From Coleofasciculus sp. FACHB-T130 (lineage in GTDB: Bacteria; Cyanobacteriota; Cyanobacteriia; Cyanobacteriales; FACHB-T130), in assembly GCF_014695375.1 (NCBI RefSeq), contig NZ_JACJOG010000005.1, forward strand, positions 62,001 to 126,000: 64,000 nt of DNA. Direction: 5' to 3'. The notes beneath the pieces are model-generated. The model worked only from the letters and a program-made list of their open reading frames with translations. It did no database searches and was not told the DNA's origin. Shown here in pieces: positions 1 through 64,000 of this stretch; the first letter of the stretch is position 1, and each line of letters begins with the position of its first letter. A program made the translations under genes and the position numbers.

Positions 1-77
1 GTAATTGTTTTCTCGTTACAGCTCATGAGCATTTATTTGTAGCAAGCATTTATAGAAAAAATGGTTTTAACACTCGA

Positions 78-102
78 AGCGATACGCGCTAAGCGTATCG
101 CT
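78..102. repeat. Short hairpin, 10-bp arms
   Basis: AGCGATACGC and its exact complement are separated by five bases. It lies downstream of the DUF3140/DUF2945 pair. There is no T-run on the - strand, so I do not call it a terminator for that operon. It resembles interspersed cyanobacterial hairpins. Confidence 0.5.
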
Positions 103-134
103 CCAATTCTATGTTGGTGCTGTTAGTTGTAGGT

Positions 135-161
135 TCTCGTTTCCAAGCGTAAGAAACGAGA
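135..161. repeat. Short hairpin, 9-bp arms
   Basis: TCTCGTTTC and GAAACGAGA are separated by nine bases. It is the second stem-loop in the 3' flank of the DUF3140 operon. Together the two could stabilise or end the message, but there is no clear U-tract on the - strand. Confidence 0.45.
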
Positions 162-216
162 AATTTTATTTTGGGAAATTGGAGAGAGTTTTTGCAATTT
201 CTTGGTAAAACTACAG

Positions 217-546
217 TCACTTGAGCGGATCGTGACCCCAATTCATCAGTGAGTAGCGCCAGCGCGTGTGTTCTATATCGCCTGACGGCTGCTGTGCGCT
301 GTGGCGGTGGACGTAACTAATCACTTTCTTAATGTGCGATATGTCATCTTCGCTGTACTCATCCTTCTTCTTGTGCAACAGCTCGATGATACGCTTACCG
401 GATTTGTGACCTGTTGATTCTTCCTCTCCATCCTTCTGCCCAACAGCTTTAGAATCGTCTGTTTTTAGCCAGGACTCAATTTCCTGCGGTGTCATATTAA
501 CAACGCTGTGAAACTCGTCGATAACTGATTTCACATCATTATTCAT
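217..546 (-). CDS. DUF3140 family protein
   Basis: Small soluble protein of 109 residues. The core pattern (MTPQEIESWL near residue 18, then SVGQ-like and GHKSGKRI blocks, ending in W-R-Y-S-L-M-N-W-G-H-D-P) matches my recollection of DUF3140, a family of unknown function. It starts with ATG behind an AGGAG that overlaps the stop of the upstream DUF2945 gene; only nine bases separate the two, so they are almost certainly co-transcribed. These two families often occur together in bacteria, which suggests a joint role, possibly in stress. No catalytic motif or membrane segment is visible. Confidence 0.8.
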   Translation of the reverse strand: MNNDVKSVIDEFHSVVNMTPQEIESWLKTDDSKAVGQKDGEEESTGHKSGKRIIELLHKKKDEYSEDDISHIKKVISYVHRHSAQQPSGDIEHTRWRYSLMNWGHDPLK

Positions 547-555
547 AATTCAGCA

Positions 556-768
556 TTACTCCTCTTTCTTTAAGGATTCAGGCTTGTGAGCAGCTTCTTT
601 CCCAGTTTTTTCGCTTTCAACTAGATACTCAGGATTATCTTTGGATGCGGCGACATGGTGTCCTTTGATATCTGTGGGTGAAGTGAGTTTTTTCTTCACA
701 GTGCCGCTGGTTTCACCTTGTGAGGTCTTCCATGTAACCTTGTCACCTTTCTTCAATTGATCGCTCAA
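556..768 (-). CDS. DUF2945 (Tudor-like, 'hypervirulence-associated') protein
   Basis: Seventy residues, highly charged. The opening (GDKVTWKTSQGETSGTV, then DIKGHHVAASKDNPEYLVES) is the usual DUF2945 small beta-barrel. The only plausible start is TTG at 768, supported by AGGAG seven bases upstream. It is the first gene of a two-gene operon with the DUF3140 gene. Molecular function is unknown; the Tudor-like fold is known for the family, and a nucleic-acid or protein-binding role is inference. Lysine and glutamate richness at the C-terminus suggests a flexible tail. Confidence 0.8.
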   Translation of the reverse strand: MSDQLKKGDKVTWKTSQGETSGTVKKKLTSPTDIKGHHVAASKDNPEYLVESEKTGKEAAHKPESLKKEE

Positions 769-775
769 AGTTTGA

Positions 776-780
776 CTCCT
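776..780 (-). promoter_or_regulatory. Ribosome binding site for TTG start of DUF2945
   Basis: AGGAG on the - strand lies seven bases before TTG at 768. There is no in-frame ATG near the conserved N-terminus, so this site decides the start. Confidence 0.6.
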
Positions 781-1543
781 GCTTAATATTTCTTTATCTA
801 CTAACTGTCACATTATGGTGGCTGATTTCCAGGGAGTAATCAGTCTAGTTGCAGATTAGCCGCCCGAAGTTTGCTACCACAAATATGCCTTTTGTAAGTG
901 GTTGATTGCTAGGAAAGTGATTACTTAATTGCAGAGTAAATTGCGCGATCGCAAGTGCGCCTAGATGCGAGTACAGCTCAATACATTAGTTAGTACTTAA
1001 ATTTACCTGGTAGCGATCGCGCCCAATTGCTTGATTTTGCTAGCACAATATTAAAAATTTTTCAAGTCGCCCAATCGACTGACACCCAACTGAGTTACCA
1101 AAAATAAGCGACTGGCAAGAAACTTTCAGCAAAGGTTATATCTGTAAAGCAAAGGGATTTGGCTGGCAACCTGAAAATTAGTATCGCCTGAGAGCAGTAC
1201 CATCTTATTTTACGATTGCCGATTTAAATTGCCGAAATTAATTACTGTCTAATCTTTCACAATCTGCAATTTTAAATCGTCTAACTAGATACCAGTTTCA
1301 TAAATCCCCTTTTTTTAAATTACTGATAAGTAGGGTAAATTCCAAATTTATTTTGAGGAATCCGAATTTTGCGACCTCTTCCTAAATCGATAATCAGATC
1401 GTGATTTTTCAAAGAACTTAGGCGATTAGAAACACTGAAATTCAATTTTGTGGAATCTGGACGCAAGAAAAACAGAAATTTCGATCGAGGTAGAGGTCAA
1501 AACCAGCGCCACATAAAACGGTAATCAACAAGGAGGAAACATA
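781..1543. other. Intergenic region between DUF2945 operon and peroxidase
   Basis: This is 763 bases with no convincing gene. It is AT-rich with two HIP1-type octamers (about 946 and 1014). It must hold the divergent promoters of the DUF2945 operon and the peroxidase gene, but I could not assign -35/-10 boxes or a known operator. I checked for degraded coding similarity and recognised none. Confidence 0.5.
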
Positions 1544-3001
1544 ATGACTAGACACGGACAACTCTATCTAAGAGACCAAGTTCCACCTCGTTCCACTGCT
1601 TACGATCAAGGAAAATTTGGTCGGCTATTCCCGTCCTTACCTCCCTTTGCTAGCGACTCCAAATCAGTGCGCCAGAGGCTGATGGAGCTTGGGAAACCAG
1701 GCGGTTTGATGGATGCAAAAGACGATTTAAACGCAACAGACCCCGTACCTGGAAGTCCTAGCAACACCGATAACCCCAATATGACCGCAGGGTTCACTTT
1801 TTTGGGGCAGTTTCTAGATCATGATATGACCTTCGATTCCACCTCTAGCCTTGAGCGACAAAATGACCCGGAATCTATTGAAAATTTCCGAACGCCTTTC
1901 TTAGAGCTAGATAACGTTTATGGTTCGGGTCGTGCAGCCAGTCCTCACTTGTATGACAAAACAACGGGAGGCATCAAGTTCCTGATTGAGAAATTGGGTG
2001 GGGAAGGGTCGAAGGACGATCTCCCTCGAAATAGCCAAAATATGGCGCTCATCGGCGACCCAAGGAATGATGAGAACACGATTATTTCTCAGATGCAATT
2101 GGCATTTCTTAAATTCCACAATCATGTTGTGGATTACGTCATCGATAGTGGAATCAAAGATCCGAATGATGCATTCACCGAGGCACAGAAGCTAGTTCGC
2201 TGGCACTACCAGTGGATTATCGTGCATGAGTTCCTGCCCACAACCGTAGGACAGGATTTGGTGGATGACATTCTGAAAAAAGGTCGGCGGTTCTACAACT
2301 GGCGCAACCAGCCATTTATCCCAGTTGAGTTCTCGGTCGCTGCCTATCGCTTCGGTCACAGCCAAGTCAGACCGGGATACATCGCCAATCATGGCACTCA
2401 GGATATGCCAGAGTTTAGGGCACCAATTTTCAATTTCAGTTTAGACCCTAATCTTTGTGACCCGGATGACCTGCGCGGTGGGAAACGCGCACCCCGACGA
2501 TTTGTTGACTGGGATACCTTCTTTGATTTCAAAAACGGAAAAGTCAAGCCCAACAAAAAGATCGATCCTAAACTCTCAAGTGCATTATTCACGCTGCCTT
2601 TTCCAGCACCCGGTTTGCCAGGACAAGAAGAGCCAATCCGGTCGCTGGCGCAGCGCAATCTGCTGCGTCACCTCACCTTCAGCTTGCCGTCTGGTCAGGA
2701 TGTAGCCAGAGCGATGGAAATCGAGCCTCTGAGTCCATCCGATCTGCGCGACCTCAAAGATTTGGGATTCGACAAGCGAACACCCTTGTGGTTCTATATT
2801 TTGAAGGAAGCGGAGCTGAGAGCGCAAGGCAAGACACTGGGGCCTGTCGGCGGACGCATTGTTGCGGAGGTGTTCATCGGTCTGCTACAAGGCGATCGCA
2901 AATCCTATCTTCGGCAAGACCCCAAGTGGAAGCCGATTTTAGGGCAAAAGCACGACTTCAAGATGGTTGACTTGTTAAAGTTTGCGGGACTTGCTCCATA
3001 A
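1544..3001 (+). CDS. Animal-type haem peroxidase
   Basis: A 485-residue member of the peroxidase-cyclooxygenase (An_peroxidase) superfamily, which uses H2O2 to oxidise halides or organic substrates. The distal haem histidine is H93 in GQFLDHDMTF. The GDPRNDE block (171-177) carries the catalytic arginine (R174), followed by the F-H-N motif. The proximal histidine is H272 in YRFGHSQVRPG. The length fits the compact bacterial forms. There is no signal peptide or C-terminal calcium-binding repeat array, so it looks cytosolic or non-classically exported. The start is ATG behind a strong AGGAGG at 1531-1536. It appears monocistronic. Physiological substrate is unknown. Confidence 0.9.
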   Translation: MTRHGQLYLRDQVPPRSTAYDQGKFGRLFPSLPPFASDSKSVRQRLMELGKPGGLMDAKDDLNATDPVPGSPSNTDNPNMTAGFTFLGQFLDHDMTFDSTSSLERQNDPESIENFRTPFLELDNVYGSGRAASPHLYDKTTGGIKFLIEKLGGEGSKDDLPRNSQNMALIGDPRNDENTIISQMQLAFLKFHNHVVDYVIDSGIKDPNDAFTEAQKLVRWHYQWIIVHEFLPTTVGQDLVDDILKKGRRFYNWRNQPFIPVEFSVAAYRFGHSQVRPGYIANHGTQDMPEFRAPIFNFSLDPNLCDPDDLRGGKRAPRRFVDWDTFFDFKNGKVKPNKKIDPKLSSALFTLPFPAPGLPGQEEPIRSLAQRNLLRHLTFSLPSGQDVARAMEIEPLSPSDLRDLKDLGFDKRTPLWFYILKEAELRAQGKTLGPVGGRIVAEVFIGLLQGDRKSYLRQDPKWKPILGQKHDFKMVDLLKFAGLAP

Positions 3002-3366
3002 GGAACGACTGAGTGCTGAACGGCTAATTTTTGGGTACGCGATCGCGCTTGTGCGTGCTGCCAATCTCTCACAAGCTACGCACGCAAGCAAAATCTATTC
3101 TCCACTAAGAGATAAGCGGTTGGATGAAAATCTGCCCGCTTTTTTTCTGTAGCAAGGTTTAGCGATTCGCGTCCGGCTTGTTCCCTAAGTGGGTGTTGTT
3201 CAAATGAATCTATCGACTGCTAGATTTTTTTTAGTTGTTTATAGTATTTCTAGGTCATCTTCATCTGCTCAAAGAGATTGAGCCTTCGTTGGGACGGAAA
3301 CTCAGTCGCCCCCTATTCCCAGCGTTGCCAATTGCACTAGTCAATCGCTCGAAAGAAAAAACAGGC
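3002..3366. other. Intergenic region, peroxidase to CHASE3 kinase
   Basis: It holds a HIP1 octamer near 3039, the weak terminator candidate at 3115-3147 and the promoter region of the kinase operon. An open frame continues upstream to TTG at 3235, but its extra N-terminus lacks any family match, so I treat it as leader. Confidence 0.45.
3115..3147 (+). terminator. Possible weak terminator after peroxidase gene
   Basis: AGCGG pairs with CCGCT across a loop of about 16 bases, followed directly by a run of seven T. The stem is short, hence the low confidence. Confidence 0.35.
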
Positions 3367-4824
3367 ATGAAAGAACCATCAGAAAAAATGGTTAGCGGTG
3401 GATTTACTCTGGCGCTGCTTTTGTTGTTTGGCGTCGGTGTCACCTTCTCCTGGAGCGTCCAAAGGCTGCTGAGTAACTCTAGATGGGTAGATCACACTTA
3501 TCAAGTCCGGGAAGAGATCGAGCATACCCTTTCGGGAATCAACAGTGCCGAAAAAGCAAGGCGAGGCTACATCATCACGGGAAAAGACACTTACCTGATC
3601 AATTACCGGCAGGGCATTCAAGAAAGTAACCGGGGCTTCACAACCCTTCGGACATTAACGGCTGATAACCCTCTCCAACAGCAGAGGCTCGCTCTCCTCG
3701 AACCTCTGATTGCCGAAAAACTGAAGGGGCTGCAAGAATCCATTGAGCTGCGACAGCGGAATTTAGGAGAAGACAGGAACGCTCAAATTGCCTTTACAGA
3801 TAGGAACTCAGCGATATACGAAAAAATTAAAGAGCTACTGGCTGCAATGCAAAAAGAAGAGCAAATGTTATTGCAGCGTCGCGCAGCGGCAACAAATAGA
3901 AGCGTTCGTTATACCATTCTGGTTGTTTGTATTGGCGGTTTGTTGAGTTTCAGCCTACTGATTGCGATTTACTTTCTATTGCGAAAGCAAATTCGCGATC
4001 GCATCCTAGCAACCGAAAAACTTGCTCAGACAAACGCTGCTTTAGAAACTGAGATTGCGGAACGGTTAGAAGCAGAGCGCAAATTAGAGCAACTCACAAC
4101 CAACTTGCAGCGCTCCAATCGAGAACTAGAGCAGTTTGCTTATGTAGCTTCCCATGATTTGCAAGAGCCATTACGGGCAGTGTCAGGTTATACCCAACTG
4201 TTAGTGCAGGAGTATCAAAACAGTCTGGATGAGTCTGCACAGGAATATATGGCTTATGTAATAGACGGTGCAACGCGGATGCAGCAGTTGATTCAAGACT
4301 TGCTTGCCTATTCCCGCGTCAGCACTCGCACTCAAGCATTTGTCTCCATTGATGGGGAGAAGGTGTTGCTTCAGGCGATAAACAATTTGCAAGTCGCGAT
4401 CGCAGAAAGTAACGCCACCATCACCCACGACCCTCTGCCCCAAGTAAACGGTGACAAAACCCAATGGCTCCAGTTATTTCAAAATTTAATCGCCAACGCC
4501 ATTAAGTTCCGCCGTGAGGAACCGCCCCAAGTTCACATTACAGCGGAGTTAAAAGATCGGGAATGGCTTTTTTCGGTACGTGATAATGGAATTGGTATCA
4601 AGCCACAGTATCTCGATCGCATTTTTGAGATATTCAAGCGTCTTCATACCCGTCGAGAGTTTCCTGGTACTGGCATTGGTCTGGCTATGTGTAAAAAAAT
4701 TGTCGAGCGTCACGGTGGAAGCATCTGGGCCGAATCGCAACCAGGAGTAGGAACGACATTTTACTTTACCATTCCCCTCACGCCTGACCCTTCACTCTTA
4801 GAAGCCACGAACTCGCATGAATAG
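3367..4824 (+). CDS. CHASE3 sensor histidine kinase
   Basis: Membrane histidine kinase of 485 residues counted from ATG 3367. TM1 is at about 12-30. The CHASE3 periplasmic domain carries the hallmark [13 protein letters not shown] near 60-72. TM2 is at about 180-204, followed by a coiled coil, a HisKA domain with H263 in [14 protein letters not shown], and HATPase N and G boxes ([26 protein letters not shown]). The kinase core is the bacteriophytochrome-type found beside Rcp1-like receivers. The frame is open back to TTG 3235, but the ATG just before the first membrane segment is more likely. The stop overlaps the next gene by eight bases, so the kinase and receiver are translationally coupled partners. 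Confidence 0.88.
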
Positions 4825-5263
4825 CCGCTATACCTTCCGATCCGTGGAAATTTTGCTGATTGAAGACTCTCCCAGCGATGCGAATTTAACCATCCGAGAA
4901 TTTAAAAAAGCTAAGATTGCTAACAACCTGCACTGGGTTGAATATGGCGAGGCGGGAATGGAATTTCTGCGACAGGAAGGTGAATATGCCAATGCTCCAC
5001 GTCCAGACCTGATTTTACTCGATCTCAATTTACCAGGGATGGATGGGCGAGAAGTCCTCATGGAAGTCAAATCAGACCCCGATCTTAAACGTATCCCAGT
5101 TGTCGTTCTCACCACCTCAGCCGATGAAGAGGATGTACTTAAGTCTTATAACCTCAGTGCCAACTGCTACGTAACGAAGCCGGTTGATATGCAGCAATTT
5201 ATTCGGATTGTGCAATTGATCAATGATTTCTGGCTGGCAGCAGTAAGACTCCCACTAGAGTAA
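4817..5263 (+). CDS. Single-domain response regulator, Rcp1-like
   Basis: A 148-residue receiver domain without an output domain. The acidic pair is E-D at about 16-17, the phospho-acceptor is D69 in [10 protein letters not shown], the threonine is in VLTTS and the lysine is in YVTKP. The insert after helix 2 and the sequence P-G-M-D-G-R-E resemble Rcp1, the phytochrome partner receiver. It overlaps the upstream CHASE3 kinase and is most likely its phosphorylation target. Downstream, ATG of the next kinase follows after eight bases, so this may be a three-gene phosphorelay operon. Confidence 0.9.
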
Positions 5264-5271
5264 CCCCAGTT

Positions 5272-6819
5272 ATGTACAAAACGCCGATTCAAGTCCTCCT
5301 AGTGGAAGATAGCCCCAGCGATGCCAACTTGCTACGCCAACTGTTCTCGCGCTCAAATCAGGAGGGATGGCAATTAGTACACGTTGAGCGGCTGGGCGAC
5401 GCAATTGAGGCTTGTAGCGCTGATTCCTGGGATGTTGCTTTATTGGATCTTTCTCTTCCTGACTCGGATGGATTGGACACAGTAGCACAATTCCGGATAG
5501 CTGCACCAGATATCCCCATTGTGGTGCTGACCGGGTTTGATGATGAGGAACTTGCCCTACAAGCGGTGGCAACAGGGGCACAGGATTATCTCGTCAAAAA
5601 TCAAATTACAATGCAATTGCTAGTGCGGACGATCCGCTACGCCATTGAACGCGGACAAATTCTCAAGCAGCTGCACGAAAGCGAACGACGCTTCCGAGGG
5701 ATTTTTGAGCAGACATTTCAATTAATGGGGTTGTTGACACCAGAAGGAAAGATCCTGGAAGTTAACCAAACAGTTCTTAACTTCAGCGGTCTTCAATTAG
5801 AAGATTATGTTGGTCACTTGATGTGGCAGACAAAATGTTGGAATTATTGCCAGGAAAGCCAGGATTGGTTGAAAAATGCGATCGCCTACGCCGCGAACGG
5901 TCATTTTGTCCGCCATGAGATCCAGGTACAGGGCGAATTGAATGTGATGCTGTGGATTGATTTTTCCTTAAAGCCCTTGACGGACGAAACGGGGAAAGTG
6001 GTGTTGCTGATTGTGGAAGGCAGAGATATTAGCGATCGCAAACTCGCAATGACAGAAATCCTCAAAGCCCTGGAACAGGAACGAGAACTCAACCAACTCA
6101 AATCAAACTTCGTTTCCATCGTTTCCCATGAGTTCCGCACTCCCATGACGACAATTCGGATGTCTGCGGAGTTACTTCGAGCCTACAATCAGAGCTTAAC
6201 CGAACAGAAGAGAAATGAATACTTCGAGCGGATTGAAGGTGCCATCGGCAATATGCTCCACCTATTAGATGAGGTATTGATCTTGGGTCAAACTCAGGCA
6301 GGTGGACTTCAGTTTAAACCCGCACGACTCGATTTAGAAAAATTTTGCTGGGATCTCACAGCAACTTTACAAGCTTGTGCTACTAGACAGCACAACATTA
6401 TCTTTACCTGTCAAGGGAAACGCCCCCAAGTTGAAATGGATGAAGTCTTGCTGCGGCATATCTTCACTAATTTACTTTCCAACGCGATTAAGTATTCGCC
6501 CCAAGGTGGCAATATCTACTTTGATTTAGTTTTCCAAAACGGAGAAGCTACTTTTCGCTTAAAAGATGAAGGAATTGGTATTCCTTTAAAAGATCAACAA
6601 CGCCTGTTTGAAACCTTCCATCGCTGTAGCAATGTGGGACCAATTCAAGGAACCGGATTAGGTCTTTCCATTGCCAAAATGTGTGTAGATTTACATCGAG
6701 GAGAGATTCAAGTAGAAAGTGAAGTCGGTATTGGAACAACATTTATCGTCACGTTGCCATTCAATCAGCCGTCGGGACGGGTTCCTCCACAGGAACACCA
6801 TTTACATCACCAATCTTAG
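5272..6819 (+). CDS. Receiver-PAS-histidine kinase hybrid
   Basis: Soluble protein of 515 residues. It has an N-terminal receiver domain (1-125, phospho-acceptor D59 in LLDLSLPDSDG), a PAS/PAC domain (about 133-258), a HisKA domain with H286 in IVSHEFRTPMTTI and an HATPase domain (N-L-L-S-N-A-I-K; GTGLGLSIAKMCV). There is no membrane segment, so input likely comes by phosphotransfer to the receiver and by the PAS ligand. It is third in the + strand signalling operon. The receiver N-terminus is close to that of the preceding Rcp1-like protein (both contain EDSPSDAN), suggesting duplication. Ligand and output are unknown. Confidence 0.9.
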   Translation: MYKTPIQVLLVEDSPSDANLLRQLFSRSNQEGWQLVHVERLGDAIEACSADSWDVALLDLSLPDSDGLDTVAQFRIAAPDIPIVVLTGFDDEELALQAVATGAQDYLVKNQITMQLLVRTIRYAIERGQILKQLHESERRFRGIFEQTFQLMGLLTPEGKILEVNQTVLNFSGLQLEDYVGHLMWQTKCWNYCQESQDWLKNAIAYAANGHFVRHEIQVQGELNVMLWIDFSLKPLTDETGKVVLLIVEGRDISDRKLAMTEILKALEQERELNQLKSNFVSIVSHEFRTPMTTIRMSAELLRAYNQSLTEQKRNEYFERIEGAIGNMLHLLDEVLILGQTQAGGLQFKPARLDLEKFCWDLTATLQACATRQHNIIFTCQGKRPQVEMDEVLLRHIFTNLLSNAIKYSPQGGNIYFDLVFQNGEATFRLKDEGIGIPLKDQQRLFETFHRCSNVGPIQGTGLGLSIAKMCVDLHRGEIQVESEVGIGTTFIVTLPFNQPSGRVPPQEHHLHHQS

Positions 6820-6926
6820 GGAATTTGAAAAAATTTTGCTTGACATTTCGAGCCTCCACCCGAAGATAAATTGGAGACTAAAAAAGTTGCGCGTAGCGTC
6901 TCTTCCGCTTTCGGCTTCGTTTAAGC

Positions 6927-8225
6927 CTATGTGGTCTTAACAAGATGTACTGGAATTTCAATCGTAAACTCTGCACCCTGTCCGGGGAATGAATGACACG
7001 TCAGTTGACCTTTATGCTTTTCTACTATAATCTCATAAGTCGTCAATAACCCTAACCCGCTGCCTTGACCTATAGGCTTTGTCGTAAAAAATGGGTCGAA
7101 TAAACGCGATCGCATTTCTTCAGCAATGCCAATTCCATTGTCTTTAATTCGGATAATTATCGTTTCCCAAGCACTAAACTCTGTACTAATCCAAATTGTT
7201 GGGCTGGAAGATTCAGAAAACTCTTGCCCAATCCTCAATTCTAGAGCATCAATAGCATTATTTAAAATATTAAGAAAGGCCTGATTTAGCTGGCTAGCAT
7301 AACAATTAACTAAAGGTAAATCTTCATATTTTTTGATCACCTGAATCTCCGGGCGTTTCCCTTCTCCTCTAAGTCGATGCTGCAACAATAATAAAGTGCT
7401 ATTCAATCCTTCATGGATGTCTACAGCTTTAATATCTGATTCATTAAGGCGGGAGAAAATGCGTAAAGCCAGGAGCATTGTGCAGATTCGCTCTACACCC
7501 GTTTGCATTGAGCCTACAAGGTTTTGAATATCTGAATTCAGAAAATCTAGATCGATTTCTTGAATTGCTTTCTGAATGGAAAGAGTAGGCTTTGGGTACT
7601 CTTGTTGATAGATACGAACCAGATTTAGCAAGTCTTGAATATATTTGCGTGCTGGATCGAGATTGCCAGAAATAAAGCCAATAGAATTATTGATTTCGTG
7701 AGCCATTCCTGCGGCTAATTGACCCAACCCAAGCATTTTTTCTTTTTGAACCAGTTGTGCTTGAGCCTTCTTGAGATCGCCTAAGGCTTGTTGAAGTTGT
7801 GAGTTCTGATTTTTCAACTGAGTTTGAAGGCTTTGAATTGTTAGTTGATTTTGAATTCTCGCCAAAACCTCCTCAATTTGAAAAGGCTTAGTAATATAGT
7901 CTACGCCCCCAACTTGAAAAGCTTTCAGTTTATCTAAAACATCATCCAAAGCACTTAAAAAAATCACAGGTACAGAGGAAGTTTCAGTATCTTCCTTTAA
8001 CCTTTCGCAAACTTCATAACCATTCATGCCCGACATATTAATATCTAACAAGATTAGATCCGGCTGAAGTGTCTTAACTGCGGTTAAAGCCATTTGACCA
8101 TTAATCGATTTACGAACGTTATATCCTTTATCTAACAGCAGGGAAGATAAAAAGCGAATATTGTCTGGTGTATCATCAACTATCAGAATATCGGCTTTGA
8201 AGGTATTTGCTAATTTGGAATCCAT
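6927..8225 (-). CDS. Receiver-histidine kinase hybrid
   Basis: Cytosolic protein of about 432 residues. An N-terminal receiver (D61 in LILLDINMSG) is followed by a coiled coil (about 125-165), a HisKA-like region with H176 in GMAHEINNSIGF and an HATPase (GSGLGLLTTYEIIVEKHKG). The dimerisation/ATPase module, including the VDIHEGLNSTLLLLQ block, is paralogous to the kinases at 53.3 and 57.5 kb. I chose ATG 8225, immediately before the conserved receiver strand; the frame is open to TTG 8285. It is convergent with the preceding operon. The receiver resembles that of the GGDEF-EAL protein upstream, so the two may share a phosphodonor. Confidence 0.87.
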   Translation of the reverse strand: MDSKLANTFKADILIVDDTPDNIRFLSSLLLDKGYNVRKSINGQMALTAVKTLQPDLILLDINMSGMNGYEVCERLKEDTETSSVPVIFLSALDDVLDKLKAFQVGGVDYITKPFQIEEVLARIQNQLTIQSLQTQLKNQNSQLQQALGDLKKAQAQLVQKEKMLGLGQLAAGMAHEINNSIGFISGNLDPARKYIQDLLNLVRIYQQEYPKPTLSIQKAIQEIDLDFLNSDIQNLVGSMQTGVERICTMLLALRIFSRLNESDIKAVDIHEGLNSTLLLLQHRLRGEGKRPEIQVIKKYEDLPLVNCYASQLNQAFLNILNNAIDALELRIGQEFSESSSPTIWISTEFSAWETIIIRIKDNGIGIAEEMRSRLFDPFFTTKPIGQGSGLGLLTTYEIIVEKHKGQLTCHSFPGQGAEFTIEIPVHLVKTT

Positions 8226-8407
8226 TGGGCTTTGAATTAAAAGAGTATCAAAATTGTTTACCTGCTTATTATCGCTGCATCCCAAGTAGTTAATATTCGT
8301 AAAAAATTAATTGTTATTTTAGCTTTATTAACTATCTTTTTTAGTTTGGCTTTAACTGAATAAACCTAGCTTTATTAACATAAACTACACTTTCACCCTA
8401 AATATTC

Positions 8408-10219
8408 TTACTGTGTATCCGATACAATTAAATTTGTGGCTTTTTTTCCTTCTACAGGTTTAGAAAACAGATATCCCTGTCCAAACTCACAATTTAAGTT
8501 TCTTAGCTGAGATAGCTGTTCGCCCGTCTCAATTCCTTCAGCAATTACACTCATATTTAGAGTTTGAGCAATCTTCATAATCGCCGGAATCAGTCCCAAA
8601 CTATCTGTTTTTTCATCTAAATAACTAATAAAAGAACGGTCGATTTTGAGAGTATCAACCGGGAAATTATATAAATAACTCAGAGAAGAATACCCGGTAC
8701 CAAAGTCATCAATACATAACTGAATCTTACGTTCTCGAAGTTGCTGCATAATCGCTTTTACAGATTGAGTATTATTCATCAGAACACTTTCTGTGATTTC
8801 TAACTTCAAGCTTTGAGGATTCAGTTGGGTTTCCGCGAGGATTTGGTCAATTTGCTCAATTAAATCTGGCTGAGCAAACTGCCGCGCTGAAAGATTGACA
8901 CTCATAAATAGGGGATGATCGATCAGTTTTTCCTGATACCATTGCTGAAGCTGATAGCAAGCTTCCCGCAAAACCCAATTGCCAAGTTGGTTAATCAAAC
9001 CTGTTTCTTCTGCTACAGGAATAAACAATCCAGGCGATACCATTCCTCGTTGAGAATGATCCCAGCGAACTAATGCTTCAAACCCAACAATTTTGCTGGT
9101 ATCAAGGGCAATAATTGGCTGATAGTGGACAATGAATTCTTGTCGTTCGATGGCTCTACGCAAGTCATTTTCAAGCTGTAAAACTTGAATCACAGCATCG
9201 TGCATCTTTGGGTCAAAAATTTGGTATTGACCTTTTCCTAAGGTTTTGGCACGATACATTGCGATGTCTGCATCTCGCAATATATGTTCTGCTCGCTCAT
9301 AATTAGGATTGCTCATAGCAATTCCAACACTAGCGTTGATGAAAATTTCCTGTTTATTTAGTTGAAACGGAGAAGCAAAAGATTGAAGTATTTGATCTGC
9401 GATTAGGAGTACACTGCTGATATTTCCAACGTCTGTCAAGATAATCGCAAATTCATCACCGCCCAACCGGGCCAAAGTATGATGTTGACTGAGTAATTTT
9501 TCTAGGCGGCGAGCTAAATTAATTAACAGTTCGTTACCGGCAAGATGACCGAGAGAATCATTGACTACTTTAAAGCGATCGCAATCAAGAAACAACACGG
9601 CAAACGCCTCTCCTGAATGTTCCTTGGTGCGTTTGAGAGCTTGTTCTAGACGCTCCATGAATAAAGCTCGATTGGGCAATCCTGTAAGATCGTCATAAAG
9701 TGCCATTTTTATGAGTTGTTCTTGAAGGAGCATCCGCTCGTTGATTTCCCGCCTCAGTTCTTGATTTGCTACTTCTAGCTGAAAAGTCCGCTCTTTAACT
9801 CGTTCTTCAAGTTGAGCATTTAGTTGTTGGTTTTGGATTTTTGCGGCTCTTAACTCTAGTTGATTCTGAACACGAGCTAAAACTTCTTCAAATTGAAAAG
9901 GTTTGGCAACATAATCTGCTCCGCCAACCGAAAAAGCTTTTACTTTATCAAAAGCCTCGCTGAGAGCGCTTAAGAAAATTACAGGAATTGCAGCAGTTTT
10001 TGGATCGGATTTCAGTTTTTCACAAACTTCATAACCATCCATACCAGGCATCATAATATCAAGCAAAATTAGATCGGGGATAACAGTTTGTATCGCTGTC
10101 AGTGCCATTTGCCCGCTTAATGCCTTGCGAATGGTATAGCCTTGCTTCATTAGCAGACCAGACAGAAAACGCAAGTTTTCAGGGGTGTCATCAACGATGA
10201 GAATATCTTCTTTTGCCAT
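8408..10219 (-). CDS. Receiver-GGDEF-EAL c-di-GMP turnover protein
   Basis: A 603-residue response regulator with bifunctional cyclic-di-GMP output. The receiver is at 1-120 (D54 in LLDIMMPGMDG), a coiled coil at 125-170, the GGDEF domain at 175-335 with intact GGDEF (253-257) and the EAL domain at 345-600 with intact EALVRW (381-386) and DDFGTGYSSLSYL. Both active sites look complete, so synthesis and breakdown are both possible. There is no inhibitory RxxD five residues before GGDEF that I can see. It starts with ATG. It sits 182 bases upstream of the receiver-kinase and shares its strand. A role in motility or attachment is inference from the family. Confidence 0.92.
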   Translation of the reverse strand: MAKEDILIVDDTPENLRFLSGLLMKQGYTIRKALSGQMALTAIQTVIPDLILLDIMMPGMDGYEVCEKLKSDPKTAAIPVIFLSALSEAFDKVKAFSVGGADYVAKPFQFEEVLARVQNQLELRAAKIQNQQLNAQLEERVKERTFQLEVANQELRREINERMLLQEQLIKMALYDDLTGLPNRALFMERLEQALKRTKEHSGEAFAVLFLDCDRFKVVNDSLGHLAGNELLINLARRLEKLLSQHHTLARLGGDEFAIILTDVGNISSVLLIADQILQSFASPFQLNKQEIFINASVGIAMSNPNYERAEHILRDADIAMYRAKTLGKGQYQIFDPKMHDAVIQVLQLENDLRRAIERQEFIVHYQPIIALDTSKIVGFEALVRWDHSQRGMVSPGLFIPVAEETGLINQLGNWVLREACYQLQQWYQEKLIDHPLFMSVNLSARQFAQPDLIEQIDQILAETQLNPQSLKLEITESVLMNNTQSVKAIMQQLRERKIQLCIDDFGTGYSSLSYLYNFPVDTLKIDRSFISYLDEKTDSLGLIPAIMKIAQTLNMSVIAEGIETGEQLSQLRNLNCEFGQGYLFSKPVEGKKATNLIVSDTQ

Positions 10220-10491
10220 AACGAGGGAGAAATTATTTATTTCAATTCTTTTATCATCGATTTTGGAAAATTCGTTAGTTTAGAATATTATTTAAAAGTC
10301 ATTTTTCTTCTATTTCCTGTTTGCAGTTAATGATAAAGGTTTAAAAAGTTTTGAACTAATTGATTGCAGCGTTAAATATTATTTAACCACTTATCTTAGA
10401 CATTCTGCAATCATCTTCCACAGGTGTGAGAGTAGAGGAAGGCAATGGGAAAAAACCTATTTGCCATCCTGCAACAAAATTTTTCAATATC

Positions 10492-13400
10492 CTACTCCTG
10501 CTGGGAATGTGATAGAAGAGGCGAAAAATTGAGGGAGGTTTGCTGTGAGTTTTTACCAGGAAGCTGTGTTTCAGTTGATTGAATTAATTCCATAATTTGC
10601 TCAAACTGAAAATTTTCGACCAAATTGGTCAAAGCATTTATAACAAACGAATTTTCTGGGGGAATTTCCTGAAGGAGCTGAAGGAGCAAGAAATCGCTGC
10701 CTTGGGAAGCTGCATAGTGTAGCTGTTGTATCCATTCAGAGGGCATAGTGGAAATCTGAAGGGGGATGTCAGAATCGGAAGTCTCTGGTAAATTTTCCTT
10801 CCTGCTTTCGGTGGGTAATGCTTCCTCCTCATAGAGATATTGCACCCCTAGATATTTATTCATTTTAAAGAGTAGTTCCTCTTCTCGAAAAGGTTTACGC
10901 ACGAAGTCATCGCATCCCGCTGACAAGATAATTTGTCTGTCTTCTTCAAAAACGCTGGCAGTTAGGGCAATAATTATGGTTGCCTCACCTTTTAAGGAAG
11001 CTCTAATTTTTTTGGTAGCTTCATAGCCGTTCATCACAGGCATCCGCATATCCATCCAGATTAGATGGGGTTCCCAACTCTCCCAAATTGCCACAGCTTC
11101 TTGACCATTTTCAGCTTCTTGCACCTCAAAGCCCAAGTAAGTAAGAAGCTTAACTAGGAGGAGACGATTTGTGGGCTTATCCTCCACAACTAGAACACGA
11201 TAGATGGGTTGGTCAGGAGCTAAACCAATAACTTTTTTATAGATAGATTGGGATGTTTCAATCTCCATCTGCTCAACCAAACCTGCCTGAATGTCAAAGG
11301 TAAATTTGGCTCCCTGACCTGGATGACTACTGACTGCGATCGCTCCTCCCCCCATCAGTTGGACAAACTTTTGACTGATCGGTAAGCCCAAACCCGTGCC
11401 TTGACAGGACTTCAGCCCAACTGAGGTTTGTCCAAAAGCTTCAAATAACCGATCGAATTCATTCGGGTCAATACCGGGGCCAGTATCTTCCACTTCAAAG
11501 AGCAAGCGGATAAAAGGCACAGGTGAGGAGTCTGCTTGTTCCCCAACACTCCTGCTTTCCGCCTCTCCTTCCTCCCCTGTAACACGCAGGGTTACGCTCC
11601 CTTTGTCAGTAAATTTGATGGCATTACCGAGAAGGTTAATCAAGACCTGACGCAGCTTACTTTCGTCGGTTCTGACGTACTGGGGGACAGCAGCCGTGCA
11701 TTCAAAGTTAAGCAAGAGTCCCTTGCTTGTGGCTTTGAGTTGTAGCATCTGTTCGAGACTATTGAGCAGACAATACAGGTCAAAGTCATTTTCATGTAGC
11801 GTGACTCGCCCTGCCTCGATTTTAGCCATCTCTAAAACATCGTTAATCAATGCCAGCAGATGATCGCCACTGCGACTGATGATCTCCAGGTATTTCTGAT
11901 GTTCGGCAGATAGGGAGGTATCAAGGCTCATCAATTGGGTAAAACCAAGGATGGCATTGAGGGGTGTCCTTAGTTCGTGGCTCATATTGGCAAGAAATTC
12001 GCTTTTAGCACTGTTGGCAGCATCAGCGGCTTCCTTGGCGATCATCAATTCAATTGACTGCTGTTGAGTTCGCGCTAGCAATTCTGCCTGTTGGATCGCA
12101 ACGCCTAACTGTGCCCCAATTTGAACAACCATCTTGATTTCTGCCTCTTGCCATTGGCGAGAACCGGAATTTTGGTAAGTTGCTAGCAAGCCCCACAGTT
12201 GATTGCTATGGAAAATCGGAACAATGATATAAGCTCGTGCTTGAAAGCGCTCCAACAGTTCTAGGTAACAAGCGTCAAATCCAGCTTGGTAGATGTCTGG
12301 GACACAACGATAACTGGTTCCTTGGCGATAAGTCCCGCCTTGATTTGCTTGCAAATAAGTATCTTGGATTGGCTCCTCTGCACTTCCCAAAGTTTTGCCA
12401 GCACAACCCACCTGGTTAACGGCAACCTTGGGCAGCTGAGATTGATGAATTTGTTCGGGAACTAGCAAATTCCAGCCTTCTGCTACCGACTCCGATACAA
12501 AATCCCCACTCCAGTCGGGATGGAAACGATAGAGACCAACGCGATCGCAATTAATCGCATGGCGTAATTCTTCAGTCGTAGCGCTAAAAATTTTGTCAAT
12601 TTCTAAGGTTTGGCGCATTCGCTGAATCACGAAAGCGATCGCTTTTTCCCGTTCTGCACTCTCCCGTAATGCGGCTTGTGCTGCTTGACGTGCCTGAGTC
12701 ACTGCAATGAATTCGTTGACTAATTTAAGCCAATTAATTTCTTCTTGACTCCAGATTTTGGAAGAGCTGATGGCATCCAAACCCATAAAACCGACAACCG
12801 TACCAGCGTAAAGCGTCGGAACGGCAAGCCGGGACTGGATACACTGAAGTTTCGTCAAGGTTGGTTCGGCGGTGACAGGTGGGCGTTCGGCAGGAAATTG
12901 AACCGTTTTGCCACTCAAAAGTTGGTTGTGAATCCAGTGATGATTTTCAACAGGTAAACCTTGAAACCGCTCGATCGCTGGCTGAATGCCAAAGCCGCAC
13001 CACTCGTGGGTCATATTCCAGCCGTTTTGGCGATCGGAGTAATCAAACAGGTAAGTGCGATCGCACCCCAAAAACTCGCCAACGGCTTGCAGCGTGAAAG
13101 CGATCGCAGTATCTAAGTTTTCGTCAATCAGCATCCCAGAAATCCGGCTCAAGCAACTGTCCATCGCTGCTCGTTTTGTCAGCAATTCCTCCGCTAAGTT
13201 CCGCTCCAGCTCGGCTCCCGCTCTGGCAACAAAAATTTTCATAATCATTTCTTTGCCAGGATCGTGAGCCATTGGCTGCACATCCAACACCGCCAAATTG
13301 CCAATTGTATTGCCAGCCGAGTCTCTTAACGGAATTCCCCAGTAGCTTTGTGCGCCTAACTTCTCTAACGCTTGGAAGTCAGGAAAAAGTTCTTGTACCT

Positions 13401-15198
13401 CGGATGGATAAAAACCGCTCGTTCCCTTCAAGACGTTTTCGCAAGGACTACCCGCCAAGTCGTACTCGAAATTTTCGCCAAAGCCCTCACCCGTCCAGAA
13501 TGCCAAAGTTCGCACTCTAGTTTCAGTATCATCTGCAAATTGACCGACTACAGCGTAGCGGACTCCCAAAACTTGGGCGAGATAGCGGACACAAGAGCGA
13601 AAGAACTCATTGCCAGTTGCAGAAGCTGTTCCCTCAACCATTAAGTGCAGTGCCTCTTCCCTCTGCTTGCGATCGGTAATATCAGTATGGGAACCTGCTA
13701 TGCGATAGGCTGTGCCGGTTTCATCCCACAATGCCACGCCACGGGTAAGAATCCAGCGCCAGCTGCCGTCTTTATGGGATGCCCGAAACTCTACCTCGTA
13801 GTTGGGGATTTTCTTAGTTAAATAGGCAAGCATCACCGCTAACACTCGCTCTGAGTCTTCTGGGTGCAGAATTTGGTTGAAAGTATCGATGCTATTCGGA
13901 ATTTCTAAGTCTTCATAGCCCAACATACTTTTCCAGCGAGGCGACAGATATACATAATTTGCTGGAATATTCCAATCCCAAATCCCGCCATTAACTCCTT
14001 CTACCGCTAAAGCAAATCGTTCTTCACTTTGGCGGAGTGCGGCTTCCGCTTGCTTTTGGTTCGTAATATTGCTGAGGGTACAAACAATTCGTTCTACACT
14101 CCCATCCTCTGCTAGTTGCGGGTCGGCATTTACTAGCAGCCATCGTTGATTATGGCTCTCAGGATGGTCGATTCTCACGACAATATTATGAATCGGTTGG
14201 CGCTGGGCAATGCTGGACTGCACGGGTAGCTCTGGCGTTGGGAAGGGTGTACCATCTTCTCGCTGCAACAGCCAATTTGCACCAAATACCTGATGCGATA
14301 AATCCTCTGAGTTGAGATTGAGCAGATTAATCGCAGCTTGATTGTAGGTGAGAATTTCGGCATTAGCATTGAGCAGTAATACTCCTACCTGCATTTCTCG
14401 GATCAGCATCCGAAAGCGGTTCTCACTTTCCTGTAACGCTTGCTGTCGAACTAACTGCGCTGTTAAACGCCGATCGAATAGAGAGGTTAATAGGGCTAGG
14501 CTCAAAATGAACAAGGTAGCAATCCCGATAGCGATCGCCAACCAAGACTGAGTGATGGGGGGAGACGGCTCTAGTGGAAAGACTTTGTGAGGAGTAAAGT
14601 GAGTCGCCCACATTCCCGTGTAGTGCATCCCACTGATGGCAATTCCCATCAGGAGAGCGCTGCCGAATTTCTGCCACAGCAGACCTTTTAAGGATTGCTC
14701 TTGTAGCCGAAATGCCAGCCAAAGCGCGGCAAAAGAAGCAATGATAGCGATCGCTACCGATAGGCTCACCAATCTCCAGTCATACTCAATCGTCGCCTGG
14801 ACTTGCATGGCTGCCATCCCTGTGTAGTGCATCCATGCAATGGCAATTCCCATACAAACCCCGCCGCCGATGACCAGCGGGATTGAAACAGCGCGACTCA
14901 GCAGCCACAAAGCAATGCTTGAGGCAAGAATCGCGCACATCAAGGAGAACAGGGTGATCCACACATCATAATTGACAGACTGTGGCAGTTGGAAAGCCAG
15001 CATGGCAATGAAGTGCATTGACCAAATTCCAGTTCCCATTGCCCCTGCTCCACCCAGAAGCCAGCGCCATCGTCCCCGTTCCACAGCAGACCGCACTCGT
15101 CCGGCTAAGTCTAGGGCTGTATAAGAGGCAATTACCGCGATCGCAAAAGAAAGGATTACTAAACCTAGGTTATAAGTGCCAGCCATTGCGCTATGCAT
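10492..15198 (-). CDS. MHYT-PAS-GAF hybrid histidine kinase with receiver
   Basis: Very large membrane hybrid kinase of 1568 residues. The MHYT sensor (about 1-240) has seven membrane segments and motifs MHFIAM (61-66), MHYTGM (123-128) and MHYTGM (191-196), thought in this family to bind metal and sense small gases. Two PAS domains follow (about 268-510), then three GAF domains (about 520-1040), the last phytochrome-like but without an obvious bilin cysteine. HisKA has H1074 in MSHELRTPLNAI, then HATPase (GTGLGLPISQKFVQLMGGG) and a C-terminal receiver with D1383 in WMDMRMPVMNG. The tail (after about 1480) is low-complexity. The ATPase domain has a charged insert near 11520-11580. It appears monocistronic. 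Confidence 0.92.
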   Translation of the reverse strand: MHSAMAGTYNLGLVILSFAIAVIASYTALDLAGRVRSAVERGRWRWLLGGAGAMGTGIWSMHFIAMLAFQLPQSVNYDVWITLFSLMCAILASSIALWLLSRAVSIPLVIGGGVCMGIAIAWMHYTGMAAMQVQATIEYDWRLVSLSVAIAIIASFAALWLAFRLQEQSLKGLLWQKFGSALLMGIAISGMHYTGMWATHFTPHKVFPLEPSPPITQSWLAIAIGIATLFILSLALLTSLFDRRLTAQLVRQQALQESENRFRMLIREMQVGVLLLNANAEILTYNQAAINLLNLNSEDLSHQVFGANWLLQREDGTPFPTPELPVQSSIAQRQPIHNIVVRIDHPESHNQRWLLVNADPQLAEDGSVERIVCTLSNITNQKQAEAALRQSEERFALAVEGVNGGIWDWNIPANYVYLSPRWKSMLGYEDLEIPNSIDTFNQILHPEDSERVLAVMLAYLTKKIPNYEVEFRASHKDGSWRWILTRGVALWDETGTAYRIAGSHTDITDRKQREEALHLMVEGTASATGNEFFRSCVRYLAQVLGVRYAVVGQFADDTETRVRTLAFWTGEGFGENFEYDLAGSPCENVLKGTSGFYPSEVQELFPDFQALEKLGAQSYWGIPLRDSAGNTIGNLAVLDVQPMAHDPGKEMIMKIFVARAGAELERNLAEELLTKRAAMDSCLSRISGMLIDENLDTAIAFTLQAVGEFLGCDRTYLFDYSDRQNGWNMTHEWCGFGIQPAIERFQGLPVENHHWIHNQLLSGKTVQFPAERPPVTAEPTLTKLQCIQSRLAVPTLYAGTVVGFMGLDAISSSKIWSQEEINWLKLVNEFIAVTQARQAAQAALRESAEREKAIAFVIQRMRQTLEIDKIFSATTEELRHAINCDRVGLYRFHPDWSGDFVSESVAEGWNLLVPEQIHQSQLPKVAVNQVGCAGKTLGSAEEPIQDTYLQANQGGTYRQGTSYRCVPDIYQAGFDACYLELLERFQARAYIIVPIFHSNQLWGLLATYQNSGSRQWQEAEIKMVVQIGAQLGVAIQQAELLARTQQQSIELMIAKEAADAANSAKSEFLANMSHELRTPLNAILGFTQLMSLDTSLSAEHQKYLEIISRSGDHLLALINDVLEMAKIEAGRVTLHENDFDLYCLLNSLEQMLQLKATSKGLLLNFECTAAVPQYVRTDESKLRQVLINLLGNAIKFTDKGSVTLRVTGEEGEAESRSVGEQADSSPVPFIRLLFEVEDTGPGIDPNEFDRLFEAFGQTSVGLKSCQGTGLGLPISQKFVQLMGGGAIAVSSHPGQGAKFTFDIQAGLVEQMEIETSQSIYKKVIGLAPDQPIYRVLVVEDKPTNRLLLVKLLTYLGFEVQEAENGQEAVAIWESWEPHLIWMDMRMPVMNGYEATKKIRASLKGEATIIIALTASVFEEDRQIILSAGCDDFVRKPFREEELLFKMNKYLGVQYLYEEEALPTESRKENLPETSDSDIPLQISTMPSEWIQQLHYAASQGSDFLLLQLLQEIPPENSFVINALTNLVENFQFEQIMELIQSTETQLPGKNSQQTSLNFSPLLSHSQQE

Positions 15199-15918
15199 AT
15201 CTTTTTCAATGTCGCGGATTTCTAAAAATCAATCGATATAAAAAAGTTTTTCAGCGAAAGGAATGCATTTGTGAATGGCTTCCTTAATCTCGCCCCACGA
15301 GTTTTTTTGAACTTACAAGTCCCGTTTCGATTCCTACCAACCCCCCCATAATGGCAGGCATAGCCTATCGCATTCGCGCTGCTACAAAACGGTAGAAAAA
15401 GGAGGGGAAATATAGTCAAAGTTCCCCTTGAAAAATGAGATTTAGGGGAACCTCCGTGTAAGTCGTATCGAATTAGGCCGCCGAAAGAAAGAACTTCCTC
15501 TGTGTTTAGACGAATCAGTAAACATTGCCCGAATCGGACAATTAAATTTTTTTGAGAATTTGCTTTAAAATCCGTAAGTTTGTACTTGATTTTTTTGATT
15601 TCATAAGATATTACTTCAACTAAAGCGTCGGATGGAGGCAGTATAAAGTTCTGTCAACTACCTAAACTAGCATTCTTTAATTAAATATGCCTTATTAAGA
15701 ATCACTTACAGATAGGCGCTAACCTTATTGCTTTAAGCGATTCGTTTACAAGCCTTGCAAACAAAGGATTTCAGCAGTTTTCCCAATTTAAGCAAATAAA
15801 TTACTAAGTATAATTCCCTACTTTTCCTACTTTTCCTACTTGCTGTTTGGGTCGAATATAATCATCTATCAAAGGTCAAGGGTTGCGATCGCGCTTTTAT
15901 CATGTATCAATTATTAAG
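15199..15918. other. Intergenic region, MHYT kinase to oxoprolinase
   Basis: This is 720 bases without a supported gene. Visible structure is a C-run at about 15342-15348, a CCTACTTTT-type direct repeat (about 15817-15840) and a HIP1 octamer near 15886. The stretch around 15350-15400 resembles a dispersed non-coding repeat rather than a gene. The MHYT kinase promoter should lie near 15200-15400. Confidence 0.45.
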
Positions 15919-18900
15919 TTATAGATTCTTGGCAATTCCATAACCTCCACCTCCCGGTGTTTCGATAACAAATACATCGTCACGCTGCATTTCTACAACC
16001 GCTGTACTTCCTAATTCCTCTACACTTTTATCAGTACGCTGCACATAATTTTTCCCGACTGCACCCGCTTCACCACCATGCAAACCAAAGGGAGAAATGA
16101 CGCGACGACTTGATAAAATTCCAGCAGTCATGGGTTCAAGAAAACGCAGGCGACGGATAACGCCATTCCCTCCATGATGATGCCCATTTCCGCCACTATT
16201 GGGACGAATCGCAAAACTTTCTAAAAGGATAGGAAATCGCCATTCCAATACTTCTGGGTCGGTAAGACGGGAGTTTGTCATGTGAGTTTGTACGGCGTCG
16301 GTGCCGTCGAAGTCAGCGCCAGCGCCGGAACCGCCACAGATGGTTTCGTAATATTGATAGCGATCGCTTCCAAAGGTGAAATTATTCATCGTTCCTTGGG
16401 AAGCTGCCATCACCCCCAGCGCCCCATACAAAGCATCGGTAATGTTTTGCGAAGTCTCTACATTTCCCGCCACCACAGCAGCAGGATAACGCGGATTTAA
16501 CATACAGCCTTCGGGAATAATAATTTCCAAAGGTTTGAGACAACCCGCATTGAGGGGAATATTGTCATTCACTAAAGTGCGGAAGACATACAATACTGCT
16601 GCCTTGCACACGGCTGCTGGTGCGTTTAAATTACTCGGTTGCTGAGGAGAAGTGCCGGTAAAATCTATTTTGGCGCTGCGAGTCGATTTGTTAATGGTGA
16701 TGGTAACTGCGATCGCGCTGCCATTATCCAGAGGACAGGTGAAACTGCCATCTTTGAGAACTTCGATAACCCGACGTACCGACTCTTCCGCATTGTCCTG
16801 TACAAAGCCCATATACGCTTGCACAGTCTCTAAACCATAATGCTCCATCATCTTGTGGAGTTCCTGCACGCCGCGTTCGTTCGCCGCAATTTGTGCTTGC
16901 AAATCTGCAATATTTTTACTGGGATTTCGGGCTGGATAAGCGCTGGATGCCAGCAGTTCCAGCAATTCTTTTTCTCGAAAATGTCCTCCCTCTCCTAGTT
17001 GGAAATTATCAAGTAGCACTCCTTCTTGTTCTACTGTGGTGCTGTTTGGAGGCATGGAACCTGGGGTAATCCCCCCAATATCTGCATGATGTCCCCGCGA
17101 GGCAACGTAGAAGAGGGGAAGCGTAGGAGGGGAGATTGTAACGCGATTTATTGCGTCTGGAGAGGAAGCAAATACAGGGGTAATTACAGTGATATCGGGT
17201 AGGTGCGTACCGCCGTTGTAGGGATTATTTGAGGCAAAGACATCTCCGGGTTGAATCGTGTCGCCACAGGCGTCAATTAAACTTTTGACGCTTTCACTCA
17301 TGGAACCCAAATGTACGGGAATATGGGGGGCGTTGGCGACTAACTGCCCGTGTTGGTCAAAAATTGCACAGGAGAAATCTAAGCGTTCTTTGATGTTGAC
17401 TGAGGAACTGGTATTTTGCAGAGTGATACCCATTTGTTCGGCGATCGCGCGAAACAAATTATTGAAAATCTCCAGCATCACCGGATCGGGACGATTTAAG
17501 ATGCTGGATTCTGGATTTTGGATTGAGAATTGTAAATCTGCCGAACGCTGCAAAATCAGATGATTGCGATCGCTTAGCTGTGCTTGCCAACCGGGTTCAA
17601 TGACATTCGTACCCGTCGCATCGGCAATGATAGCAGGGCTAGAAATCCAGTCTCCGGGTTGCAAATCCTCTCGCTTATACACTGGCGTCTCGTGCCACCG
17701 ATCCGCCGCATACATCTGTACAGTTGCCACCGGCGAGGGAAGTTCATCACTGCGACGCTGAATGACTGCTTCCTCTACTCTCTCCGTCTTCGCCACCACC
17801 TCAACTGAAACTGCCTCTACAATCAGCCTTTTATCTTCCACAACAAAGCCGTAACGCTGCCGGTGCAACTCCTCAAACCACCCCCTCATCGCCGCCGTAT
17901 CCCCAAAATCTACAATCAGCGCCGAATCAGTCCCCTCATACCGTAAATGCACCTTCCGAAAAACCTCAATCTCAACATCCTCCCTTCTCTCTTCTTCCTG
18001 TCTTTCCTCTGCGTCCTTGGCGTCGTGGCGGTTCGTTTCCTCCTCCCCCTCCCTTGCCAACTGGCTTAACATCCCCTCCAAACTCAGCACTAACTCCTCA
18101 CTCAGATGCGCCTCCACCGCCCGTTCTCGCAGCACCCGCATATCTGCCAAACCCATACCATAAGCCGATAACACGCCAGCGTAGGGATGCAGAAACACCT
18201 GCTTCATCCCCAACGCATCGGCAATCAGACAAGCGTGTTGTCCCCCCGCGCCCCCAAAGCAGCACAAAGTATATTCCGAAACGTCATAACCGCGCTGGAG
18301 AGAGATTTTTTTAATTGCACTCGCCATTGTTTCAACTGCGATCGCGAGAAATCCAGCCGCCACTTGTTCCGGCGTCCGATTGTCCCCAATTTCTGCCGCC
18401 AGTTCACTAAACTTTTGCCGCACTACTTCTGCATCTAGCGGCAAATCTCCGTTCGATCCAAACAATTTCGGAAAAAACTCCGGTTGCAACTTGCCCACCA
18501 TCACATTGCAATCTGTCACCGTCAGCGAACCGCCTTTTCCATAGGCAGCGGGACCCGGATTTGCCCCCGCTGATTCGGGTCCCACGCGATACCTCGCCCC
18601 ATCGAAAAAGAGAATCGAACCGCCACCAGCAGCAACCGTATGAATTGCCATCATCGGCGTTCGCAGTCGTACCCCGGCAACTTCCGTTTCAAAGGTGCGT
18701 TCGTATTCGCCGTTATAGTGGGCGACATCCGTAGAAGTTCCGCCCATATCAAAGCTGATAATTTTGTCGAATCCCGCCATCAAGCTTGTCTGTACCGCGC
18801 CGACGATGCCCCCAGCAGGGCCAGATAGAATACTGTCTTTCCCTTGAAACTGTTGGGCATCAGTAAGTCCACCGTTGGACTGCATGAACATCAACTGGGG

Positions 18901-19647
18901 AGAGTTTTGAGTTGAAAATTCCGATTCCAAACTGGCTAGCTGACTGGCAACTCGATCTACATAACGCCGTAAAATAGGCGATAAATAAGCATCAACAACG
19001 GTAGTATCACCGCGACTCACCAACTTCATCAACGGGCTAACTTCGTGCGATACCGAGACTTGGGTAAATCCAATTTTCCGCGCTGCATCTGCTATTTGTT
19101 TCTCGTGTTCGGGATAGCGATAGCCGTGCATGAAGACAATGGCACAGGAGCGAATCCCGTCGTTGTACGCTTCTTGTAGAGATGCGATATATCCTGTTTC
19201 TACGGGGATTAATTCTTCGCCTTGGGCGCTGTAGCGTTCCTCGACCTCAATCACTCGCTCGTAGAGCATCTCTGGCAATACAATGTGACGGGCGAAGATA
19301 TCGGGGCGATTTTGGTAGCCGATGCGAAGGGCATCTCGAAATCCCTGAGTAATGACCAGAAGAGTGCGATCGCCCTTGCGTTCCAGTAGCGCATTCGTCG
19401 CCACAGTGGTTCCCATCTTGACAACTGCAATCTGTTCCGATGGAATAGGTGCATCTGCCGCAATTCCCAAAATGTCCCGAATTCCCTGTATCGGCGCGTC
19501 AGTATACCGTTCGGGATTCTCCGACAGCAGCTTATGAATCACCAGTTGTCCATCCGGACGCCGCGCCACAATATCAGTAAACGTACCACCCCGATCGATC
19601 CAGAATTGCCAGCGGTTATTTACGTCGGAAGGTAGATTGGAATGCAT
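15919..19647 (-). CDS. oplAH: 5-oxoprolinase (HyuA-HyuB fusion)
   Basis: A 1242-residue fusion of the HyuA-type ATPase half and HyuB-type half. The family hydrolyses 5-oxoproline (pyroglutamate) to glutamate with ATP in the gamma-glutamyl/glutathione cycle. The N-terminal half (about 1-710) has RGGTFTDIV near 19, the actin-like [12 protein letters not shown] phosphate loop and FGGAGGQHA. The second half begins at about [12 protein letters not shown] and contains [12 protein letters not shown] and the glycine-rich end [11 protein letters not shown]. Length fits the fused enzyme. Two foreign-looking in-frame repeat inserts are present: a charged stretch (17985-18053) and a heptamer array at the HyuA/HyuB junction (17506-17540). 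Substrate could also be a hydantoin, but the single-chain fusion favours oxoprolinase. Confidence 0.85.
17506..17540. repeat. Heptamer array inside oxoprolinase linker
   Basis: Successive seven-base units GGATTCT, GGATTTT, GGATTGA and GAATTGT lie in frame inside oplAH. They encode roughly [12 protein letters not shown], exactly between the HyuA-like and HyuB-like halves. Confidence 0.7.
17985..18053. repeat. Charged dispersed-repeat insert in oxoprolinase
   Basis: Pyrimidine-rich segment containing GCGTCCTTGGCGTCGTGGCG, a motif I recall from many cyanobacterial intergenic repeats. It is translated here as a Glu/Arg-rich loop ([12 protein letters not shown] and flanks) within the HyuA half. 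Confidence 0.55.
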
Positions 19648-19895
19648 AATAAAAAATAATTGCGCGATGTTGATGATAAAATCTTTCTAATTAATTCTTA
19701 TTATAAATACCGTTGCTAGTTTGTCCGGTTTTAGTTTGAAAACATCCAACCTATTTTAATAAACATATTTTTTGATATAAAAATAGCTTTTGTAGCAGTA
19801 ATATTTATAAATATTAATTGCTGTAACTTCTAAAAGTAAAATAAATAATCTAACCTTTTATTTAACTTTTATTTACAAAAAGGATGTTTTAGAGA

Positions 19896-20825
19896 ATGCT
19901 TTACTTCACAGAAACAGAGAAAGCTAAAGTTCTAATTGATGAATATTCAAAACGCCAGCTTTTGTACTTAGATACGGAAGTTGCCGATTATAATACTCGC
20001 AAGCCTAAACTCTCTTTAATTCAAATATTAGATGACTTTACCGATGTAAGCGGAGATAGCGTTTGCATTTTAGATGTTTTAGATAATCCTGAAATTGCAG
20101 AAATCTTTATTAAAGAAATCATGGTTAATCCTGCAATTGAAAAGGTCTTCCACAATTCCAGCTACGATCTGAAGTTATTAGGTAAAACCAAAGCTAAAAA
20201 TGTAAGTTGCACCTTAGAGATTGCCAAATCAATCCCTTACTATTTATTGCCAGTACCAAATTTACAATTGAGAACTCTGGCAGAAAATCTGTGCTATTTT
20301 CCCAATATAGACAAAACCGAACAAAGCAGCGATTGGGGACAGCGACCGCTGACAGAAAGTCAGCTACAGTATGCAAAAATGGACCCGATTTATCTGGCTC
20401 ACGTGCATCAGCGGCTGTTGGAATTAACTCAATTGAGTAGTCCAGATCCAGAACAGGAAGATGTAACAGCTCTAGCCCAACGCTATCGAGAAATTGAGCA
20501 GGAATGGAAGTTGCTAGATACCGAAATTGACCACATCCAAAATAGGCTCAAAGCCGCAATGCAGGCACAGGAACTATCAGAGACGAAATATTTCCAATTA
20601 TCCAGTTATGAGCGAACTACAAAAAAGATTCCGTTTAACCAGTTGGCAAGAATAGCGGAAATTCATGGAATTGATTTAGAGTTTCCGGTAACGCTAACCC
20701 AAAATCTTCAGAAGGACTTAGGAGAATTGGTCGCGGAACTTCCCGTGGAAGAAGAGAAAACTACTATCTGGCGGTTGAATCCCAAAGAGCAGGAAGATGA
20801 AGAGGATGATGGGATTCCATTTTAA
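19896..20825 (+). CDS. RNase D-like 3'-5' exonuclease
   Basis: A 309-residue DEDDy exonuclease. The N-terminal exonuclease domain shows D26 and E28 in YLDTEV, D91 in HNSSYDLK, and Y159/D163 in the Y-x3-D motif YAKMDPIYL, the full metal-binding set. The C-terminal third (about 185-309) is a coiled coil followed by an acidic tail (DEEDDGIPF) and shows no clear HRDC domain, so it differs from enterobacterial RNase D. It probably trims structured RNA 3' ends; DNA substrates cannot be excluded. It starts with ATG and stands alone, separated by 129 bases from the GH13 gene. Confidence 0.85.
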   Translation: MLYFTETEKAKVLIDEYSKRQLLYLDTEVADYNTRKPKLSLIQILDDFTDVSGDSVCILDVLDNPEIAEIFIKEIMVNPAIEKVFHNSSYDLKLLGKTKAKNVSCTLEIAKSIPYYLLPVPNLQLRTLAENLCYFPNIDKTEQSSDWGQRPLTESQLQYAKMDPIYLAHVHQRLLELTQLSSPDPEQEDVTALAQRYREIEQEWKLLDTEIDHIQNRLKAAMQAQELSETKYFQLSSYERTTKKIPFNQLARIAEIHGIDLEFPVTLTQNLQKDLGELVAELPVEEEKTTIWRLNPKEQEDEEDDGIPF

Positions 20826-20954
20826 AGAATATTCTGTTAATTCAAGTAACTATCTCTTTCTTCCAGTCTTGGGATTCACCTTTTATCTGGAATAGCAGTC
20901 TGTTCTCGTGTGTAAAAGCTCGTAGCTAACCTTCGTATTCAAGGGGTTTCTGTA

Positions 20955-22937
20955 ATGCTTCCTGATTTATTGCATCGCAAACAGACACATTTCGTTTTGT
21001 GGCGTCCAGGAGATATTAAACCCCCTCCAACGCTTTACATCGGCGACTTCGCTGGAGATAATCCAAGCTCATTTGAAAATTTTCAAGAATTCGACTTAAT
21101 CCAATCAACAGATTTTCCAGAACTTTGGGAAATACCAGCGGAAAACTGCAATTTAACAGACGGAGAGGTTTATTTTTACTGGTTTAAAGTCCGCGACACT
21201 GACGCCTACACCAACACCCATCGAATTCTCTACTGCACCGATCCTACCGCTTACACGGTGGATCGGCGTTTCTCTGCACCGAAAATCCTTTCAGAAGAGG
21301 GAATGTCCGACCTAGATCCAGCTAGCGTCATCCTCTACCGAGATAAAATGCTGGTTCCGTGCGATCCGAAGGGGCAAACAGCGGACTGGGAAGGAGATAC
21401 GATAGAAAACCTACAACCGAATAATCGGCTAGTGATTTACGAGTTGCCCACTCGCTGGACTCGAATTCGTTCAACTGGGGGAATTCAAGAAGGAAACGGG
21501 ACTTTTCGAGACGTAGTTTCTCTATTTGTGGAAGAAGCGATCGCACCTACTTTTTCCTCAGTCCGCGCCTTACAAAACCGCGCTCATCTGGTGGAATTAG
21601 GTGTCAATGCTTTGGAACTTTTACCGCCATCTGATAGCAATCAAACAGATAATTGGGGCTATGGTACGGCTAATTATTTTGCAGCCGATTATGACTTAGG
21701 TCGCCCGGACGGTCAAGAAGCACCCACGGCTTCCACCGATTTAATCAATCTCATCAAAGTTTGTCATCAACACGGCGTGCGCTTTTTTGTTGATGCGGTA
21801 ATGGCTTTTTCTTACAACAATCCTTACCGCAACGTTAATTATCTAGAATTTTATATCAAGTTTAATAGTGGCGATCCAGAACAAGGAAATCGGGACGGAT
21901 TTGGCGGTGATTTGTTTAAGTACAACTATTGGGTAGAAGGGTATCATCCGCTTGCAGGTACGCGATCGCGTTTTGTTCCTGCCCGCGAATATATGAAAGC
22001 CTACATCGCCCACTGGATGGATTACTATCGGGTAGATGGTTTGCGCCTCGATAGCGTTAACAATATCGGCAATTATGACTTTTTACAGGAATTCAAAGAT
22101 TATGCGCGATCGCTTTGGCAGGAACGGGAAGGAAGCGGCGATAAATTTCTCGTAGTCGGTGAAGAATTAAGCGTACCGCTAGCTTTAATTTCACAGAATC
22201 GTCTCGATGGGTTGTGGAACGAAAAGTTTAAGCATATTATCCGTAGCGTCATTCTAGGACAAAATTCGTCTGATGAGCCTAGCTTTGAATGGAGCGTCCG
22301 CAAACTCATTGACTGTCGTAATTTAGGGTTTGCAGATGGTTCTCAAGCAGTTAATTATCTGACTTCCCATGATGTAGGAGGCTTTGGCAACGAACGCTTC
22401 TACAGCTACCTAAATAATAATCAAGTTTTTGATACAGAAAAGCGCATCAAGCTAGCATTTGTTTGTTTGCTCACTGCTGTCGGGATTCCGATGATTTTGG
22501 CAGGAGATGAATTCGCCGATCAAAATGACTTGCCAACTTCAGATGACCATAAAAAACAGGTTGATCCGGTCAACTACAGCCGTCTGACAGATGATTGGCG
22601 ACAGCGTATTTTCAATTATGTTTGTAGATTAGTGAAGTTTCGGACTACTTCTGATGCTTTAGCCGTAAATGACACTCATTTTATCCATTCTGACTTCAAT
22701 GAAGGCAAGCGAGTTATCGTTTGGCAGCGAGGCAAAGACGATCGATTAGTGATTGTGGTGGCGAATTTCTCCGAGTACGGGACTCCTCCAGGTTCTGAGT
22801 ATAAAATACCTAATTGGCCTGCAACTCCGGCAGGTAAACAGTGGAAAGAGATCGCGCAAGATCGTATGGTTCCTGCTGAATGGGTAGGCAGAGAAGGCAT
22901 CTTCCCGTGGGAAGCGAAGGTTTACGCGCTAGTTTAA
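20955..22937 (+). CDS. GH13 alpha-amylase family glycosidase
   Basis: A 660-residue alpha-glucan enzyme. An N-terminal beta-sandwich (about 1-105, E-set/CBM48-like) precedes a (beta/alpha)8 barrel. Catalytic residues follow GH13 order: nucleophile D366 in GLRLDSVNN, acid/base E403 in VVGEEL and the transition-state aspartate D473 in YLTSHDVGG. The C-terminal part (about 580-660) is an all-beta domain. No signal peptide, so it likely acts on cytosolic glycogen or maltodextrin. It is a general GH13 member; branching, debranching or transferase activity cannot be told from motifs alone. Followed by a hairpin at 22956-22984. Confidence 0.85.
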   Translation: MLPDLLHRKQTHFVLWRPGDIKPPPTLYIGDFAGDNPSSFENFQEFDLIQSTDFPELWEIPAENCNLTDGEVYFYWFKVRDTDAYTNTHRILYCTDPTAYTVDRRFSAPKILSEEGMSDLDPASVILYRDKMLVPCDPKGQTADWEGDTIENLQPNNRLVIYELPTRWTRIRSTGGIQEGNGTFRDVVSLFVEEAIAPTFSSVRALQNRAHLVELGVNALELLPPSDSNQTDNWGYGTANYFAADYDLGRPDGQEAPTASTDLINLIKVCHQHGVRFFVDAVMAFSYNNPYRNVNYLEFYIKFNSGDPEQGNRDGFGGDLFKYNYWVEGYHPLAGTRSRFVPAREYMKAYIAHWMDYYRVDGLRLDSVNNIGNYDFLQEFKDYARSLWQEREGSGDKFLVVGEELSVPLALISQNRLDGLWNEKFKHIIRSVILGQNSSDEPSFEWSVRKLIDCRNLGFADGSQAVNYLTSHDVGGFGNERFYSYLNNNQVFDTEKRIKLAFVCLLTAVGIPMILAGDEFADQNDLPTSDDHKKQVDPVNYSRLTDDWRQRIFNYVCRLVKFRTTSDALAVNDTHFIHSDFNEGKRVIVWQRGKDDRLVIVVANFSEYGTPPGSEYKIPNWPATPAGKQWKEIAQDRMVPAEWVGREGIFPWEAKVYALV

Positions 22938-22955
22938 ACTTACTCACCCTCAGAG

Positions 22956-22984
22956 GTAGAGACACGGCAGTGTCGTGTCCCTAC
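22956..22984. repeat. Hairpin between convergent genes
   Basis: GTAGAGACACG pairs, with a mismatch, with CGTGTCCCTAC around a short loop. It sits exactly between the converging GH13 and ArsR genes and resembles the dispersed GTAGAGAC...GTCTCTAC repeats of cyanobacteria. It may serve as a bidirectional stop, but there is no long T-run. Confidence 0.5.
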
Positions 22985-23557
22985 TTACTCAATACTGGTC
23001 TCTAAACGCCAATACACACCATTTTCCCGCTGCATCAGTTTAGAGGCTATCAACTCTCGTCGCAGAGTGGCGGAGTCAGGATGGTGGCGCTTGATGATTT
23101 CATTCACCTGAAGTTCTGGGTAATTAATCCCGATTTCAAATTGGTTTGCCAACCACTTGAGAATCACTTGGCGTTTTTTACGACTGGCAGGAATTTCTTT
23201 CAAGCGATTGCCTTCAAAAAAGTTTTTCAATACCTTGCTCTCCCATGCTTCCCCCTCTACATCTTGGACGAGAGAAGCCATGTTATCTGGGGTGAAAATC
23301 TCTTTGCTAAAGTTTTGCAGCGCCTCGCTATTGAGTCGATACAAGTGCGTATTGCCGTCAGGGCGCATATTCACCAAATTTAGTTCTTTCAGTTTACCCA
23401 AATGATGGGAGACAGTCGGCTCCTTCAGTTTCACAATCGCGGCTAATTCCTCGACGCTGCATTCCCGATTCGCCAGAATCCCCAAAATCTTTAATCGGCT
23501 TTCGTCAGCGAGAACCTTAAAGAAGCGTAGCAGGGTTTGAAATTCCGCTTTTTCCAT
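22985..23557 (-). CDS. ArsR-type regulator with DUF2087 domain
   Basis: About 190 residues from ATG 23557. The N-terminal winged helix is of ArsR type (ADESRLKILGILA; recognition helix KEPTVSHHLGKLKELNLV). The C-terminal DUF2087 domain (about 115-190) begins KKRQVILKWLANQF. No ArsR metal-binding cysteine cluster (ELCVCDL) is present, so the signal is probably not arsenic. The frame is open to GTG 23581, but that codon sits inside the palindromic operator, so ATG 23557 is preferred. The operator placement suggests autoregulation. Other targets are unknown; the M28 peptidase gene lies upstream on the same strand. Confidence 0.87.
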   Translation of the reverse strand: MEKAEFQTLLRFFKVLADESRLKILGILANRECSVEELAAIVKLKEPTVSHHLGKLKELNLVNMRPDGNTHLYRLNSEALQNFSKEIFTPDNMASLVQDVEGEAWESKVLKNFFEGNRLKEIPASRKKRQVILKWLANQFEIGINYPELQVNEIIKRHHPDSATLRRELIASKLMQRENGVYWRLETSIE

Positions 23558-23565
23558 CGTTTTAC

Positions 23566-23593
23566 TTCTAATTAGATGCACATCTAATTAGAA
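23566..23593. promoter_or_regulatory. Palindromic operator of the ArsR-type gene
   Basis: TTCTAATTAGATG and CATCTAATTAGAA form 13-bp perfect arms around two bases, nine bases upstream of ATG 23557. A further half-site TATCTAATTAG follows at 23597-23607. Position and symmetry fit an ArsR-family homodimer operator. Confidence 0.75.
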
Positions 23594-23630
23594 GCTTATC
23601 TAATTAGTTTTGCGGTATGCAAGTCATCTT

Positions 23631-24470
23631 TCACAGATGGCTAATGCCGGAAGCCAAACCGCGACAGACGCCGGTCAGAAAGTCTAAATCCAGGGTTTCT
23701 ATTGTGTCGCTCGGTTGATGGTAATGGGGATTTCGCATAAATGCTGTATCTGTCACCATCATTGCTTTATAGCCTAAATCCCAGAAGGGCGAATGATCGC
23801 TCAGTCGCGTTGAGCTGACGATTAAACCTTTATTCGGCACCGGCAACCATTCGCTTGGAACTCCAACTTTACGAATGTTGCGGCTAAGGTGAATTAGATC
23901 GGGAATGCTCGGCAAATTGCCAATCAAAGCAATGTAATCACCTCGATTCGGGTAAAAGCGTTCTAATCCGGCCGGATAGCGTTGCGAACCAGGGGCGGAG
24001 TTGCAATATCCCAGCATTTCTAAGGAAAGCATCAAACGAAGTGATTGTCCTTGTTGCTTTAAATCAGATGCATATTGCTGACTCCCTAGCATCCCGTATT
24101 CTTCCATATCAAAAGCAACCAATCGCACCGGGTATTTTGCAGGTTCTGCTGCGAAAATTCTCGCCAATTCCAATAGCGCGGCGACACCCGTGGCATTATC
24201 ATCTGCGCCTGGGGTTCCAGGTGCAGCGTCATAATGTGCGCCAATAAGAATCGGTGGCTTCTGATTATTTGTCGCCGCTGGTAGATTCAGAATGAGATTC
24301 TGATGATTTTGACCGCGAATGCTGAACTCGTGGGTTTCTACAGTTCCCCATTGTTGCAGTTGTTCGCGGATGTAATGCTGTACGTAGAAATGCCCCGAAC
24401 TGGCGAGATAAGGGTCGCGATCGCGTACTATCTGGGTGAGATGCGATCGCAAGTTTTCTTTTAAATCCAA
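23631..24470 (-). CDS. M28 family zinc aminopeptidase-like protein
   Basis: A 279-residue M28 metallopeptidase. Zinc ligands and catalytic residues are visible: H79 and D81 in GAHYDAAPG, D90/D91 in GADDNATG, the E-E pair 123-124 in DMEEYG, and a late histidine in LSDHSPFWD. No signal peptide is evident, so it probably acts in the cytosol. Start appears to be TTG 24470 with AGGAG about ten bases upstream; no ATG lies near. Its stop is 50 bases upstream of the ArsR operator region on the same strand, so read-through into the regulator gene is possible. Substrate unknown. Confidence 0.85.
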   Translation of the reverse strand: MDLKENLRSHLTQIVRDRDPYLASSGHFYVQHYIREQLQQWGTVETHEFSIRGQNHQNLILNLPAATNNQKPPILIGAHYDAAPGTPGADDNATGVAALLELARIFAAEPAKYPVRLVAFDMEEYGMLGSQQYASDLKQQGQSLRLMLSLEMLGYCNSAPGSQRYPAGLERFYPNRGDYIALIGNLPSIPDLIHLSRNIRKVGVPSEWLPVPNKGLIVSSTRLSDHSPFWDLGYKAMMVTDTAFMRNPHYHQPSDTIETLDLDFLTGVCRGLASGISHL

Positions 24471-24483
24471 TTGTCTATTGCTC

Positions 24484-24756
24484 CTAAGTTTCTAACCAAG
24501 CGCTCAAATCATTTACAGAGGAGAAATCCAACAGCGCCTCGCCCAAATCTTCTTACTGGGGGAATGGATAATTGCTGAATTTTAGTTTGTAGTTCGGGAG
24601 CGATCGCGCCAAACCGACGGGTAAGCTGATGCATAATCAATGCTACCCTTTCTCATTGCTGTCACTTTTGGCGGATATTTTGATAAATTACCGAACCTTG
24701 CATAATCTCCTCTCTAAATAATTGGCTAATCAAATCTTTTTCAAAGCCTGATACTG
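24484..24756 (-). pseudogene. Decayed Rpn/DUF4351-type gene remnant
   Basis: Reading the - strand from about 24756 gives G-F-E-K-D-L-I-S-Q-L-F-R-E-E-I-M-Q-G-S-V-I-Y-Q, then two stop codons, then E-R-V-A-L-I-M-H-Q-L-T-R-R-F-G-A-I, then after a frameshift E-D-L-G-E-A-L-L-D-F and S-V-N-D-L-S-A-W-L-E-T before TAG at 24484-24486. This matches the C-terminus of cyanobacterial Rpn-type (PD-(D/E)XK transposase-like) proteins with DUF4351. The nuclease half is missing. It is the only supported content of the 24471-24784 gap. Confidence 0.75.
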
Positions 24757-24784
24757 TTTATAGTATCTACCGCCAAGCCTGAGC

Positions 24785-25741
24785 ATGGAGATTCATCTGA
24801 TGACGACTTACGCTCACCGCTCATCGAACGCTGTTTGGCTCCCTTTGTCACTCTCAGCTTGGCAAGATACCTATCAAACGCTGCATTTGTGGACACAAAT
24901 TATTGGTAAAATTCGGTTAGCATTAGCCCCGAAAATCAACCATTGGTGGCACTCGACACTGTATGTCACCACCCCTGGACTTACCTCTGGCCCAATTCCT
25001 AACGGAACACGCAGCTTTCAAATCACCTTTGATTTTCTCGCTCACCAACTCAAAATCGAGACAAGCGAAGGTACAACCAAAAGTCTGGCACTTGCTCCTC
25101 GCTCGGTAGCTGATTTTTATCAGGAAGTGATGAACACCCTGAAGGATCTCGGTATCGAAGTGCAAATCTGGACAATGCCCCAAGAAATTGCCGATGCGAT
25201 CCCATTTGAGCAAGACCATCAACATCATGCTTACAATCCGGAATCTGCTCAACGCTTCTGGCAAATTCTGGTACAAGCCAATCGCATCATGACGGTGTTT
25301 CGCTCCCACTATATCGGAAAGTGCAGTCCTGTCCATTTCTTCTGGGGCAGTTTCGATCTGGCTGTGACTCGCTTTTCTGGACGAAGGGCACCTGAACATC
25401 CAGGGGGTGTACCCAACATGGCAGATTGGGTAACGCGAGAGGCTTATTCCCATGAAGTCAGCAGTTGTGGTTTTTGGTTTGGGGGTGGTTCAACAGAAGC
25501 CTTATTTTATGCTTACGCCTACCCAACACCAGAAGGATTCAAGGATTATCTAATTCAACCAGAGTCTGCATTCTATAGCCCGGAGCTGCAAGAATTTGTC
25601 CTGCCCTATGAGGCGGTGCGACAAGCAGACGATCCAGATACAGCCGTGCTGCAATTCCTACAAAGCACTTATGAGGCAGGGGCGAATTTGGGAGATTGGG
25701 AGCGAGGTGCGTTGGAAGATACTCCAGTAGTGAGAAAATAA
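24785..25741 (+). CDS. DUF5996 family protein
   Basis: A 318-residue soluble protein. Conserved blocks include WLPLSLSAWQDTYQTLHLW near the N-terminus, the HWWHSTLYVT segment, the RSHYIGKCSPVHFFWGSFDL core and a GFWFGGG stretch, which I recognise as DUF5996. The family has no established biochemical function. No membrane segment or catalytic signature is identifiable; the many aromatic residues suggest a ligand-binding beta-barrel, which is inference. Start ATG 24785; an alternative ATG lies 15 bases downstream. It follows the DUF4351 remnant and faces narB. Confidence 0.8.
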   Translation: MEIHLMTTYAHRSSNAVWLPLSLSAWQDTYQTLHLWTQIIGKIRLALAPKINHWWHSTLYVTTPGLTSGPIPNGTRSFQITFDFLAHQLKIETSEGTTKSLALAPRSVADFYQEVMNTLKDLGIEVQIWTMPQEIADAIPFEQDHQHHAYNPESAQRFWQILVQANRIMTVFRSHYIGKCSPVHFFWGSFDLAVTRFSGRRAPEHPGGVPNMADWVTREAYSHEVSSCGFWFGGGSTEALFYAYAYPTPEGFKDYLIQPESAFYSPELQEFVLPYEAVRQADDPDTAVLQFLQSTYEAGANLGDWERGALEDTPVVRK

Positions 25742-25866
25742 GGCGAGTCTGCGATCGCTTTTATTTGCATATGAGATGACATGATATGCGCTTTATTCAG
25801 TGCCACTTTATAGGGAATTGGTATTAGTAGATAACATATATAAAAAAGCTTTGTACTTGCAACTTT

Positions 25867-25893
25867 GTAGGAGCGCCCAGATGCACGCCCCTA
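25867..25893. repeat. Degenerate dispersed hairpin
   Basis: GTAGGAGCGCCC...GCACGCCCCTA forms an imperfect inverted repeat like the GTAGGGGCGCA-type hairpins scattered in cyanobacterial intergenic DNA. Confidence 0.45.
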
Positions 25894-25916
25894 TATTCGC
25901 ATATTACTTGATTAAT

Positions 25917-25952
25917 AAAAAAAGGGATACGGTAATGCCGTACCCTTTTTTA
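25917..25952. terminator. Bidirectional terminator, DUF5996 / narB
   Basis: A-run, GGGATACGG, TAATG, CCGTACCC and T-run form a stem with one bulged base, flanked by A on one side and T on the other, so it can act on both strands. It lies 66 bases past the narB stop and about 175 past the DUF5996 stop. Confidence 0.8.
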
Positions 25953-26017
25953 AACCTAAAAAAATTGAATTTCAAATACCAGAACTGAGAACAAATAACC
26001 TCAACTGAGCGGTTATT

Positions 26018-28309
26018 TTAAACAGACAAAGCGGAGGAAAAAGCCTTGGACTGAGTAGGCTGGAGTAGATACTCAGAGTCAACTTTTTCAGCAGTCAAGG
26101 GCACCAGTTGCACCGCACAAGCTTTCAGTTCCGGTTGCAGTGATTCGGGACAAGATTCGGCATGGGTGAGGGCGTTCGCTTCGGCACCATCTGCCCAAAG
26201 AGCGCCCCAGTGCATGGGGACAAAGGTAACACCGGGAGCGATCGCCTTGGTGACTCTGGCAGGGAATCGCGCCGTGCCTCGACGGGTTCGCACTTCCACC
26301 CAATCATTCTCCTGAATCTTCAGAGAAGCCGCATCGCGGGGATGAATTTCAATGAATGGCTGCGGGTGCATCTGCCGAATTTTATCAATTCGTCCGGTAC
26401 GGGTTTGGGTGTGCCAGTGTCCGTAAAGTCTGCCCGTCGTCAGAACAAAAGGATAATTGGGATCGGGCGGTTCTGCCAGCCCCCGCGAATGATAGGCACC
26501 AAACCGCGCCCGACCATCCGGTGTCGGAAAGCGAAAATCTGTGTAAAGCCGTTTTGAGTTTTGAGTTTTGTTAGCGTAGCGGTGCATAGCACATTTTGAG
26601 TTTTGAGTTGAAGAGTTTAACGGAGAACTCAAACTTGGGGGATCAAAACTACGATCGGGACAGGGCCACTGAAGCGGACCTTCTTGCGCCAGTCGTTCGT
26701 GACTGAGACCGCTCATATCGCAGACGCGATCGCGTGTCAACTTCACATATTCGGCATAGATAGACGCTGGCGTCTCGTAGGGAAATTTGTCTGCAAAACC
26801 TAAGCGCCGTGCGACTTCTGTAAATATTTGCCAATCGGGTTTGGCTTCTCCTGGGGGAGTGCGAAATGCCTGACACAGCGTGACCACTCGCTCGGAGTTA
26901 GTCATTGTGCCGGTTTTCTCGCTCCACTGCGCTGCCGGGAGCAAAACGTGAGCAAAGGCGGCGGTTTCAGTGGGGTAGTAGGCGTCTTGATAGACCGTAA
27001 AAGGCGATCGCTGCAATGCAGCTTTCGCACGTTCCAAGTCAGGTAAACTGACAGCCGGGTTCGTAGCGGCAATCCAGAGAACGCCCACATCTCCGGTTTC
27101 CAAACCCGTAATAATGTCCCACGCCGTGCGACCCGGATAGGGCGAAATTTGTCCGGCGGGGAGTTGCCAAAACGCTTCAAGTTCCGCTCGATGTTGGGGA
27201 TTTTTGACCACTCGATATCCGGGCAGAATGTGGCAAAGACCGCCGGTTTCCCGACCGCCCATCGCATTCGGTTGACCCGTCAGCGAAAACGGCCCTGCAC
27301 CGGGTTTGCCAATCTGAGCCGTCATCAGGTGCAGATTCACGATCGTTCGCACCTTGGCAGTGCCTTCAGAAGACTGATTCACGCCCATCGACCACAGAGA
27401 CAGCACGCGCTTCGACTGTGACCAGTATCGAGCTGCTGTTTCCAGGTCAGAGATGGAAATACCGCATCGTTCGGCGACCACTTCCGGTGGATAGTGCTGG
27501 ATGACTTCTGCAAAAGCTGGAAAATTCGTCGTGCAGTCCTCTATGAAATAAGTATCAATTGCGCCCCAACGCATCAGCAGGTGAGCGATGCCATTGAGTA
27601 GATCCATATCGGTGCCTGAGCGAATCGCTAAGTGCAAATCTGCTGCCTCAGCCGTGTTCGTCCGGCGCGGATCGACCACAATCATTTTGACGTGGGAATT
27701 TTTCTTGTGGTGTTTCCGCAGGCGGTTAAAAACGATCGGGTGACAGTCGGCGGTGTTGCTACCGATGATAAAAGCACAGTCGGTTAAGTCTAAATCTTCG
27801 TAGCAGCAAGGGGGGCCATCTGAACCAAAGCTTTGCATATAACCCGCAACGGCGGAGGACATACACAAGCGCGAGTTGGAATCAAAATTATTCGTGCCCA
27901 GACACCCTTTGAGCAGTTTCTGAGCAACGTAGTAATCTTCAGTTTGCAGTTGCCCGGAGCCGTACATACACACGGCGTCCGATCCTTGAGTTGCCAGAAC
28001 GTTTTGAATCTTGCTCGCGACGAGATCCAAGGCTTCCTCCCAGGTGGCGCGGCGGAAAGGTTCATCCAGGGAGTCGCGGATCATCGGATGGAGAAGGCGG
28101 TCTTTGGAAAGGGACTCGGCAACGGTAGCACCTTTGACACACACCATCCCGTGACTGGAAGGGTGCGCGCGATCGCCCTGCACTTTCCAGATGGGATTCC
28201 CTTGAGCATCCCGATGCGTTGGCTTACCGGCTTGCGCTGGAGGTGTCACCTCCAATCCACAGCCGACGCCGCAGTAAGGGCAAAGGGTTTTTGTACTGTC
28301 AGTTGTCAT
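26018..28309 (-). CDS. narB: Ferredoxin-dependent assimilatory nitrate reductase
   Basis: A 763-residue Mo-bis-MGD enzyme that reduces nitrate to nitrite with ferredoxin in the cytosol. The [4Fe-4S] cysteines are C10, C13, C17 (CPYCGVGC) and C57 (GMVCVKG). The cofactor-binding core includes [12 protein letters not shown] and GVNQSSEGT, and the C-terminal molybdopterin dinucleotide domain includes [12 protein letters not shown]. It is the last gene of the nirA operon, the classic cyanobacterial order. Unusual: between QWPCPDRSF and LYTDFRF there is a low-complexity loop coded by TTTTGAG heptamers (26552-26614). The frame stays open, so the enzyme is probably functional. Confidence 0.95.
26552..26614. 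repeat. TTTTGAG heptamer insert in narB
   Basis: Units TTTTGAG, TTTTGAG, TTTTGTT, then 21 unrelated bases, then TTTTGAG, TTTTGAG and a partial unit. They are translated on the - strand as loop residues (TQNSK...TQNSK) of NarB. Confidence 0.75.
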
Positions 28310-28312
28310 TCG

Positions 28313-28362
28313 TCAGTCGTCCGTTGCTAATTGCTAATTGCTAATTGCGATTAGCCATACTT
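28313..28362. repeat. Heptamer array between nrtD and narB
   Basis: TTGCTAA three times, then TTGCGAT and TAGCCAT, occupy most of the spacer upstream of narB. Confidence 0.7.
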
Positions 28363-28411
28363 TCATCGCTTGTTGGGTATTACCCATTGGATAATACCTA
28401 ACAAGCGATGA
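28363..28411. repeat. 49-bp inverted repeat abutting nrtD stop
   Basis: Two 20-base arms with a single mismatch surround nine bases. The arm ends directly next to the nrtD stop codon. No T-run follows on the - strand, so an mRNA-processing, attenuating or 3'-protecting hairpin fits better than a plain terminator. Confidence 0.7.
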
Positions 28412-29257
28412 CTAATCATCATCATGAGCAAATCGGTTGAACAGGAAGTCGAGGGCGTAGTTTCGCAGGTTGTAATATTCCGGGTCTTCCATAATCCGGG
28501 CGCGATTCCGGGGGCGGGCGAAGGGAATTTTCAAAACTTCACCGATGTTTGCCGATGGCCCGTTGGTCATCATCACCAGCCGATCTGCTAGGAAGAGTGC
28601 TTCGTCGATGTCGTGGGTAATCATCAAGACAGTAACTTGATGTTCGCGCCAGATGGTCAGCAGTTCTTCTTGTAATTCTTCCTTGGTGATGGCATCCAAG
28701 GCTCCGAATGGCTCATCCAGAATTAATACTTTAGGACGAATCGAGAGGGCACGCGCGATCGCGACTCGCTGTTTCATCCCTCCAGACAGCTGAGATGGTT
28801 TTTTATCTGCTGCTTCAGTCAGCCCCACCATTGCGAGGTGATCCCGAACGATGGTGACTTTTTCTGACCGGGGTTTGCCAGGATAAACAGAATCCACTGC
28901 TAGGTAAACGTTCTCGAAGGCAGTCAGCCAGGGAAGCAAGCAATAATTCTGGAATACCATCATCCGGTCTGGGCCGGGTTCGCGGATTTTCAGGGTTTCC
29001 AGGCGCACTTCACCGTCAGTTGGCTTATTGAAACCTGACACCATGTTTAACAGGGTGGATTTGCCGCAACCAGAGTGACCGATCAGGCAGATAAATTCGC
29101 CTTCATAGACGGTGAGGTTTACCCCATCTAGAACGGTATACGGCCCGGTAGGAGTGGGATAAACCTTGGAAACATCTTCAATTACCAAAAACGGGTCGCG
29201 GTTGACGGTTTCTTGGGTTAGTTGGGTGACGACGCCAGTGTTGTTCAAAGTGTGCAT
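28412..29257 (-). CDS. nrtD: Nitrate ABC transporter ATP-binding protein NrtD
   Basis: A 281-residue ABC ATPase. Walker A is GHSGCGKST (60-68), the signature LSGGMKQRVAIARAL starts at 157 and Walker B is LILDEP (178-183), followed by the D-loop and the H-loop in MITHDIDEA. It pairs with the ATPase half of NrtC to drive nitrate/nitrite import through NrtB. It lacks the NrtA-like C-terminal domain, which separates it from NrtC. Position between nrtC and narB fits the operon order. Confidence 0.95.
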   Translation of the reverse strand: MHTLNNTGVVTQLTQETVNRDPFLVIEDVSKVYPTPTGPYTVLDGVNLTVYEGEFICLIGHSGCGKSTLLNMVSGFNKPTDGEVRLETLKIREPGPDRMMVFQNYCLLPWLTAFENVYLAVDSVYPGKPRSEKVTIVRDHLAMVGLTEAADKKPSQLSGGMKQRVAIARALSIRPKVLILDEPFGALDAITKEELQEELLTIWREHQVTVLMITHDIDEALFLADRLVMMTNGPSANIGEVLKIPFARPRNRARIMEDPEYYNLRNYALDFLFNRFAHDDD

Positions 29258-29336
29258 GGGGAGGTGAAGGTTGTTAATCGCTAATCGCGAATTGTTCTTG
29301 CCATAGTTCCATTAGCGAATGGCTAATGACTGATTA
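29258..29336. repeat. Heptamer-like repeats in nrtC-nrtD gap
   Basis: The spacer is made of diverged seven-base units such as TTAATCG, CTAATCG, TTAGCGA and ATGGCTA. Copies are less exact than in the nrtD-narB gap. Confidence 0.5.
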
Positions 29337-31337
29337 CTAACGACTCGCAACTAAGGGGTCGATGTTAATCTCTTCGATACGAATTGGACGCTTAATTTCC
29401 AAGCTATTGAGGTACTTAATGGGATCGTCGGGATTGAAAATGGTGCCATCAAACATTTGCATGGGTGCGCGATCGCGTCCGATATCCATTAAGCCGAGTT
29501 CCCGCGCCGCTTCCCTAAATACATCGATGCGCCGCACTCGTTCTTGAATTTCTAGCCAGTTTTTGGGGAACGGAACAATTCCCCATCGTGCTAGCTGAGT
29601 CATCACCCACAGTCCTTCCTCCGGTTCTGGAAAGTTCGCTTTATCGACAAAGAACTGGTTATAACGCAACATCTGTTCGGGTGCTGCGCCCGTCCCGCGA
29701 ATGTAGGGATCGATAAAGCCGGGACGGGTGTATTCTGGGGCGGAGCCGATGTATTGCGGCTGACACAGTAAGTTGACAATTTCTTCCCGATTGCGTCGGT
29801 CATCGCAGTATTCGCAAGCTTCCAAAAGCGCTTTTATCAATGCGATATGAGTTTGCGGGTACTTATTTGCCCATTCTTCCTGGCATCCGAGTACCTTCTC
29901 CGGATGTCCCGCCCACAACTCCATATCGGTGGCGATGACAAAACCGAGTTTTTCATGAACGGCGCGAGAGTTCCAAGGTTCGCCGACACAGTAGCCATCA
30001 ATACTTCCAGATTTCAGATTAGCGACCATCTGGGCGGGTGGAATCACCGTCAAACTGACATCTCGGTCGGGATCAATGCCGCCACTTGCCAGCCAGTAGC
30101 GCAGCATCATGTTGTGCATGGAGGCAGGATGCACCACTCCGAGCGTATGGATCTTGTCGGGAGTTTGCGCGATCGCTTCCTTGAAATCTGCCAAGGTGCG
30201 AACGCCGCGATCGTACAAATCCTTACTGAAGGTAATCGCATTGCCATTGCGCGATAAAGTCATCGCCGTACACACAGGCAGTGGCGGGCCATCGGCTCCC
30301 AAGGTCATTGCCATCGGCATTCCGGCAACCATCTGGGCAGCGTCTAGGCGTCCCGTCGCCACCCCTTGCGCGATCGCTTTCCAACTGGGTTCGCGGTTCA
30401 GCGTCACATCTTCTAACCCGTGCTTAGCGAAGAAACCTTTTTCTTTTGCCACCACCAAAGGGGCGCAGTCAGTTAGGGGAATAAAGCCAATTTCCAGATT
30501 GACTTTCTCCAACCCATTCCGGGCAACCACCGCCGGTTGCGTAGCTTTGCGCTGCTTGGCTTTTTTCTGCTGGTTGAGGAAGTAAATCATCTCATTTCGC
30601 AAGCCGTAGTAGCTGGGATGATTGACAACCTCCATGCGCTTGCGTGGGCGAGGGATGGAGACTTCCAGAATTTGCCCGATATGGGCATCTGGGCCGTTAG
30701 TCAGCATCACAATTCGGTCAGATAGTAGCAGCGCTTCGTCCACATCGTGCGTCACCATGATTGCGGTGACTTTGCTTTCCTGACAGATTTGCATCAACTT
30801 TTCTTGCAAGCCGCCCCGTGTCAAGGCGTCTAGCGCGCCGAACGGTTCATCGAGTAGCAGCAACTTAGGACGAAGGGCGAGGGCACGCGCGATCGCTACC
30901 CGCTGTCTCATTCCCCCCGATAGCTGACCGGGTCGTTTATCCGCAGCGTGCCGCAATCCCACCAAATCGATGTGATGCTCCACAATCCCTTTGCGCTCAC
31001 CTCTGGGCCGGTCCTGTAATACTTCATCTACCCCCAGAGCGATGTTTTCCCGCACGGTGAGCCAGGGAAGCAGCGAATAATTTTGGAACACTACCATTCG
31101 GTCTGGTCCCGGCGAAGTCACCTGTCGCCCTTCTAAAATCACACCCCCACTCGTCGGTCTATCTAGACCAGCCACCATATTTAGTAGGGTTGATTTGCCG
31201 CATCCAGAATGTCCAATTAAAGAAACAAATTCACCTTGTTTGATTTTCAGGTCAATATTCTTGAGTGCCACATAAGTACCGCCATTGGCAAGCGAGTACA
31301 CCCGGTCAACATGGTCAATTTCTACAAAGACAGACAT
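29337..31337 (-). CDS. nrtC: Nitrate ABC transporter ATPase with regulatory domain NrtC
   Basis: A 666-residue two-part protein. The ABC ATPase (about 1-260) has Walker A GHSGCGKST (42-50), LSGGMRQRVAIARAL and LLLLDEPFGALD. The C-terminal part (about 280-666) is an NrtA-like solute-binding domain (GFIPLTDCAPLVVA; VGEPWNSRAVHEK). In cyanobacteria this domain mediates inhibition of uptake by ammonium. It is cytosolic, attached to NrtB. The fusion is normal for NrtC. Its stop is 79 bases upstream of the nrtD start. Confidence 0.95.
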   Translation of the reverse strand: MSVFVEIDHVDRVYSLANGGTYVALKNIDLKIKQGEFVSLIGHSGCGKSTLLNMVAGLDRPTSGGVILEGRQVTSPGPDRMVVFQNYSLLPWLTVRENIALGVDEVLQDRPRGERKGIVEHHIDLVGLRHAADKRPGQLSGGMRQRVAIARALALRPKLLLLDEPFGALDALTRGGLQEKLMQICQESKVTAIMVTHDVDEALLLSDRIVMLTNGPDAHIGQILEVSIPRPRKRMEVVNHPSYYGLRNEMIYFLNQQKKAKQRKATQPAVVARNGLEKVNLEIGFIPLTDCAPLVVAKEKGFFAKHGLEDVTLNREPSWKAIAQGVATGRLDAAQMVAGMPMAMTLGADGPPLPVCTAMTLSRNGNAITFSKDLYDRGVRTLADFKEAIAQTPDKIHTLGVVHPASMHNMMLRYWLASGGIDPDRDVSLTVIPPAQMVANLKSGSIDGYCVGEPWNSRAVHEKLGFVIATDMELWAGHPEKVLGCQEEWANKYPQTHIALIKALLEACEYCDDRRNREEIVNLLCQPQYIGSAPEYTRPGFIDPYIRGTGAAPEQMLRYNQFFVDKANFPEPEEGLWVMTQLARWGIVPFPKNWLEIQERVRRIDVFREAARELGLMDIGRDRAPMQMFDGTIFNPDDPIKYLNSLEIKRPIRIEEINIDPLVASR

Positions 31338-31518
31338 AGCAATAGGGCTGAGGTATGAGGACTGAGGACTAAGTGAGGACTGAGGTATGAGGGCTGAGGA
31401 CTGAGAGAAGGAACTAAAAGAGGAGTCAGGGATAAGGATTGAGGATGAGTTGAGAAGTTAAGGGCGAAGAGTTTACTTAATACTTCCTACTCAGCCCTCA
31501 GTCCTGAGTCTTCAGTCC
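31338..31518. repeat. GGACTGA-type heptamer arrays in nrtB-nrtC gap
   Basis: Units such as GGACTGA, GGTATGA and GGGCTGA fill 31345-31405. The inverse complement occurs at 31490-31518; for example TGAGGGCTGAG (31388-31398) pairs exactly with CTCAGCCCTCA (31490-31500). The spacer can thus fold into a long imperfect hairpin in the operon mRNA. Confidence 0.7.
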
Positions 31519-32361
31519 TTACTTCTGTTCCTCTGGTACAACTTTGGAGGCGACGAAGCCTACTAGCCTATCTAGCAGCAAACCAACAACACCGACATAC
31601 ACAAGTGCGAGAATAATTTGGCTCAGTAAAGAGTTGTTGTAAGCGTCCCAGATGAAGAAACCAATTCCCACGCCGCCGACTAGCATTTCAGCCGCAACAA
31701 TTGCCAGCCAAGACAAACCAATACCAATCCTCAGTCCAGTAAAGATATAAGGAACCGCTGCGGGAAAGAGAATCTTAAAGAAATACTTCTGCTTAGAAAG
31801 CCGCAACACTCTGGCAACGTTTCGGTAATCTTGAGGAATTTGCTGTACTCCCACTGTGGTGTTAATAATAATGGGCCATATCGACGTGATAAAAATCACG
31901 AAAATAGCTGAGGGATTACTTTGTTGAAATGCTGCCAGAGAAATCGGTAGCCATGCCAGAGGGGGAATGGTACGCAGAACCTGAAAGAGGGGGTCTAAAG
32001 CGCGGTAAGTAAACTGATTGGTACCAATCAAAATCCCCAACCCAATCCCAACTAAGGTAGACAGAGAGAAGCCAATCGCTACCCGTTGTAAACTGGCGAA
32101 AATTTGCAACGCCAAGCCTTTATCCGTACCGCCATTATCAAAAAATGGATTGATAATATAGGGATTCCAAGTTTCTCTTAGTACTTGGATTGGCCCTGGC
32201 AAACCTTTAGAACCCGGAGGGCAGAGGATTTGCCAAAGGATCATAAAAGCTGTAAGTGCTAGCAGCGGTGGCACAATATGTTTAAGTTTCTTCTGAAAGA
32301 AGGTTCCGATTAATTTCTGGGGATTATTACTTGAAAGGCGATTCTCAGTTCTAGCGGTCAT
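31519..32361 (-). CDS. nrtB: Nitrate ABC transporter permease NrtB
   Basis: A 280-residue inner-membrane permease of the BPD_transp_1 type. About six hydrophobic segments are visible, starting near residue 31. The cytoplasmic EAA-like loop (about 170-205; QDYRNVARVLRLSKQKYF) contacts the NrtC and NrtD ATPases. The N-terminal about 30 residues are polar and variable. It forms the transport channel for nitrate/nitrite delivered by NrtA. Spacing to nrtA is 90 bases and contains repeats. Confidence 0.95.
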   Translation of the reverse strand: MTARTENRLSSNNPQKLIGTFFQKKLKHIVPPLLALTAFMILWQILCPPGSKGLPGPIQVLRETWNPYIINPFFDNGGTDKGLALQIFASLQRVAIGFSLSTLVGIGLGILIGTNQFTYRALDPLFQVLRTIPPLAWLPISLAAFQQSNPSAIFVIFITSIWPIIINTTVGVQQIPQDYRNVARVLRLSKQKYFFKILFPAAVPYIFTGLRIGIGLSWLAIVAAEMLVGGVGIGFFIWDAYNNSLLSQIILALVYVGVVGLLLDRLVGFVASKVVPEEQK

Positions 32362-32451
32362 TCTCGCTCCTAATTGTTAATCATATTGATTCGTCATTGG
32401 CTAGCGAACAGCGAATAGCCGATTCCTCTTGAACTATTCGCTATTCGTGAT
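32362..32451. repeat. Heptamer-like repeats in nrtA-nrtB gap
   Basis: Diverged units (CTATTCG twice, GCGAATAG/GCGAACAG and complements) occupy the spacer and can pair with each other (GCGAATAG with CTATTCGC). Confidence 0.5.
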
Positions 32452-33786
32452 TTATGCCTTCTTAATCTTGAGACTCTTCAAGTATTCCTCTGGCTTTTCG
32501 GGGTCAAATTTGACGCCATCAAAGAACGTTTCAACACCGCGAGAACTGCTAGTCGGAATTTCTGAAGCAGGAACGCCTAGTGCTTTGGCTGCCTCTTTCC
32601 AGAGGTCTTCCCGGTTCACTTTGTCAACGAGTTCTTTAACATTGGTGTCAGCAGGAATATTCCCCCAACGGATGTTTTCAGTTAGAAACCAGGTGTCGTG
32701 ACTCTTGTAGGGATAAGAAGCGTTATCTGACCAGAACTTCATCAGTAGCGGACTATTTTGCACGACCGGGCGACCATCGCCGTAGTCAATGTTGCCTTTG
32801 GAGCGTTCGATAATATCTTTGGCTGGGACTTTAAACCATTTTGCTTGGGAGACAATTTGGCACATCTCTTCTTTGTTTTCTGCCTTGTCGCACCACTGCT
32901 GGGCTTCTTGGATTGCCATTAGCAGCGCTTTGGCAGAATTGGGATTTTTATCTACCCAATCAGCCCGCATCGCAAAAGCTTTTTCGGGATGGTCTTTCCA
33001 CAGTTCTCCCGTTACCAAGGCGGTGTAACCCTGCCCTTGGTTCACCAGCTGGGCGTTCCACGGTTCGCCTACACAGAAGGCTTCCATGTTGCCCGTTTTC
33101 ATATTCGCTACCATCTGAGGCGGTGGTACGGGGACTGTAGAAATATCCTTGTTTGGATCGATGCCGCCTGCTGCTAACCAGTAGCGCATCCAGAGGTCGT
33201 GGGTACCACCAGGATAGGTAATAGCTGCCTTGAAGTCATTTTTGCCCCCAGCTTTGGCAAAGGCTTCTTTGAGTCCTTTGCTGTCTAAGCCAACTTTGGA
33301 TTCTTTGTAAGTATTGGCAACAGAAATTGCTTGACCATTGGTATTTAACCGCGCCAGGATGTACATCGGCACTGGCTGCTTGTTCTTGGTTTGTCCCAAG
33401 CTCATAAAGTAAGGCATGGGGGATAAAATATGCGCCCCATCAATCCCACCGGCGTTACCGGCTGTGCCTAGCTCCAAGTTATCGCGGGTGACGGGCCAGG
33501 AAGCTTGCTTGACAACCTCAACCTCTGTCATGCCGTATTTGGCAAACAACCCTTTTTCCTGGGCTACAACTAGGGGCGCGGAATCCGTTAGAGCAATAAA
33601 TCCTAGCTTGGCGGTGGTTGTTTCTACTTTCGGCGCGTTGGCTGCCGTGCTGGTGGCAACGGGGGAGGATTTTGAAGCGGACTTGGCGCTATCGGTCGGG
33701 CCGGAACTACAGCCATGAGCTAGCAAGCTTCCGGCTGTGGCTGCGCCTGCTGTAATGATAAATTGCCGTCTAGAAACTCTGCTCAT
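32452..33786 (-). CDS. nrtA: Nitrate/nitrite-binding lipoprotein NrtA
   Basis: A 444-residue substrate-binding protein, anchored on the periplasmic side of the cytoplasmic membrane. The N-terminus has a twin-arginine-like SRRQFI (R6-R7), a hydrophobic stretch and a lipidation cysteine C26 in LLAHGC, followed by a Ser/Thr/Ala-rich linker. The mature domain contains LGFIALTDSAPLVVA and VGEPWNAQLV, shared with the NrtC C-terminus. It delivers nitrate and nitrite to NrtB. It is second in the operon, 80 bases after nirA. Confidence 0.96.
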   Translation of the reverse strand: MSRVSRRQFIITAGAATAGSLLAHGCSSGPTDSAKSASKSSPVATSTAANAPKVETTTAKLGFIALTDSAPLVVAQEKGLFAKYGMTEVEVVKQASWPVTRDNLELGTAGNAGGIDGAHILSPMPYFMSLGQTKNKQPVPMYILARLNTNGQAISVANTYKESKVGLDSKGLKEAFAKAGGKNDFKAAITYPGGTHDLWMRYWLAAGGIDPNKDISTVPVPPPQMVANMKTGNMEAFCVGEPWNAQLVNQGQGYTALVTGELWKDHPEKAFAMRADWVDKNPNSAKALLMAIQEAQQWCDKAENKEEMCQIVSQAKWFKVPAKDIIERSKGNIDYGDGRPVVQNSPLLMKFWSDNASYPYKSHDTWFLTENIRWGNIPADTNVKELVDKVNREDLWKEAAKALGVPASEIPTSSSRGVETFFDGVKFDPEKPEEYLKSLKIKKA

Positions 33787-33866
33787 ATTTCTCTTGGAAG
33801 TGGTAACTCGGTGGTACGTAGTCGGGAATTGGTGGTAGGGAGTCGCTAAAAGCTTCTTTGCAATCC
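33787..33866. repeat. GGTGGTA-type heptamers in nirA-nrtA gap
   Basis: GGTGGTA, CGTAGTC, GGGAATT, GGTGGTA and GGGAGTC read as consecutive seven-base units. Confidence 0.55.
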
Positions 33867-35402
33867 CTAGAAACGAGGGGTCGCCCCAAACTGTTCGATC
33901 AATAAATTCCGCAATACAGGTTTGAGGTCTTCGCAGGGAATGCTTTTCTGGACGCAGGTACCCAAATGGGCTTCTTTACCAACTGTGCCACCCATGTAAA
34001 GATCGACACCTTCTAAGGTTTTGCCGTTTTTGCGAACTTTCGTCCCCATCAAACCGATGTCGGCGACTTGAGGCTGACCGCAGGAGTTGGGGCAACCAGT
34101 CCAGTGAATCCGCACGGGTTTAGTTAGAGATAATTCTGCTCCCAGTTCTTCAATCGTTGCCAGGGCGCGGTTTTTAGTTTCAATTAAGGCAAAGTTGCAG
34201 AACTGTGACCCGGTGCAGGAGACTAGCGATCGCGCTAAAGGATCGGGATTGATCGAGAATCGTTCTAGCAGGGGTTCGGCTAAGCAGGCGTCTAAGCGCG
34301 AGTCAGGAATATTCGGGATGATGACATTTTGCTCAACGGTGAACCGCATTTCGCCGTTGCCGTAAACTTCAGCCATCCGAGCCAGGTCAAACATATCCTG
34401 GGCATAGAGACGCCCCACGGGAACGTGTAAGCCGACGTAGTTTAAGCCGGGTTGCTTTTGGGGGTACACGCCGATGTGGTCGCGCTTTTCCCAGTCAATT
34501 TCGTCCTTTTCGGCGGCTGGTTGGAGGGGCTTCTCCAGATATTCTTCTACCAAGGCTCGGAATTGTCCTAACCCCAATTCATCGATCAGCCACATCAGCC
34601 GTGCTTTGTGCCGATTCGATCGGGGACCGCGATCGCGAAAAACTTCTAAAACAGCTCGGCATACCTCTACAACATCGTCGGGATGCACCCAAGCGTTGAG
34701 GGGAATGGCAGCATCGCACCGTTTGGCAGAGAACAAACCACCGACGAGGACATTAAACCCGAAGACGCCATTTTTGTAAGCGGGGACGAAGGCAAGGTCG
34801 TTGATTTCAGCGTGAACCGAGTTGTCGCGACAACCGGCGATCGCAATATTGAATTTCCGGGGCAGATTGCTGAAAGCTTTGTTGCCTTCCCCATGATTCG
34901 TAATCATGTCCTGGACTTGCTGCACCAGACTTCGCGTATCAAACAATTCATCCGCATCAATCCCCGCAACTGGCGAACCTGTGATGTTGCGGACGTTATC
35001 CATTCCCGACTGAATGCTGGTCATCCCGACTCGCTCTAACCGTCGGAAAATTTCTGGCACATCCTCGATTCGGACTCCCCGCAGTTGGATATTTTGCCGG
35101 GTGGTGATGTCGCCGCTGCCATCTTCGCCGTAACGCTGCACAATCTCGGCGAGCATTCGCATTTGATCGCTGGTGAGGAGACCGCTGGGCATCCGCATCC
35201 GCATCATAAATTTTCCGGGCGTAACGGGTCTGAAGAAAATCCCTACCCACTTGAGTCGGTGGTCGCGGTCTGTTTCGTCCATCGCCTCCCAGCCAACCTG
35301 GGCAAAATGTTCAATTTCTGCCTTTACCGCCAGACCATCTTTCTCTGCTTTGAATTTTTCAAATTTATTAAGACTTGCTGTGGGCGTGGCTGTGCTTGTC
35401 AT
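33867..35402 (-). CDS. nirA: Ferredoxin-nitrite reductase
   Basis: A 511-residue enzyme that reduces nitrite to ammonium in six electrons from ferredoxin. Two sirohaem/ferredoxin-like repeats are present. The [4Fe-4S]-sirohaem cysteines are C396 and C402 (SCTGSQFC) and C437 and C441 (TGCPNSC). There is no C-terminal [2Fe-2S] ferredoxin extension. It is the first gene of the operon, starting at ATG 35402, about 70 bases after a predicted NtcA-type -10 box. Confidence 0.96.
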   Translation of the reverse strand: MTSTATPTASLNKFEKFKAEKDGLAVKAEIEHFAQVGWEAMDETDRDHRLKWVGIFFRPVTPGKFMMRMRMPSGLLTSDQMRMLAEIVQRYGEDGSGDITTRQNIQLRGVRIEDVPEIFRRLERVGMTSIQSGMDNVRNITGSPVAGIDADELFDTRSLVQQVQDMITNHGEGNKAFSNLPRKFNIAIAGCRDNSVHAEINDLAFVPAYKNGVFGFNVLVGGLFSAKRCDAAIPLNAWVHPDDVVEVCRAVLEVFRDRGPRSNRHKARLMWLIDELGLGQFRALVEEYLEKPLQPAAEKDEIDWEKRDHIGVYPQKQPGLNYVGLHVPVGRLYAQDMFDLARMAEVYGNGEMRFTVEQNVIIPNIPDSRLDACLAEPLLERFSINPDPLARSLVSCTGSQFCNFALIETKNRALATIEELGAELSLTKPVRIHWTGCPNSCGQPQVADIGLMGTKVRKNGKTLEGVDLYMGGTVGKEAHLGTCVQKSIPCEDLKPVLRNLLIEQFGATPRF

Positions 35403-35478
35403 GGGTGTGTCCTCATTACGTGGCGCTCGAATGCCCGCAAACGGATAATCTTGTGTTTGTCAATTGCTCGTTGATGAT

Positions 35479-35484
35479 AAGTTA
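35479..35484 (-). promoter_or_regulatory. -10 box of the nirA promoter
   Basis: TAACTT on the - strand fits TAN3T and lies 22 bases after the NtcA site, the standard spacing for NtcA-activated promoters. Confidence 0.8.
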
Positions 35485-35506
35485 TGCAAACTGAACTGTG
35501 AAATTC

Positions 35507-35520
35507 GTATAAGAAATTAC
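35507..35520. promoter_or_regulatory. NtcA binding site
   Basis: GTA-N8-TAC, the global nitrogen-control consensus, upstream of nirA. It should activate the operon under nitrogen limitation when 2-oxoglutarate is high. The site is symmetric, so it could also affect the divergent DICT kinase. Confidence 0.88.
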
Positions 35521-35623
35521 AAAATGTTAATACAAATGAAGTTTTTGCATCGATCGGATGCCATTTAGTCATGACATCCCCCTTAAGGAGGATTAATGAT
35601 TTACATAAGAAATTCTTGTGGCG

Positions 35624-35661
35624 AGGGGTTTTGGGGAAGCGATCGCTTCCCCAAAACCCCT
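35624..35661. repeat. 38-bp perfect palindrome centred on HIP1
   Basis: Half-site AGGGGTTTTGGGGAAGCGA is followed directly by its exact reverse complement, with no loop. GCGATCGC (35639-35646) is the centre. It can form a cruciform or, in RNA, a very stable hairpin. Confidence 0.9.
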
Positions 35662-35876
35662 ATTAATGCAACCATTGAGTTTCCCTCAACTCACAGCCAT
35701 CCAATACTAGAACTCACAAAAACGTGATTTTCCTCCTCTTGAACGTGGAGTTAACCAGTTGTGTGAGAATTTCCCCTCGATAAAACCGGATTACAAGGAA
35801 ATATTCAAAACGTTCGGAGGGAACGCTCTTTTGTACGATAGGCATAGAACGGGTACGAAACTCGGCAAATTACTAA

Positions 35877-38126
35877 ATGATCATCCCGACTTCTGTGCTG
35901 GCAGATTTGCTGCAAGTCCTGCCCCAGCTGCGACCGCAAATGTATTTCAAGTCTTCCTTAATCGCCTTATCTCATGCGATGGAAGACCAGGTTCTGGCAT
36001 CTTTAGACCAGCATCTGGTGATTGCCAGTTTCCAGCGAGAGCGCTTCTATCGTCAGGAGGCTCACCGTTACCGACGGATTGCAGAACGGACAGAGCAGTT
36101 ATATGTGCTGGCAGCCCCAGAAACCGACTTTAGCAACAGTTCGGAAGCTTACGAAACTGTTGCGTTTGAGCCAACCGATGGTTTAAGTCAAGAGTGGCAC
36201 TTAGTGGTGATCGGGCAGAATTATGCTACCTGCTTGGTTTGTCGAGAACGAAACCTAACAGAGGATGGGCGATCGCGTCAGGGTGTAAGAGGAAAGACCG
36301 CAGCTAGAAAAGGAATCGCACCCGCGTTTTCCCCTAGCCGCCGCACTTCTGACCTTCCTCGAACCACCTCCCGATTGCGGATGTCATCGTTTGAAGGGAT
36401 AGACCCCGCCCGCCGGTTTGAGGGAATCTGGACGTTCGATCGGCAAGTCAGTTGCATCGTTGCTGAATTATTACTCAATCGGATTTCGCAGTACCGTCCG
36501 GAATTGGCTCAAAAGCTCGCTCAAGCACGAAATATTTACGGCATTCCTTCGAGGGGAGAGTTTTTAGAAAATTCCTTTGGAAAAACCGATCGGGAAGCAG
36601 CGAATCGGCAGAATTTTTTAGTTCAAAACTCCGTACAGCCACAGGCGGCAAAGGAACCCTCTGCCCAAACTCCAGAGTCTCTAACCGACAATCCCGACCC
36701 CTTTGTTCAGTGCCTAGTCACTTACTTGCAAGCGGGGCAGTACAAGCTGCTCAAAGCTTATCGCTCAATTTCCGCCCAAGAACGCAAAGAACGCCTAGTC
36801 AACTCGATTACGGCTGCCATCCGGCGGGGTAGCCATACGGGACAGCCGTTACACCCGGATGAAATTCTATCCATTGCCGTACAGGAATTAGGACAGGCAT
36901 TGTTTGCTTGCCGGTGTCTAATTTATCGTGCCGGGGAAATCGATACTTCTGCCACGATTAACCATGAATTTTTGAAAGTGACCGATAACGGGAATTCTCG
37001 ACTTGCCTCTGCACTCGGTCAGAATTGGCCTTTACAGGAAAATCCTCTATTTCAGGAAGTTGTGCAGAACCGAGAGCGAGTTTATGTTGCCGATACTCAT
37101 ATCGACCCTCGCATTGTAGGAGTGTCGGCAGGAATATCGGTAGGAGTGTCGGAACTTCCTTCCAATCGCCCACTTCAAACTCTGGCGAGCCGCTTTGCTA
37201 TTCAGTCTTGGCTGATGATGCCAGTGCTATATCAGGATCGACTACTGGGGATAGTAGAGCTGCATCATTGCGGTGCTACCCCCTACGAGTGGCAGGACGA
37301 CGAACTAGAACTTGTAGAAGCCATTTCTATTCAAATCGCCGGGGCGTTGATTCAAGCCGAAGCCTACGCGAACCTGGAAGACCTCAACCAACAGCTAGAA
37401 GCTCTCGATCGCACTCGCAGCAACTTAGTCGCAATTACGGGTCACGAACTCCGCACCCCCCTCTCTACTATCCAAGTCTGCCTGGAAAGTCTAGCGAGCG
37501 AACCTGATATGCCCCCGGAGATGCGGCAAGTGATGCTCAGTACCGCTCTCACCGACGCCGAGCGGATGCGTAAACTGGTTCAAGATTTCCTCACCCTTTC
37601 TCGCCTAGAAAGTGGTCGGGTGCAATGGCATCCAGAACCCCTAGCCCTGCCAGAGTGCATCGATCTTGCCCTCAGCAGTATCCGCGCCCGCAATTCCGAT
37701 GGTCAGCTACCAAAGATTATTACTAAAGTGTCTGATTCGCTGCCTTTAGTACGAGCGGATGGGGAGTGGCTGGTCGAGGTGCTTGCCAAACTGCTGGACA
37801 ACGCTTGCAAATTTACAACGGCTCAAGGAAAAATTACGATACTCGCTGAGTGTAACGACAGCTCAATGCTTGAAGTTACGGTTGCCGATACAGGTCGTGG
37901 CATTGAACCCAACCGGCTGGAGGCTGTCTTCGATCGGTTCTATCAGGAAGAAGGCGCTCTGCGGCGAACTACTGGCGGTACTGGTCTGGGACTTGCGATT
38001 TGTCGCCAAGTTGTCACGGGTTGGGGCGGTGAAATTTGGGCTGAATCCGCTGGGAAAGACCAAGGTAGTCAGTTTCACTTTACCGTCCCTATCGCGGCAA
38101 GGCACTCAGCAGTCAGTAGTCTTTGA
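35877..38126 (+). CDS. DICT-GAF sensor histidine kinase
   Basis: A 749-residue soluble kinase. The N-terminal about 130 residues (FKSSLIALSHAMED; VIASFQRERFYRQE; LYVLAAPE) match the DICT sensory domain found with diguanylate cyclases and two-component proteins. A GAF domain covers about 310-480, a coiled coil follows, then HisKA with H523 in ITGHELRTPLSTI and HATPase (DNACKF; GGTGLGLAICRQVV). Start ATG 35877 precedes the domain directly. Divergent from nirA; a nitrogen-related role is possible only by position. The last residues (HSAVSSL) are encoded by the start of a heptamer array. Confidence 0.85.
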   Translation: MIIPTSVLADLLQVLPQLRPQMYFKSSLIALSHAMEDQVLASLDQHLVIASFQRERFYRQEAHRYRRIAERTEQLYVLAAPETDFSNSSEAYETVAFEPTDGLSQEWHLVVIGQNYATCLVCRERNLTEDGRSRQGVRGKTAARKGIAPAFSPSRRTSDLPRTTSRLRMSSFEGIDPARRFEGIWTFDRQVSCIVAELLLNRISQYRPELAQKLAQARNIYGIPSRGEFLENSFGKTDREAANRQNFLVQNSVQPQAAKEPSAQTPESLTDNPDPFVQCLVTYLQAGQYKLLKAYRSISAQERKERLVNSITAAIRRGSHTGQPLHPDEILSIAVQELGQALFACRCLIYRAGEIDTSATINHEFLKVTDNGNSRLASALGQNWPLQENPLFQEVVQNRERVYVADTHIDPRIVGVSAGISVGVSELPSNRPLQTLASRFAIQSWLMMPVLYQDRLLGIVELHHCGATPYEWQDDELELVEAISIQIAGALIQAEAYANLEDLNQQLEALDRTRSNLVAITGHELRTPLSTIQVCLESLASEPDMPPEMRQVMLSTALTDAERMRKLVQDFLTLSRLESGRVQWHPEPLALPECIDLALSSIRARNSDGQLPKIITKVSDSLPLVRADGEWLVEVLAKLLDNACKFTTAQGKITILAECNDSSMLEVTVADTGRGIEPNRLEAVFDRFYQEEGALRRTTGGTGLGLAICRQVVTGWGGEIWAESAGKDQGSQFHFTVPIAARHSAVSSL

Positions 38127-38220
38127 TGAAATTAGTCAGCAATTAGTAGTCAGGAGTGCTTGACTAATGACCCATGACTAATGACTAAATGACTCATGAC
38201 TAAATGGCTAATGACAAACT
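38100..38220. repeat. TGACTAA heptamer array upstream of psaD
   Basis: AGTAGTC/AGCAGTC-type units overlap the kinase 3' end. From 38161 TGACTAA, TGACCCA, TGACTAA, TGACTAA, TGACTCA and TGACTAA follow, some with an extra A. The array ends at the HLR1-like site. Confidence 0.75.
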
Positions 38221-38238
38221 GTTACAGTTCTTGACAGA
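38221..38238 (+). promoter_or_regulatory. HLR1-like (RpaB) site of psaD
   Basis: GTTACAGT, two bases, then TTGACAGA approximate the direct-repeat HLR1 motif bound by RpaB at photosystem I promoters. A candidate -10 TAGGAT is at 38266-38271, placing the site at about -57 to -40. The second half deviates at one core base. Confidence 0.45.
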
Positions 38239-38297
38239 CTCGCAAGACAGGCCTTGCCTCGGTGATAGGATGCCCTAAAACGTTGGGAGAAAAATCT

Positions 38298-38723
38298 ATG
38301 CCAGAAACTCTTACTGGACAAACCCCCATATTTGGCGGCGGTACCGGCGGTTTGCTCACCAAAGCTGAACTAGAAGAAAAGTACGCCATCACTTGGACAA
38401 GCCCGAAACAGCAAGTATTTGAATTGCCGACTGGTGGCTCTGCCATCATGAACCAAGGTGATAACTTGCTATACCTAGCACGTAAAGAATACTGCATCAT
38501 GTTAGGCGGTCAGGTACTCCGAGCCAAGTTCAAAATCAACAACTACAAGATTTACCGTGTCTTCCCGAACGGTGAAATGGAGTATCTGCATCCGAAGGAT
38601 GGCGTCTTCCCAGAGAAAGTCAATCAAGGTCGTCCTTATGTGAATAAGGTAGAACGGAACATTGGCAGCAACCCGGAACCGCCAACGATTAAGTTTAGCG
38701 GTCGTGCGACTTACGACGTTTAG
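38298..38723 (+). CDS. psaD: Photosystem I subunit II
   Basis: A 141-residue stromal-side PSI subunit that forms the ferredoxin docking site and stabilises PsaC. Sequence [11 protein letters not shown], the EEKYAITW block, [14 protein letters not shown] and the basic [21 protein letters not shown] stretch are all typical, as is the C-terminal [11 protein letters not shown]. Start ATG 38298 (MPETLTGQ) is preceded by GGGAGA; an upstream in-frame ATG at 38262 would add 12 non-conserved residues. Followed by a strong hairpin. psaD next to trpE is also the order in Synechocystis PCC 6803. Confidence 0.97.
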
Positions 38724-38746
38724 CACCTTTTTAATTATTTAGCATC

Positions 38747-38770
38747 AGTAGGGTGGGCATCCACCCTACT
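38747..38770 (+). terminator. psaD terminator hairpin
   Basis: AGTAGGGTGG and CCACCCTACT, perfect 10-bp arms around GCAT, followed by only three T. The stem also belongs to the dispersed GTAGGGTGGGCA repeat family, recruited here as a 3' hairpin. Confidence 0.65.
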
Positions 38771-38842
38771 TTGTCCGTTAAAGATGATGCGATAAATGGG
38801 CCAAGCAAGGGCAATTCTGTTGGGTTAACAGTTTGAATTCAG

Positions 38843-38953
38843 ATATCGCAATTCTCATTTGGGTGCGATACATCTGTAGGAGCATGACAATCCAAAAGCG
38901 CCTATCAAACATTAGAACCGCAAGATATTCCACCCAACTGAGAACTGCTATAT
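38843..38953. mobile_element. Possible 111-bp MITE-like element
   Basis: The two ends form 28-base imperfect inverted repeats (23 of 28 match), each containing TTCTCA-x-TTGGGTG. The interior has no open frame of note. Size and architecture suggest a small non-autonomous element; no target duplication could be confirmed. It is the main content of the psaD-trpE gap. Confidence 0.4.
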
Positions 38954-39160
38954 TTGCTCCCCACGACTTATCCTCCAAGACTCCCCGATAAGTTGGGGAA
39001 ATTAGATAAAACAAAAATACGAGAGTCTAAAGGAGAAAGATGAAGGATGAACTAAAGCGTCTGGTTCTTCCCTTTTCCCATTTGCGCCCATTTCTGTTTT
39101 AACCTGGATGAATAATGGCGGCGCTAGGCGAATCGCCTCGATCCAGAACGCAAGAAAATT

Positions 39161-40708
39161 ATGATTTTTCCTGATTTTTCCCAATTTTCCGATCTGGCTA
39201 AACAGGGTAATTTTGTGCCGGTGTATCAAGAATGGGTGGCAGACCTAGATACACCCGTGTCTGCTTGGTACAAAGTCTGTGCTGGACAGCCTTATAGCTT
39301 TTTACTGGAATCCGTGGAAGGTGGGGAAAAAGTAGGTCGCTACAGTTTTGTCGGCTGCGATCCTTTGTGGGTGTTGGAGGCGAGAGGAAATAAAACGACG
39401 CAAACCCACCGTGACGGGAGAGCGATCGCGTTTGAAGGCGATCCATTTCAGGCATTAGCTTATTGTCTAAAGCCGTTTCATCCGGTTACGTTGCCCCAAT
39501 TGCCGCCCGGAATCGGCGGATTATTTGGCTTCTGGGGTTATGAACTGATTAACTGGATAGAGCCGCGCGTGCCGATTTATCCCGCCTCAGAGGACGATTT
39601 GCCGGATGGATTGTGGATGCAGGTCGATAACCTGATTATTTTCGATCAGGTGAAGCGGAAGATTTGGGCGATCGCGTATGCGGATTTGCGCGACCCAGAG
39701 GTTGATTTGGCTCAGGCATATCAACAAGCGTGCGATCGCGTTACTCAACTGGTCAGCAAACTCCAGCTACCTCTGTCAGGAAAAGATACTTTGTTGCAAT
39801 GGACGCCCCCTGAAAATCGGGAGAAGCAACTCACCTACACCAGCAACACCGGACGCGAACAATTCTGCGCCAATGTGGAAAAGGCAAAAGATTATATTCG
39901 TGCCGGAGATATATTTCAGGTCGTCCTGTCTCAACAACTCTGTGCCGAATATAGCGGCGATCCCTTTGCCTTATATCGCTCTTTGCGCCTCATTAATCCC
40001 TCGCCTTATATGGCTTATTTCAACTTCGGCGATTGGCAGATTATTGGCTCTAGCCCGGAAGTGATGGTGAAGGCGGTGCTGAGTTCTTACGGAGGCGATG
40101 CGGCGCTAACAGAGGAGGGGATGAGCGCGACCGTGCGCCCGATTGCCGGAACGCGCCCGCGAGGGAAGACGCCAAAAGAAGATGACGCCTTTGCTGAGGA
40201 CTTACTTCAAGACCCAAAGGAAATTGCCGAACACGTGATGCTGGTTGACTTAGGCCGCAATGATTTGGGGCGCGTCTGCACCAGCGGCACGGTGAGAGTC
40301 GATGAATTGATGCTAATCGAGCGTTACTCTCATGTAATGCACATCGTCAGCAACGTGCTAGGAGAACTCGCGCCCGATAAAACCGCCTGGGATTTACTCA
40401 AAGCCTGCTTCCCCGCCGGAACCGTCAGCGGTGCCCCCAAGATTCGGGCGATGGAGATTATTCACGAACTCGAACCCTGCCGTCGTGGCCCTTATTCAGG
40501 GGCATATGGCTGGTATGACTTTGAGGGGCAATTAAATACAGCGATCGCGATTCGCACGATGGTCGTTCGTTCTCAAGCCAGTGGGAAACATCAGGTGTCA
40601 GTCCAAGCGGGGGCAGGTTTGGTTGCCGATTCTCGCCCCGAAACTGAGTACCAAGAAACCCTTAACAAAGCCAAAGGCTTGCTAGAGGCTATCCGCTGTC
40701 TTGAATAG
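39161..40708 (+). CDS. trpE: Anthranilate synthase component I
   Basis: A 515-residue enzyme converting chorismate and glutamine (with TrpG) to anthranilate, the first step of tryptophan synthesis. The N-terminal domain has the feedback element LLES (48-51) with S62 eleven residues later, so Trp inhibition is expected. The chorismate-binding domain carries LSQQL, GSSPEVMV, PIAGTRPRG, DLGRNDLGRV and the C-terminal GAGLVADSRPETEYQE. No fused glutaminase, so TrpG must be elsewhere. ATG 39161 lies before the conserved VPVYQEW. Confidence 0.94.
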   Translation: MIFPDFSQFSDLAKQGNFVPVYQEWVADLDTPVSAWYKVCAGQPYSFLLESVEGGEKVGRYSFVGCDPLWVLEARGNKTTQTHRDGRAIAFEGDPFQALAYCLKPFHPVTLPQLPPGIGGLFGFWGYELINWIEPRVPIYPASEDDLPDGLWMQVDNLIIFDQVKRKIWAIAYADLRDPEVDLAQAYQQACDRVTQLVSKLQLPLSGKDTLLQWTPPENREKQLTYTSNTGREQFCANVEKAKDYIRAGDIFQVVLSQQLCAEYSGDPFALYRSLRLINPSPYMAYFNFGDWQIIGSSPEVMVKAVLSSYGGDAALTEEGMSATVRPIAGTRPRGKTPKEDDAFAEDLLQDPKEIAEHVMLVDLGRNDLGRVCTSGTVRVDELMLIERYSHVMHIVSNVLGELAPDKTAWDLLKACFPAGTVSGAPKIRAMEIIHELEPCRRGPYSGAYGWYDFEGQLNTAIAIRTMVVRSQASGKHQVSVQAGAGLVADSRPETEYQETLNKAKGLLEAIRCLE

Positions 40709-40732
40709 AGGCTAAACCGTTAATGGAGTGTA

Positions 40733-40762
40733 GAGACGCGATGATTAATCGCGTCTTTTTTT
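40733..40762 (+). terminator. Rho-independent terminator of trpE
   Basis: AGACGCGAT and ATCGCGTCT, nine perfect pairs around five bases, followed by seven T. Confidence 0.85.
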
Positions 40763-40784
40763 CAAGAACAGCCCTCGATCGAGG

Positions 40785-42083
40785 TTAGAGCGGTTTCATT
40801 ACGACCGCTTCATAGGGAATCACGCCCACCTCTTCGCTCTTAACGCAGCGAGCGGCTCCCCGCGACAAATCCAGCGTTCTCGGCGCAATGTAGGGGCCAC
40901 GGTCAGTCACCCGCACGATGACAGCATCCCCATTTTTCAAGTTTGTTACTTTCAGAAAGGTATTAAAAGGCAGAGAGGGATGAGCCGCCGTGAGTGCATC
41001 CTGGTTATAGATTTCGCCGTTTGCCGTTTGGCGTCCGTGAAAATAACCGCCATACCAAGAGGCTAAACCCTCTAGTTTGGTATCTGTCTGGATTAAGCCG
41101 TGCATTTGGGCTTGAGCTTCTACCAAGGTTAAGGGCTTTTCACCCAAGGCGAGGCGGAGATTATTTACCCATTCGATTGCCAAGAGTTGGCGATCGCGAT
41201 TGAAGTCGGTAGCGATCGCGTCGTCAATTACAAACAACTGGTTGTTGCCTAGCTTACCCCCCGGCTTCCCATCCACCAGCGCTGGTTTCAGTTGCGAAGC
41301 GTCTACATTGGAGTTTTGCAGGAGTTGCGCGATTCGCTTGGCAAATCGCTCAGCTTGGGGTTTTTCGGGGATTTGAGCCACCAAATGTCCCTTCACCCAG
41401 ACTTGAAACTGCTCCGGTTCTCCGCTAGATGTGGCAACGCTCTTGCTTTTGCGCCCAGCCAAGGACATCCACAGACCTTGCCGTTTTCCAATTTTTTCAT
41501 TGATTAAGCGATCGCCCAATGCGCCTTGGTCGCGAATCTGAACGACTGCAACCTGCGAAGGCTTTGTATCGCGAGATTCAGCCCAAGCAGGCAATTTCAA
41601 TAAATTCTGCATCACCTGCATGATTCTGTCTGGAATACTCGGCTTTGACGCTCGACTGACAGGAACTTCAACCCATGAAGCCGACTGAGATAGGATAGTT
41701 GGCGCTACTGGCGCTTCCTTCATGGGTGCCGAGCCGGGGCGGCAAAGCACATTATCCACCGTCGCTAGCTTCCGCCTAGATTGTTCAGGCGTTTTGGCTT
41801 TGTTTGATGAAGATTGGCTCTGATTTCCTCCTATCTGGAAATCCCAGGAAGGCAAGAACGCACTGAATTTTTGAGAATGTAAACCGCTCAAATAAGAGTA
41901 GGGTTTCCCCGTTCCTACAGCGTAAACAAACAGAGGTTTATCGCTATCCAGGGGATTATTGACAGATGAAAAAACCTTGGCTGGAAGTGTTATCGAGAGG
42001 TAATCAGGTATACTCGACAACGCCTGGTTAGAGAAAAAACAGCTGACCCAAGAAGTTACCCAAACAAGTCCGAAAAATGGCAT
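40785..42083 (-). CDS. RlpA-like septal ring lytic transglycosylase
   Basis: About 432 residues from ATG 42083 (open to TTG 42089). The N-terminus has a hydrophobic stretch (FFGLVWVTSWVSCFF) acting as a signal or anchor. A long variable middle is followed by the C-terminal double-psi beta-barrel (about 340-430): GLASWYGGYFHGRQTANGE, LPFNTFLKVTN, VRVTDRGPY and LDLSRGAA, with the usual His and Asp. RlpA proteins cleave or bind denuded peptidoglycan at septa. The middle may be a SPOR-like binding region (WVKGHLVAQIPEKPQAERFA). Convergent with trpE. Confidence 0.85.
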   Translation of the reverse strand: MPFFGLVWVTSWVSCFFSNQALSSIPDYLSITLPAKVFSSVNNPLDSDKPLFVYAVGTGKPYSYLSGLHSQKFSAFLPSWDFQIGGNQSQSSSNKAKTPEQSRRKLATVDNVLCRPGSAPMKEAPVAPTILSQSASWVEVPVSRASKPSIPDRIMQVMQNLLKLPAWAESRDTKPSQVAVVQIRDQGALGDRLINEKIGKRQGLWMSLAGRKSKSVATSSGEPEQFQVWVKGHLVAQIPEKPQAERFAKRIAQLLQNSNVDASQLKPALVDGKPGGKLGNNQLFVIDDAIATDFNRDRQLLAIEWVNNLRLALGEKPLTLVEAQAQMHGLIQTDTKLEGLASWYGGYFHGRQTANGEIYNQDALTAAHPSLPFNTFLKVTNLKNGDAVIVRVTDRGPYIAPRTLDLSRGAARCVKSEEVGVIPYEAVVMKPL

Positions 42084-42243
42084 TGGCAAAAAAAATCTTT
42101 AGTTACAATGCACTCTGGATTTGCAAACGTTCTCTAGTATACCAACCTCCTTATTTGGTATATCTGCCCTCTGGCTGAGTTGTGCATTTAGACGCGATCC
42201 CAGCCTCTTGCTAATAAACCATATAGCAGCGATTTTGACAAGT

Positions 42244-43131
42244 ATGAAGCGACTTCACTTTTACATTGTTGATGTATTTGCCGTAGAAAAATACACGGGT
42301 AATCAACTAGCAGTCTTTACGGATGCCGGTGAGCTTTCTGATGTTCAAATGCAAAGAATTGCTAAAGAAACGAACTACTCGGAAACCACTTTTATAACTT
42401 CTCCAGAGGTTCGAGATGGAGGTTATGATGTGCGGATTTTTACGCCTGAGCAAGAGTTACCGTTTGCAGGGCATCCTACCTTAGGGACTGCTTATATTTT
42501 GCAACAAGAAATTATTAATCAGCCGGTTGAAAACTTAATTTTAAATCTAAAAGTCGGACAGATTCCTGTATCGCTGCATTACGGAGAGCAAGCAGTAGAA
42601 TGGTTGTGGATGCAGCAAAAACCACCTATTTTTACCCAAACCTTCGAGGGAGAGGCACTCGCCCAAGTTTTGAATTTAGAACCCAGCGAGATAGATCCTC
42701 GATTCCCGATTCAAGAAGTTTCTACGGGAGTTCCCTTTATTATCGTTCCCTTGAAAACGCACCAATCCTTAAAGCGAATCAAGGTAAATAAGGATAAATA
42801 TTTTGATTTAGTTAGTCATACTCAAGGCAAATGTATATTGGTTTTCTGCCCTGAAACTTATCATCCAGAGAATAACTTGAGCGTGCGAGTGTTTGCCGAG
42901 TATGCAGGAATTCCCGAAGATCCGGCTACAGGAAGTGCGAATGGTTGTTTAGCTGGTTATTTGGTTCAGCATTCCTATTTTGGAGCAGAGACAATTGATG
43001 TCAGAGTTGAGCAAGGGTATGAAATTGGCAGACCTTCTTTGTTGTTGTTAAAAGCTCACAAAAAGGCTGATTTCATTGAAGTATCGGTGGGTGGTAAAGT
43101 AATTTTAGTTGCCAAAGGGGAATTCGTCTAA
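42244..43131 (+). CDS. PhzF family isomerase-like protein
   Basis: A 295-residue protein with the two-lobed diaminopimelate-epimerase fold of PhzF. Recognisable blocks are FYIVDVFAVEKYTGNQLAVF at the N-terminus, ETTFI (with the catalytic glutamate of the family), FTPEQELPFAGHPTLGTA and DPATGSANGCLAGYL. Phenazine synthesis genes are absent, so the substrate is unknown, as for most PhzF homologues. Start ATG 42244 is chosen because the upstream extension to TTG 42121 is unlike the family. Confidence 0.9.
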   Translation: MKRLHFYIVDVFAVEKYTGNQLAVFTDAGELSDVQMQRIAKETNYSETTFITSPEVRDGGYDVRIFTPEQELPFAGHPTLGTAYILQQEIINQPVENLILNLKVGQIPVSLHYGEQAVEWLWMQQKPPIFTQTFEGEALAQVLNLEPSEIDPRFPIQEVSTGVPFIIVPLKTHQSLKRIKVNKDKYFDLVSHTQGKCILVFCPETYHPENNLSVRVFAEYAGIPEDPATGSANGCLAGYLVQHSYFGAETIDVRVEQGYEIGRPSLLLLKAHKKADFIEVSVGGKVILVAKGEFV

Positions 43132-43365
43132 TTGGTAAGATTTGCTTTGACTCAATCCGGTTTGGTTTGGCATAATTATAGATTGGATTCGGGTTGTCCA
43201 AACCCATCAGATGCCTTAATATGCGTGGTTACAGGTCTCAAGGCAATCTACACAGGGAAGGTTTTTAGTCTTAAGTCAACCGGATTTTGCCTCTATTTGT
43301 GCAAGTAAAGAAGAGCCTATCTCTTACCAATTTAACTGTAAAATTAACAATTTTTGAGAAATTTT

Positions 43366-43725
43366 ATGAGTATTATTTTGCACATCACGAAGCGCGAACA
43401 GTGGGAAGAAGCAAAATCAACTAAAAAATATTGTGGCGATACCCTGGAATCGGAGGGTTTTATCCACTGCTCAACGCCAGAGCAAGTTATTAATGTAGCG
43501 AATAGCTTTTTTCATTCCCAAAGTGGCTTAGTCCTCCTGTGCCTTGATTCGGAGGCAGTTGAGGCAGAAATCCGATACGAGGGATTCGACGAAGGAGAAC
43601 GGTTTCCTCATATCTATGGATCTTTAAATATCAATGCTGTGGTGCAAGTGCTGGATTTCTCTCCGGGGGATGATGGCTGCTTTGAATTGCCGCCAGAGAT
43701 TGCTGGTAGTGCTAATAAGGCTTGA
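43366..43725 (+). CDS. DUF952 family protein
   Basis: A 119-residue protein. ILHITKREQWEEAK, the FIHCSTPEQV block and the RFPHIYGSLN stretch are typical of DUF952, a small family with structural likeness to ADP-ribosyl-transferase-like folds and no proven function. ATG 43366 gives the conserved beginning; an earlier ATG at 43354 adds only four residues. It is separated by about 230 bases from phzF, so is probably transcribed alone. Confidence 0.88.
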   Translation: MSIILHITKREQWEEAKSTKKYCGDTLESEGFIHCSTPEQVINVANSFFHSQSGLVLLCLDSEAVEAEIRYEGFDEGERFPHIYGSLNINAVVQVLDFSPGDDGCFELPPEIAGSANKA

Positions 43726-43830
43726 AGAACGAGAGCGAGCATCCTCATCTAGCCGCATCCGTTGTCCATTAGAGGCAACCTGAGCCGCATTCCTGGTTGA
43801 TTTGGGGCTATCTATGGATTGAATAGGAGC

Positions 43831-43864
43831 AAGTCCGCTTATCGATTGCTCAATAAACGGACTT
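43831..43864. repeat. Stem-loop downstream of DUF952 gene
   Basis: AAGTCCGCTTAT pairs with ATAAACGGACTT apart from one mismatch. It has no T-run, and sits between converging DUF952 and crtB genes. Confidence 0.5.
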
Positions 43865-43932
43865 GAAATCGGGAATGGCTAATCCCAAAAAACATAAAGT
43901 TTACAGACGTGAGTTGATTTTCCTCTGGTTGT

Positions 43933-43977
43933 CGCCAGCGCCACAAGCCGCCAGCGCCACAAGCCGCCAGCGCCACA
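43933..43977. repeat. 16-bp tandem repeat, 2.8 copies
   Basis: CGCCAGCGCCACAAGC occurs twice exactly plus a partial third copy, ending at the crtB stop codon. Confidence 0.85.
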
Positions 43978-43980
43978 GAG

Positions 43981-44910
43981 TTATAGCACCTGCGCCCTCA
44001 ACCAAGCCGCTGGCAAACTCAGCAGCTTCCGGGAAGTCGGGACGTAAGCTCTGGTGCTAAATACATCGTATTGATTGCGTTCAATCCGATCGAGAATTTG
44101 GCTATAGAGCATTAAAGCCGCCGCAACGGGCCAACGAGCATCGGGGCTAAGGGCACCAATTCCCTGTTCGGCTTCAACGTAGAATTTGCGTGCCCGTTGA
44201 ATTTGGAAACGCATCAATTCGCGCCATCGCTCATCGACTACGCCATTCATCAGATCCTGTTCGGTGTAGTTAAATAACGCTAATTCTTCGAGGGGCAGGT
44301 AAATGCGACCCCGACGGGCGTCTTCTCCGACATCTCGCAGGATGTTAGTGAGTTGGTTGGCAATGCCAAGTGCGATCGCTTCCGAGGTCGGAATATAAAT
44401 CTCTTGATTGCGTTTCCAGGGTGCTGTATACGGTTCCGTATCGACACCCATCACCGCAGTAGACATCAACCCCACCGTACCGGCAACCCGATAGCAGTAA
44501 AGATTGAGTTCTTCAAAGGTCTTGTATCGGCTCCGGTAGAGATCCATCCGCTGACCCGCAATCATATCCCGAAATGGTTCAATATCCATCGGGAAGCGTT
44601 TCAGCGTATCTACCAAAGCCACATCCGGGTCGTCTAGGGGTTCGCCAGCAAAAACAGATTCTAGTTGTTTTTCCCATCGATCCAAAGTTTCAGGAGTCGT
44701 AATCGCAGCTGAGGCACCGTCTACCAGTTCATCGGTGCGACGACACCAAGCATAAATTGCCCAGATGGCACGGCGCTTGGCTGCTGGCATCAGCAGCGTA
44801 CCCAGATAAAACGTCTTTGCGTACTTAGCCGTAATCTGGCGACAGAGTTGGTAAGCGTCCTCTATTGAAGCCAGCGTTCTCATGCGCGGGAAATTAGACA
44901 GTTGCAGCAT
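43981..44910 (-). CDS. crtB: Phytoene synthase
   Basis: A 309-residue enzyme that condenses two geranylgeranyl diphosphates to 15-cis-phytoene, the entry to carotenoids. The two Mg-binding aspartate motifs are DELVD (60-64) and DVGED (193-197, followed by ARRGRIYLP). The MRTLASIEDAY start and KTFYLGTLLMP are typical. ATG 44910 fits homologues. It follows crtP with a 125-base gap, the classical crtP-crtB order. Confidence 0.95.
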   Translation of the reverse strand: MLQLSNFPRMRTLASIEDAYQLCRQITAKYAKTFYLGTLLMPAAKRRAIWAIYAWCRRTDELVDGASAAITTPETLDRWEKQLESVFAGEPLDDPDVALVDTLKRFPMDIEPFRDMIAGQRMDLYRSRYKTFEELNLYCYRVAGTVGLMSTAVMGVDTEPYTAPWKRNQEIYIPTSEAIALGIANQLTNILRDVGEDARRGRIYLPLEELALFNYTEQDLMNGVVDERWRELMRFQIQRARKFYVEAEQGIGALSPDARWPVAAALMLYSQILDRIERNQYDVFSTRAYVPTSRKLLSLPAAWLRAQVL

Positions 44911-44943
44911 TCAGTACAGGCACCAGAGATTGTCAGTTTTCCG

Positions 44944-44964
44944 TTGTCAATTGTCAATTGTCCT
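44944..44964. repeat. TTGTCAA heptamers in crtP-crtB gap
   Basis: TTGTCAA, TTGTCAA, TTGTCCT in tandem. Related units continue towards 44930. Confidence 0.65.
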
Positions 44965-45035
44965 GAGTCTGTTGTTCTTTGGTAGCAGGTAATAGATAGT
45001 CAGATATTCGGGAGTAGACTCTTTCCCCCTAACCA

Positions 45036-46511
<1,476 letters not shown>

Positions 46512-46667
46512 TCATTATACGTTGCATTTCGTTACAGAAGATAGCGCTACCCCACTGCAAATCTCTGTAAAGTTGTCACCCTCTCCCGATCGATGAATAC
46601 TAGCTGCGATCGCATCGGGGCAATAATGAGAAATTATCGTCCAGAGCTGAACCCGCAGGAAAGACCG

Positions 46668-47069
46668 ATGAGTCACGACAATCCCGATGCACCTCAACCA
46701 CTCAGCGAACGAGATAGGGCACTGGCAAAGGAGCTTGCAGCAGTACGCGCTCAAAGACAACGCCTGTATGAAAAGCTAAATGGTTCCCTAAAAGCGTTGT
46801 TTAGCCATTGTGAGTGGAGAATCACTCATCACGACACTGGAATGACAGAATTAGTTGTCATCTGCCCTAGCTTGGTCATTTATCAACGGCTATTAAAAAA
46901 AGTAATTTCCATTCAAACTCGGCTCGAAGATACTGTCGAAATTAAACAGACCAGATTTATTCTCTCTTATCCTCCAAATCCTCAAGCTTTTTATGAGCAT
47001 GAAGTGACGATACAGCAGGGGTTGAATCCTAATACTTATTTAGACGGGGATGAGAACGAGGAGTTTTAG
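46668..47069 (+). CDS. Conserved small cyanobacterial protein
   Basis: About 133 residues from ATG 46668, which follows AGGAAAG. I do not recognise a named family. It has an N-terminal helix rich in charged residues (ERDRALAKELAAVRAQRQRLYEKLNGSL, predicted helical) followed by a mixed alpha/beta part with VVICPSLVIYQRLLKKVISIQ. No membrane segment or catalytic motif. It is divergent from crtP across about 200 bases containing a HIP1-like GCGATCGC at 46605. An upstream in-frame ATG at 46593 would add 25 residues without an RBS. Confidence 0.65.
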   Translation: MSHDNPDAPQPLSERDRALAKELAAVRAQRQRLYEKLNGSLKALFSHCEWRITHHDTGMTELVVICPSLVIYQRLLKKVISIQTRLEDTVEIKQTRFILSYPPNPQAFYEHEVTIQQGLNPNTYLDGDENEEF

Positions 47070-47205
47070 CGGATTAGAGAGAACAAATTCAATCGCAAGG
47101 GCATAATCTCAGCAACTACAACAAAAACAAAAGAAATAGTAATCGCCCGTAAAGCAGGCTTTGTTTGTTTAGCTCTAGCATTGGATAGTGCCGACCATAT
47201 TTTGT

Positions 47206-48630
47206 CTAGCGAGGCCAGGGAATTCTAGTATCGGCAGCAATTTGGCGACCGATGACAGCCGCACCATAGCGATTTAGATGGCTGGGGTCGGCAAAATAGC
47301 CATTTTGGTTTGTCCACTGTCTGGATAAGTCGAGAAAGATGAATCCTTTAGCACTAGATTGGCGAACCATATAAGGTCTAAATTGTTGCTCAGCTCTAAG
47401 ACGAGTTCGGTCTAAATAATCTCTACTTAAAGGCAGGTTGATGAAGAATACTGGAATCCGACGCTGCTTGGCAAATACCATTAAATTATTCAACGCCACC
47501 TCCTGCTTACCTCCGAGTTGGAAGGCACTGTAATCACTGTCATAAGCGCCTGCAACTCGCGGCTTTTGTCGATAGTAAATAGCAGGATTAAATCGGATAT
47601 TTACGGGAAGGAATCCATTGGCGTCGATTGCCTCTGCCGAGTAGTCGGGAGTCAATCCTCCTAGAGTATTTTGAGCCAGTATTGTCTCGCTGGACGGCTG
47701 AGAATTCAAAAGGGTGATATTAAACTGGCTTTCATTCTGGGGAATTTCGTCTAGGTTGGTATCAGCAACTGAGTTGAGGTTTGGAGGTGGGGTCGCCGTT
47801 AAGAGTGTATCCGGGCGGTTAGAGGGTGTAATACCACTTAAGGGGCGATTGCCCGTTAATAAGCGCTTGTAGCCTGGAGAAGCCAAAATCAAGTTATAAG
47901 TCCGATCTACACGCCCACTGTTAAAGGCTCTCACTCCATCCGCCCACACAATGAGTTTCGGCAACTGCTCTTCGGTTAAAATTTTCCGCAACAACAAATC
48001 AATCACTTGGACAGTCGCACCATTCACCCCGAAGTTAAAGATTTTCAATCCCCCAAAACCTTTACCCGCTAAAGCTTGCTGCATCTGTTTGGGATCGACT
48101 CCCTGCAAAGAGCGGGAACTGCCTACAATTAAAATATCGGGTGGGCCAAGGGCAGCGATGTAGGACAGATAAAGAACTAGCTGATTATCAAGCAATTGGT
48201 TGTTAAAGGTGGGGTATTTAAACTGAAAGCTGGTTGCAGCGGCTCTTTGTTGGGCTACCTGCAAAAAAGCCATATACTCGATAATTTTCTTCTGGGCATA
48301 GACTCGTTGGGGACTGTCGGGTGGTATGGCTTGCAGGGATGCGATCGCGCTTAGCCATGTTTGGGCAACTTCATCCCAGTCCGCCGCCGATCTAGCCGTT
48401 TGAGCCAGGGTAGCAGCCCTGTTAGCGTAGTTAATTGCCTCCGACAAGGAATCGCTCTTAGTCGCTGCTGTTGTGGCAGCTAAGGGCTGAACCAGCAGGT
48501 TCCTATGGGTAATTTGGGGTACTAGCGTTGTCGAACAGCCAATCGCCAGCAAACATCCTGCCACGACGGCAGTAAAGCGGGACAAGAAGCGATGATTCGC
48601 AGCAAAAATAATAAAGAGTCGATATATCAT
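47206..48630 (-). CDS. SGNH-hydrolase-like lipoprotein
   Basis: About 474 residues from ATG 48630 (GAGAG upstream). The N-terminus is hydrophobic with C32 in LLAIGC, a likely lipoprotein site. The catalytic-fold blocks are ILIVGSSRSLQGVDP (serine block), FNFGVNGAT, VFFINLPLSRDYLD, and a final D-P-S-H-L-N-R-Y-G block that supplies Asp and His. This fits the SGNH/GDSL-like superfamily. A loop of about 100 residues (about 295-350) is low-complexity. A cell-envelope or exopolysaccharide esterase role is inference. Divergent from dnaK. Confidence 0.7.
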   Translation of the reverse strand: MIYRLFIIFAANHRFLSRFTAVVAGCLLAIGCSTTLVPQITHRNLLVQPLAATTAATKSDSLSEAINYANRAATLAQTARSAADWDEVAQTWLSAIASLQAIPPDSPQRVYAQKKIIEYMAFLQVAQQRAAATSFQFKYPTFNNQLLDNQLVLYLSYIAALGPPDILIVGSSRSLQGVDPKQMQQALAGKGFGGLKIFNFGVNGATVQVIDLLLRKILTEEQLPKLIVWADGVRAFNSGRVDRTYNLILASPGYKRLLTGNRPLSGITPSNRPDTLLTATPPPNLNSVADTNLDEIPQNESQFNITLLNSQPSSETILAQNTLGGLTPDYSAEAIDANGFLPVNIRFNPAIYYRQKPRVAGAYDSDYSAFQLGGKQEVALNNLMVFAKQRRIPVFFINLPLSRDYLDRTRLRAEQQFRPYMVRQSSAKGFIFLDLSRQWTNQNGYFADPSHLNRYGAAVIGRQIAADTRIPWPR

Positions 48631-48735
48631 TGAGTTTCTCTCTTGCCTGATACTGCTCATTCCTGACAGCAAGATAGAATAAATCCAGCAAATTGTTCTC
48701 AGTATATTAAGTTAGGTAAGGAGAACACGAATCGC

Positions 48736-50883
48736 ATGGGCAAGGTAGTCGGCATTGACCTCGGAACAACCAACTCAGTCGTAGCTGTCATGGAAGGCGG
48801 CAAGCCCGTTGTCATTGCCAATGCGGAAGGCATGAGGACTACTCCCTCCGTGGTAGGCTTCAGCAAAGACGGGGAACGCCTAGTTGGACAAATGGCACGG
48901 CGGCAAGCCGTTCTAAACCCGCAGAATACGTTTTATGCGGTAAAACGGTACATCGGACGCAAGTATGCGGAACTCAGCCCCACCTCGAAGCAAGTTCCCT
49001 ACACGATTCGGCGGGATGACGAGGGCAATATTAAAGTCAAATGCCCCAGACTGAAGCGGGAATTTGCTCCAGAAGAAATCTCGGCAATGGTGCTGCAAAA
49101 GTTGGCAGATGAGGCGAGTCGTTATCTGGGACAGCCGGTGACGGGCGCGGTGATTACAGTTCCGGCTTATTTCAATGATTCCCAACGGCAAGCGACGCGA
49201 GATGCTGGGCGAATCGCCGGGTTGGATGTATTGCGGATTCTTAACGAGCCAACGGCTGCATCTTTGGCTTATGGTTTGGATCGCAAGGATACTCAGACGA
49301 TTCTGGTGTTTGACTTGGGCGGCGGTACATTTGACGTTTCCATCCTGGAAGTGGGGGATGGAGTGTTTGAGGTAAAAGCCACCAGTGGCGACACCCAATT
49401 GGGCGGGAACGATTTTGACCGAAAAATTGTGGATTGGCTGGCAGAGCAATTTCTGGAAAAAGAAGGGGTAGATCTCAGACGCGATCGCCAAGCCTTACAA
49501 CGCCTCACGGAAGCCGCCGAAAAAGCCAAAATTGAGCTGTCTGGCGTCACGGTCACAGATATTAACTTACCTTTTCTCACTGCCACGGAAGAAGGTCCCG
49601 TACACTTAGAAACCAGGTTGACGAGGGCGCAATTTGAAGGATTGTGTGGGGATTTGGTGAGCCGATTGAAGGCACCCGTCAAACGCGCTTTAGTGGATTC
49701 TGGTCTGAACCCCTCCAAGATTGATGAAGTGGTGTTAGTGGGCGGTTCTACTCGCATTCCCTTGGTGAAACAGCTGGTTCGTAGCTTAATTGACAAGGAA
49801 CCAAACGAGAACGTTAACCCAGATGAAGTCGTGGCAGTGGGTGCCGCAATTCAAGCAGGAATCCTCGCCGGTGAAGTCAAAGACGTGCTACTACTGGATG
49901 TCACGCCTTTGTCCCTAGGATTGGAAACGATAGGCGGCGTGATGAAGAAACTCATCCCCCGAAACACGACGATACCCGTGCGGCGTTCGGATATCTTCTC
50001 GACCGCTGAAAATAACCAAACCTTGGTGGAAGTTCACGTCCTGCAAGGGGAACGGGAAATGGCGGCTGATAACAAGTCGCTAGGGCGGTTTAAGCTCACT
50101 GGCATTCCCCCAGCACCGCGAGGAGTGCCCCAAGTTCAGGTATCTTTTGATATTGATGCCAACGGGATTTTGCAGGTGACGGCGTTAGACCGGACGACAG
50201 GGCGAGAGCAGAGCATCACCGTTCAAGGGGCTTCCACTTTAAGCGAATCGGAAGTTAACCGGATGATTCAGGAAGCCGAGCAATATGCCTCAACAGATCG
50301 GGAACGGCGCGAACGGGTGGAGAAGCGCAACCGCGCCGAAGCACTGGCTTTCAGTGCGGAACGGCAACTGAAAGAAGTGGCGCTGACCTATGGAATGCAG
50401 TTTGCTGCCGGTCAGCGCCGTCGCATTGAGAACATGGTGCAGGAACTGCGCCAGAGCATTGCCCGCGATGACGATCGGTCTGTGGATCGGGCACAAAGCG
50501 ATCTCCAGGATGCACTCTACGAGCTGAACCGAGAGGTGCGGATGGAATCAATGGAGGACGAGGACGACTTTTTCGGATCGATCCGTCGCACGTTTTCCGG
50601 CGAAGGCGATTCCTTGTTTGGCAACTCGACACAAGACCGCTATGAGAGTAGCCGCTATCAAGATCGTTATGAAAGTAACCGCTATCAAGATCGCTCGGAG
50701 GGTAGCCGCTATCAAGATCGCTCGGAGGGTAGCCGTTCGCGCGATCGCTATGACGATGACCGTCGCAATAGCGGCTCTACAGGCGGTCAGCGGTATAGTC
50801 GGGATAGTGACGCGGCTCCCCGCCGGACTTCGAGAATTGTTCAACCTGAGGATGATTGGGATGATGATGATGATTGGCTGTAA
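48736..50883 (+). CDS. dnaK: Hsp70 chaperone DnaK with repeat-rich C-terminus
   Basis: A 715-residue ATP-dependent chaperone. The nucleotide domain starts GIDLGTTNS, with [17 protein letters not shown] and [11 protein letters not shown]. The substrate domain has [17 protein letters not shown] and NTTIP. The C-terminus differs from DnaK2-type proteins: residues 634-669 are four nine-residue repeats (DRYESSRYQ type), then a Ser/Arg region and an acidic end [10 protein letters not shown]. Length and adjacent dnaJ point to the DnaK3 class of cyanobacteria, thought to act near membranes. Confidence 0.93.
50635..50742 (+). repeat. 27-bp tandem repeat in dnaK
   Basis: Four in-frame 27-base units encode [27 protein letters not shown] and DRSEGSRSR. 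Units three and four are nearly identical in their first 20 bases, suggesting recent expansion. Confidence 0.85.
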
Positions 50884-51032
50884 ATTAGCTATAGCTGTTA
50901 GCGATTAGCTGTTAGCTATTGAAGCGGTCTGGCACAAATAGTAGAGGATTAGTCTGCTAAAACTGTGAATATCCAACGCTCAATCAGCTAATCGGTAACA
51001 GCTAATCGGTAACAGCTAATCGTTAATTAACT
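50884..51032. repeat. Heptamer repeats between dnaK and dnaJ
   Basis: TAGCGAT, TAGCTGT, TAGCTAT near 50906-50926 and CAGCTAATCGGTAA (two heptamers) repeated about three times at 50986-51026. Confidence 0.75.
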
Positions 51033-52031
51033 ATGCAAAATTTTCGGGACTACTACCAGATGCTGGGCGTTGCTCGTGATGCCTCCGGCGACGAAATTAA
51101 GAAAGTTTATCGGCGGCTAGCTCGGCAGTATCACCCCGATCTAAATCCTGGCGACAAAACAGCAGAAGAAAAGTTCAAGGATATCGGCGAGGCTTACGAA
51201 GTTCTTTCCGATCCGGGTAAGCGATCGCAATACGATCAGTTCAGCCGTTTCTGGAACCGGAGCGGTTTCAAGGGCGCTAAAGGGACGAAGGGGACTAAAG
51301 CCTGGGGGACGCGCTCCAACGGTCGCAACGGCACACAAGAATTAAAATATGACGATTACCCGGACTTCAACAGCTTTGTCGATACTCTGCTAGGACGTCG
51401 GGAAACCCGTGTAGCTACTCAGGCACCCAGTTCCAACAACCGAGTTGCCTCAGCCGATACCTTCCGTCCTGGTAACACAAAAACATCCTACACCGTGAGT
51501 TCGCGCCCTAGTCGGCGCGATGTTGAAGCTAGACTGACGATGCCCCTCGAAAAAGCTTATCAGGGAGGACGAGAGCGGATTCGGCTGGAAGATGGGCGAT
51601 CGCTGGAAGTGGATATGCCACCCGGAATGGTCAACGAGCAACGCATCCGGCTGAAGGGTCAGGGCATTGAAGGTGGCGATTTGTACCTCAAAATTACCGT
51701 ATCGCCCCACGCCTTCTTTCAAGTAGAAGGCTCGGATATTTTCTGCCAATTGCCAGTCACTCCCAGCGAGGCAGTCTTGGGGGGAGCCGTGGAAGTTCCT
51801 ACCTTGGATGGTTTGGTGAAAATGACGCTTCCTAGCGGTGTCGGGCACGGGAAGCGCCTGCGCCTTGCCGGAAAAGGCTACCCGACAGGTAGAGGCGATC
51901 GCGGCGATCAGTTAGTTGAAATTCAGGTTGTGGTTCCCAAAACGGTCACTTCCCAAGAACGGGAACTCTACGAAAAGCTGCGGCAAATCGAAACCTTTAA
52001 ACCCCGTCTCGATTTGCCAGTTCAACGCTAA
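51033..52031 (+). CDS. dnaJ: DnaJ-type co-chaperone without zinc finger
   Basis: A 332-residue J-protein of the CbpA/type II kind. The J-domain (1-70) has HPD at 34-36. The linker (75-155) is basic and Gly/Thr/Asn-rich ([15 protein letters not shown]). The C-terminal substrate domains (about 165-325) show [26 protein letters not shown] and [19 protein letters not shown]. There is no CxxCxGxG zinc domain. It is the probable partner of the adjacent DnaK, 149 bases upstream. Confidence 0.92.
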
Positions 52032-52064
52032 AAAATTAGCCCGCGCAGGCAGGGCTAATTTTTT
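52031..52064. terminator. Strong bidirectional terminator after dnaJ
   Basis: AAAAATTAGCCC and GGGCTAATTTTT, 12 perfect pairs around nine bases, overlapping the dnaJ stop. It can also serve the opposite gene ending at 52123. Confidence 0.9.
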
Positions 52065-52122
52065 GTCTAGCCGCAGACTTCAGTCTGACGGATGAGATGG
52101 GCTTTAATTGAAATACTGGCGT

Positions 52123-52623
52123 TTAAGCGCGATCGCGATAGCACAAACCTAACAGCGTACCGCTAGCAATCAACTTCAACGCTTCTAATGTCCAGTAGCC
52201 CCCGTGCATTTGATTCATCCCGGCAGGAATCTCAGCAACGGGTTCAAAAAGATTGAGCTGTAGCCCCAGCGCGCTCATTTGTGGGGTTAAAAAATATGTA
52301 TCAATAATGGCAATTGTCAGCAAGAACAGGGATAAGAAAATTACTTTGCGCCCTCCCAGCTTAGAAGCAGCCTGAGTGCGGTGAAGAACCAACAGCCCCG
52401 TTAACACTAAGGCTGCACATAATAATTCAATCCGATTAAAAATCCAGAAAATTGAATAACCTGCTGTTGCAAATCCAGGTTGAGTCATCATCCCGGTTGC
52501 AAACAAACTGGGCATAATTACCCAGTCCAAAAGCAAGCTTCCGCTAAGCCAGAAAGCCAACGTAAAGGTGACGGTTGTTTGCCATGCTGGTTGCTTTAAT
52601 CCAGCGCTAGAAAAAGCGGTCAT
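52123..52623 (-). CDS. Four-helix integral membrane protein (DUF4149-like)
   Basis: A 166-residue membrane protein with four hydrophobic segments at about 17-38, 56-80, 92-112 and 145-160. The pattern LSGSLLLDWVIMPSLF, the mid FNRIEL and the end MNQMHGGYWTLEALK resemble DUF4149/TMEM205-like proteins; the histidine is notable. Function unknown. ATG 52623. It converges with dnaJ on the shared terminator. Confidence 0.65.
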   Translation of the reverse strand: MTAFSSAGLKQPAWQTTVTFTLAFWLSGSLLLDWVIMPSLFATGMMTQPGFATAGYSIFWIFNRIELLCAALVLTGLLVLHRTQAASKLGGRKVIFLSLFLLTIAIIDTYFLTPQMSALGLQLNLFEPVAEIPAGMNQMHGGYWTLEALKLIASGTLLGLCYRDRA

Positions 52624-53310
52624 ATAATTTCCTCAACTTTCTGTCTTCTTTCAGCTTATCGAATTGTTTTTAGAAACGATATGAAGTATCTTTTCGATTT
52701 TTGGCAGTTTTGCTGTTAGGAATTTACATTTAGTTAAATTCTCCAAATCATTAAGAATTTTAGTAAATTCCTAAGCTAGTTAATTGAGTCAGGAGGGCAC
52801 CATCGGCTTGGTAAAGTGCGATCGCTTGCAAAGAAAACAGGTGCGAGTCGCTGCATCGCCGCCTACCAAGAAGGCGATCGCGCTCTAGACCCGTTTAAGA
52901 TGTGTAAAACCCTGAAACGGAGATTTCCATCTAGACGTTTTTTGAGTCGAAATTAGGTCGCAGCCGAGTTTGATGACGCGGCTCTAAAAGTTTTTTGGAC
53001 TCTATCTCGCAAAAAGGCTTAACATTTGCCTCATTCTGCCGATATTGTTCAACTTGTGTTTACGAATAAAATCAACAGAAAACATCTGTCTAAAGAATGA
53101 ACTTTATTAGGCAAATATACCTTTAAGACAAGGATGGAATCAGATTTACAAAATCTTTTCTCGATGCCCTTGCCCAAGTAAAATCCTCATCAAGAGAACA
53201 CTATAGGCTTTTCATCGCTATCCGAAAAATGCAATCAAGCTTCGCTTTCTAAGTCTGGAAGCTGCTACTGGTTATCGTTCACCCTCAACCTTAGTTCACC
53301 GAAACACGCC
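52624..53310. other. Intergenic region, membrane protein to CHASE3/PAS kinase
   Basis: This is 687 bases without a gene. It contains HIP1 octamers near 52818 and 52874, a small hairpin AGATTT-ACA-AAATCT with T-rich flank (53142-53159) and the two divergent promoters, which I could not place. Confidence 0.45.
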
Positions 53311-56124
53311 ATGATGAAAGCGATTCTGCCTAAAAATGAAGCTGATCTAGTGTATGTACCCACTGAGGGCAGCTCAACGAAGCACTTGCATCGGAAATTC
53401 TTCTACAAGGTTGCGGGAGGTCTGGGAGTGGCAACTGTCCTACTGGTTAGCATTGGTGGGATTTCGTACCGGAGTATCACGCAACTTGTGCAAGCGAATA
53501 ACTCAGTAGACGATACCTTTACCTTCATTAATCAGCTTGATGATGTATTTTCCGGAATCAAGGACGCAGAAACTGGGCAGCGTGGCTACATAATCACTGG
53601 AGACGAGGCTTATTTACAACCCTACTACACAGCAACAGCTAAGGTTAATCAACAGGTTGAGTTTCTCAAGGGATTAGCGGGAAATAACCTCAATCAACAG
53701 CAGAAGCTCGGCACTCTGGAATCTCTGAGTGCAAGTAAATTTTCTGAATTGAAACGGTCAATCGAATTACGAAAAAACAAGGGATTTGAAGCCGCGCAGC
53801 AATTAGTTAAGACGAATGAAGGCAAGGTAGTGATGGATAACATCCGCCTGCTTGTCAATGATTTGGAAAATGACCAAAAGCATTTGTTGAAGGAGCGGTA
53901 CCAACAAGCGAAAGACCAGGCTCGTGACTCTCTAATTACATTTTTAAGCGGTGTCTTTCTAAATTTTATTATTGCTTTATGGGTTTACAGGCTTATTTAT
54001 GGGGAAATGAGCGATCGCTATCGGACAGAAAATGAACTTCAGAAAGAACGCGACTATACATCATTTATTGTTCAGACTACACCAGCACTGGTCGTTGGGC
54101 TAAAGCTTGATGGGGTGATTACATTTGTCAATCCTGCTGTTGAGCAGGTGACAGGCTACTGCGCAGAAGAATTAATTGGACGCAACTGGTGGGAAATCTT
54201 TTATGCTGACGATGAATACAGAGGTATCGAGCAGTTATTATCCACCCTGAAGCACGGAGGCGTCCGCGACTATGAAACAGTTTTGACCATCCAGAATCGA
54301 GAAAAACGGATTATCAATTGGAATGTTCTGAAGCGGTTTGACGAGCGAGGCAAATTGGTTGATGTGATTCAATTTGGCAATGATATCACCGATCGCAAAG
54401 CAGCTGAGGACATTCGCAAAGGCGCAGAACTGCTGCAACTGATTTTGGATAATATTCCCCAATATATCTTCTGGAAGGATAGAAACTCTGTCTATTTAGG
54501 CTGTAATAAGGTTTCATGTCAAATCACTGGGATTAGCAATCCAGAAAACATTATTGGCAAGACGGATTATGACTTGTGGTCGCAAGAAATAGCAGAAAAA
54601 TACCGCAAAGACGACCGTCGCGTGATGGCAACGGATACCCCGGAACTGCATATTATCGAACGCTTGATTCAGCCAAACAATGAAGAACTCTGGGTAGACA
54701 TCAACAAAGTTCCCATTCACGATGCGATGGGCAAAGTAATCGGTATCCTCAGCACCATAGAAGACGTTACCGAACGCAAGCAGGCGGAGAAAGCCTTGCG
54801 GCAGAATATGGAGATGCTTGACTTAGCCACGGACGCAATTATCATTCGGGATTTGAATGACAAGATTAGCTATTGGAATCAGGGCGCTGAACGACTATAT
54901 GGTTGGACAAAAGCAGAAACACTCGGTCAGTACATCCACACCTTCTTGGAAACTGTCTTTCCCCAACCAAAAGAGGAAGTTCTAGAGATATGCCTGCGTG
55001 AAGGGAATTGGGAAGGCGAATTGATTCACACCAAGCGTGATGGCACTCAAATCACGGTAGCCAGCCGATGGACGCTGCAATTAGATGAATTTGGTCAGGT
55101 GTCCGCCAGACTAGAAATTAACAATGATATTAGCGATCGCAAGCAAGCTCTTGATGCCTTGCGCCAGTCGGAAGCGAAGGAACGAGAAAAAGCCCAGCAG
55201 TTGCAACAAACTTTGCACGAACTCAAAAAGACCCAATCTCAACTGATTCAGACTGAAAAAATGTCCAGTTTGGGTCAACTGGTTGCTGGAGTGGCGCATG
55301 AAATTAATAATCCCGTTAACTTTATCTACGGCAATCTCATCCACACCGAGCAATATACACAAGACTTGCTCAATCTAATGAAAGTATACCAACGGTACTA
55401 TCCCAATCCCGCGCCAGAGATTCAAGAAGAAGTTGAGGCTTTAGACATTGAGTTTGTTCTTGAAGACCTACCCAAAATGGTCGCTTCAATGAAGTTAGGC
55501 GCTGACCGCATCCGCCAGATTGTCCTCTCTTTGCGAACCTTCTCCCGCCTGGATGAAGCAGAAATGAAGCCGGTTGATATTCACGAGGGTATTGATAGCA
55601 CCCTCTTAATCTTGCAGAATCGGCTGAAAGCTAAACCAGATTCTCCAGGAATTATAGTTATTAAGAAATATGGCACGCTGCCAGAAGTAGAGTGTTATGC
55701 AGGACAACTGAATCAAGTATTTATGAATATCTTGAGCAATGCCATAGATGCTTTAGAAGGGTTGCCCTCTAATCGTCAAAAGCTCATGGATTCTGGAGAA
55801 ACAAGTTCTAATAGCGAGTTCCCCATTCCTAATTCTCAATTACCGACCATCCAGATTTGCACTGAAGTTTTGAACGCGAACAAAATTGTTGTGCGAATTG
55901 CAGATAACGGCCCCGGCATCCGTGAGAATGTCAAGGCGCGACTTTTTGACCCATTTTTCACGACCAAGCCAATCGGTCAGGGCACCGGGCTAGGATTAGC
56001 AATCAGCTATCAGATTGTTACAGAAAAACATGGAGGGTCGATCAGTTGTGTATCAGCAGTGGGAGAGGGAACCGAGTTCGTTGTAGAGATTCCAGTCACA
56101 CAAAGTCCAAGGCAAGGGAATTGA
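53311..56124 (+). CDS. CHASE3-PAS3 sensor histidine kinase
   Basis: A 937-residue membrane kinase. TM1 at 33-53, CHASE3 domain (DAETGQRGYIITGDEAYLQPYY), TM2 at about 209-230. Three PAS/PAC domains follow (about 245-370, 372-490, 495-620). The kinase module has H663 in GVAHEINNPVNF and an ATPase domain ending GTGLGLAISYQIVTEKHGG. It shares the VDIHEGIDSTLLILQNRLKA block with the kinase at 57.5 kb. A loop after NAIDALEG is extended by heptamer-coded residues (NSEFPIPNSQLP). The output receiver is not adjacent. Ligands unknown. Confidence 0.9.
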   Translation: MMKAILPKNEADLVYVPTEGSSTKHLHRKFFYKVAGGLGVATVLLVSIGGISYRSITQLVQANNSVDDTFTFINQLDDVFSGIKDAETGQRGYIITGDEAYLQPYYTATAKVNQQVEFLKGLAGNNLNQQQKLGTLESLSASKFSELKRSIELRKNKGFEAAQQLVKTNEGKVVMDNIRLLVNDLENDQKHLLKERYQQAKDQARDSLITFLSGVFLNFIIALWVYRLIYGEMSDRYRTENELQKERDYTSFIVQTTPALVVGLKLDGVITFVNPAVEQVTGYCAEELIGRNWWEIFYADDEYRGIEQLLSTLKHGGVRDYETVLTIQNREKRIINWNVLKRFDERGKLVDVIQFGNDITDRKAAEDIRKGAELLQLILDNIPQYIFWKDRNSVYLGCNKVSCQITGISNPENIIGKTDYDLWSQEIAEKYRKDDRRVMATDTPELHIIERLIQPNNEELWVDINKVPIHDAMGKVIGILSTIEDVTERKQAEKALRQNMEMLDLATDAIIIRDLNDKISYWNQGAERLYGWTKAETLGQYIHTFLETVFPQPKEEVLEICLREGNWEGELIHTKRDGTQITVASRWTLQLDEFGQVSARLEINNDISDRKQALDALRQSEAKEREKAQQLQQTLHELKKTQSQLIQTEKMSSLGQLVAGVAHEINNPVNFIYGNLIHTEQYTQDLLNLMKVYQRYYPNPAPEIQEEVEALDIEFVLEDLPKMVASMKLGADRIRQIVLSLRTFSRLDEAEMKPVDIHEGIDSTLLILQNRLKAKPDSPGIIVIKKYGTLPEVECYAGQLNQVFMNILSNAIDALEGLPSNRQKLMDSGETSSNSEFPIPNSQLPTIQICTEVLNANKIVVRIADNGPGIRENVKARLFDPFFTTKPIGQGTGLGLAISYQIVTEKHGGSISCVSAVGEGTEFVVEIPVTQSPRQGN
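55814..55844 (+). repeat. Heptamers in kinase ATPase loop
   Basis: GAGTTCC, CCATTCC, TAATTCT, CAATTAC in tandem inside the CHASE3/PAS kinase gene, encoding a Pro/Asn/Ser-rich loop. Confidence 0.65.
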
Positions 56125-56575
56125 CACATTTTCCGCGATTTCAAACGACAGAAGGGATTTCAAAGGCAATCCTTTTTGGTTAATGCTGTAATCCTGGGAG
56201 AACCTCTCAATCCCTTGGATCGCCAGACTTCCGAGTAATTTTCCCTGATACTAAGTTAATCCTCCCCTTGAGGAGCATCTATGGGTGGATAGATGAGCGG
56301 CTTAAAACTAGATTTCTGGGTTTGAGAAAGAAAATCTTAAAAACCCGTAAAAACACAGTGTTTATTTTCTCCAATCCTCCTGAGAATGAGGATTGAGTGA
56401 AAACATGAATCTAAATTAGCAGACTCAAAATTTAAGTAGTAATCTCTCATATTACCACTTAACTTAAGATGTGAAAAAATAACATTTTTTGAAGTGTTAC
56501 TTTCATAATTTTGGAAAGCGGTATTATTCTCCAGACACGGTAAAAAGTTAAAAGGTAAACATAGCCTTAAACAGA
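56125..56575. other. Intergenic region upstream of binding-protein/kinase operon
   Basis: This is 451 AT-rich bases. The only structure I see is the hairpin at 56372-56395 (CAATCCTC / GAGGATTG, loop of eight) and a small AAACAC-AGTGTTT palindrome near 56352. It probably holds the operon promoter. Confidence 0.5.
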
Positions 56576-57541
56576 ATGCAAAAACATCTATCTTGGATAC
56601 GGAATCGCTCTTACAAACGAGCAGTGACTTGCTTCATCCTAGCCTTGTCCGTTACGTACAGTTGTGTAGCCTGTACTCAGCCAAGTGAAAATACCACAAC
56701 GCCAATAAGCCCCAGCTCTCAGCCACTGAGCGATAGTTATAGGAATACAGGAGACGAACTAAAAACCATAAATATGGCGGTGATTCCGTGGCAGGTTTCA
56801 GCAGAACAGGAAAAGCAACTTCAGCCACTAGCGGACTATCTAAGCAAGACATTAGGAAAACCTGTTAAATTTCAGATTACAAAAGACTACGACACATCGA
56901 TAGATTTACTGGTGAAAGGAAAAGTAGAAATGGCTTTTCTAGGTCCCCTGTCGTATATAAAGGCACATCTTCGAGATCCCCAACTTAAGCCAATTGTTGC
57001 GCCAATTGAAAGAACAACCGGACGACCTTGGTATACAAGCACCATCGTTGTTAATAATGCCAGCGGTATCAAAACTATTAAAGATTTAAAAGGTAAGAGA
57101 TTTGCCTTCGTCAGTAAATCCTCAGCTTCGGGTTACTTAGTGCCTTTAGCTCACTTTCAAGACATTGGTATTAACCCCGAACGCGACTTTGCTACAGTCA
57201 AGTATGCGGGTAGTCACGACAAGGTGAAAGCGGATTTACTAGCAGGAAAGGTGGATGCGATCGCGGATGATAAACGCTCGTATCTTCAGCAACAGAAAGA
57301 GGGAAATATTGACCCTTTAAAATACAAAATTATTTGGGAATCTGACCCAATTCCTCTTTCGCCCATTGTCGTCTCTAGTAAGCTTCCATCCCAACTGGTA
57401 ATCGACCTCAAGAAAGCATTTGTCAACTCTCCAGAGGGACTGCTAGATCCCAGTGGTTCTGAGTCGGCTGGATATACTCTGGTAGAAGATCGAGACTATA
57501 CACCGATTAGAAAACTCCAAGAGCGCCTTAAGTTGAAATAA
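56576..57541 (+). CDS. PhnD-type periplasmic binding protein
   Basis: A 321-residue phosphate/phosphonate-type substrate-binding protein. The N-terminus is an export signal (VTCFILALSVTYSCVAC) with two cysteines, neither in a perfect lipobox. The mature part has NMAVIPWQVSAEQEKQLQPL, FLGPLSYI and the KDLKGKRFAFVSKSSASGYLVP signature of the PhnD family. No permease or ATPase gene lies nearby. A kinase gene starts 11 bases after its stop, so it probably senses rather than imports a ligand. Ligand unknown: phosphite, phosphonate or another oxyanion. Confidence 0.85.
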   Translation: MQKHLSWIRNRSYKRAVTCFILALSVTYSCVACTQPSENTTTPISPSSQPLSDSYRNTGDELKTINMAVIPWQVSAEQEKQLQPLADYLSKTLGKPVKFQITKDYDTSIDLLVKGKVEMAFLGPLSYIKAHLRDPQLKPIVAPIERTTGRPWYTSTIVVNNASGIKTIKDLKGKRFAFVSKSSASGYLVPLAHFQDIGINPERDFATVKYAGSHDKVKADLLAGKVDAIADDKRSYLQQQKEGNIDPLKYKIIWESDPIPLSPIVVSSKLPSQLVIDLKKAFVNSPEGLLDPSGSESAGYTLVEDRDYTPIRKLQERLKLK

Positions 57542-57552
57542 AGCCGAATGCA

Positions 57553-59355
57553 ATGAAAATATTAACTAAGTTTATTGGATCTTCTATTGCCGTACTAGGG
57601 CTAATTTTATGCCTTACAGTTGGCAGTGAAGACTGGCTCAAAGAAGTAGAAAAATCCACCGAAACGAGCCGAGAAAGAGCCGCTCAAGCTGACAGTATAG
57701 TCTTGAATCTAAAAGTTTCTTTAAGAGACCAGATCGCAGCACTGAGGAACTATCTCATCCTCAACCGCGACCCCTCAGATATGGCAAAATATCACAAGGC
57801 GATGTCTGACTTTATCCTTAGCTTGGATGACTTAGAAAGTCTGATGCCAGAAAATTCAGGCCTGACAGTTGTTCGCCGTCGCCATAGTTTTCTCGTCCGC
57901 TTAGCAACAGAGCTTCGCGATACACCTTCTACTCTTAAACAGACTCAGCAGGATTTCAGAACCATCAATTCTTTCAAAGAAGATATTGATTTCTCTTTAA
58001 ACTCTCTAGTTAGTAATATTCAGCAACAGTATGCTCTAGCAAGGCAAGAATCAAATAAATTTAAAGAGACCACCCATATTATTAGATATGCCACTACAGG
58101 TTTAATTCTTATAATTCTCACTGGGCAGATGATATTAATATTAATCCCAGTCATTTTATCTATAAAAAAACTCCAGTTAGGAGCGACAAAAATTGGTGCA
58201 GGTAATTTAGATTATCGCCTAAATATTCAAACAGGAGATGAAATTGAAAAATTGTCTTGCGAGTTCAACCAAATGGCAAAAAAACTTGCAGAATCTTACT
58301 ATTTTTTAGAGCAAAAGATAATTGAACGGACTGCCGAATTGATTGAGTTAAACCAAAACTTAGAAATTGAAATTTCCGAACGCAAGCAGGCAGAAACAGA
58401 ACTTCAGCAAGTTTTGCAAAACTTGCAACAAACCCAAGCTCAGCTCATTCAAACCGAAAAGATGTCTAGCCTTGGTCAAATGGTTGCTGGGGTAGCTCAT
58501 GAAATTAATAACCCCGTTAATTTTATCCACGGCAACCTTGTGTATGTGGGTGAATATACACAAGATTTGTTGAGACTGGTGCAGCTTTACCAAAAACACT
58601 ATCCTAACCCAATTACCGAGATCGAGGAGCAAGCAGAAACTGTCGAACTTGACTTTATTATTGCAGATTTAGACAAAATCCTATCTTCGATGAAAATTGG
58701 CACTGAACGTATCCGTCAAATTGTTCTTTCTTTGCGGAATTTCTCTCGCCTTGACGAGGCAGACATGAAGCCAGTTGATATTCACGAGGGATTAGATAGC
58801 ACTCTTTTAATCTTGCAAAATCGATTAAAAGCTAAGCCGGAGCATCCCGCTATTGAGGTGGTTAAAGAATACGGAAATTTGCCTTTAGTTGAGTGTTATG
58901 CGGGTCAGATGAATCAGGTATTTATGAATATTATTAGCAATGCTATTGATGCCCTAGAAGCCTTTGATGGCTTATCGTTCATTGCTCGTAACAATGAACA
59001 ATCGACAAGTAATCTTGAACCATCCCCAACGATTCGGATTAGCACTCAAGTTTTGCACCCCGACCGTGTTGCTGTGCGAATTGCTGATAATGGACTAGGC
59101 ATGACGGAAGAGGTAAGAAAACGGCTATTCGATCCGTTTTTTACGACCAAGCCAGTTGGGCAAGGAACGGGGCTGGGGCTATCAATTAGCTATCAAATTG
59201 TAGTAGAGAAGCATTCAGGAATGCTTCGCTGCATTTCCGAAGCGGGACAGGGAGCAGAGTTTTGGATTGAAATCCCGATGCGTCAAAGCCAGAGAGGCTC
59301 TACTGCAACTGTTCGAGAGAGGTCAAATCGGTCAAAACCTATGGCAATTTCTTAA
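57553..59355 (+). CDS. HAMP sensor histidine kinase paired with PhnD-type protein
   Basis: A 600-residue membrane kinase. TM1 at about 7-27, helical periplasmic domain (28-177; RDQIAALRNYLILNRDPSD is CHASE3-like), TM2 at about 178-203, HAMP (203-256), a coiled coil, H316 in GVAHEINNPVNF and HATPase (GTGLGLSISYQIVVEKHSG). The periplasmic domain is the likely docking face for the binding protein encoded just upstream. The ATPase module is a close paralogue of that at 53.3 kb. The cognate receiver is not in the window unless supplied elsewhere. Confidence 0.9.
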   Translation: MKILTKFIGSSIAVLGLILCLTVGSEDWLKEVEKSTETSRERAAQADSIVLNLKVSLRDQIAALRNYLILNRDPSDMAKYHKAMSDFILSLDDLESLMPENSGLTVVRRRHSFLVRLATELRDTPSTLKQTQQDFRTINSFKEDIDFSLNSLVSNIQQQYALARQESNKFKETTHIIRYATTGLILIILTGQMILILIPVILSIKKLQLGATKIGAGNLDYRLNIQTGDEIEKLSCEFNQMAKKLAESYYFLEQKIIERTAELIELNQNLEIEISERKQAETELQQVLQNLQQTQAQLIQTEKMSSLGQMVAGVAHEINNPVNFIHGNLVYVGEYTQDLLRLVQLYQKHYPNPITEIEEQAETVELDFIIADLDKILSSMKIGTERIRQIVLSLRNFSRLDEADMKPVDIHEGLDSTLLILQNRLKAKPEHPAIEVVKEYGNLPLVECYAGQMNQVFMNIISNAIDALEAFDGLSFIARNNEQSTSNLEPSPTIRISTQVLHPDRVAVRIADNGLGMTEEVRKRLFDPFFTTKPVGQGTGLGLSISYQIVVEKHSGMLRCISEAGQGAEFWIEIPMRQSQRGSTATVRERSNRSKPMAIS

Positions 59356-59796
59356 GCGTTGTCCTCTTATTGTTGAAGGGATGTATTAGGGAAGCTTAAG
59401 GAGGCGATCGCTCTTTGCTTTTGGCCTTCCTCTAGGCGACGCCGCAGCGATTGGATATTAAGTTTCTCTATCTCCTTCTTGACGTTGATTTTCTAGAGAC
59501 TCCATATCCCGCGTCTCTACAAACGATGAATGCTACCTCTAGGTTTCTGGCTTTTCATAAAAGTTTTATGTCTAAAATTTAACTTTAGTATCTTTTTTAT
59601 TAATCTTTTATAAAAAAATCATATATTTTTGGAAGTCTTTTTAAGGTTTTCCAGTTCTATGCCAGAGAGATGACTTCTCTAAACTGGCATTACCTTGCCT
59701 ATTCCAGAATTCACGAATAGGTAATTGTTACTAAGCATTTATTATTGAAACACTATTTCAAGTAGCAAGACGGTTTAGCATCAGGAACCCATTTAG
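59356..59796. other. Intergenic region before giant c-di-GMP gene
   Basis: This is 441 bases. It has a HIP1 octamer (about 59404), fragments of dispersed repeats (GGCGACGCCGCAGCG, CGCGTCTCTAC) and an AT-rich promoter-like part after 59560. No gene is supported. Confidence 0.45.
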
Positions 59797-62700
59797 ATGA
59801 AAATCAGCCACAAATTGATGACAGGTTACTTAGCCGTTGCTCTACTTGTTGAAGTGGTTGGATATGTCGGAATTAAAGGAACGAATAATCTTGAAAAAAA
59901 GTACAACGAAGTTATTAATGGAACAATTCCTTTTCACTATGAGTTAGAGCGGTTGCAATATGTTTCGGATACAGTAGTTTTGTATACTAAAGAATTAGAA
60001 TTCCAAGAGATAGAAAGAAATCCATCTGCAAAAGATATTGTATTGACGCAAAAATATCAAAAGGTGGAGACTAGCCAGGAAAATTATCGCAAGGCTCTGA
60101 ATGATTATAAAGAATTAGCGAACTATTTTTTCCCATCTGAACAAGGATTGTCAGAAGAAATCCAAACTTCAGGTGAGAGACTTTTAAAATTATCCAATGA
60201 GGTAATCGGCTTAAAAAAGCAGGGAAGGGTAACTCCAGAGTTACTGGCAAAAGAAAACGAACTGGAAAAAACCAGCCAACAATTTATAGGAACTATTAAC
60301 CAAAAAATTCAGGCTCAATCGCAAGAGTTGGAAACGGAAAGAAAGAAGATTCATGAAACTCTGCTCTTGACCGACAGAATGATATTTGGCGTCGGTTTAT
60401 CTACCCTCTTAATCGCTATATTTCTTGGTCTTTTTATCTCGCGGTCTATATTGAGTCGGCTAAACAAACTCAAAGCGGCTGCGGTAGAGATAGGCAAGGG
60501 CAAGCTAGAGACAAAAATAGACGCTTCCACCAAAGATGAGCTGAGCGCCTTAGCTGATGCTTTCAATAAAATGGCTGAGGATTTGCGGCAGAAAACAGCG
60601 GATGTAATCAATGTTTGTGAAAGCATGGTGGAATCTCTGATCGTGGTAACGCCCGATACCATGATTCAGTCAGTTAATAAAGCAACCTGCGAACTTTTGG
60701 GGTATCACAAAGAGGAGTTAATTGGGCAACCGATAGGAGTTATTTTTGCCGATGAAAAATTTCCTTTTACAGCGTCGGAGTTGGATGATTTAACTCAAAA
60801 AAGGGTTGTCCGAGATGCAGAAAAAATTTACCTGTCCAAAGACGGGAGAAGAATCTCGGTGCTGTTTTCCTGTGCAGCGATCGCAAGCGTATCGGATAGA
60901 ATTCAGGGAATCGTTTGTGTAGCCCAAGATATCACGGAACGGCAGCGAGCGGAGTTGGCGATCAAACAAGCGAAAGAAGAACTAGAAATTAGAGTTGAGG
61001 AGCGCACAACTGAGTTAAAGCGTGCAATTGGGCAATTTCAGGGCGAGATTGTCGAGCGTCAGCGGGTAGAGGAAGCACTGCGCGAAAGCGAGGAGCGGTT
61101 TCGGACGCTGATACAGGAGCTTCACGTCGGCGTTTTACTGCAAGGAGCCAACGCAGAAATCCTGCTGAGCAATCAAGCAGCTATCGACCTTCTCGGTATC
61201 ACTGACAGCCAACTGCTGGGGAAAACTTCCTTCGATCTGGATTGGAATGTCATTCATGAAGATGGTACGCCGTTCCCCGGAGAAACCCATCCGGTGTCGC
61301 AAGCGATCGCAACTCGTCAAGCCGTGCGGAATGTCGTGATGGGCGTTTATCGTCCCAGTGTGGGCGATCGCATCTGGCTATTAGTCAATGCCGAACCTCA
61401 GTTGGCAGCGGATGGTCGCCTTGAACAAGTAATCTGCACCTTCAGCGATATCACCAAGCGCAAGCAAGCAGAGGAAAGACTCGCGCAGCGCGAACGCTAC
61501 TTATCAGCATTGGTTGAAGTTGAGCGCCGGTTGCTGACTTTTGATGGCAGCGTCAATTGCTACACGGAAATATTGGTACAACTCGGACAAGCAGCAGGCG
61601 CAAGTCGCGTTTACGTATTCGAGAACCATCGTTCGCAAATAGGCAACTTGCTGATGAGTCAGCGTGCCGAGTGGTGTGCCGAGGGCGTTCAGCCAGAAAT
61701 CGACAATCCGGCGCTGCAAAACCTTTCTTATGACGACTTCTTCCCCCGCTGGGCATATTTGCTAGAAAAAGGTGACATTGTTGCCGGAATTGTCGCTGAA
61801 TTACCCGAATCAGAGCGTTTTATCTTAGAACCTCAGGGAATTCTTTCCATCCTAATTTTGCCCATCATGGTTAAGGGCGAATTCTTCGGGTTTATCGGCT
61901 TTGACAACTGCATAGAAGCGCGTGCTTGGGAACCTTTGGAAATCAACCTGCTGCGTGCAGCGGCAGCCGCCATCTCTCTTACTCAAGAACGCAAGCAAGC
62001 AGAGGAAGCAGTAACACGCCTTGCCGGGATTTTGGAAGCAACGAGTGATTTCGTAGGCAGTGCGGACAATCGAGGACGCGCATTTTACATTAACCAGGCA
62101 GGTCGTCGCTTGGTCGGAATTCCTCTCGAAGAGGATATCTCAAACCTCAGCGTTGCCAGTTGCCACCCGAAATGGGCGGGTCAAATCATCTTGGAGGAGG
62201 GAATTCCTAGTGCGATTCGCGATGGCGTCTGGTGTGGCGAAACTGCACTTTTGACCCGCGACAAACGGGAGATTCCAGTTTTGCAGCTGATTATTGCCCA
62301 CAAGAAGCTGGATGGAAGCGTTGACTTTCTTTCTACCATCTCCCGCGATATTAGCGATCGCAAGCAAGCAGAAAACGCTCTCAAACAGCTCAACGCAGAC
62401 TTAGAAAAACGAGTCCTTGAGCGTACAGCAGAATTAAACAATGCGATCGCGCAATTGGAGGGCGAGATTGCCGAGCGCAAGTGGGCAGAAGAGGAACTGG
62501 AAAAATCCCTGTCCCTGCTCAAGGCGACGCTCGAATCAACAGCTGATGGGATTCTCGTAGTTGACAAAACCGGAAAAATAGCCAGTTTCAATCAAAAATT
62601 TGTCCAAATGTGGCGCATCCCCGACTCTATTGTCGCGGCAGGGAATAGCAACCAAGCCTTAGCATTTGTCCTAGAGCAGCTAAAAAACCCGGAAACCTTT

Positions 62701-64000
62701 ATCACCAAAATTCAGGAACTCTATAGCGAACCAGACGCAGAAAGCTACGACCTCCTTGAATTTAAAGATAGAAGAATCTTCGAGCGCTATTCCCAGCCTC
62801 AACGGATTGGGGGAAAAGTCGTCGGTAGAGTGTGGAGCTTCCGCGATGTCACCGAGCGCCAACAGGCAGAAGAAACCATCCGCTATCAAGCGTTGCACGA
62901 CCTGCTGACTGGCTTGCCGAACCGGATGCTATTCAATGAGCGGCTGTCTGTGTCCTTGGCGTATGCACGTCAAAGCCAAAGTACGCTTGCCGTAATGTTT
63001 TTGGATTTGGATCGTTTTAAGACGATTAACGATACATTGGGGCACGCTTTTGGCGATCGCTTGTTGCAAAGCGTGACTGAACGAATGATCGGCTGTCTGG
63101 GGGAGGATGACACCGTTGCTCGTTGGGGAGGGGATGAATTTACCCTACTTATCCCCCAAATTCGTTGTAAAGAGGACGCTGCTAAGATTGCCCAGAAAAT
63201 CTTAGAAGATTTAAAGCCAGAATTTTATTTAGAAGGGCACTCCCTGCATATCAGTAGCAGTATTGGGATTGCACTTTATCCCAGTGATGGCGCAGATGCT
63301 GAAACACTTTTGAGAAACGCCGATGCTGCCTTATATCGTGCCAAAGAAAAAGGTCGGAATAACTATCAATTTTATAATCCAGCAATGAATTCTCAGAATT
63401 CTGAGTTATTGGTACTCGAAAACGATTTGCACCATGCTCTAGAACGGGGAGAATTTGTCGTTTACTACCAACCTCAAGTCAATACAACGACTGGAGAAAT
63501 CACCCACGTTGAAGCCCTGTTGCGCTGGCAGCATCCAAAGTTTGGGCTAGTTTCTCCAGGAATATTTATTCCCCTAGCGGAAGAAACCGGACTCATCGTA
63601 CCAATTGGGGAATGGGTGTTAAAGACTGCCTGCGCTCAAAATAAAGCTTGGCACGATGCAGGATTTGCAGACTTACAAGTGGCGGTTAACCTTTCTGCCC
63701 GACAGTTTCAGGAACCTGATTTAGTCAAAATGGTGACGCGAGTTCTGGAAGAAACTGGACTCGAAGCGCCATTTTTGGAGTTAGAAATTACTGAAACAAT
63801 CACGATGCAAAATGTAGAATTTACCCGAAAAACTTTGAGTGAGTTGCATCGGATAGGACTCTACATTTCTCTAGATGATTTTGGGACGGGATATTCTTCT
63901 CTGACTTATTTGAAAAAGTTTCCCTTCCATACCTTAAAAATTGACAAATCCTTTGTTCGAGACTTGACAAGCGACCCCAATGATGCAGCCATCATTACAG
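59797..64000 (+). CDS. HAMP-PAS-GAF-GGDEF-EAL protein (3' end outside window)
   Basis: Partial gene, open for 1401 codons to the window end. ATG 59797 follows AGGAA. TM1 at about 9-27, a helical extracytoplasmic domain, TM2 at about 194-216, HAMP (215-268), PAS (about 280-395), PAS (about 433-555, containing EDGTPFPGE), GAF (about 570-725), PAS (about 740-860), PAS (about 890-1020), GGDEF (about 1030-1190; intact motif 1111-1115) and EAL (from about 1205; EALLRW at 1239; DDFGTGYSS present). Both active sites look complete as far as seen. It likely converts periplasmic and cytosolic signals into c-di-GMP changes. It follows the binding-protein/kinase pair on the same strand. Confidence 0.92.
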   Translation, partial: MKISHKLMTGYLAVALLVEVVGYVGIKGTNNLEKKYNEVINGTIPFHYELERLQYVSDTVVLYTKELEFQEIERNPSAKDIVLTQKYQKVETSQENYRKALNDYKELANYFFPSEQGLSEEIQTSGERLLKLSNEVIGLKKQGRVTPELLAKENELEKTSQQFIGTINQKIQAQSQELETERKKIHETLLLTDRMIFGVGLSTLLIAIFLGLFISRSILSRLNKLKAAAVEIGKGKLETKIDASTKDELSALADAFNKMAEDLRQKTADVINVCESMVESLIVVTPDTMIQSVNKATCELLGYHKEELIGQPIGVIFADEKFPFTASELDDLTQKRVVRDAEKIYLSKDGRRISVLFSCAAIASVSDRIQGIVCVAQDITERQRAELAIKQAKEELEIRVEERTTELKRAIGQFQGEIVERQRVEEALRESEERFRTLIQELHVGVLLQGANAEILLSNQAAIDLLGITDSQLLGKTSFDLDWNVIHEDGTPFPGETHPVSQAIATRQAVRNVVMGVYRPSVGDRIWLLVNAEPQLAADGRLEQVICTFSDITKRKQAEERLAQRERYLSALVEVERRLLTFDGSVNCYTEILVQLGQAAGASRVYVFENHRSQIGNLLMSQRAEWCAEGVQPEIDNPALQNLSYDDFFPRWAYLLEKGDIVAGIVAELPESERFILEPQGILSILILPIMVKGEFFGFIGFDNCIEARAWEPLEINLLRAAAAAISLTQERKQAEEAVTRLAGILEATSDFVGSADNRGRAFYINQAGRRLVGIPLEEDISNLSVASCHPKWAGQIILEEGIPSAIRDGVWCGETALLTRDKREIPVLQLIIAHKKLDGSVDFLSTISRDISDRKQAENALKQLNADLEKRVLERTAELNNAIAQLEGEIAERKWAEEELEKSLSLLKATLESTADGILVVDKTGKIASFNQKFVQMWRIPDSIVAAGNSNQALAFVLEQLKNPETFITKIQELYSEPDAESYDLLEFKDRRIFERYSQPQRIGGKVVGRVWSFRDVTERQQAEETIRYQALHDLLTGLPNRMLFNERLSVSLAYARQSQSTLAVMFLDLDRFKTINDTLGHAFGDRLLQSVTERMIGCLGEDDTVARWGGDEFTLLIPQIRCKEDAAKIAQKILEDLKPEFYLEGHSLHISSSIGIALYPSDGADAETLLRNADAALYRAKEKGRNNYQFYNPAMNSQNSELLVLENDLHHALERGEFVVYYQPQVNTTTGEITHVEALLRWQHPKFGLVSPGIFIPLAEETGLIVPIGEWVLKTACAQNKAWHDAGFADLQVAVNLSARQFQEPDLVKMVTRVLEETGLEAPFLELEITETITMQNVEFTRKTLSELHRIGLYISLDDFGTGYSSLTYLKKFPFHTLKIDKSFVRDLTSDPNDAAIIT

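Follow-up and report, generated by a model that had tools for sequence, protein, structure and literature searches.

A PhnD-type solute-binding protein that probably serves a four-helix sensor kinase in cyanobacteria

The genome of Coleofasciculus sp. FACHB-T130 (6.2 Mb, G000) carries on contig 5 a gene for a PhnD-type solute-binding protein (SBP) directly followed by the gene of a HAMP-containing sensor kinase. The two genes are inherited jointly across dozens of cyanobacteria, and for this reason the SBP most likely serves the kinase, as its "nose" for a small phosphate-like molecule, and is not part of a transporter. It is probable that the two proteins constitute one sensor, in which the oxyanion-loaded SBP docks on a periplasmic four-helix bundle and switches the kinase.

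The locus

The window, that is the whole stretch of 64,000 nucleotides that was analysed, contains the two reading frames on the plus strand, separated by 11 nt, exactly where they had first been placed. The features are the following.

56576..57541, plus strand: PhnD/PtxB-type SBP, predicted lipoprotein, 321 aa (PF12974, PtxB homology, AlphaFold2 model)
56576..56674, plus strand: SBP signal peptide and predicted lipidated Cys33, weak lipobox CVA-C (conservation of Cys33)
57553..59355, plus strand: sensor histidine kinase, 600 aa, intact (reading frame and Pfam domains)
57553..58158, plus strand: TM1, periplasmic four-helix bundle and TM2, which together make up the conserved sensor domain accompanying the SBP (AlphaFold2 model, Foldseek)
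58159..58290, plus strand: HAMP domain, kinase residues 203-246 (PF00672, 38 bits)
58498..58500, plus strand: predicted phospho-acceptor His316 in the H-box VAHEINNP (read from the sequence, inside the HisKA match)
58906..59283, plus strand: HATPase_c, residues 452-577, with N, G1 (DNGLGM) and G2 (GTGLGLS) boxes (PF02518, 79 bits)
53311-56124: upstream neighbour, a CHASE3-PAS-PAS-PAS kinase, 451 nt from the SBP gene (window reading frame and Pfam)
59797-64000, plus strand, running on along the contig: 4HB_MCP-HAMP-PAS-GAF-PAS-GGDEF-EAL protein, 1485 aa, 441 nt downstream of the kinase

The reading frames and the PF12974, HAMP and HATPase_c matches confirmed the original prediction of a PhnD-type protein 11 nt ahead of a HAMP kinase, the HisKA match of which is partial (residues 307-329), and the periplasmic domain, predicted to be helical, was all-helical in the AlphaFold2 model (pLDDT 86). 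The reported lack of transporter genes nearby also held: no ABC permease or ATPase reading frame adjoins the pair in the window, and the sole PhnE-type permease of the genome lies on another contig (C46), in a PhnC-PhnE cluster with its own PhnD-type SBP. No response regulator adjoins the pair at the window locus, the flanks being another kinase and the GGDEF-EAL protein.

The catalytic domain of the upstream CHASE3-PAS kinase is closely related to that of the paired kinase (421 bits), and several relatives also have other kinases preceding the SBP gene. The N-terminal part of the GGDEF-EAL protein is weakly similar to the sensor and HAMP domains of the paired kinase (23 bits); this neighbour was not seen beside the pair in relatives. 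A scan for promoters and terminators gave no excess over shuffled sequences. In a crude scan for Pho boxes (CTTAACCT repeats, 3-nt spacing), which was likewise negative for the PhnD gene of the same genome, 3/56 upstream regions of SBP genes matched at p<0.05; this is the level of chance and therefore no evidence for Pho control of the SBP genes.

Conservation of the pair

In a sample of 149 related genomes the SBP was found in 25, the sensor domain in 29 and both in 24. The gene next to the SBP bears the sensor domain at 23/25 of these loci, with a gap of -4 to 155 nt, and the two reading frames often overlap by 4 nt. The phylum sample of 386 cyanobacterial genomes, in which family SBPs scored at least 325 bits and other PhnD-like proteins at most 207 bits, contained 27 family SBPs, all from the order of the window's own genome, 25 of them with the sensor immediately downstream; the hypergeometric probability of this co-occurrence, uncorrected for phylogeny, was about 5e-37. 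Scanning of 84,980 species genomes with one peptide pattern, which may miss distant or non-cyanobacterial members, gave 42 SBP loci, which all come from records with cyanobacterial titles (Nostoc, Planktothrix, Microcoleus, Oscillatoria, Chlorogloeopsis, Calothrix and others). The sensor followed at 40 of them, one of the remaining loci ending at a contig edge and one being without a sensor. The relatives that carry the SBP gene are cyanobacteria, many of them filamentous, and conservation of the pair, on which the original prediction had been made to depend, was observed in each sample.

Two loci of the 386-genome sample with the sensor alone (G477 and G423:C189) retain a C-terminal SBP remnant immediately upstream, and a shortened SBP precedes the sensor in G078, a genome outside that sample. 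No SBP was found near the sensors of G105, G117 and the second copy of G122, and the sensor may therefore sometimes act without an SBP or use one encoded in trans. In G032 the two family members, SBP and sensor, are located on separate contigs (L054, L148), with no kinase after the SBP; they are either partners that act in trans without linkage or what is left of different ancestral pairs.

The distance matrices of SBP and sensor correlated with r=0.85 over 55 pairs, the maximum in permutations being 0.26, and the three paralogous pairs of Chlorogloeopsis fritschii occupy broadly matching places in the two trees. Matching trees demonstrate co-inheritance, not contact, since linkage and vertical descent also predict them. 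Moreover, in Pseudomonas aeruginosa no interaction was detected in tests of PA0602 and AgtB with AgtS, or of PA4985 with AruS (PMC11113362), so that adjacency and conservation are no proof of contact.

A second PF12974 SBP-kinase pair is present in the same genome (L036, contig C30, minus strand), where the SBP gene (8733-9638) is followed after 68 nt by a HAMP kinase gene (6757-8664). The sensor of this kinase differs from the family sensor, with at most distant similarity, and the pair is kept in eight relatives (L133-L140), some with longer kinases. It represents a sister SBP-kinase family.

Is the binding protein part of a transporter?

The SBP could be an orphan transport component that serves PhnC/PhnE or another ABC permease encoded elsewhere, its adjacency to the kinase reflecting co-regulation. 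The PhnC-PhnE cluster on another contig of the same genome would provide such a partner, and the orphan SBPs PA0602 and PA0222 of P. aeruginosa are a precedent (PMC11113362). However, that cluster already has a PhnD, and a PhnE-type permease (counted at E<1e-40) is missing in 8 of 25 genomes with the pair, each at least 96% complete, which argues against a transporter role; several genomes thus possess the SBP and no dedicated transporter. A canonical PhnE scoring above the family cut-off, where present, adjoins a PF12974 SBP of its own, and G009 has no strong PF12974 protein other than the paired SBP. No SBP-permease-ATPase set adjoined the pair in the roughly 65 loci read, and it is the sensor domain, not a permease, that tracks the SBP. 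An orphan transport role is accordingly unlikely, and the original prediction survives its own proposed counter-evidence, a permease or ATPase partner elsewhere that would account for the SBP.

The PhnE of the window's own genome (L035, contig C46, 11263-13065), beside PhnC and PhnD, has 600 aa and joins two PhnE-like permease halves in tandem, a form that also occurs in G004, G074, G090 and G122.

In the databases such SBPs are labelled as "phosphonate ABC transporter" protein, as in Calothrix NIES-4101. This label is probably wrong for the whole family, and counts of cyanobacterial phosphonate-uptake genes would consequently be inflated.

The sensor domain and its outputs

The AlphaFold2 model of the kinase input (pLDDT 86) consists of helices 3-69, 74-97, 102-123 and 128-215, which form a single four-helix bundle. 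This is the NarX/NarQ-type layout, with a predicted periplasmic four-helix bundle between two transmembrane segments and then a HAMP domain, which was present in 56/56 sensors. The best Foldseek matches of the sensor domain were to NarQ (E 0.005-0.06, probability 1.00), a weak significance because helical bundles resemble each other, and those to Tsr and HK9 were weaker. The sequence profile also matched NarQ (E 1.7e-5), partly through HAMP, and Pfam gave only a weak CHASE3 in 12/56 members. Three conserved stretches, LKD (64-66), RRRH (near 109-112) and QQDFRxINSF (132-141), are candidates for a docking or switch surface.

These features might also mean that the bundle binds a small anion itself, as NarX and NarQ bind nitrate, and that the SBP merely concentrates or sequesters the ligand. 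NarQ being the best structural neighbour, the basic RRRH stretch and the few sensors with no SBP nearby are in keeping with such direct binding. Nevertheless, the SBP is kept beside the sensor in >90% of cases, with remnants at exceptions, and the likeness to NarX/NarQ is that of the bundle in general. Four-helix bundles also act as docking sites for SBPs, that of Tar accepting the maltose-binding protein at its membrane-distal end. Direct binding by the bundle is thus improbable, and docking of the SBP is preferred.

Relatives combine the same input with one of two kinases, either the plain type of the window or a hybrid of HisKA, HATPase and receiver, and a receiver-kinase gene often comes after the hybrid. 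The hybrids sit at several separate places on the sensor tree, as judged by eye, which suggests that the kinase output has seemingly been exchanged more than once. The mobilizable plasmid4 of Calothrix NIES-4101 (L149, AP018277.1) carries an operon of three overlapping genes (4983-9501), which encode the SBP, a hybrid kinase and a receiver-kinase, and no transporter gene adjoins it. The operon is flanked on both sides by a 382-aa reading frame (2008-3156 and 9723-10871) with a shared start sequence, possibly a mobile-element or duplication border. No consistent metabolic neighbour that could name the ligand was seen by eye among the loci of relatives, nor was one found at the window.

The binding protein and its pocket

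The SBP belongs to PF12974 (Phosphonate-bd; score 205 bits, cut-off 27), and its nearest sequence in the PDB is PtxB (5o2j, E 5e-32). The AlphaFold2 model (pLDDT 86.5) is bilobed and PtxB-like, with PtxB 5lq1 as the top Foldseek match (E 2.7e-27). Identity to PtxB is about 28-30%, and the TM score on the target is 0.88. Cys33 is the same in all of 24 members and conserved to at least 95% in a set of 55, the remainder of the signal peptide being variable. This suggests that the SBP is a lipoprotein, the lipobox of the window protein being weak.

The residues that hold the ligand oxygens in Te_PtxB (PMC5700983) were taken as the reference for the pocket. Alignment with 55 relatives showed that the SBP keeps the corresponding Y105, Y153, S183, S185 and H214, hence the oxyanion pocket of the PhnD superfamily (two Tyr, S-T-S and His) save the Thr. 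The site of Te_PtxB T131 is Ala184 in the window protein and Thr in 53/55 relatives, and this alanine was counted against the reading as an oxyanion sensor. Of the pair that caps phosphite in Te_PtxB, Tyr208 is replaced by Ser262 and Asp22 by Trp72, and among the 55 relatives Tyr occurs in one and Asp in five. The amino-group ligands of Escherichia coli PhnD are not matched either (Asp205 to S262, Glu177 to R234), and the site of AioX Cys106, which corresponds to PhnD Gly65, is Gly123, with Gly in 45/55 relatives and Cys in none.

The candidate ligand 2-aminoethylphosphonate was rejected on S262 and R234, and phosphite and arsenite on the lost cap residues and on Gly123, respectively. The retained oxygen-contacting core together with the loss of caps and cysteine points to a tetrahedral oxyanion with a different group at the fourth position as the likely ligand, as far as pocket residues can tell.

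A phosphite-specific sensor could be supposed because the closest solved proteins are the phosphite-binding PtxB. It is quite unlikely in view of the rarity of the cap pair, as Te_PtxB with its tyrosine replaced (Y208A or Y208F) bound phosphite roughly two to three orders of magnitude more weakly (PMC5700983). Sensing of arsenic oxyanions as in AioXSR/ArrXSR, with which the SBP family and the pairing are shared and whose ArrX and AioX also appear as structural neighbours, is very improbable, since the AioX cysteine is replaced by Gly123 in the window protein and absent from all 55 relatives, the SBP profile scores PtxB (170 bits) above ArrX (106) and AioX (61), and neither a response regulator nor a recognised arsenic oxidase or reductase gene stands beside the window pair.

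Proposed mechanism and significance

The SBP would be anchored in a membrane as a lipoprotein facing the periplasm, where its PhnD-type cleft would close on a tetrahedral oxyanion, such as a phosphonate, a phospho-ester or a related compound. The loaded SBP would then dock on the four-helix bundle of the kinase, and the resulting helix shift may be passed through TM1/TM2 and HAMP to alter autophosphorylation at His316. From the window kinase the phosphate would pass to a response regulator whose gene lies at another place in the genome, and in the hybrid forms of relatives to the attached receiver and probably then to the downstream receiver-kinase.

It is tempting to speculate, tentatively and with more doubt than confidence, that the anchored PhnD-type SBP and the four-helix sensor make up a portable cassette, which evolved independently out of a PtxB-like SBP of a transporter, detects an organophosphorus compound or another oxyanion beyond phosphate, arsenic and phosphite, and was repeatedly joined to different kinase outputs, including one on a mobilizable plasmid. 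The pair makes it testable which dissolved oxyanion is perceived by these cyanobacteria through such a sensor and what that controls. Moreover, one input with two output layouts offers a natural series on which the acceptance of a binding protein by four-helix sensors can be studied.

Comparison with known systems

As to kind, the pairing, the trees, the lack of PhnE in several genomes and the remnants lend strong support to the original prediction of a binding-protein-assisted kinase. Its claim to novelty for a phosphonate-class SBP does not stand, because kinases are already known to be paired with the PhnD-family SBPs AioX, ArxX and ArrX (PMC5908839) and TtrS and ThsS contain a PhnD-like sensor domain (PMC5408782); receptor activation by SBPs is considered widespread (PMC9602780). 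What is new is the cyanobacterial family, in which the SBP is PtxB-like and the outputs are exchangeable, and no description of the pair was found in the open-licence literature.

As expected of an SBP-dependent kinase, the genes are linked and conserved jointly with no transporter. The likeness first drawn to LuxPQ and TorT-TorS is sound in that a stand-alone SBP aids a membrane kinase by way of the periplasmic domain of the latter, as is predicted for the cyanobacterial pair. They are not the nearest comparison, as LuxP and TorT belong to SBP families other than PhnD and the sensor domains of LuxQ and TorS differ too. In the tetrathionate and thiosulfate kinases TtrS and ThsS the PhnD-like part is built into the kinase, whereas here it is a separate protein, the input being PhnD-like in both. 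NarQ/NarX and Tsr/Tar share the predicted periplasmic input fold and its HAMP linkage, but NarQ binds its anion directly, without an SBP.

A closely similar arrangement is that of AioX-AioS-AioR, ArxXSR and ArrX-ArrS-ArrR, in which a PhnD-family type II SBP gene adjoins a sensor-kinase gene without a transporter, and most of the pocket core is likewise conserved. In contrast to these, the cyanobacterial pair lacks the Cys106 equivalent and, at the window locus, recognised arsenic enzyme genes; it also has no adjoining response regulator in the window, its SBP is a predicted lipoprotein and its hosts are Cyanobacteria. By the features tested, the family falls outside the AioX group, and its greater proximity to PtxB hints at a recruitment separate from that of AioX and ArrX. 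PtxB, with its relatives HtxB and PhnD, is closest in solved sequence and fold, and its STS-H oxyanion core is mostly retained; unlike the transporter SBPs PtxB and PhnD, the cyanobacterial protein has no PhnC-type ATPase or PhnE-type permease beside it, lacks the phosphite cap and is linked to a kinase.
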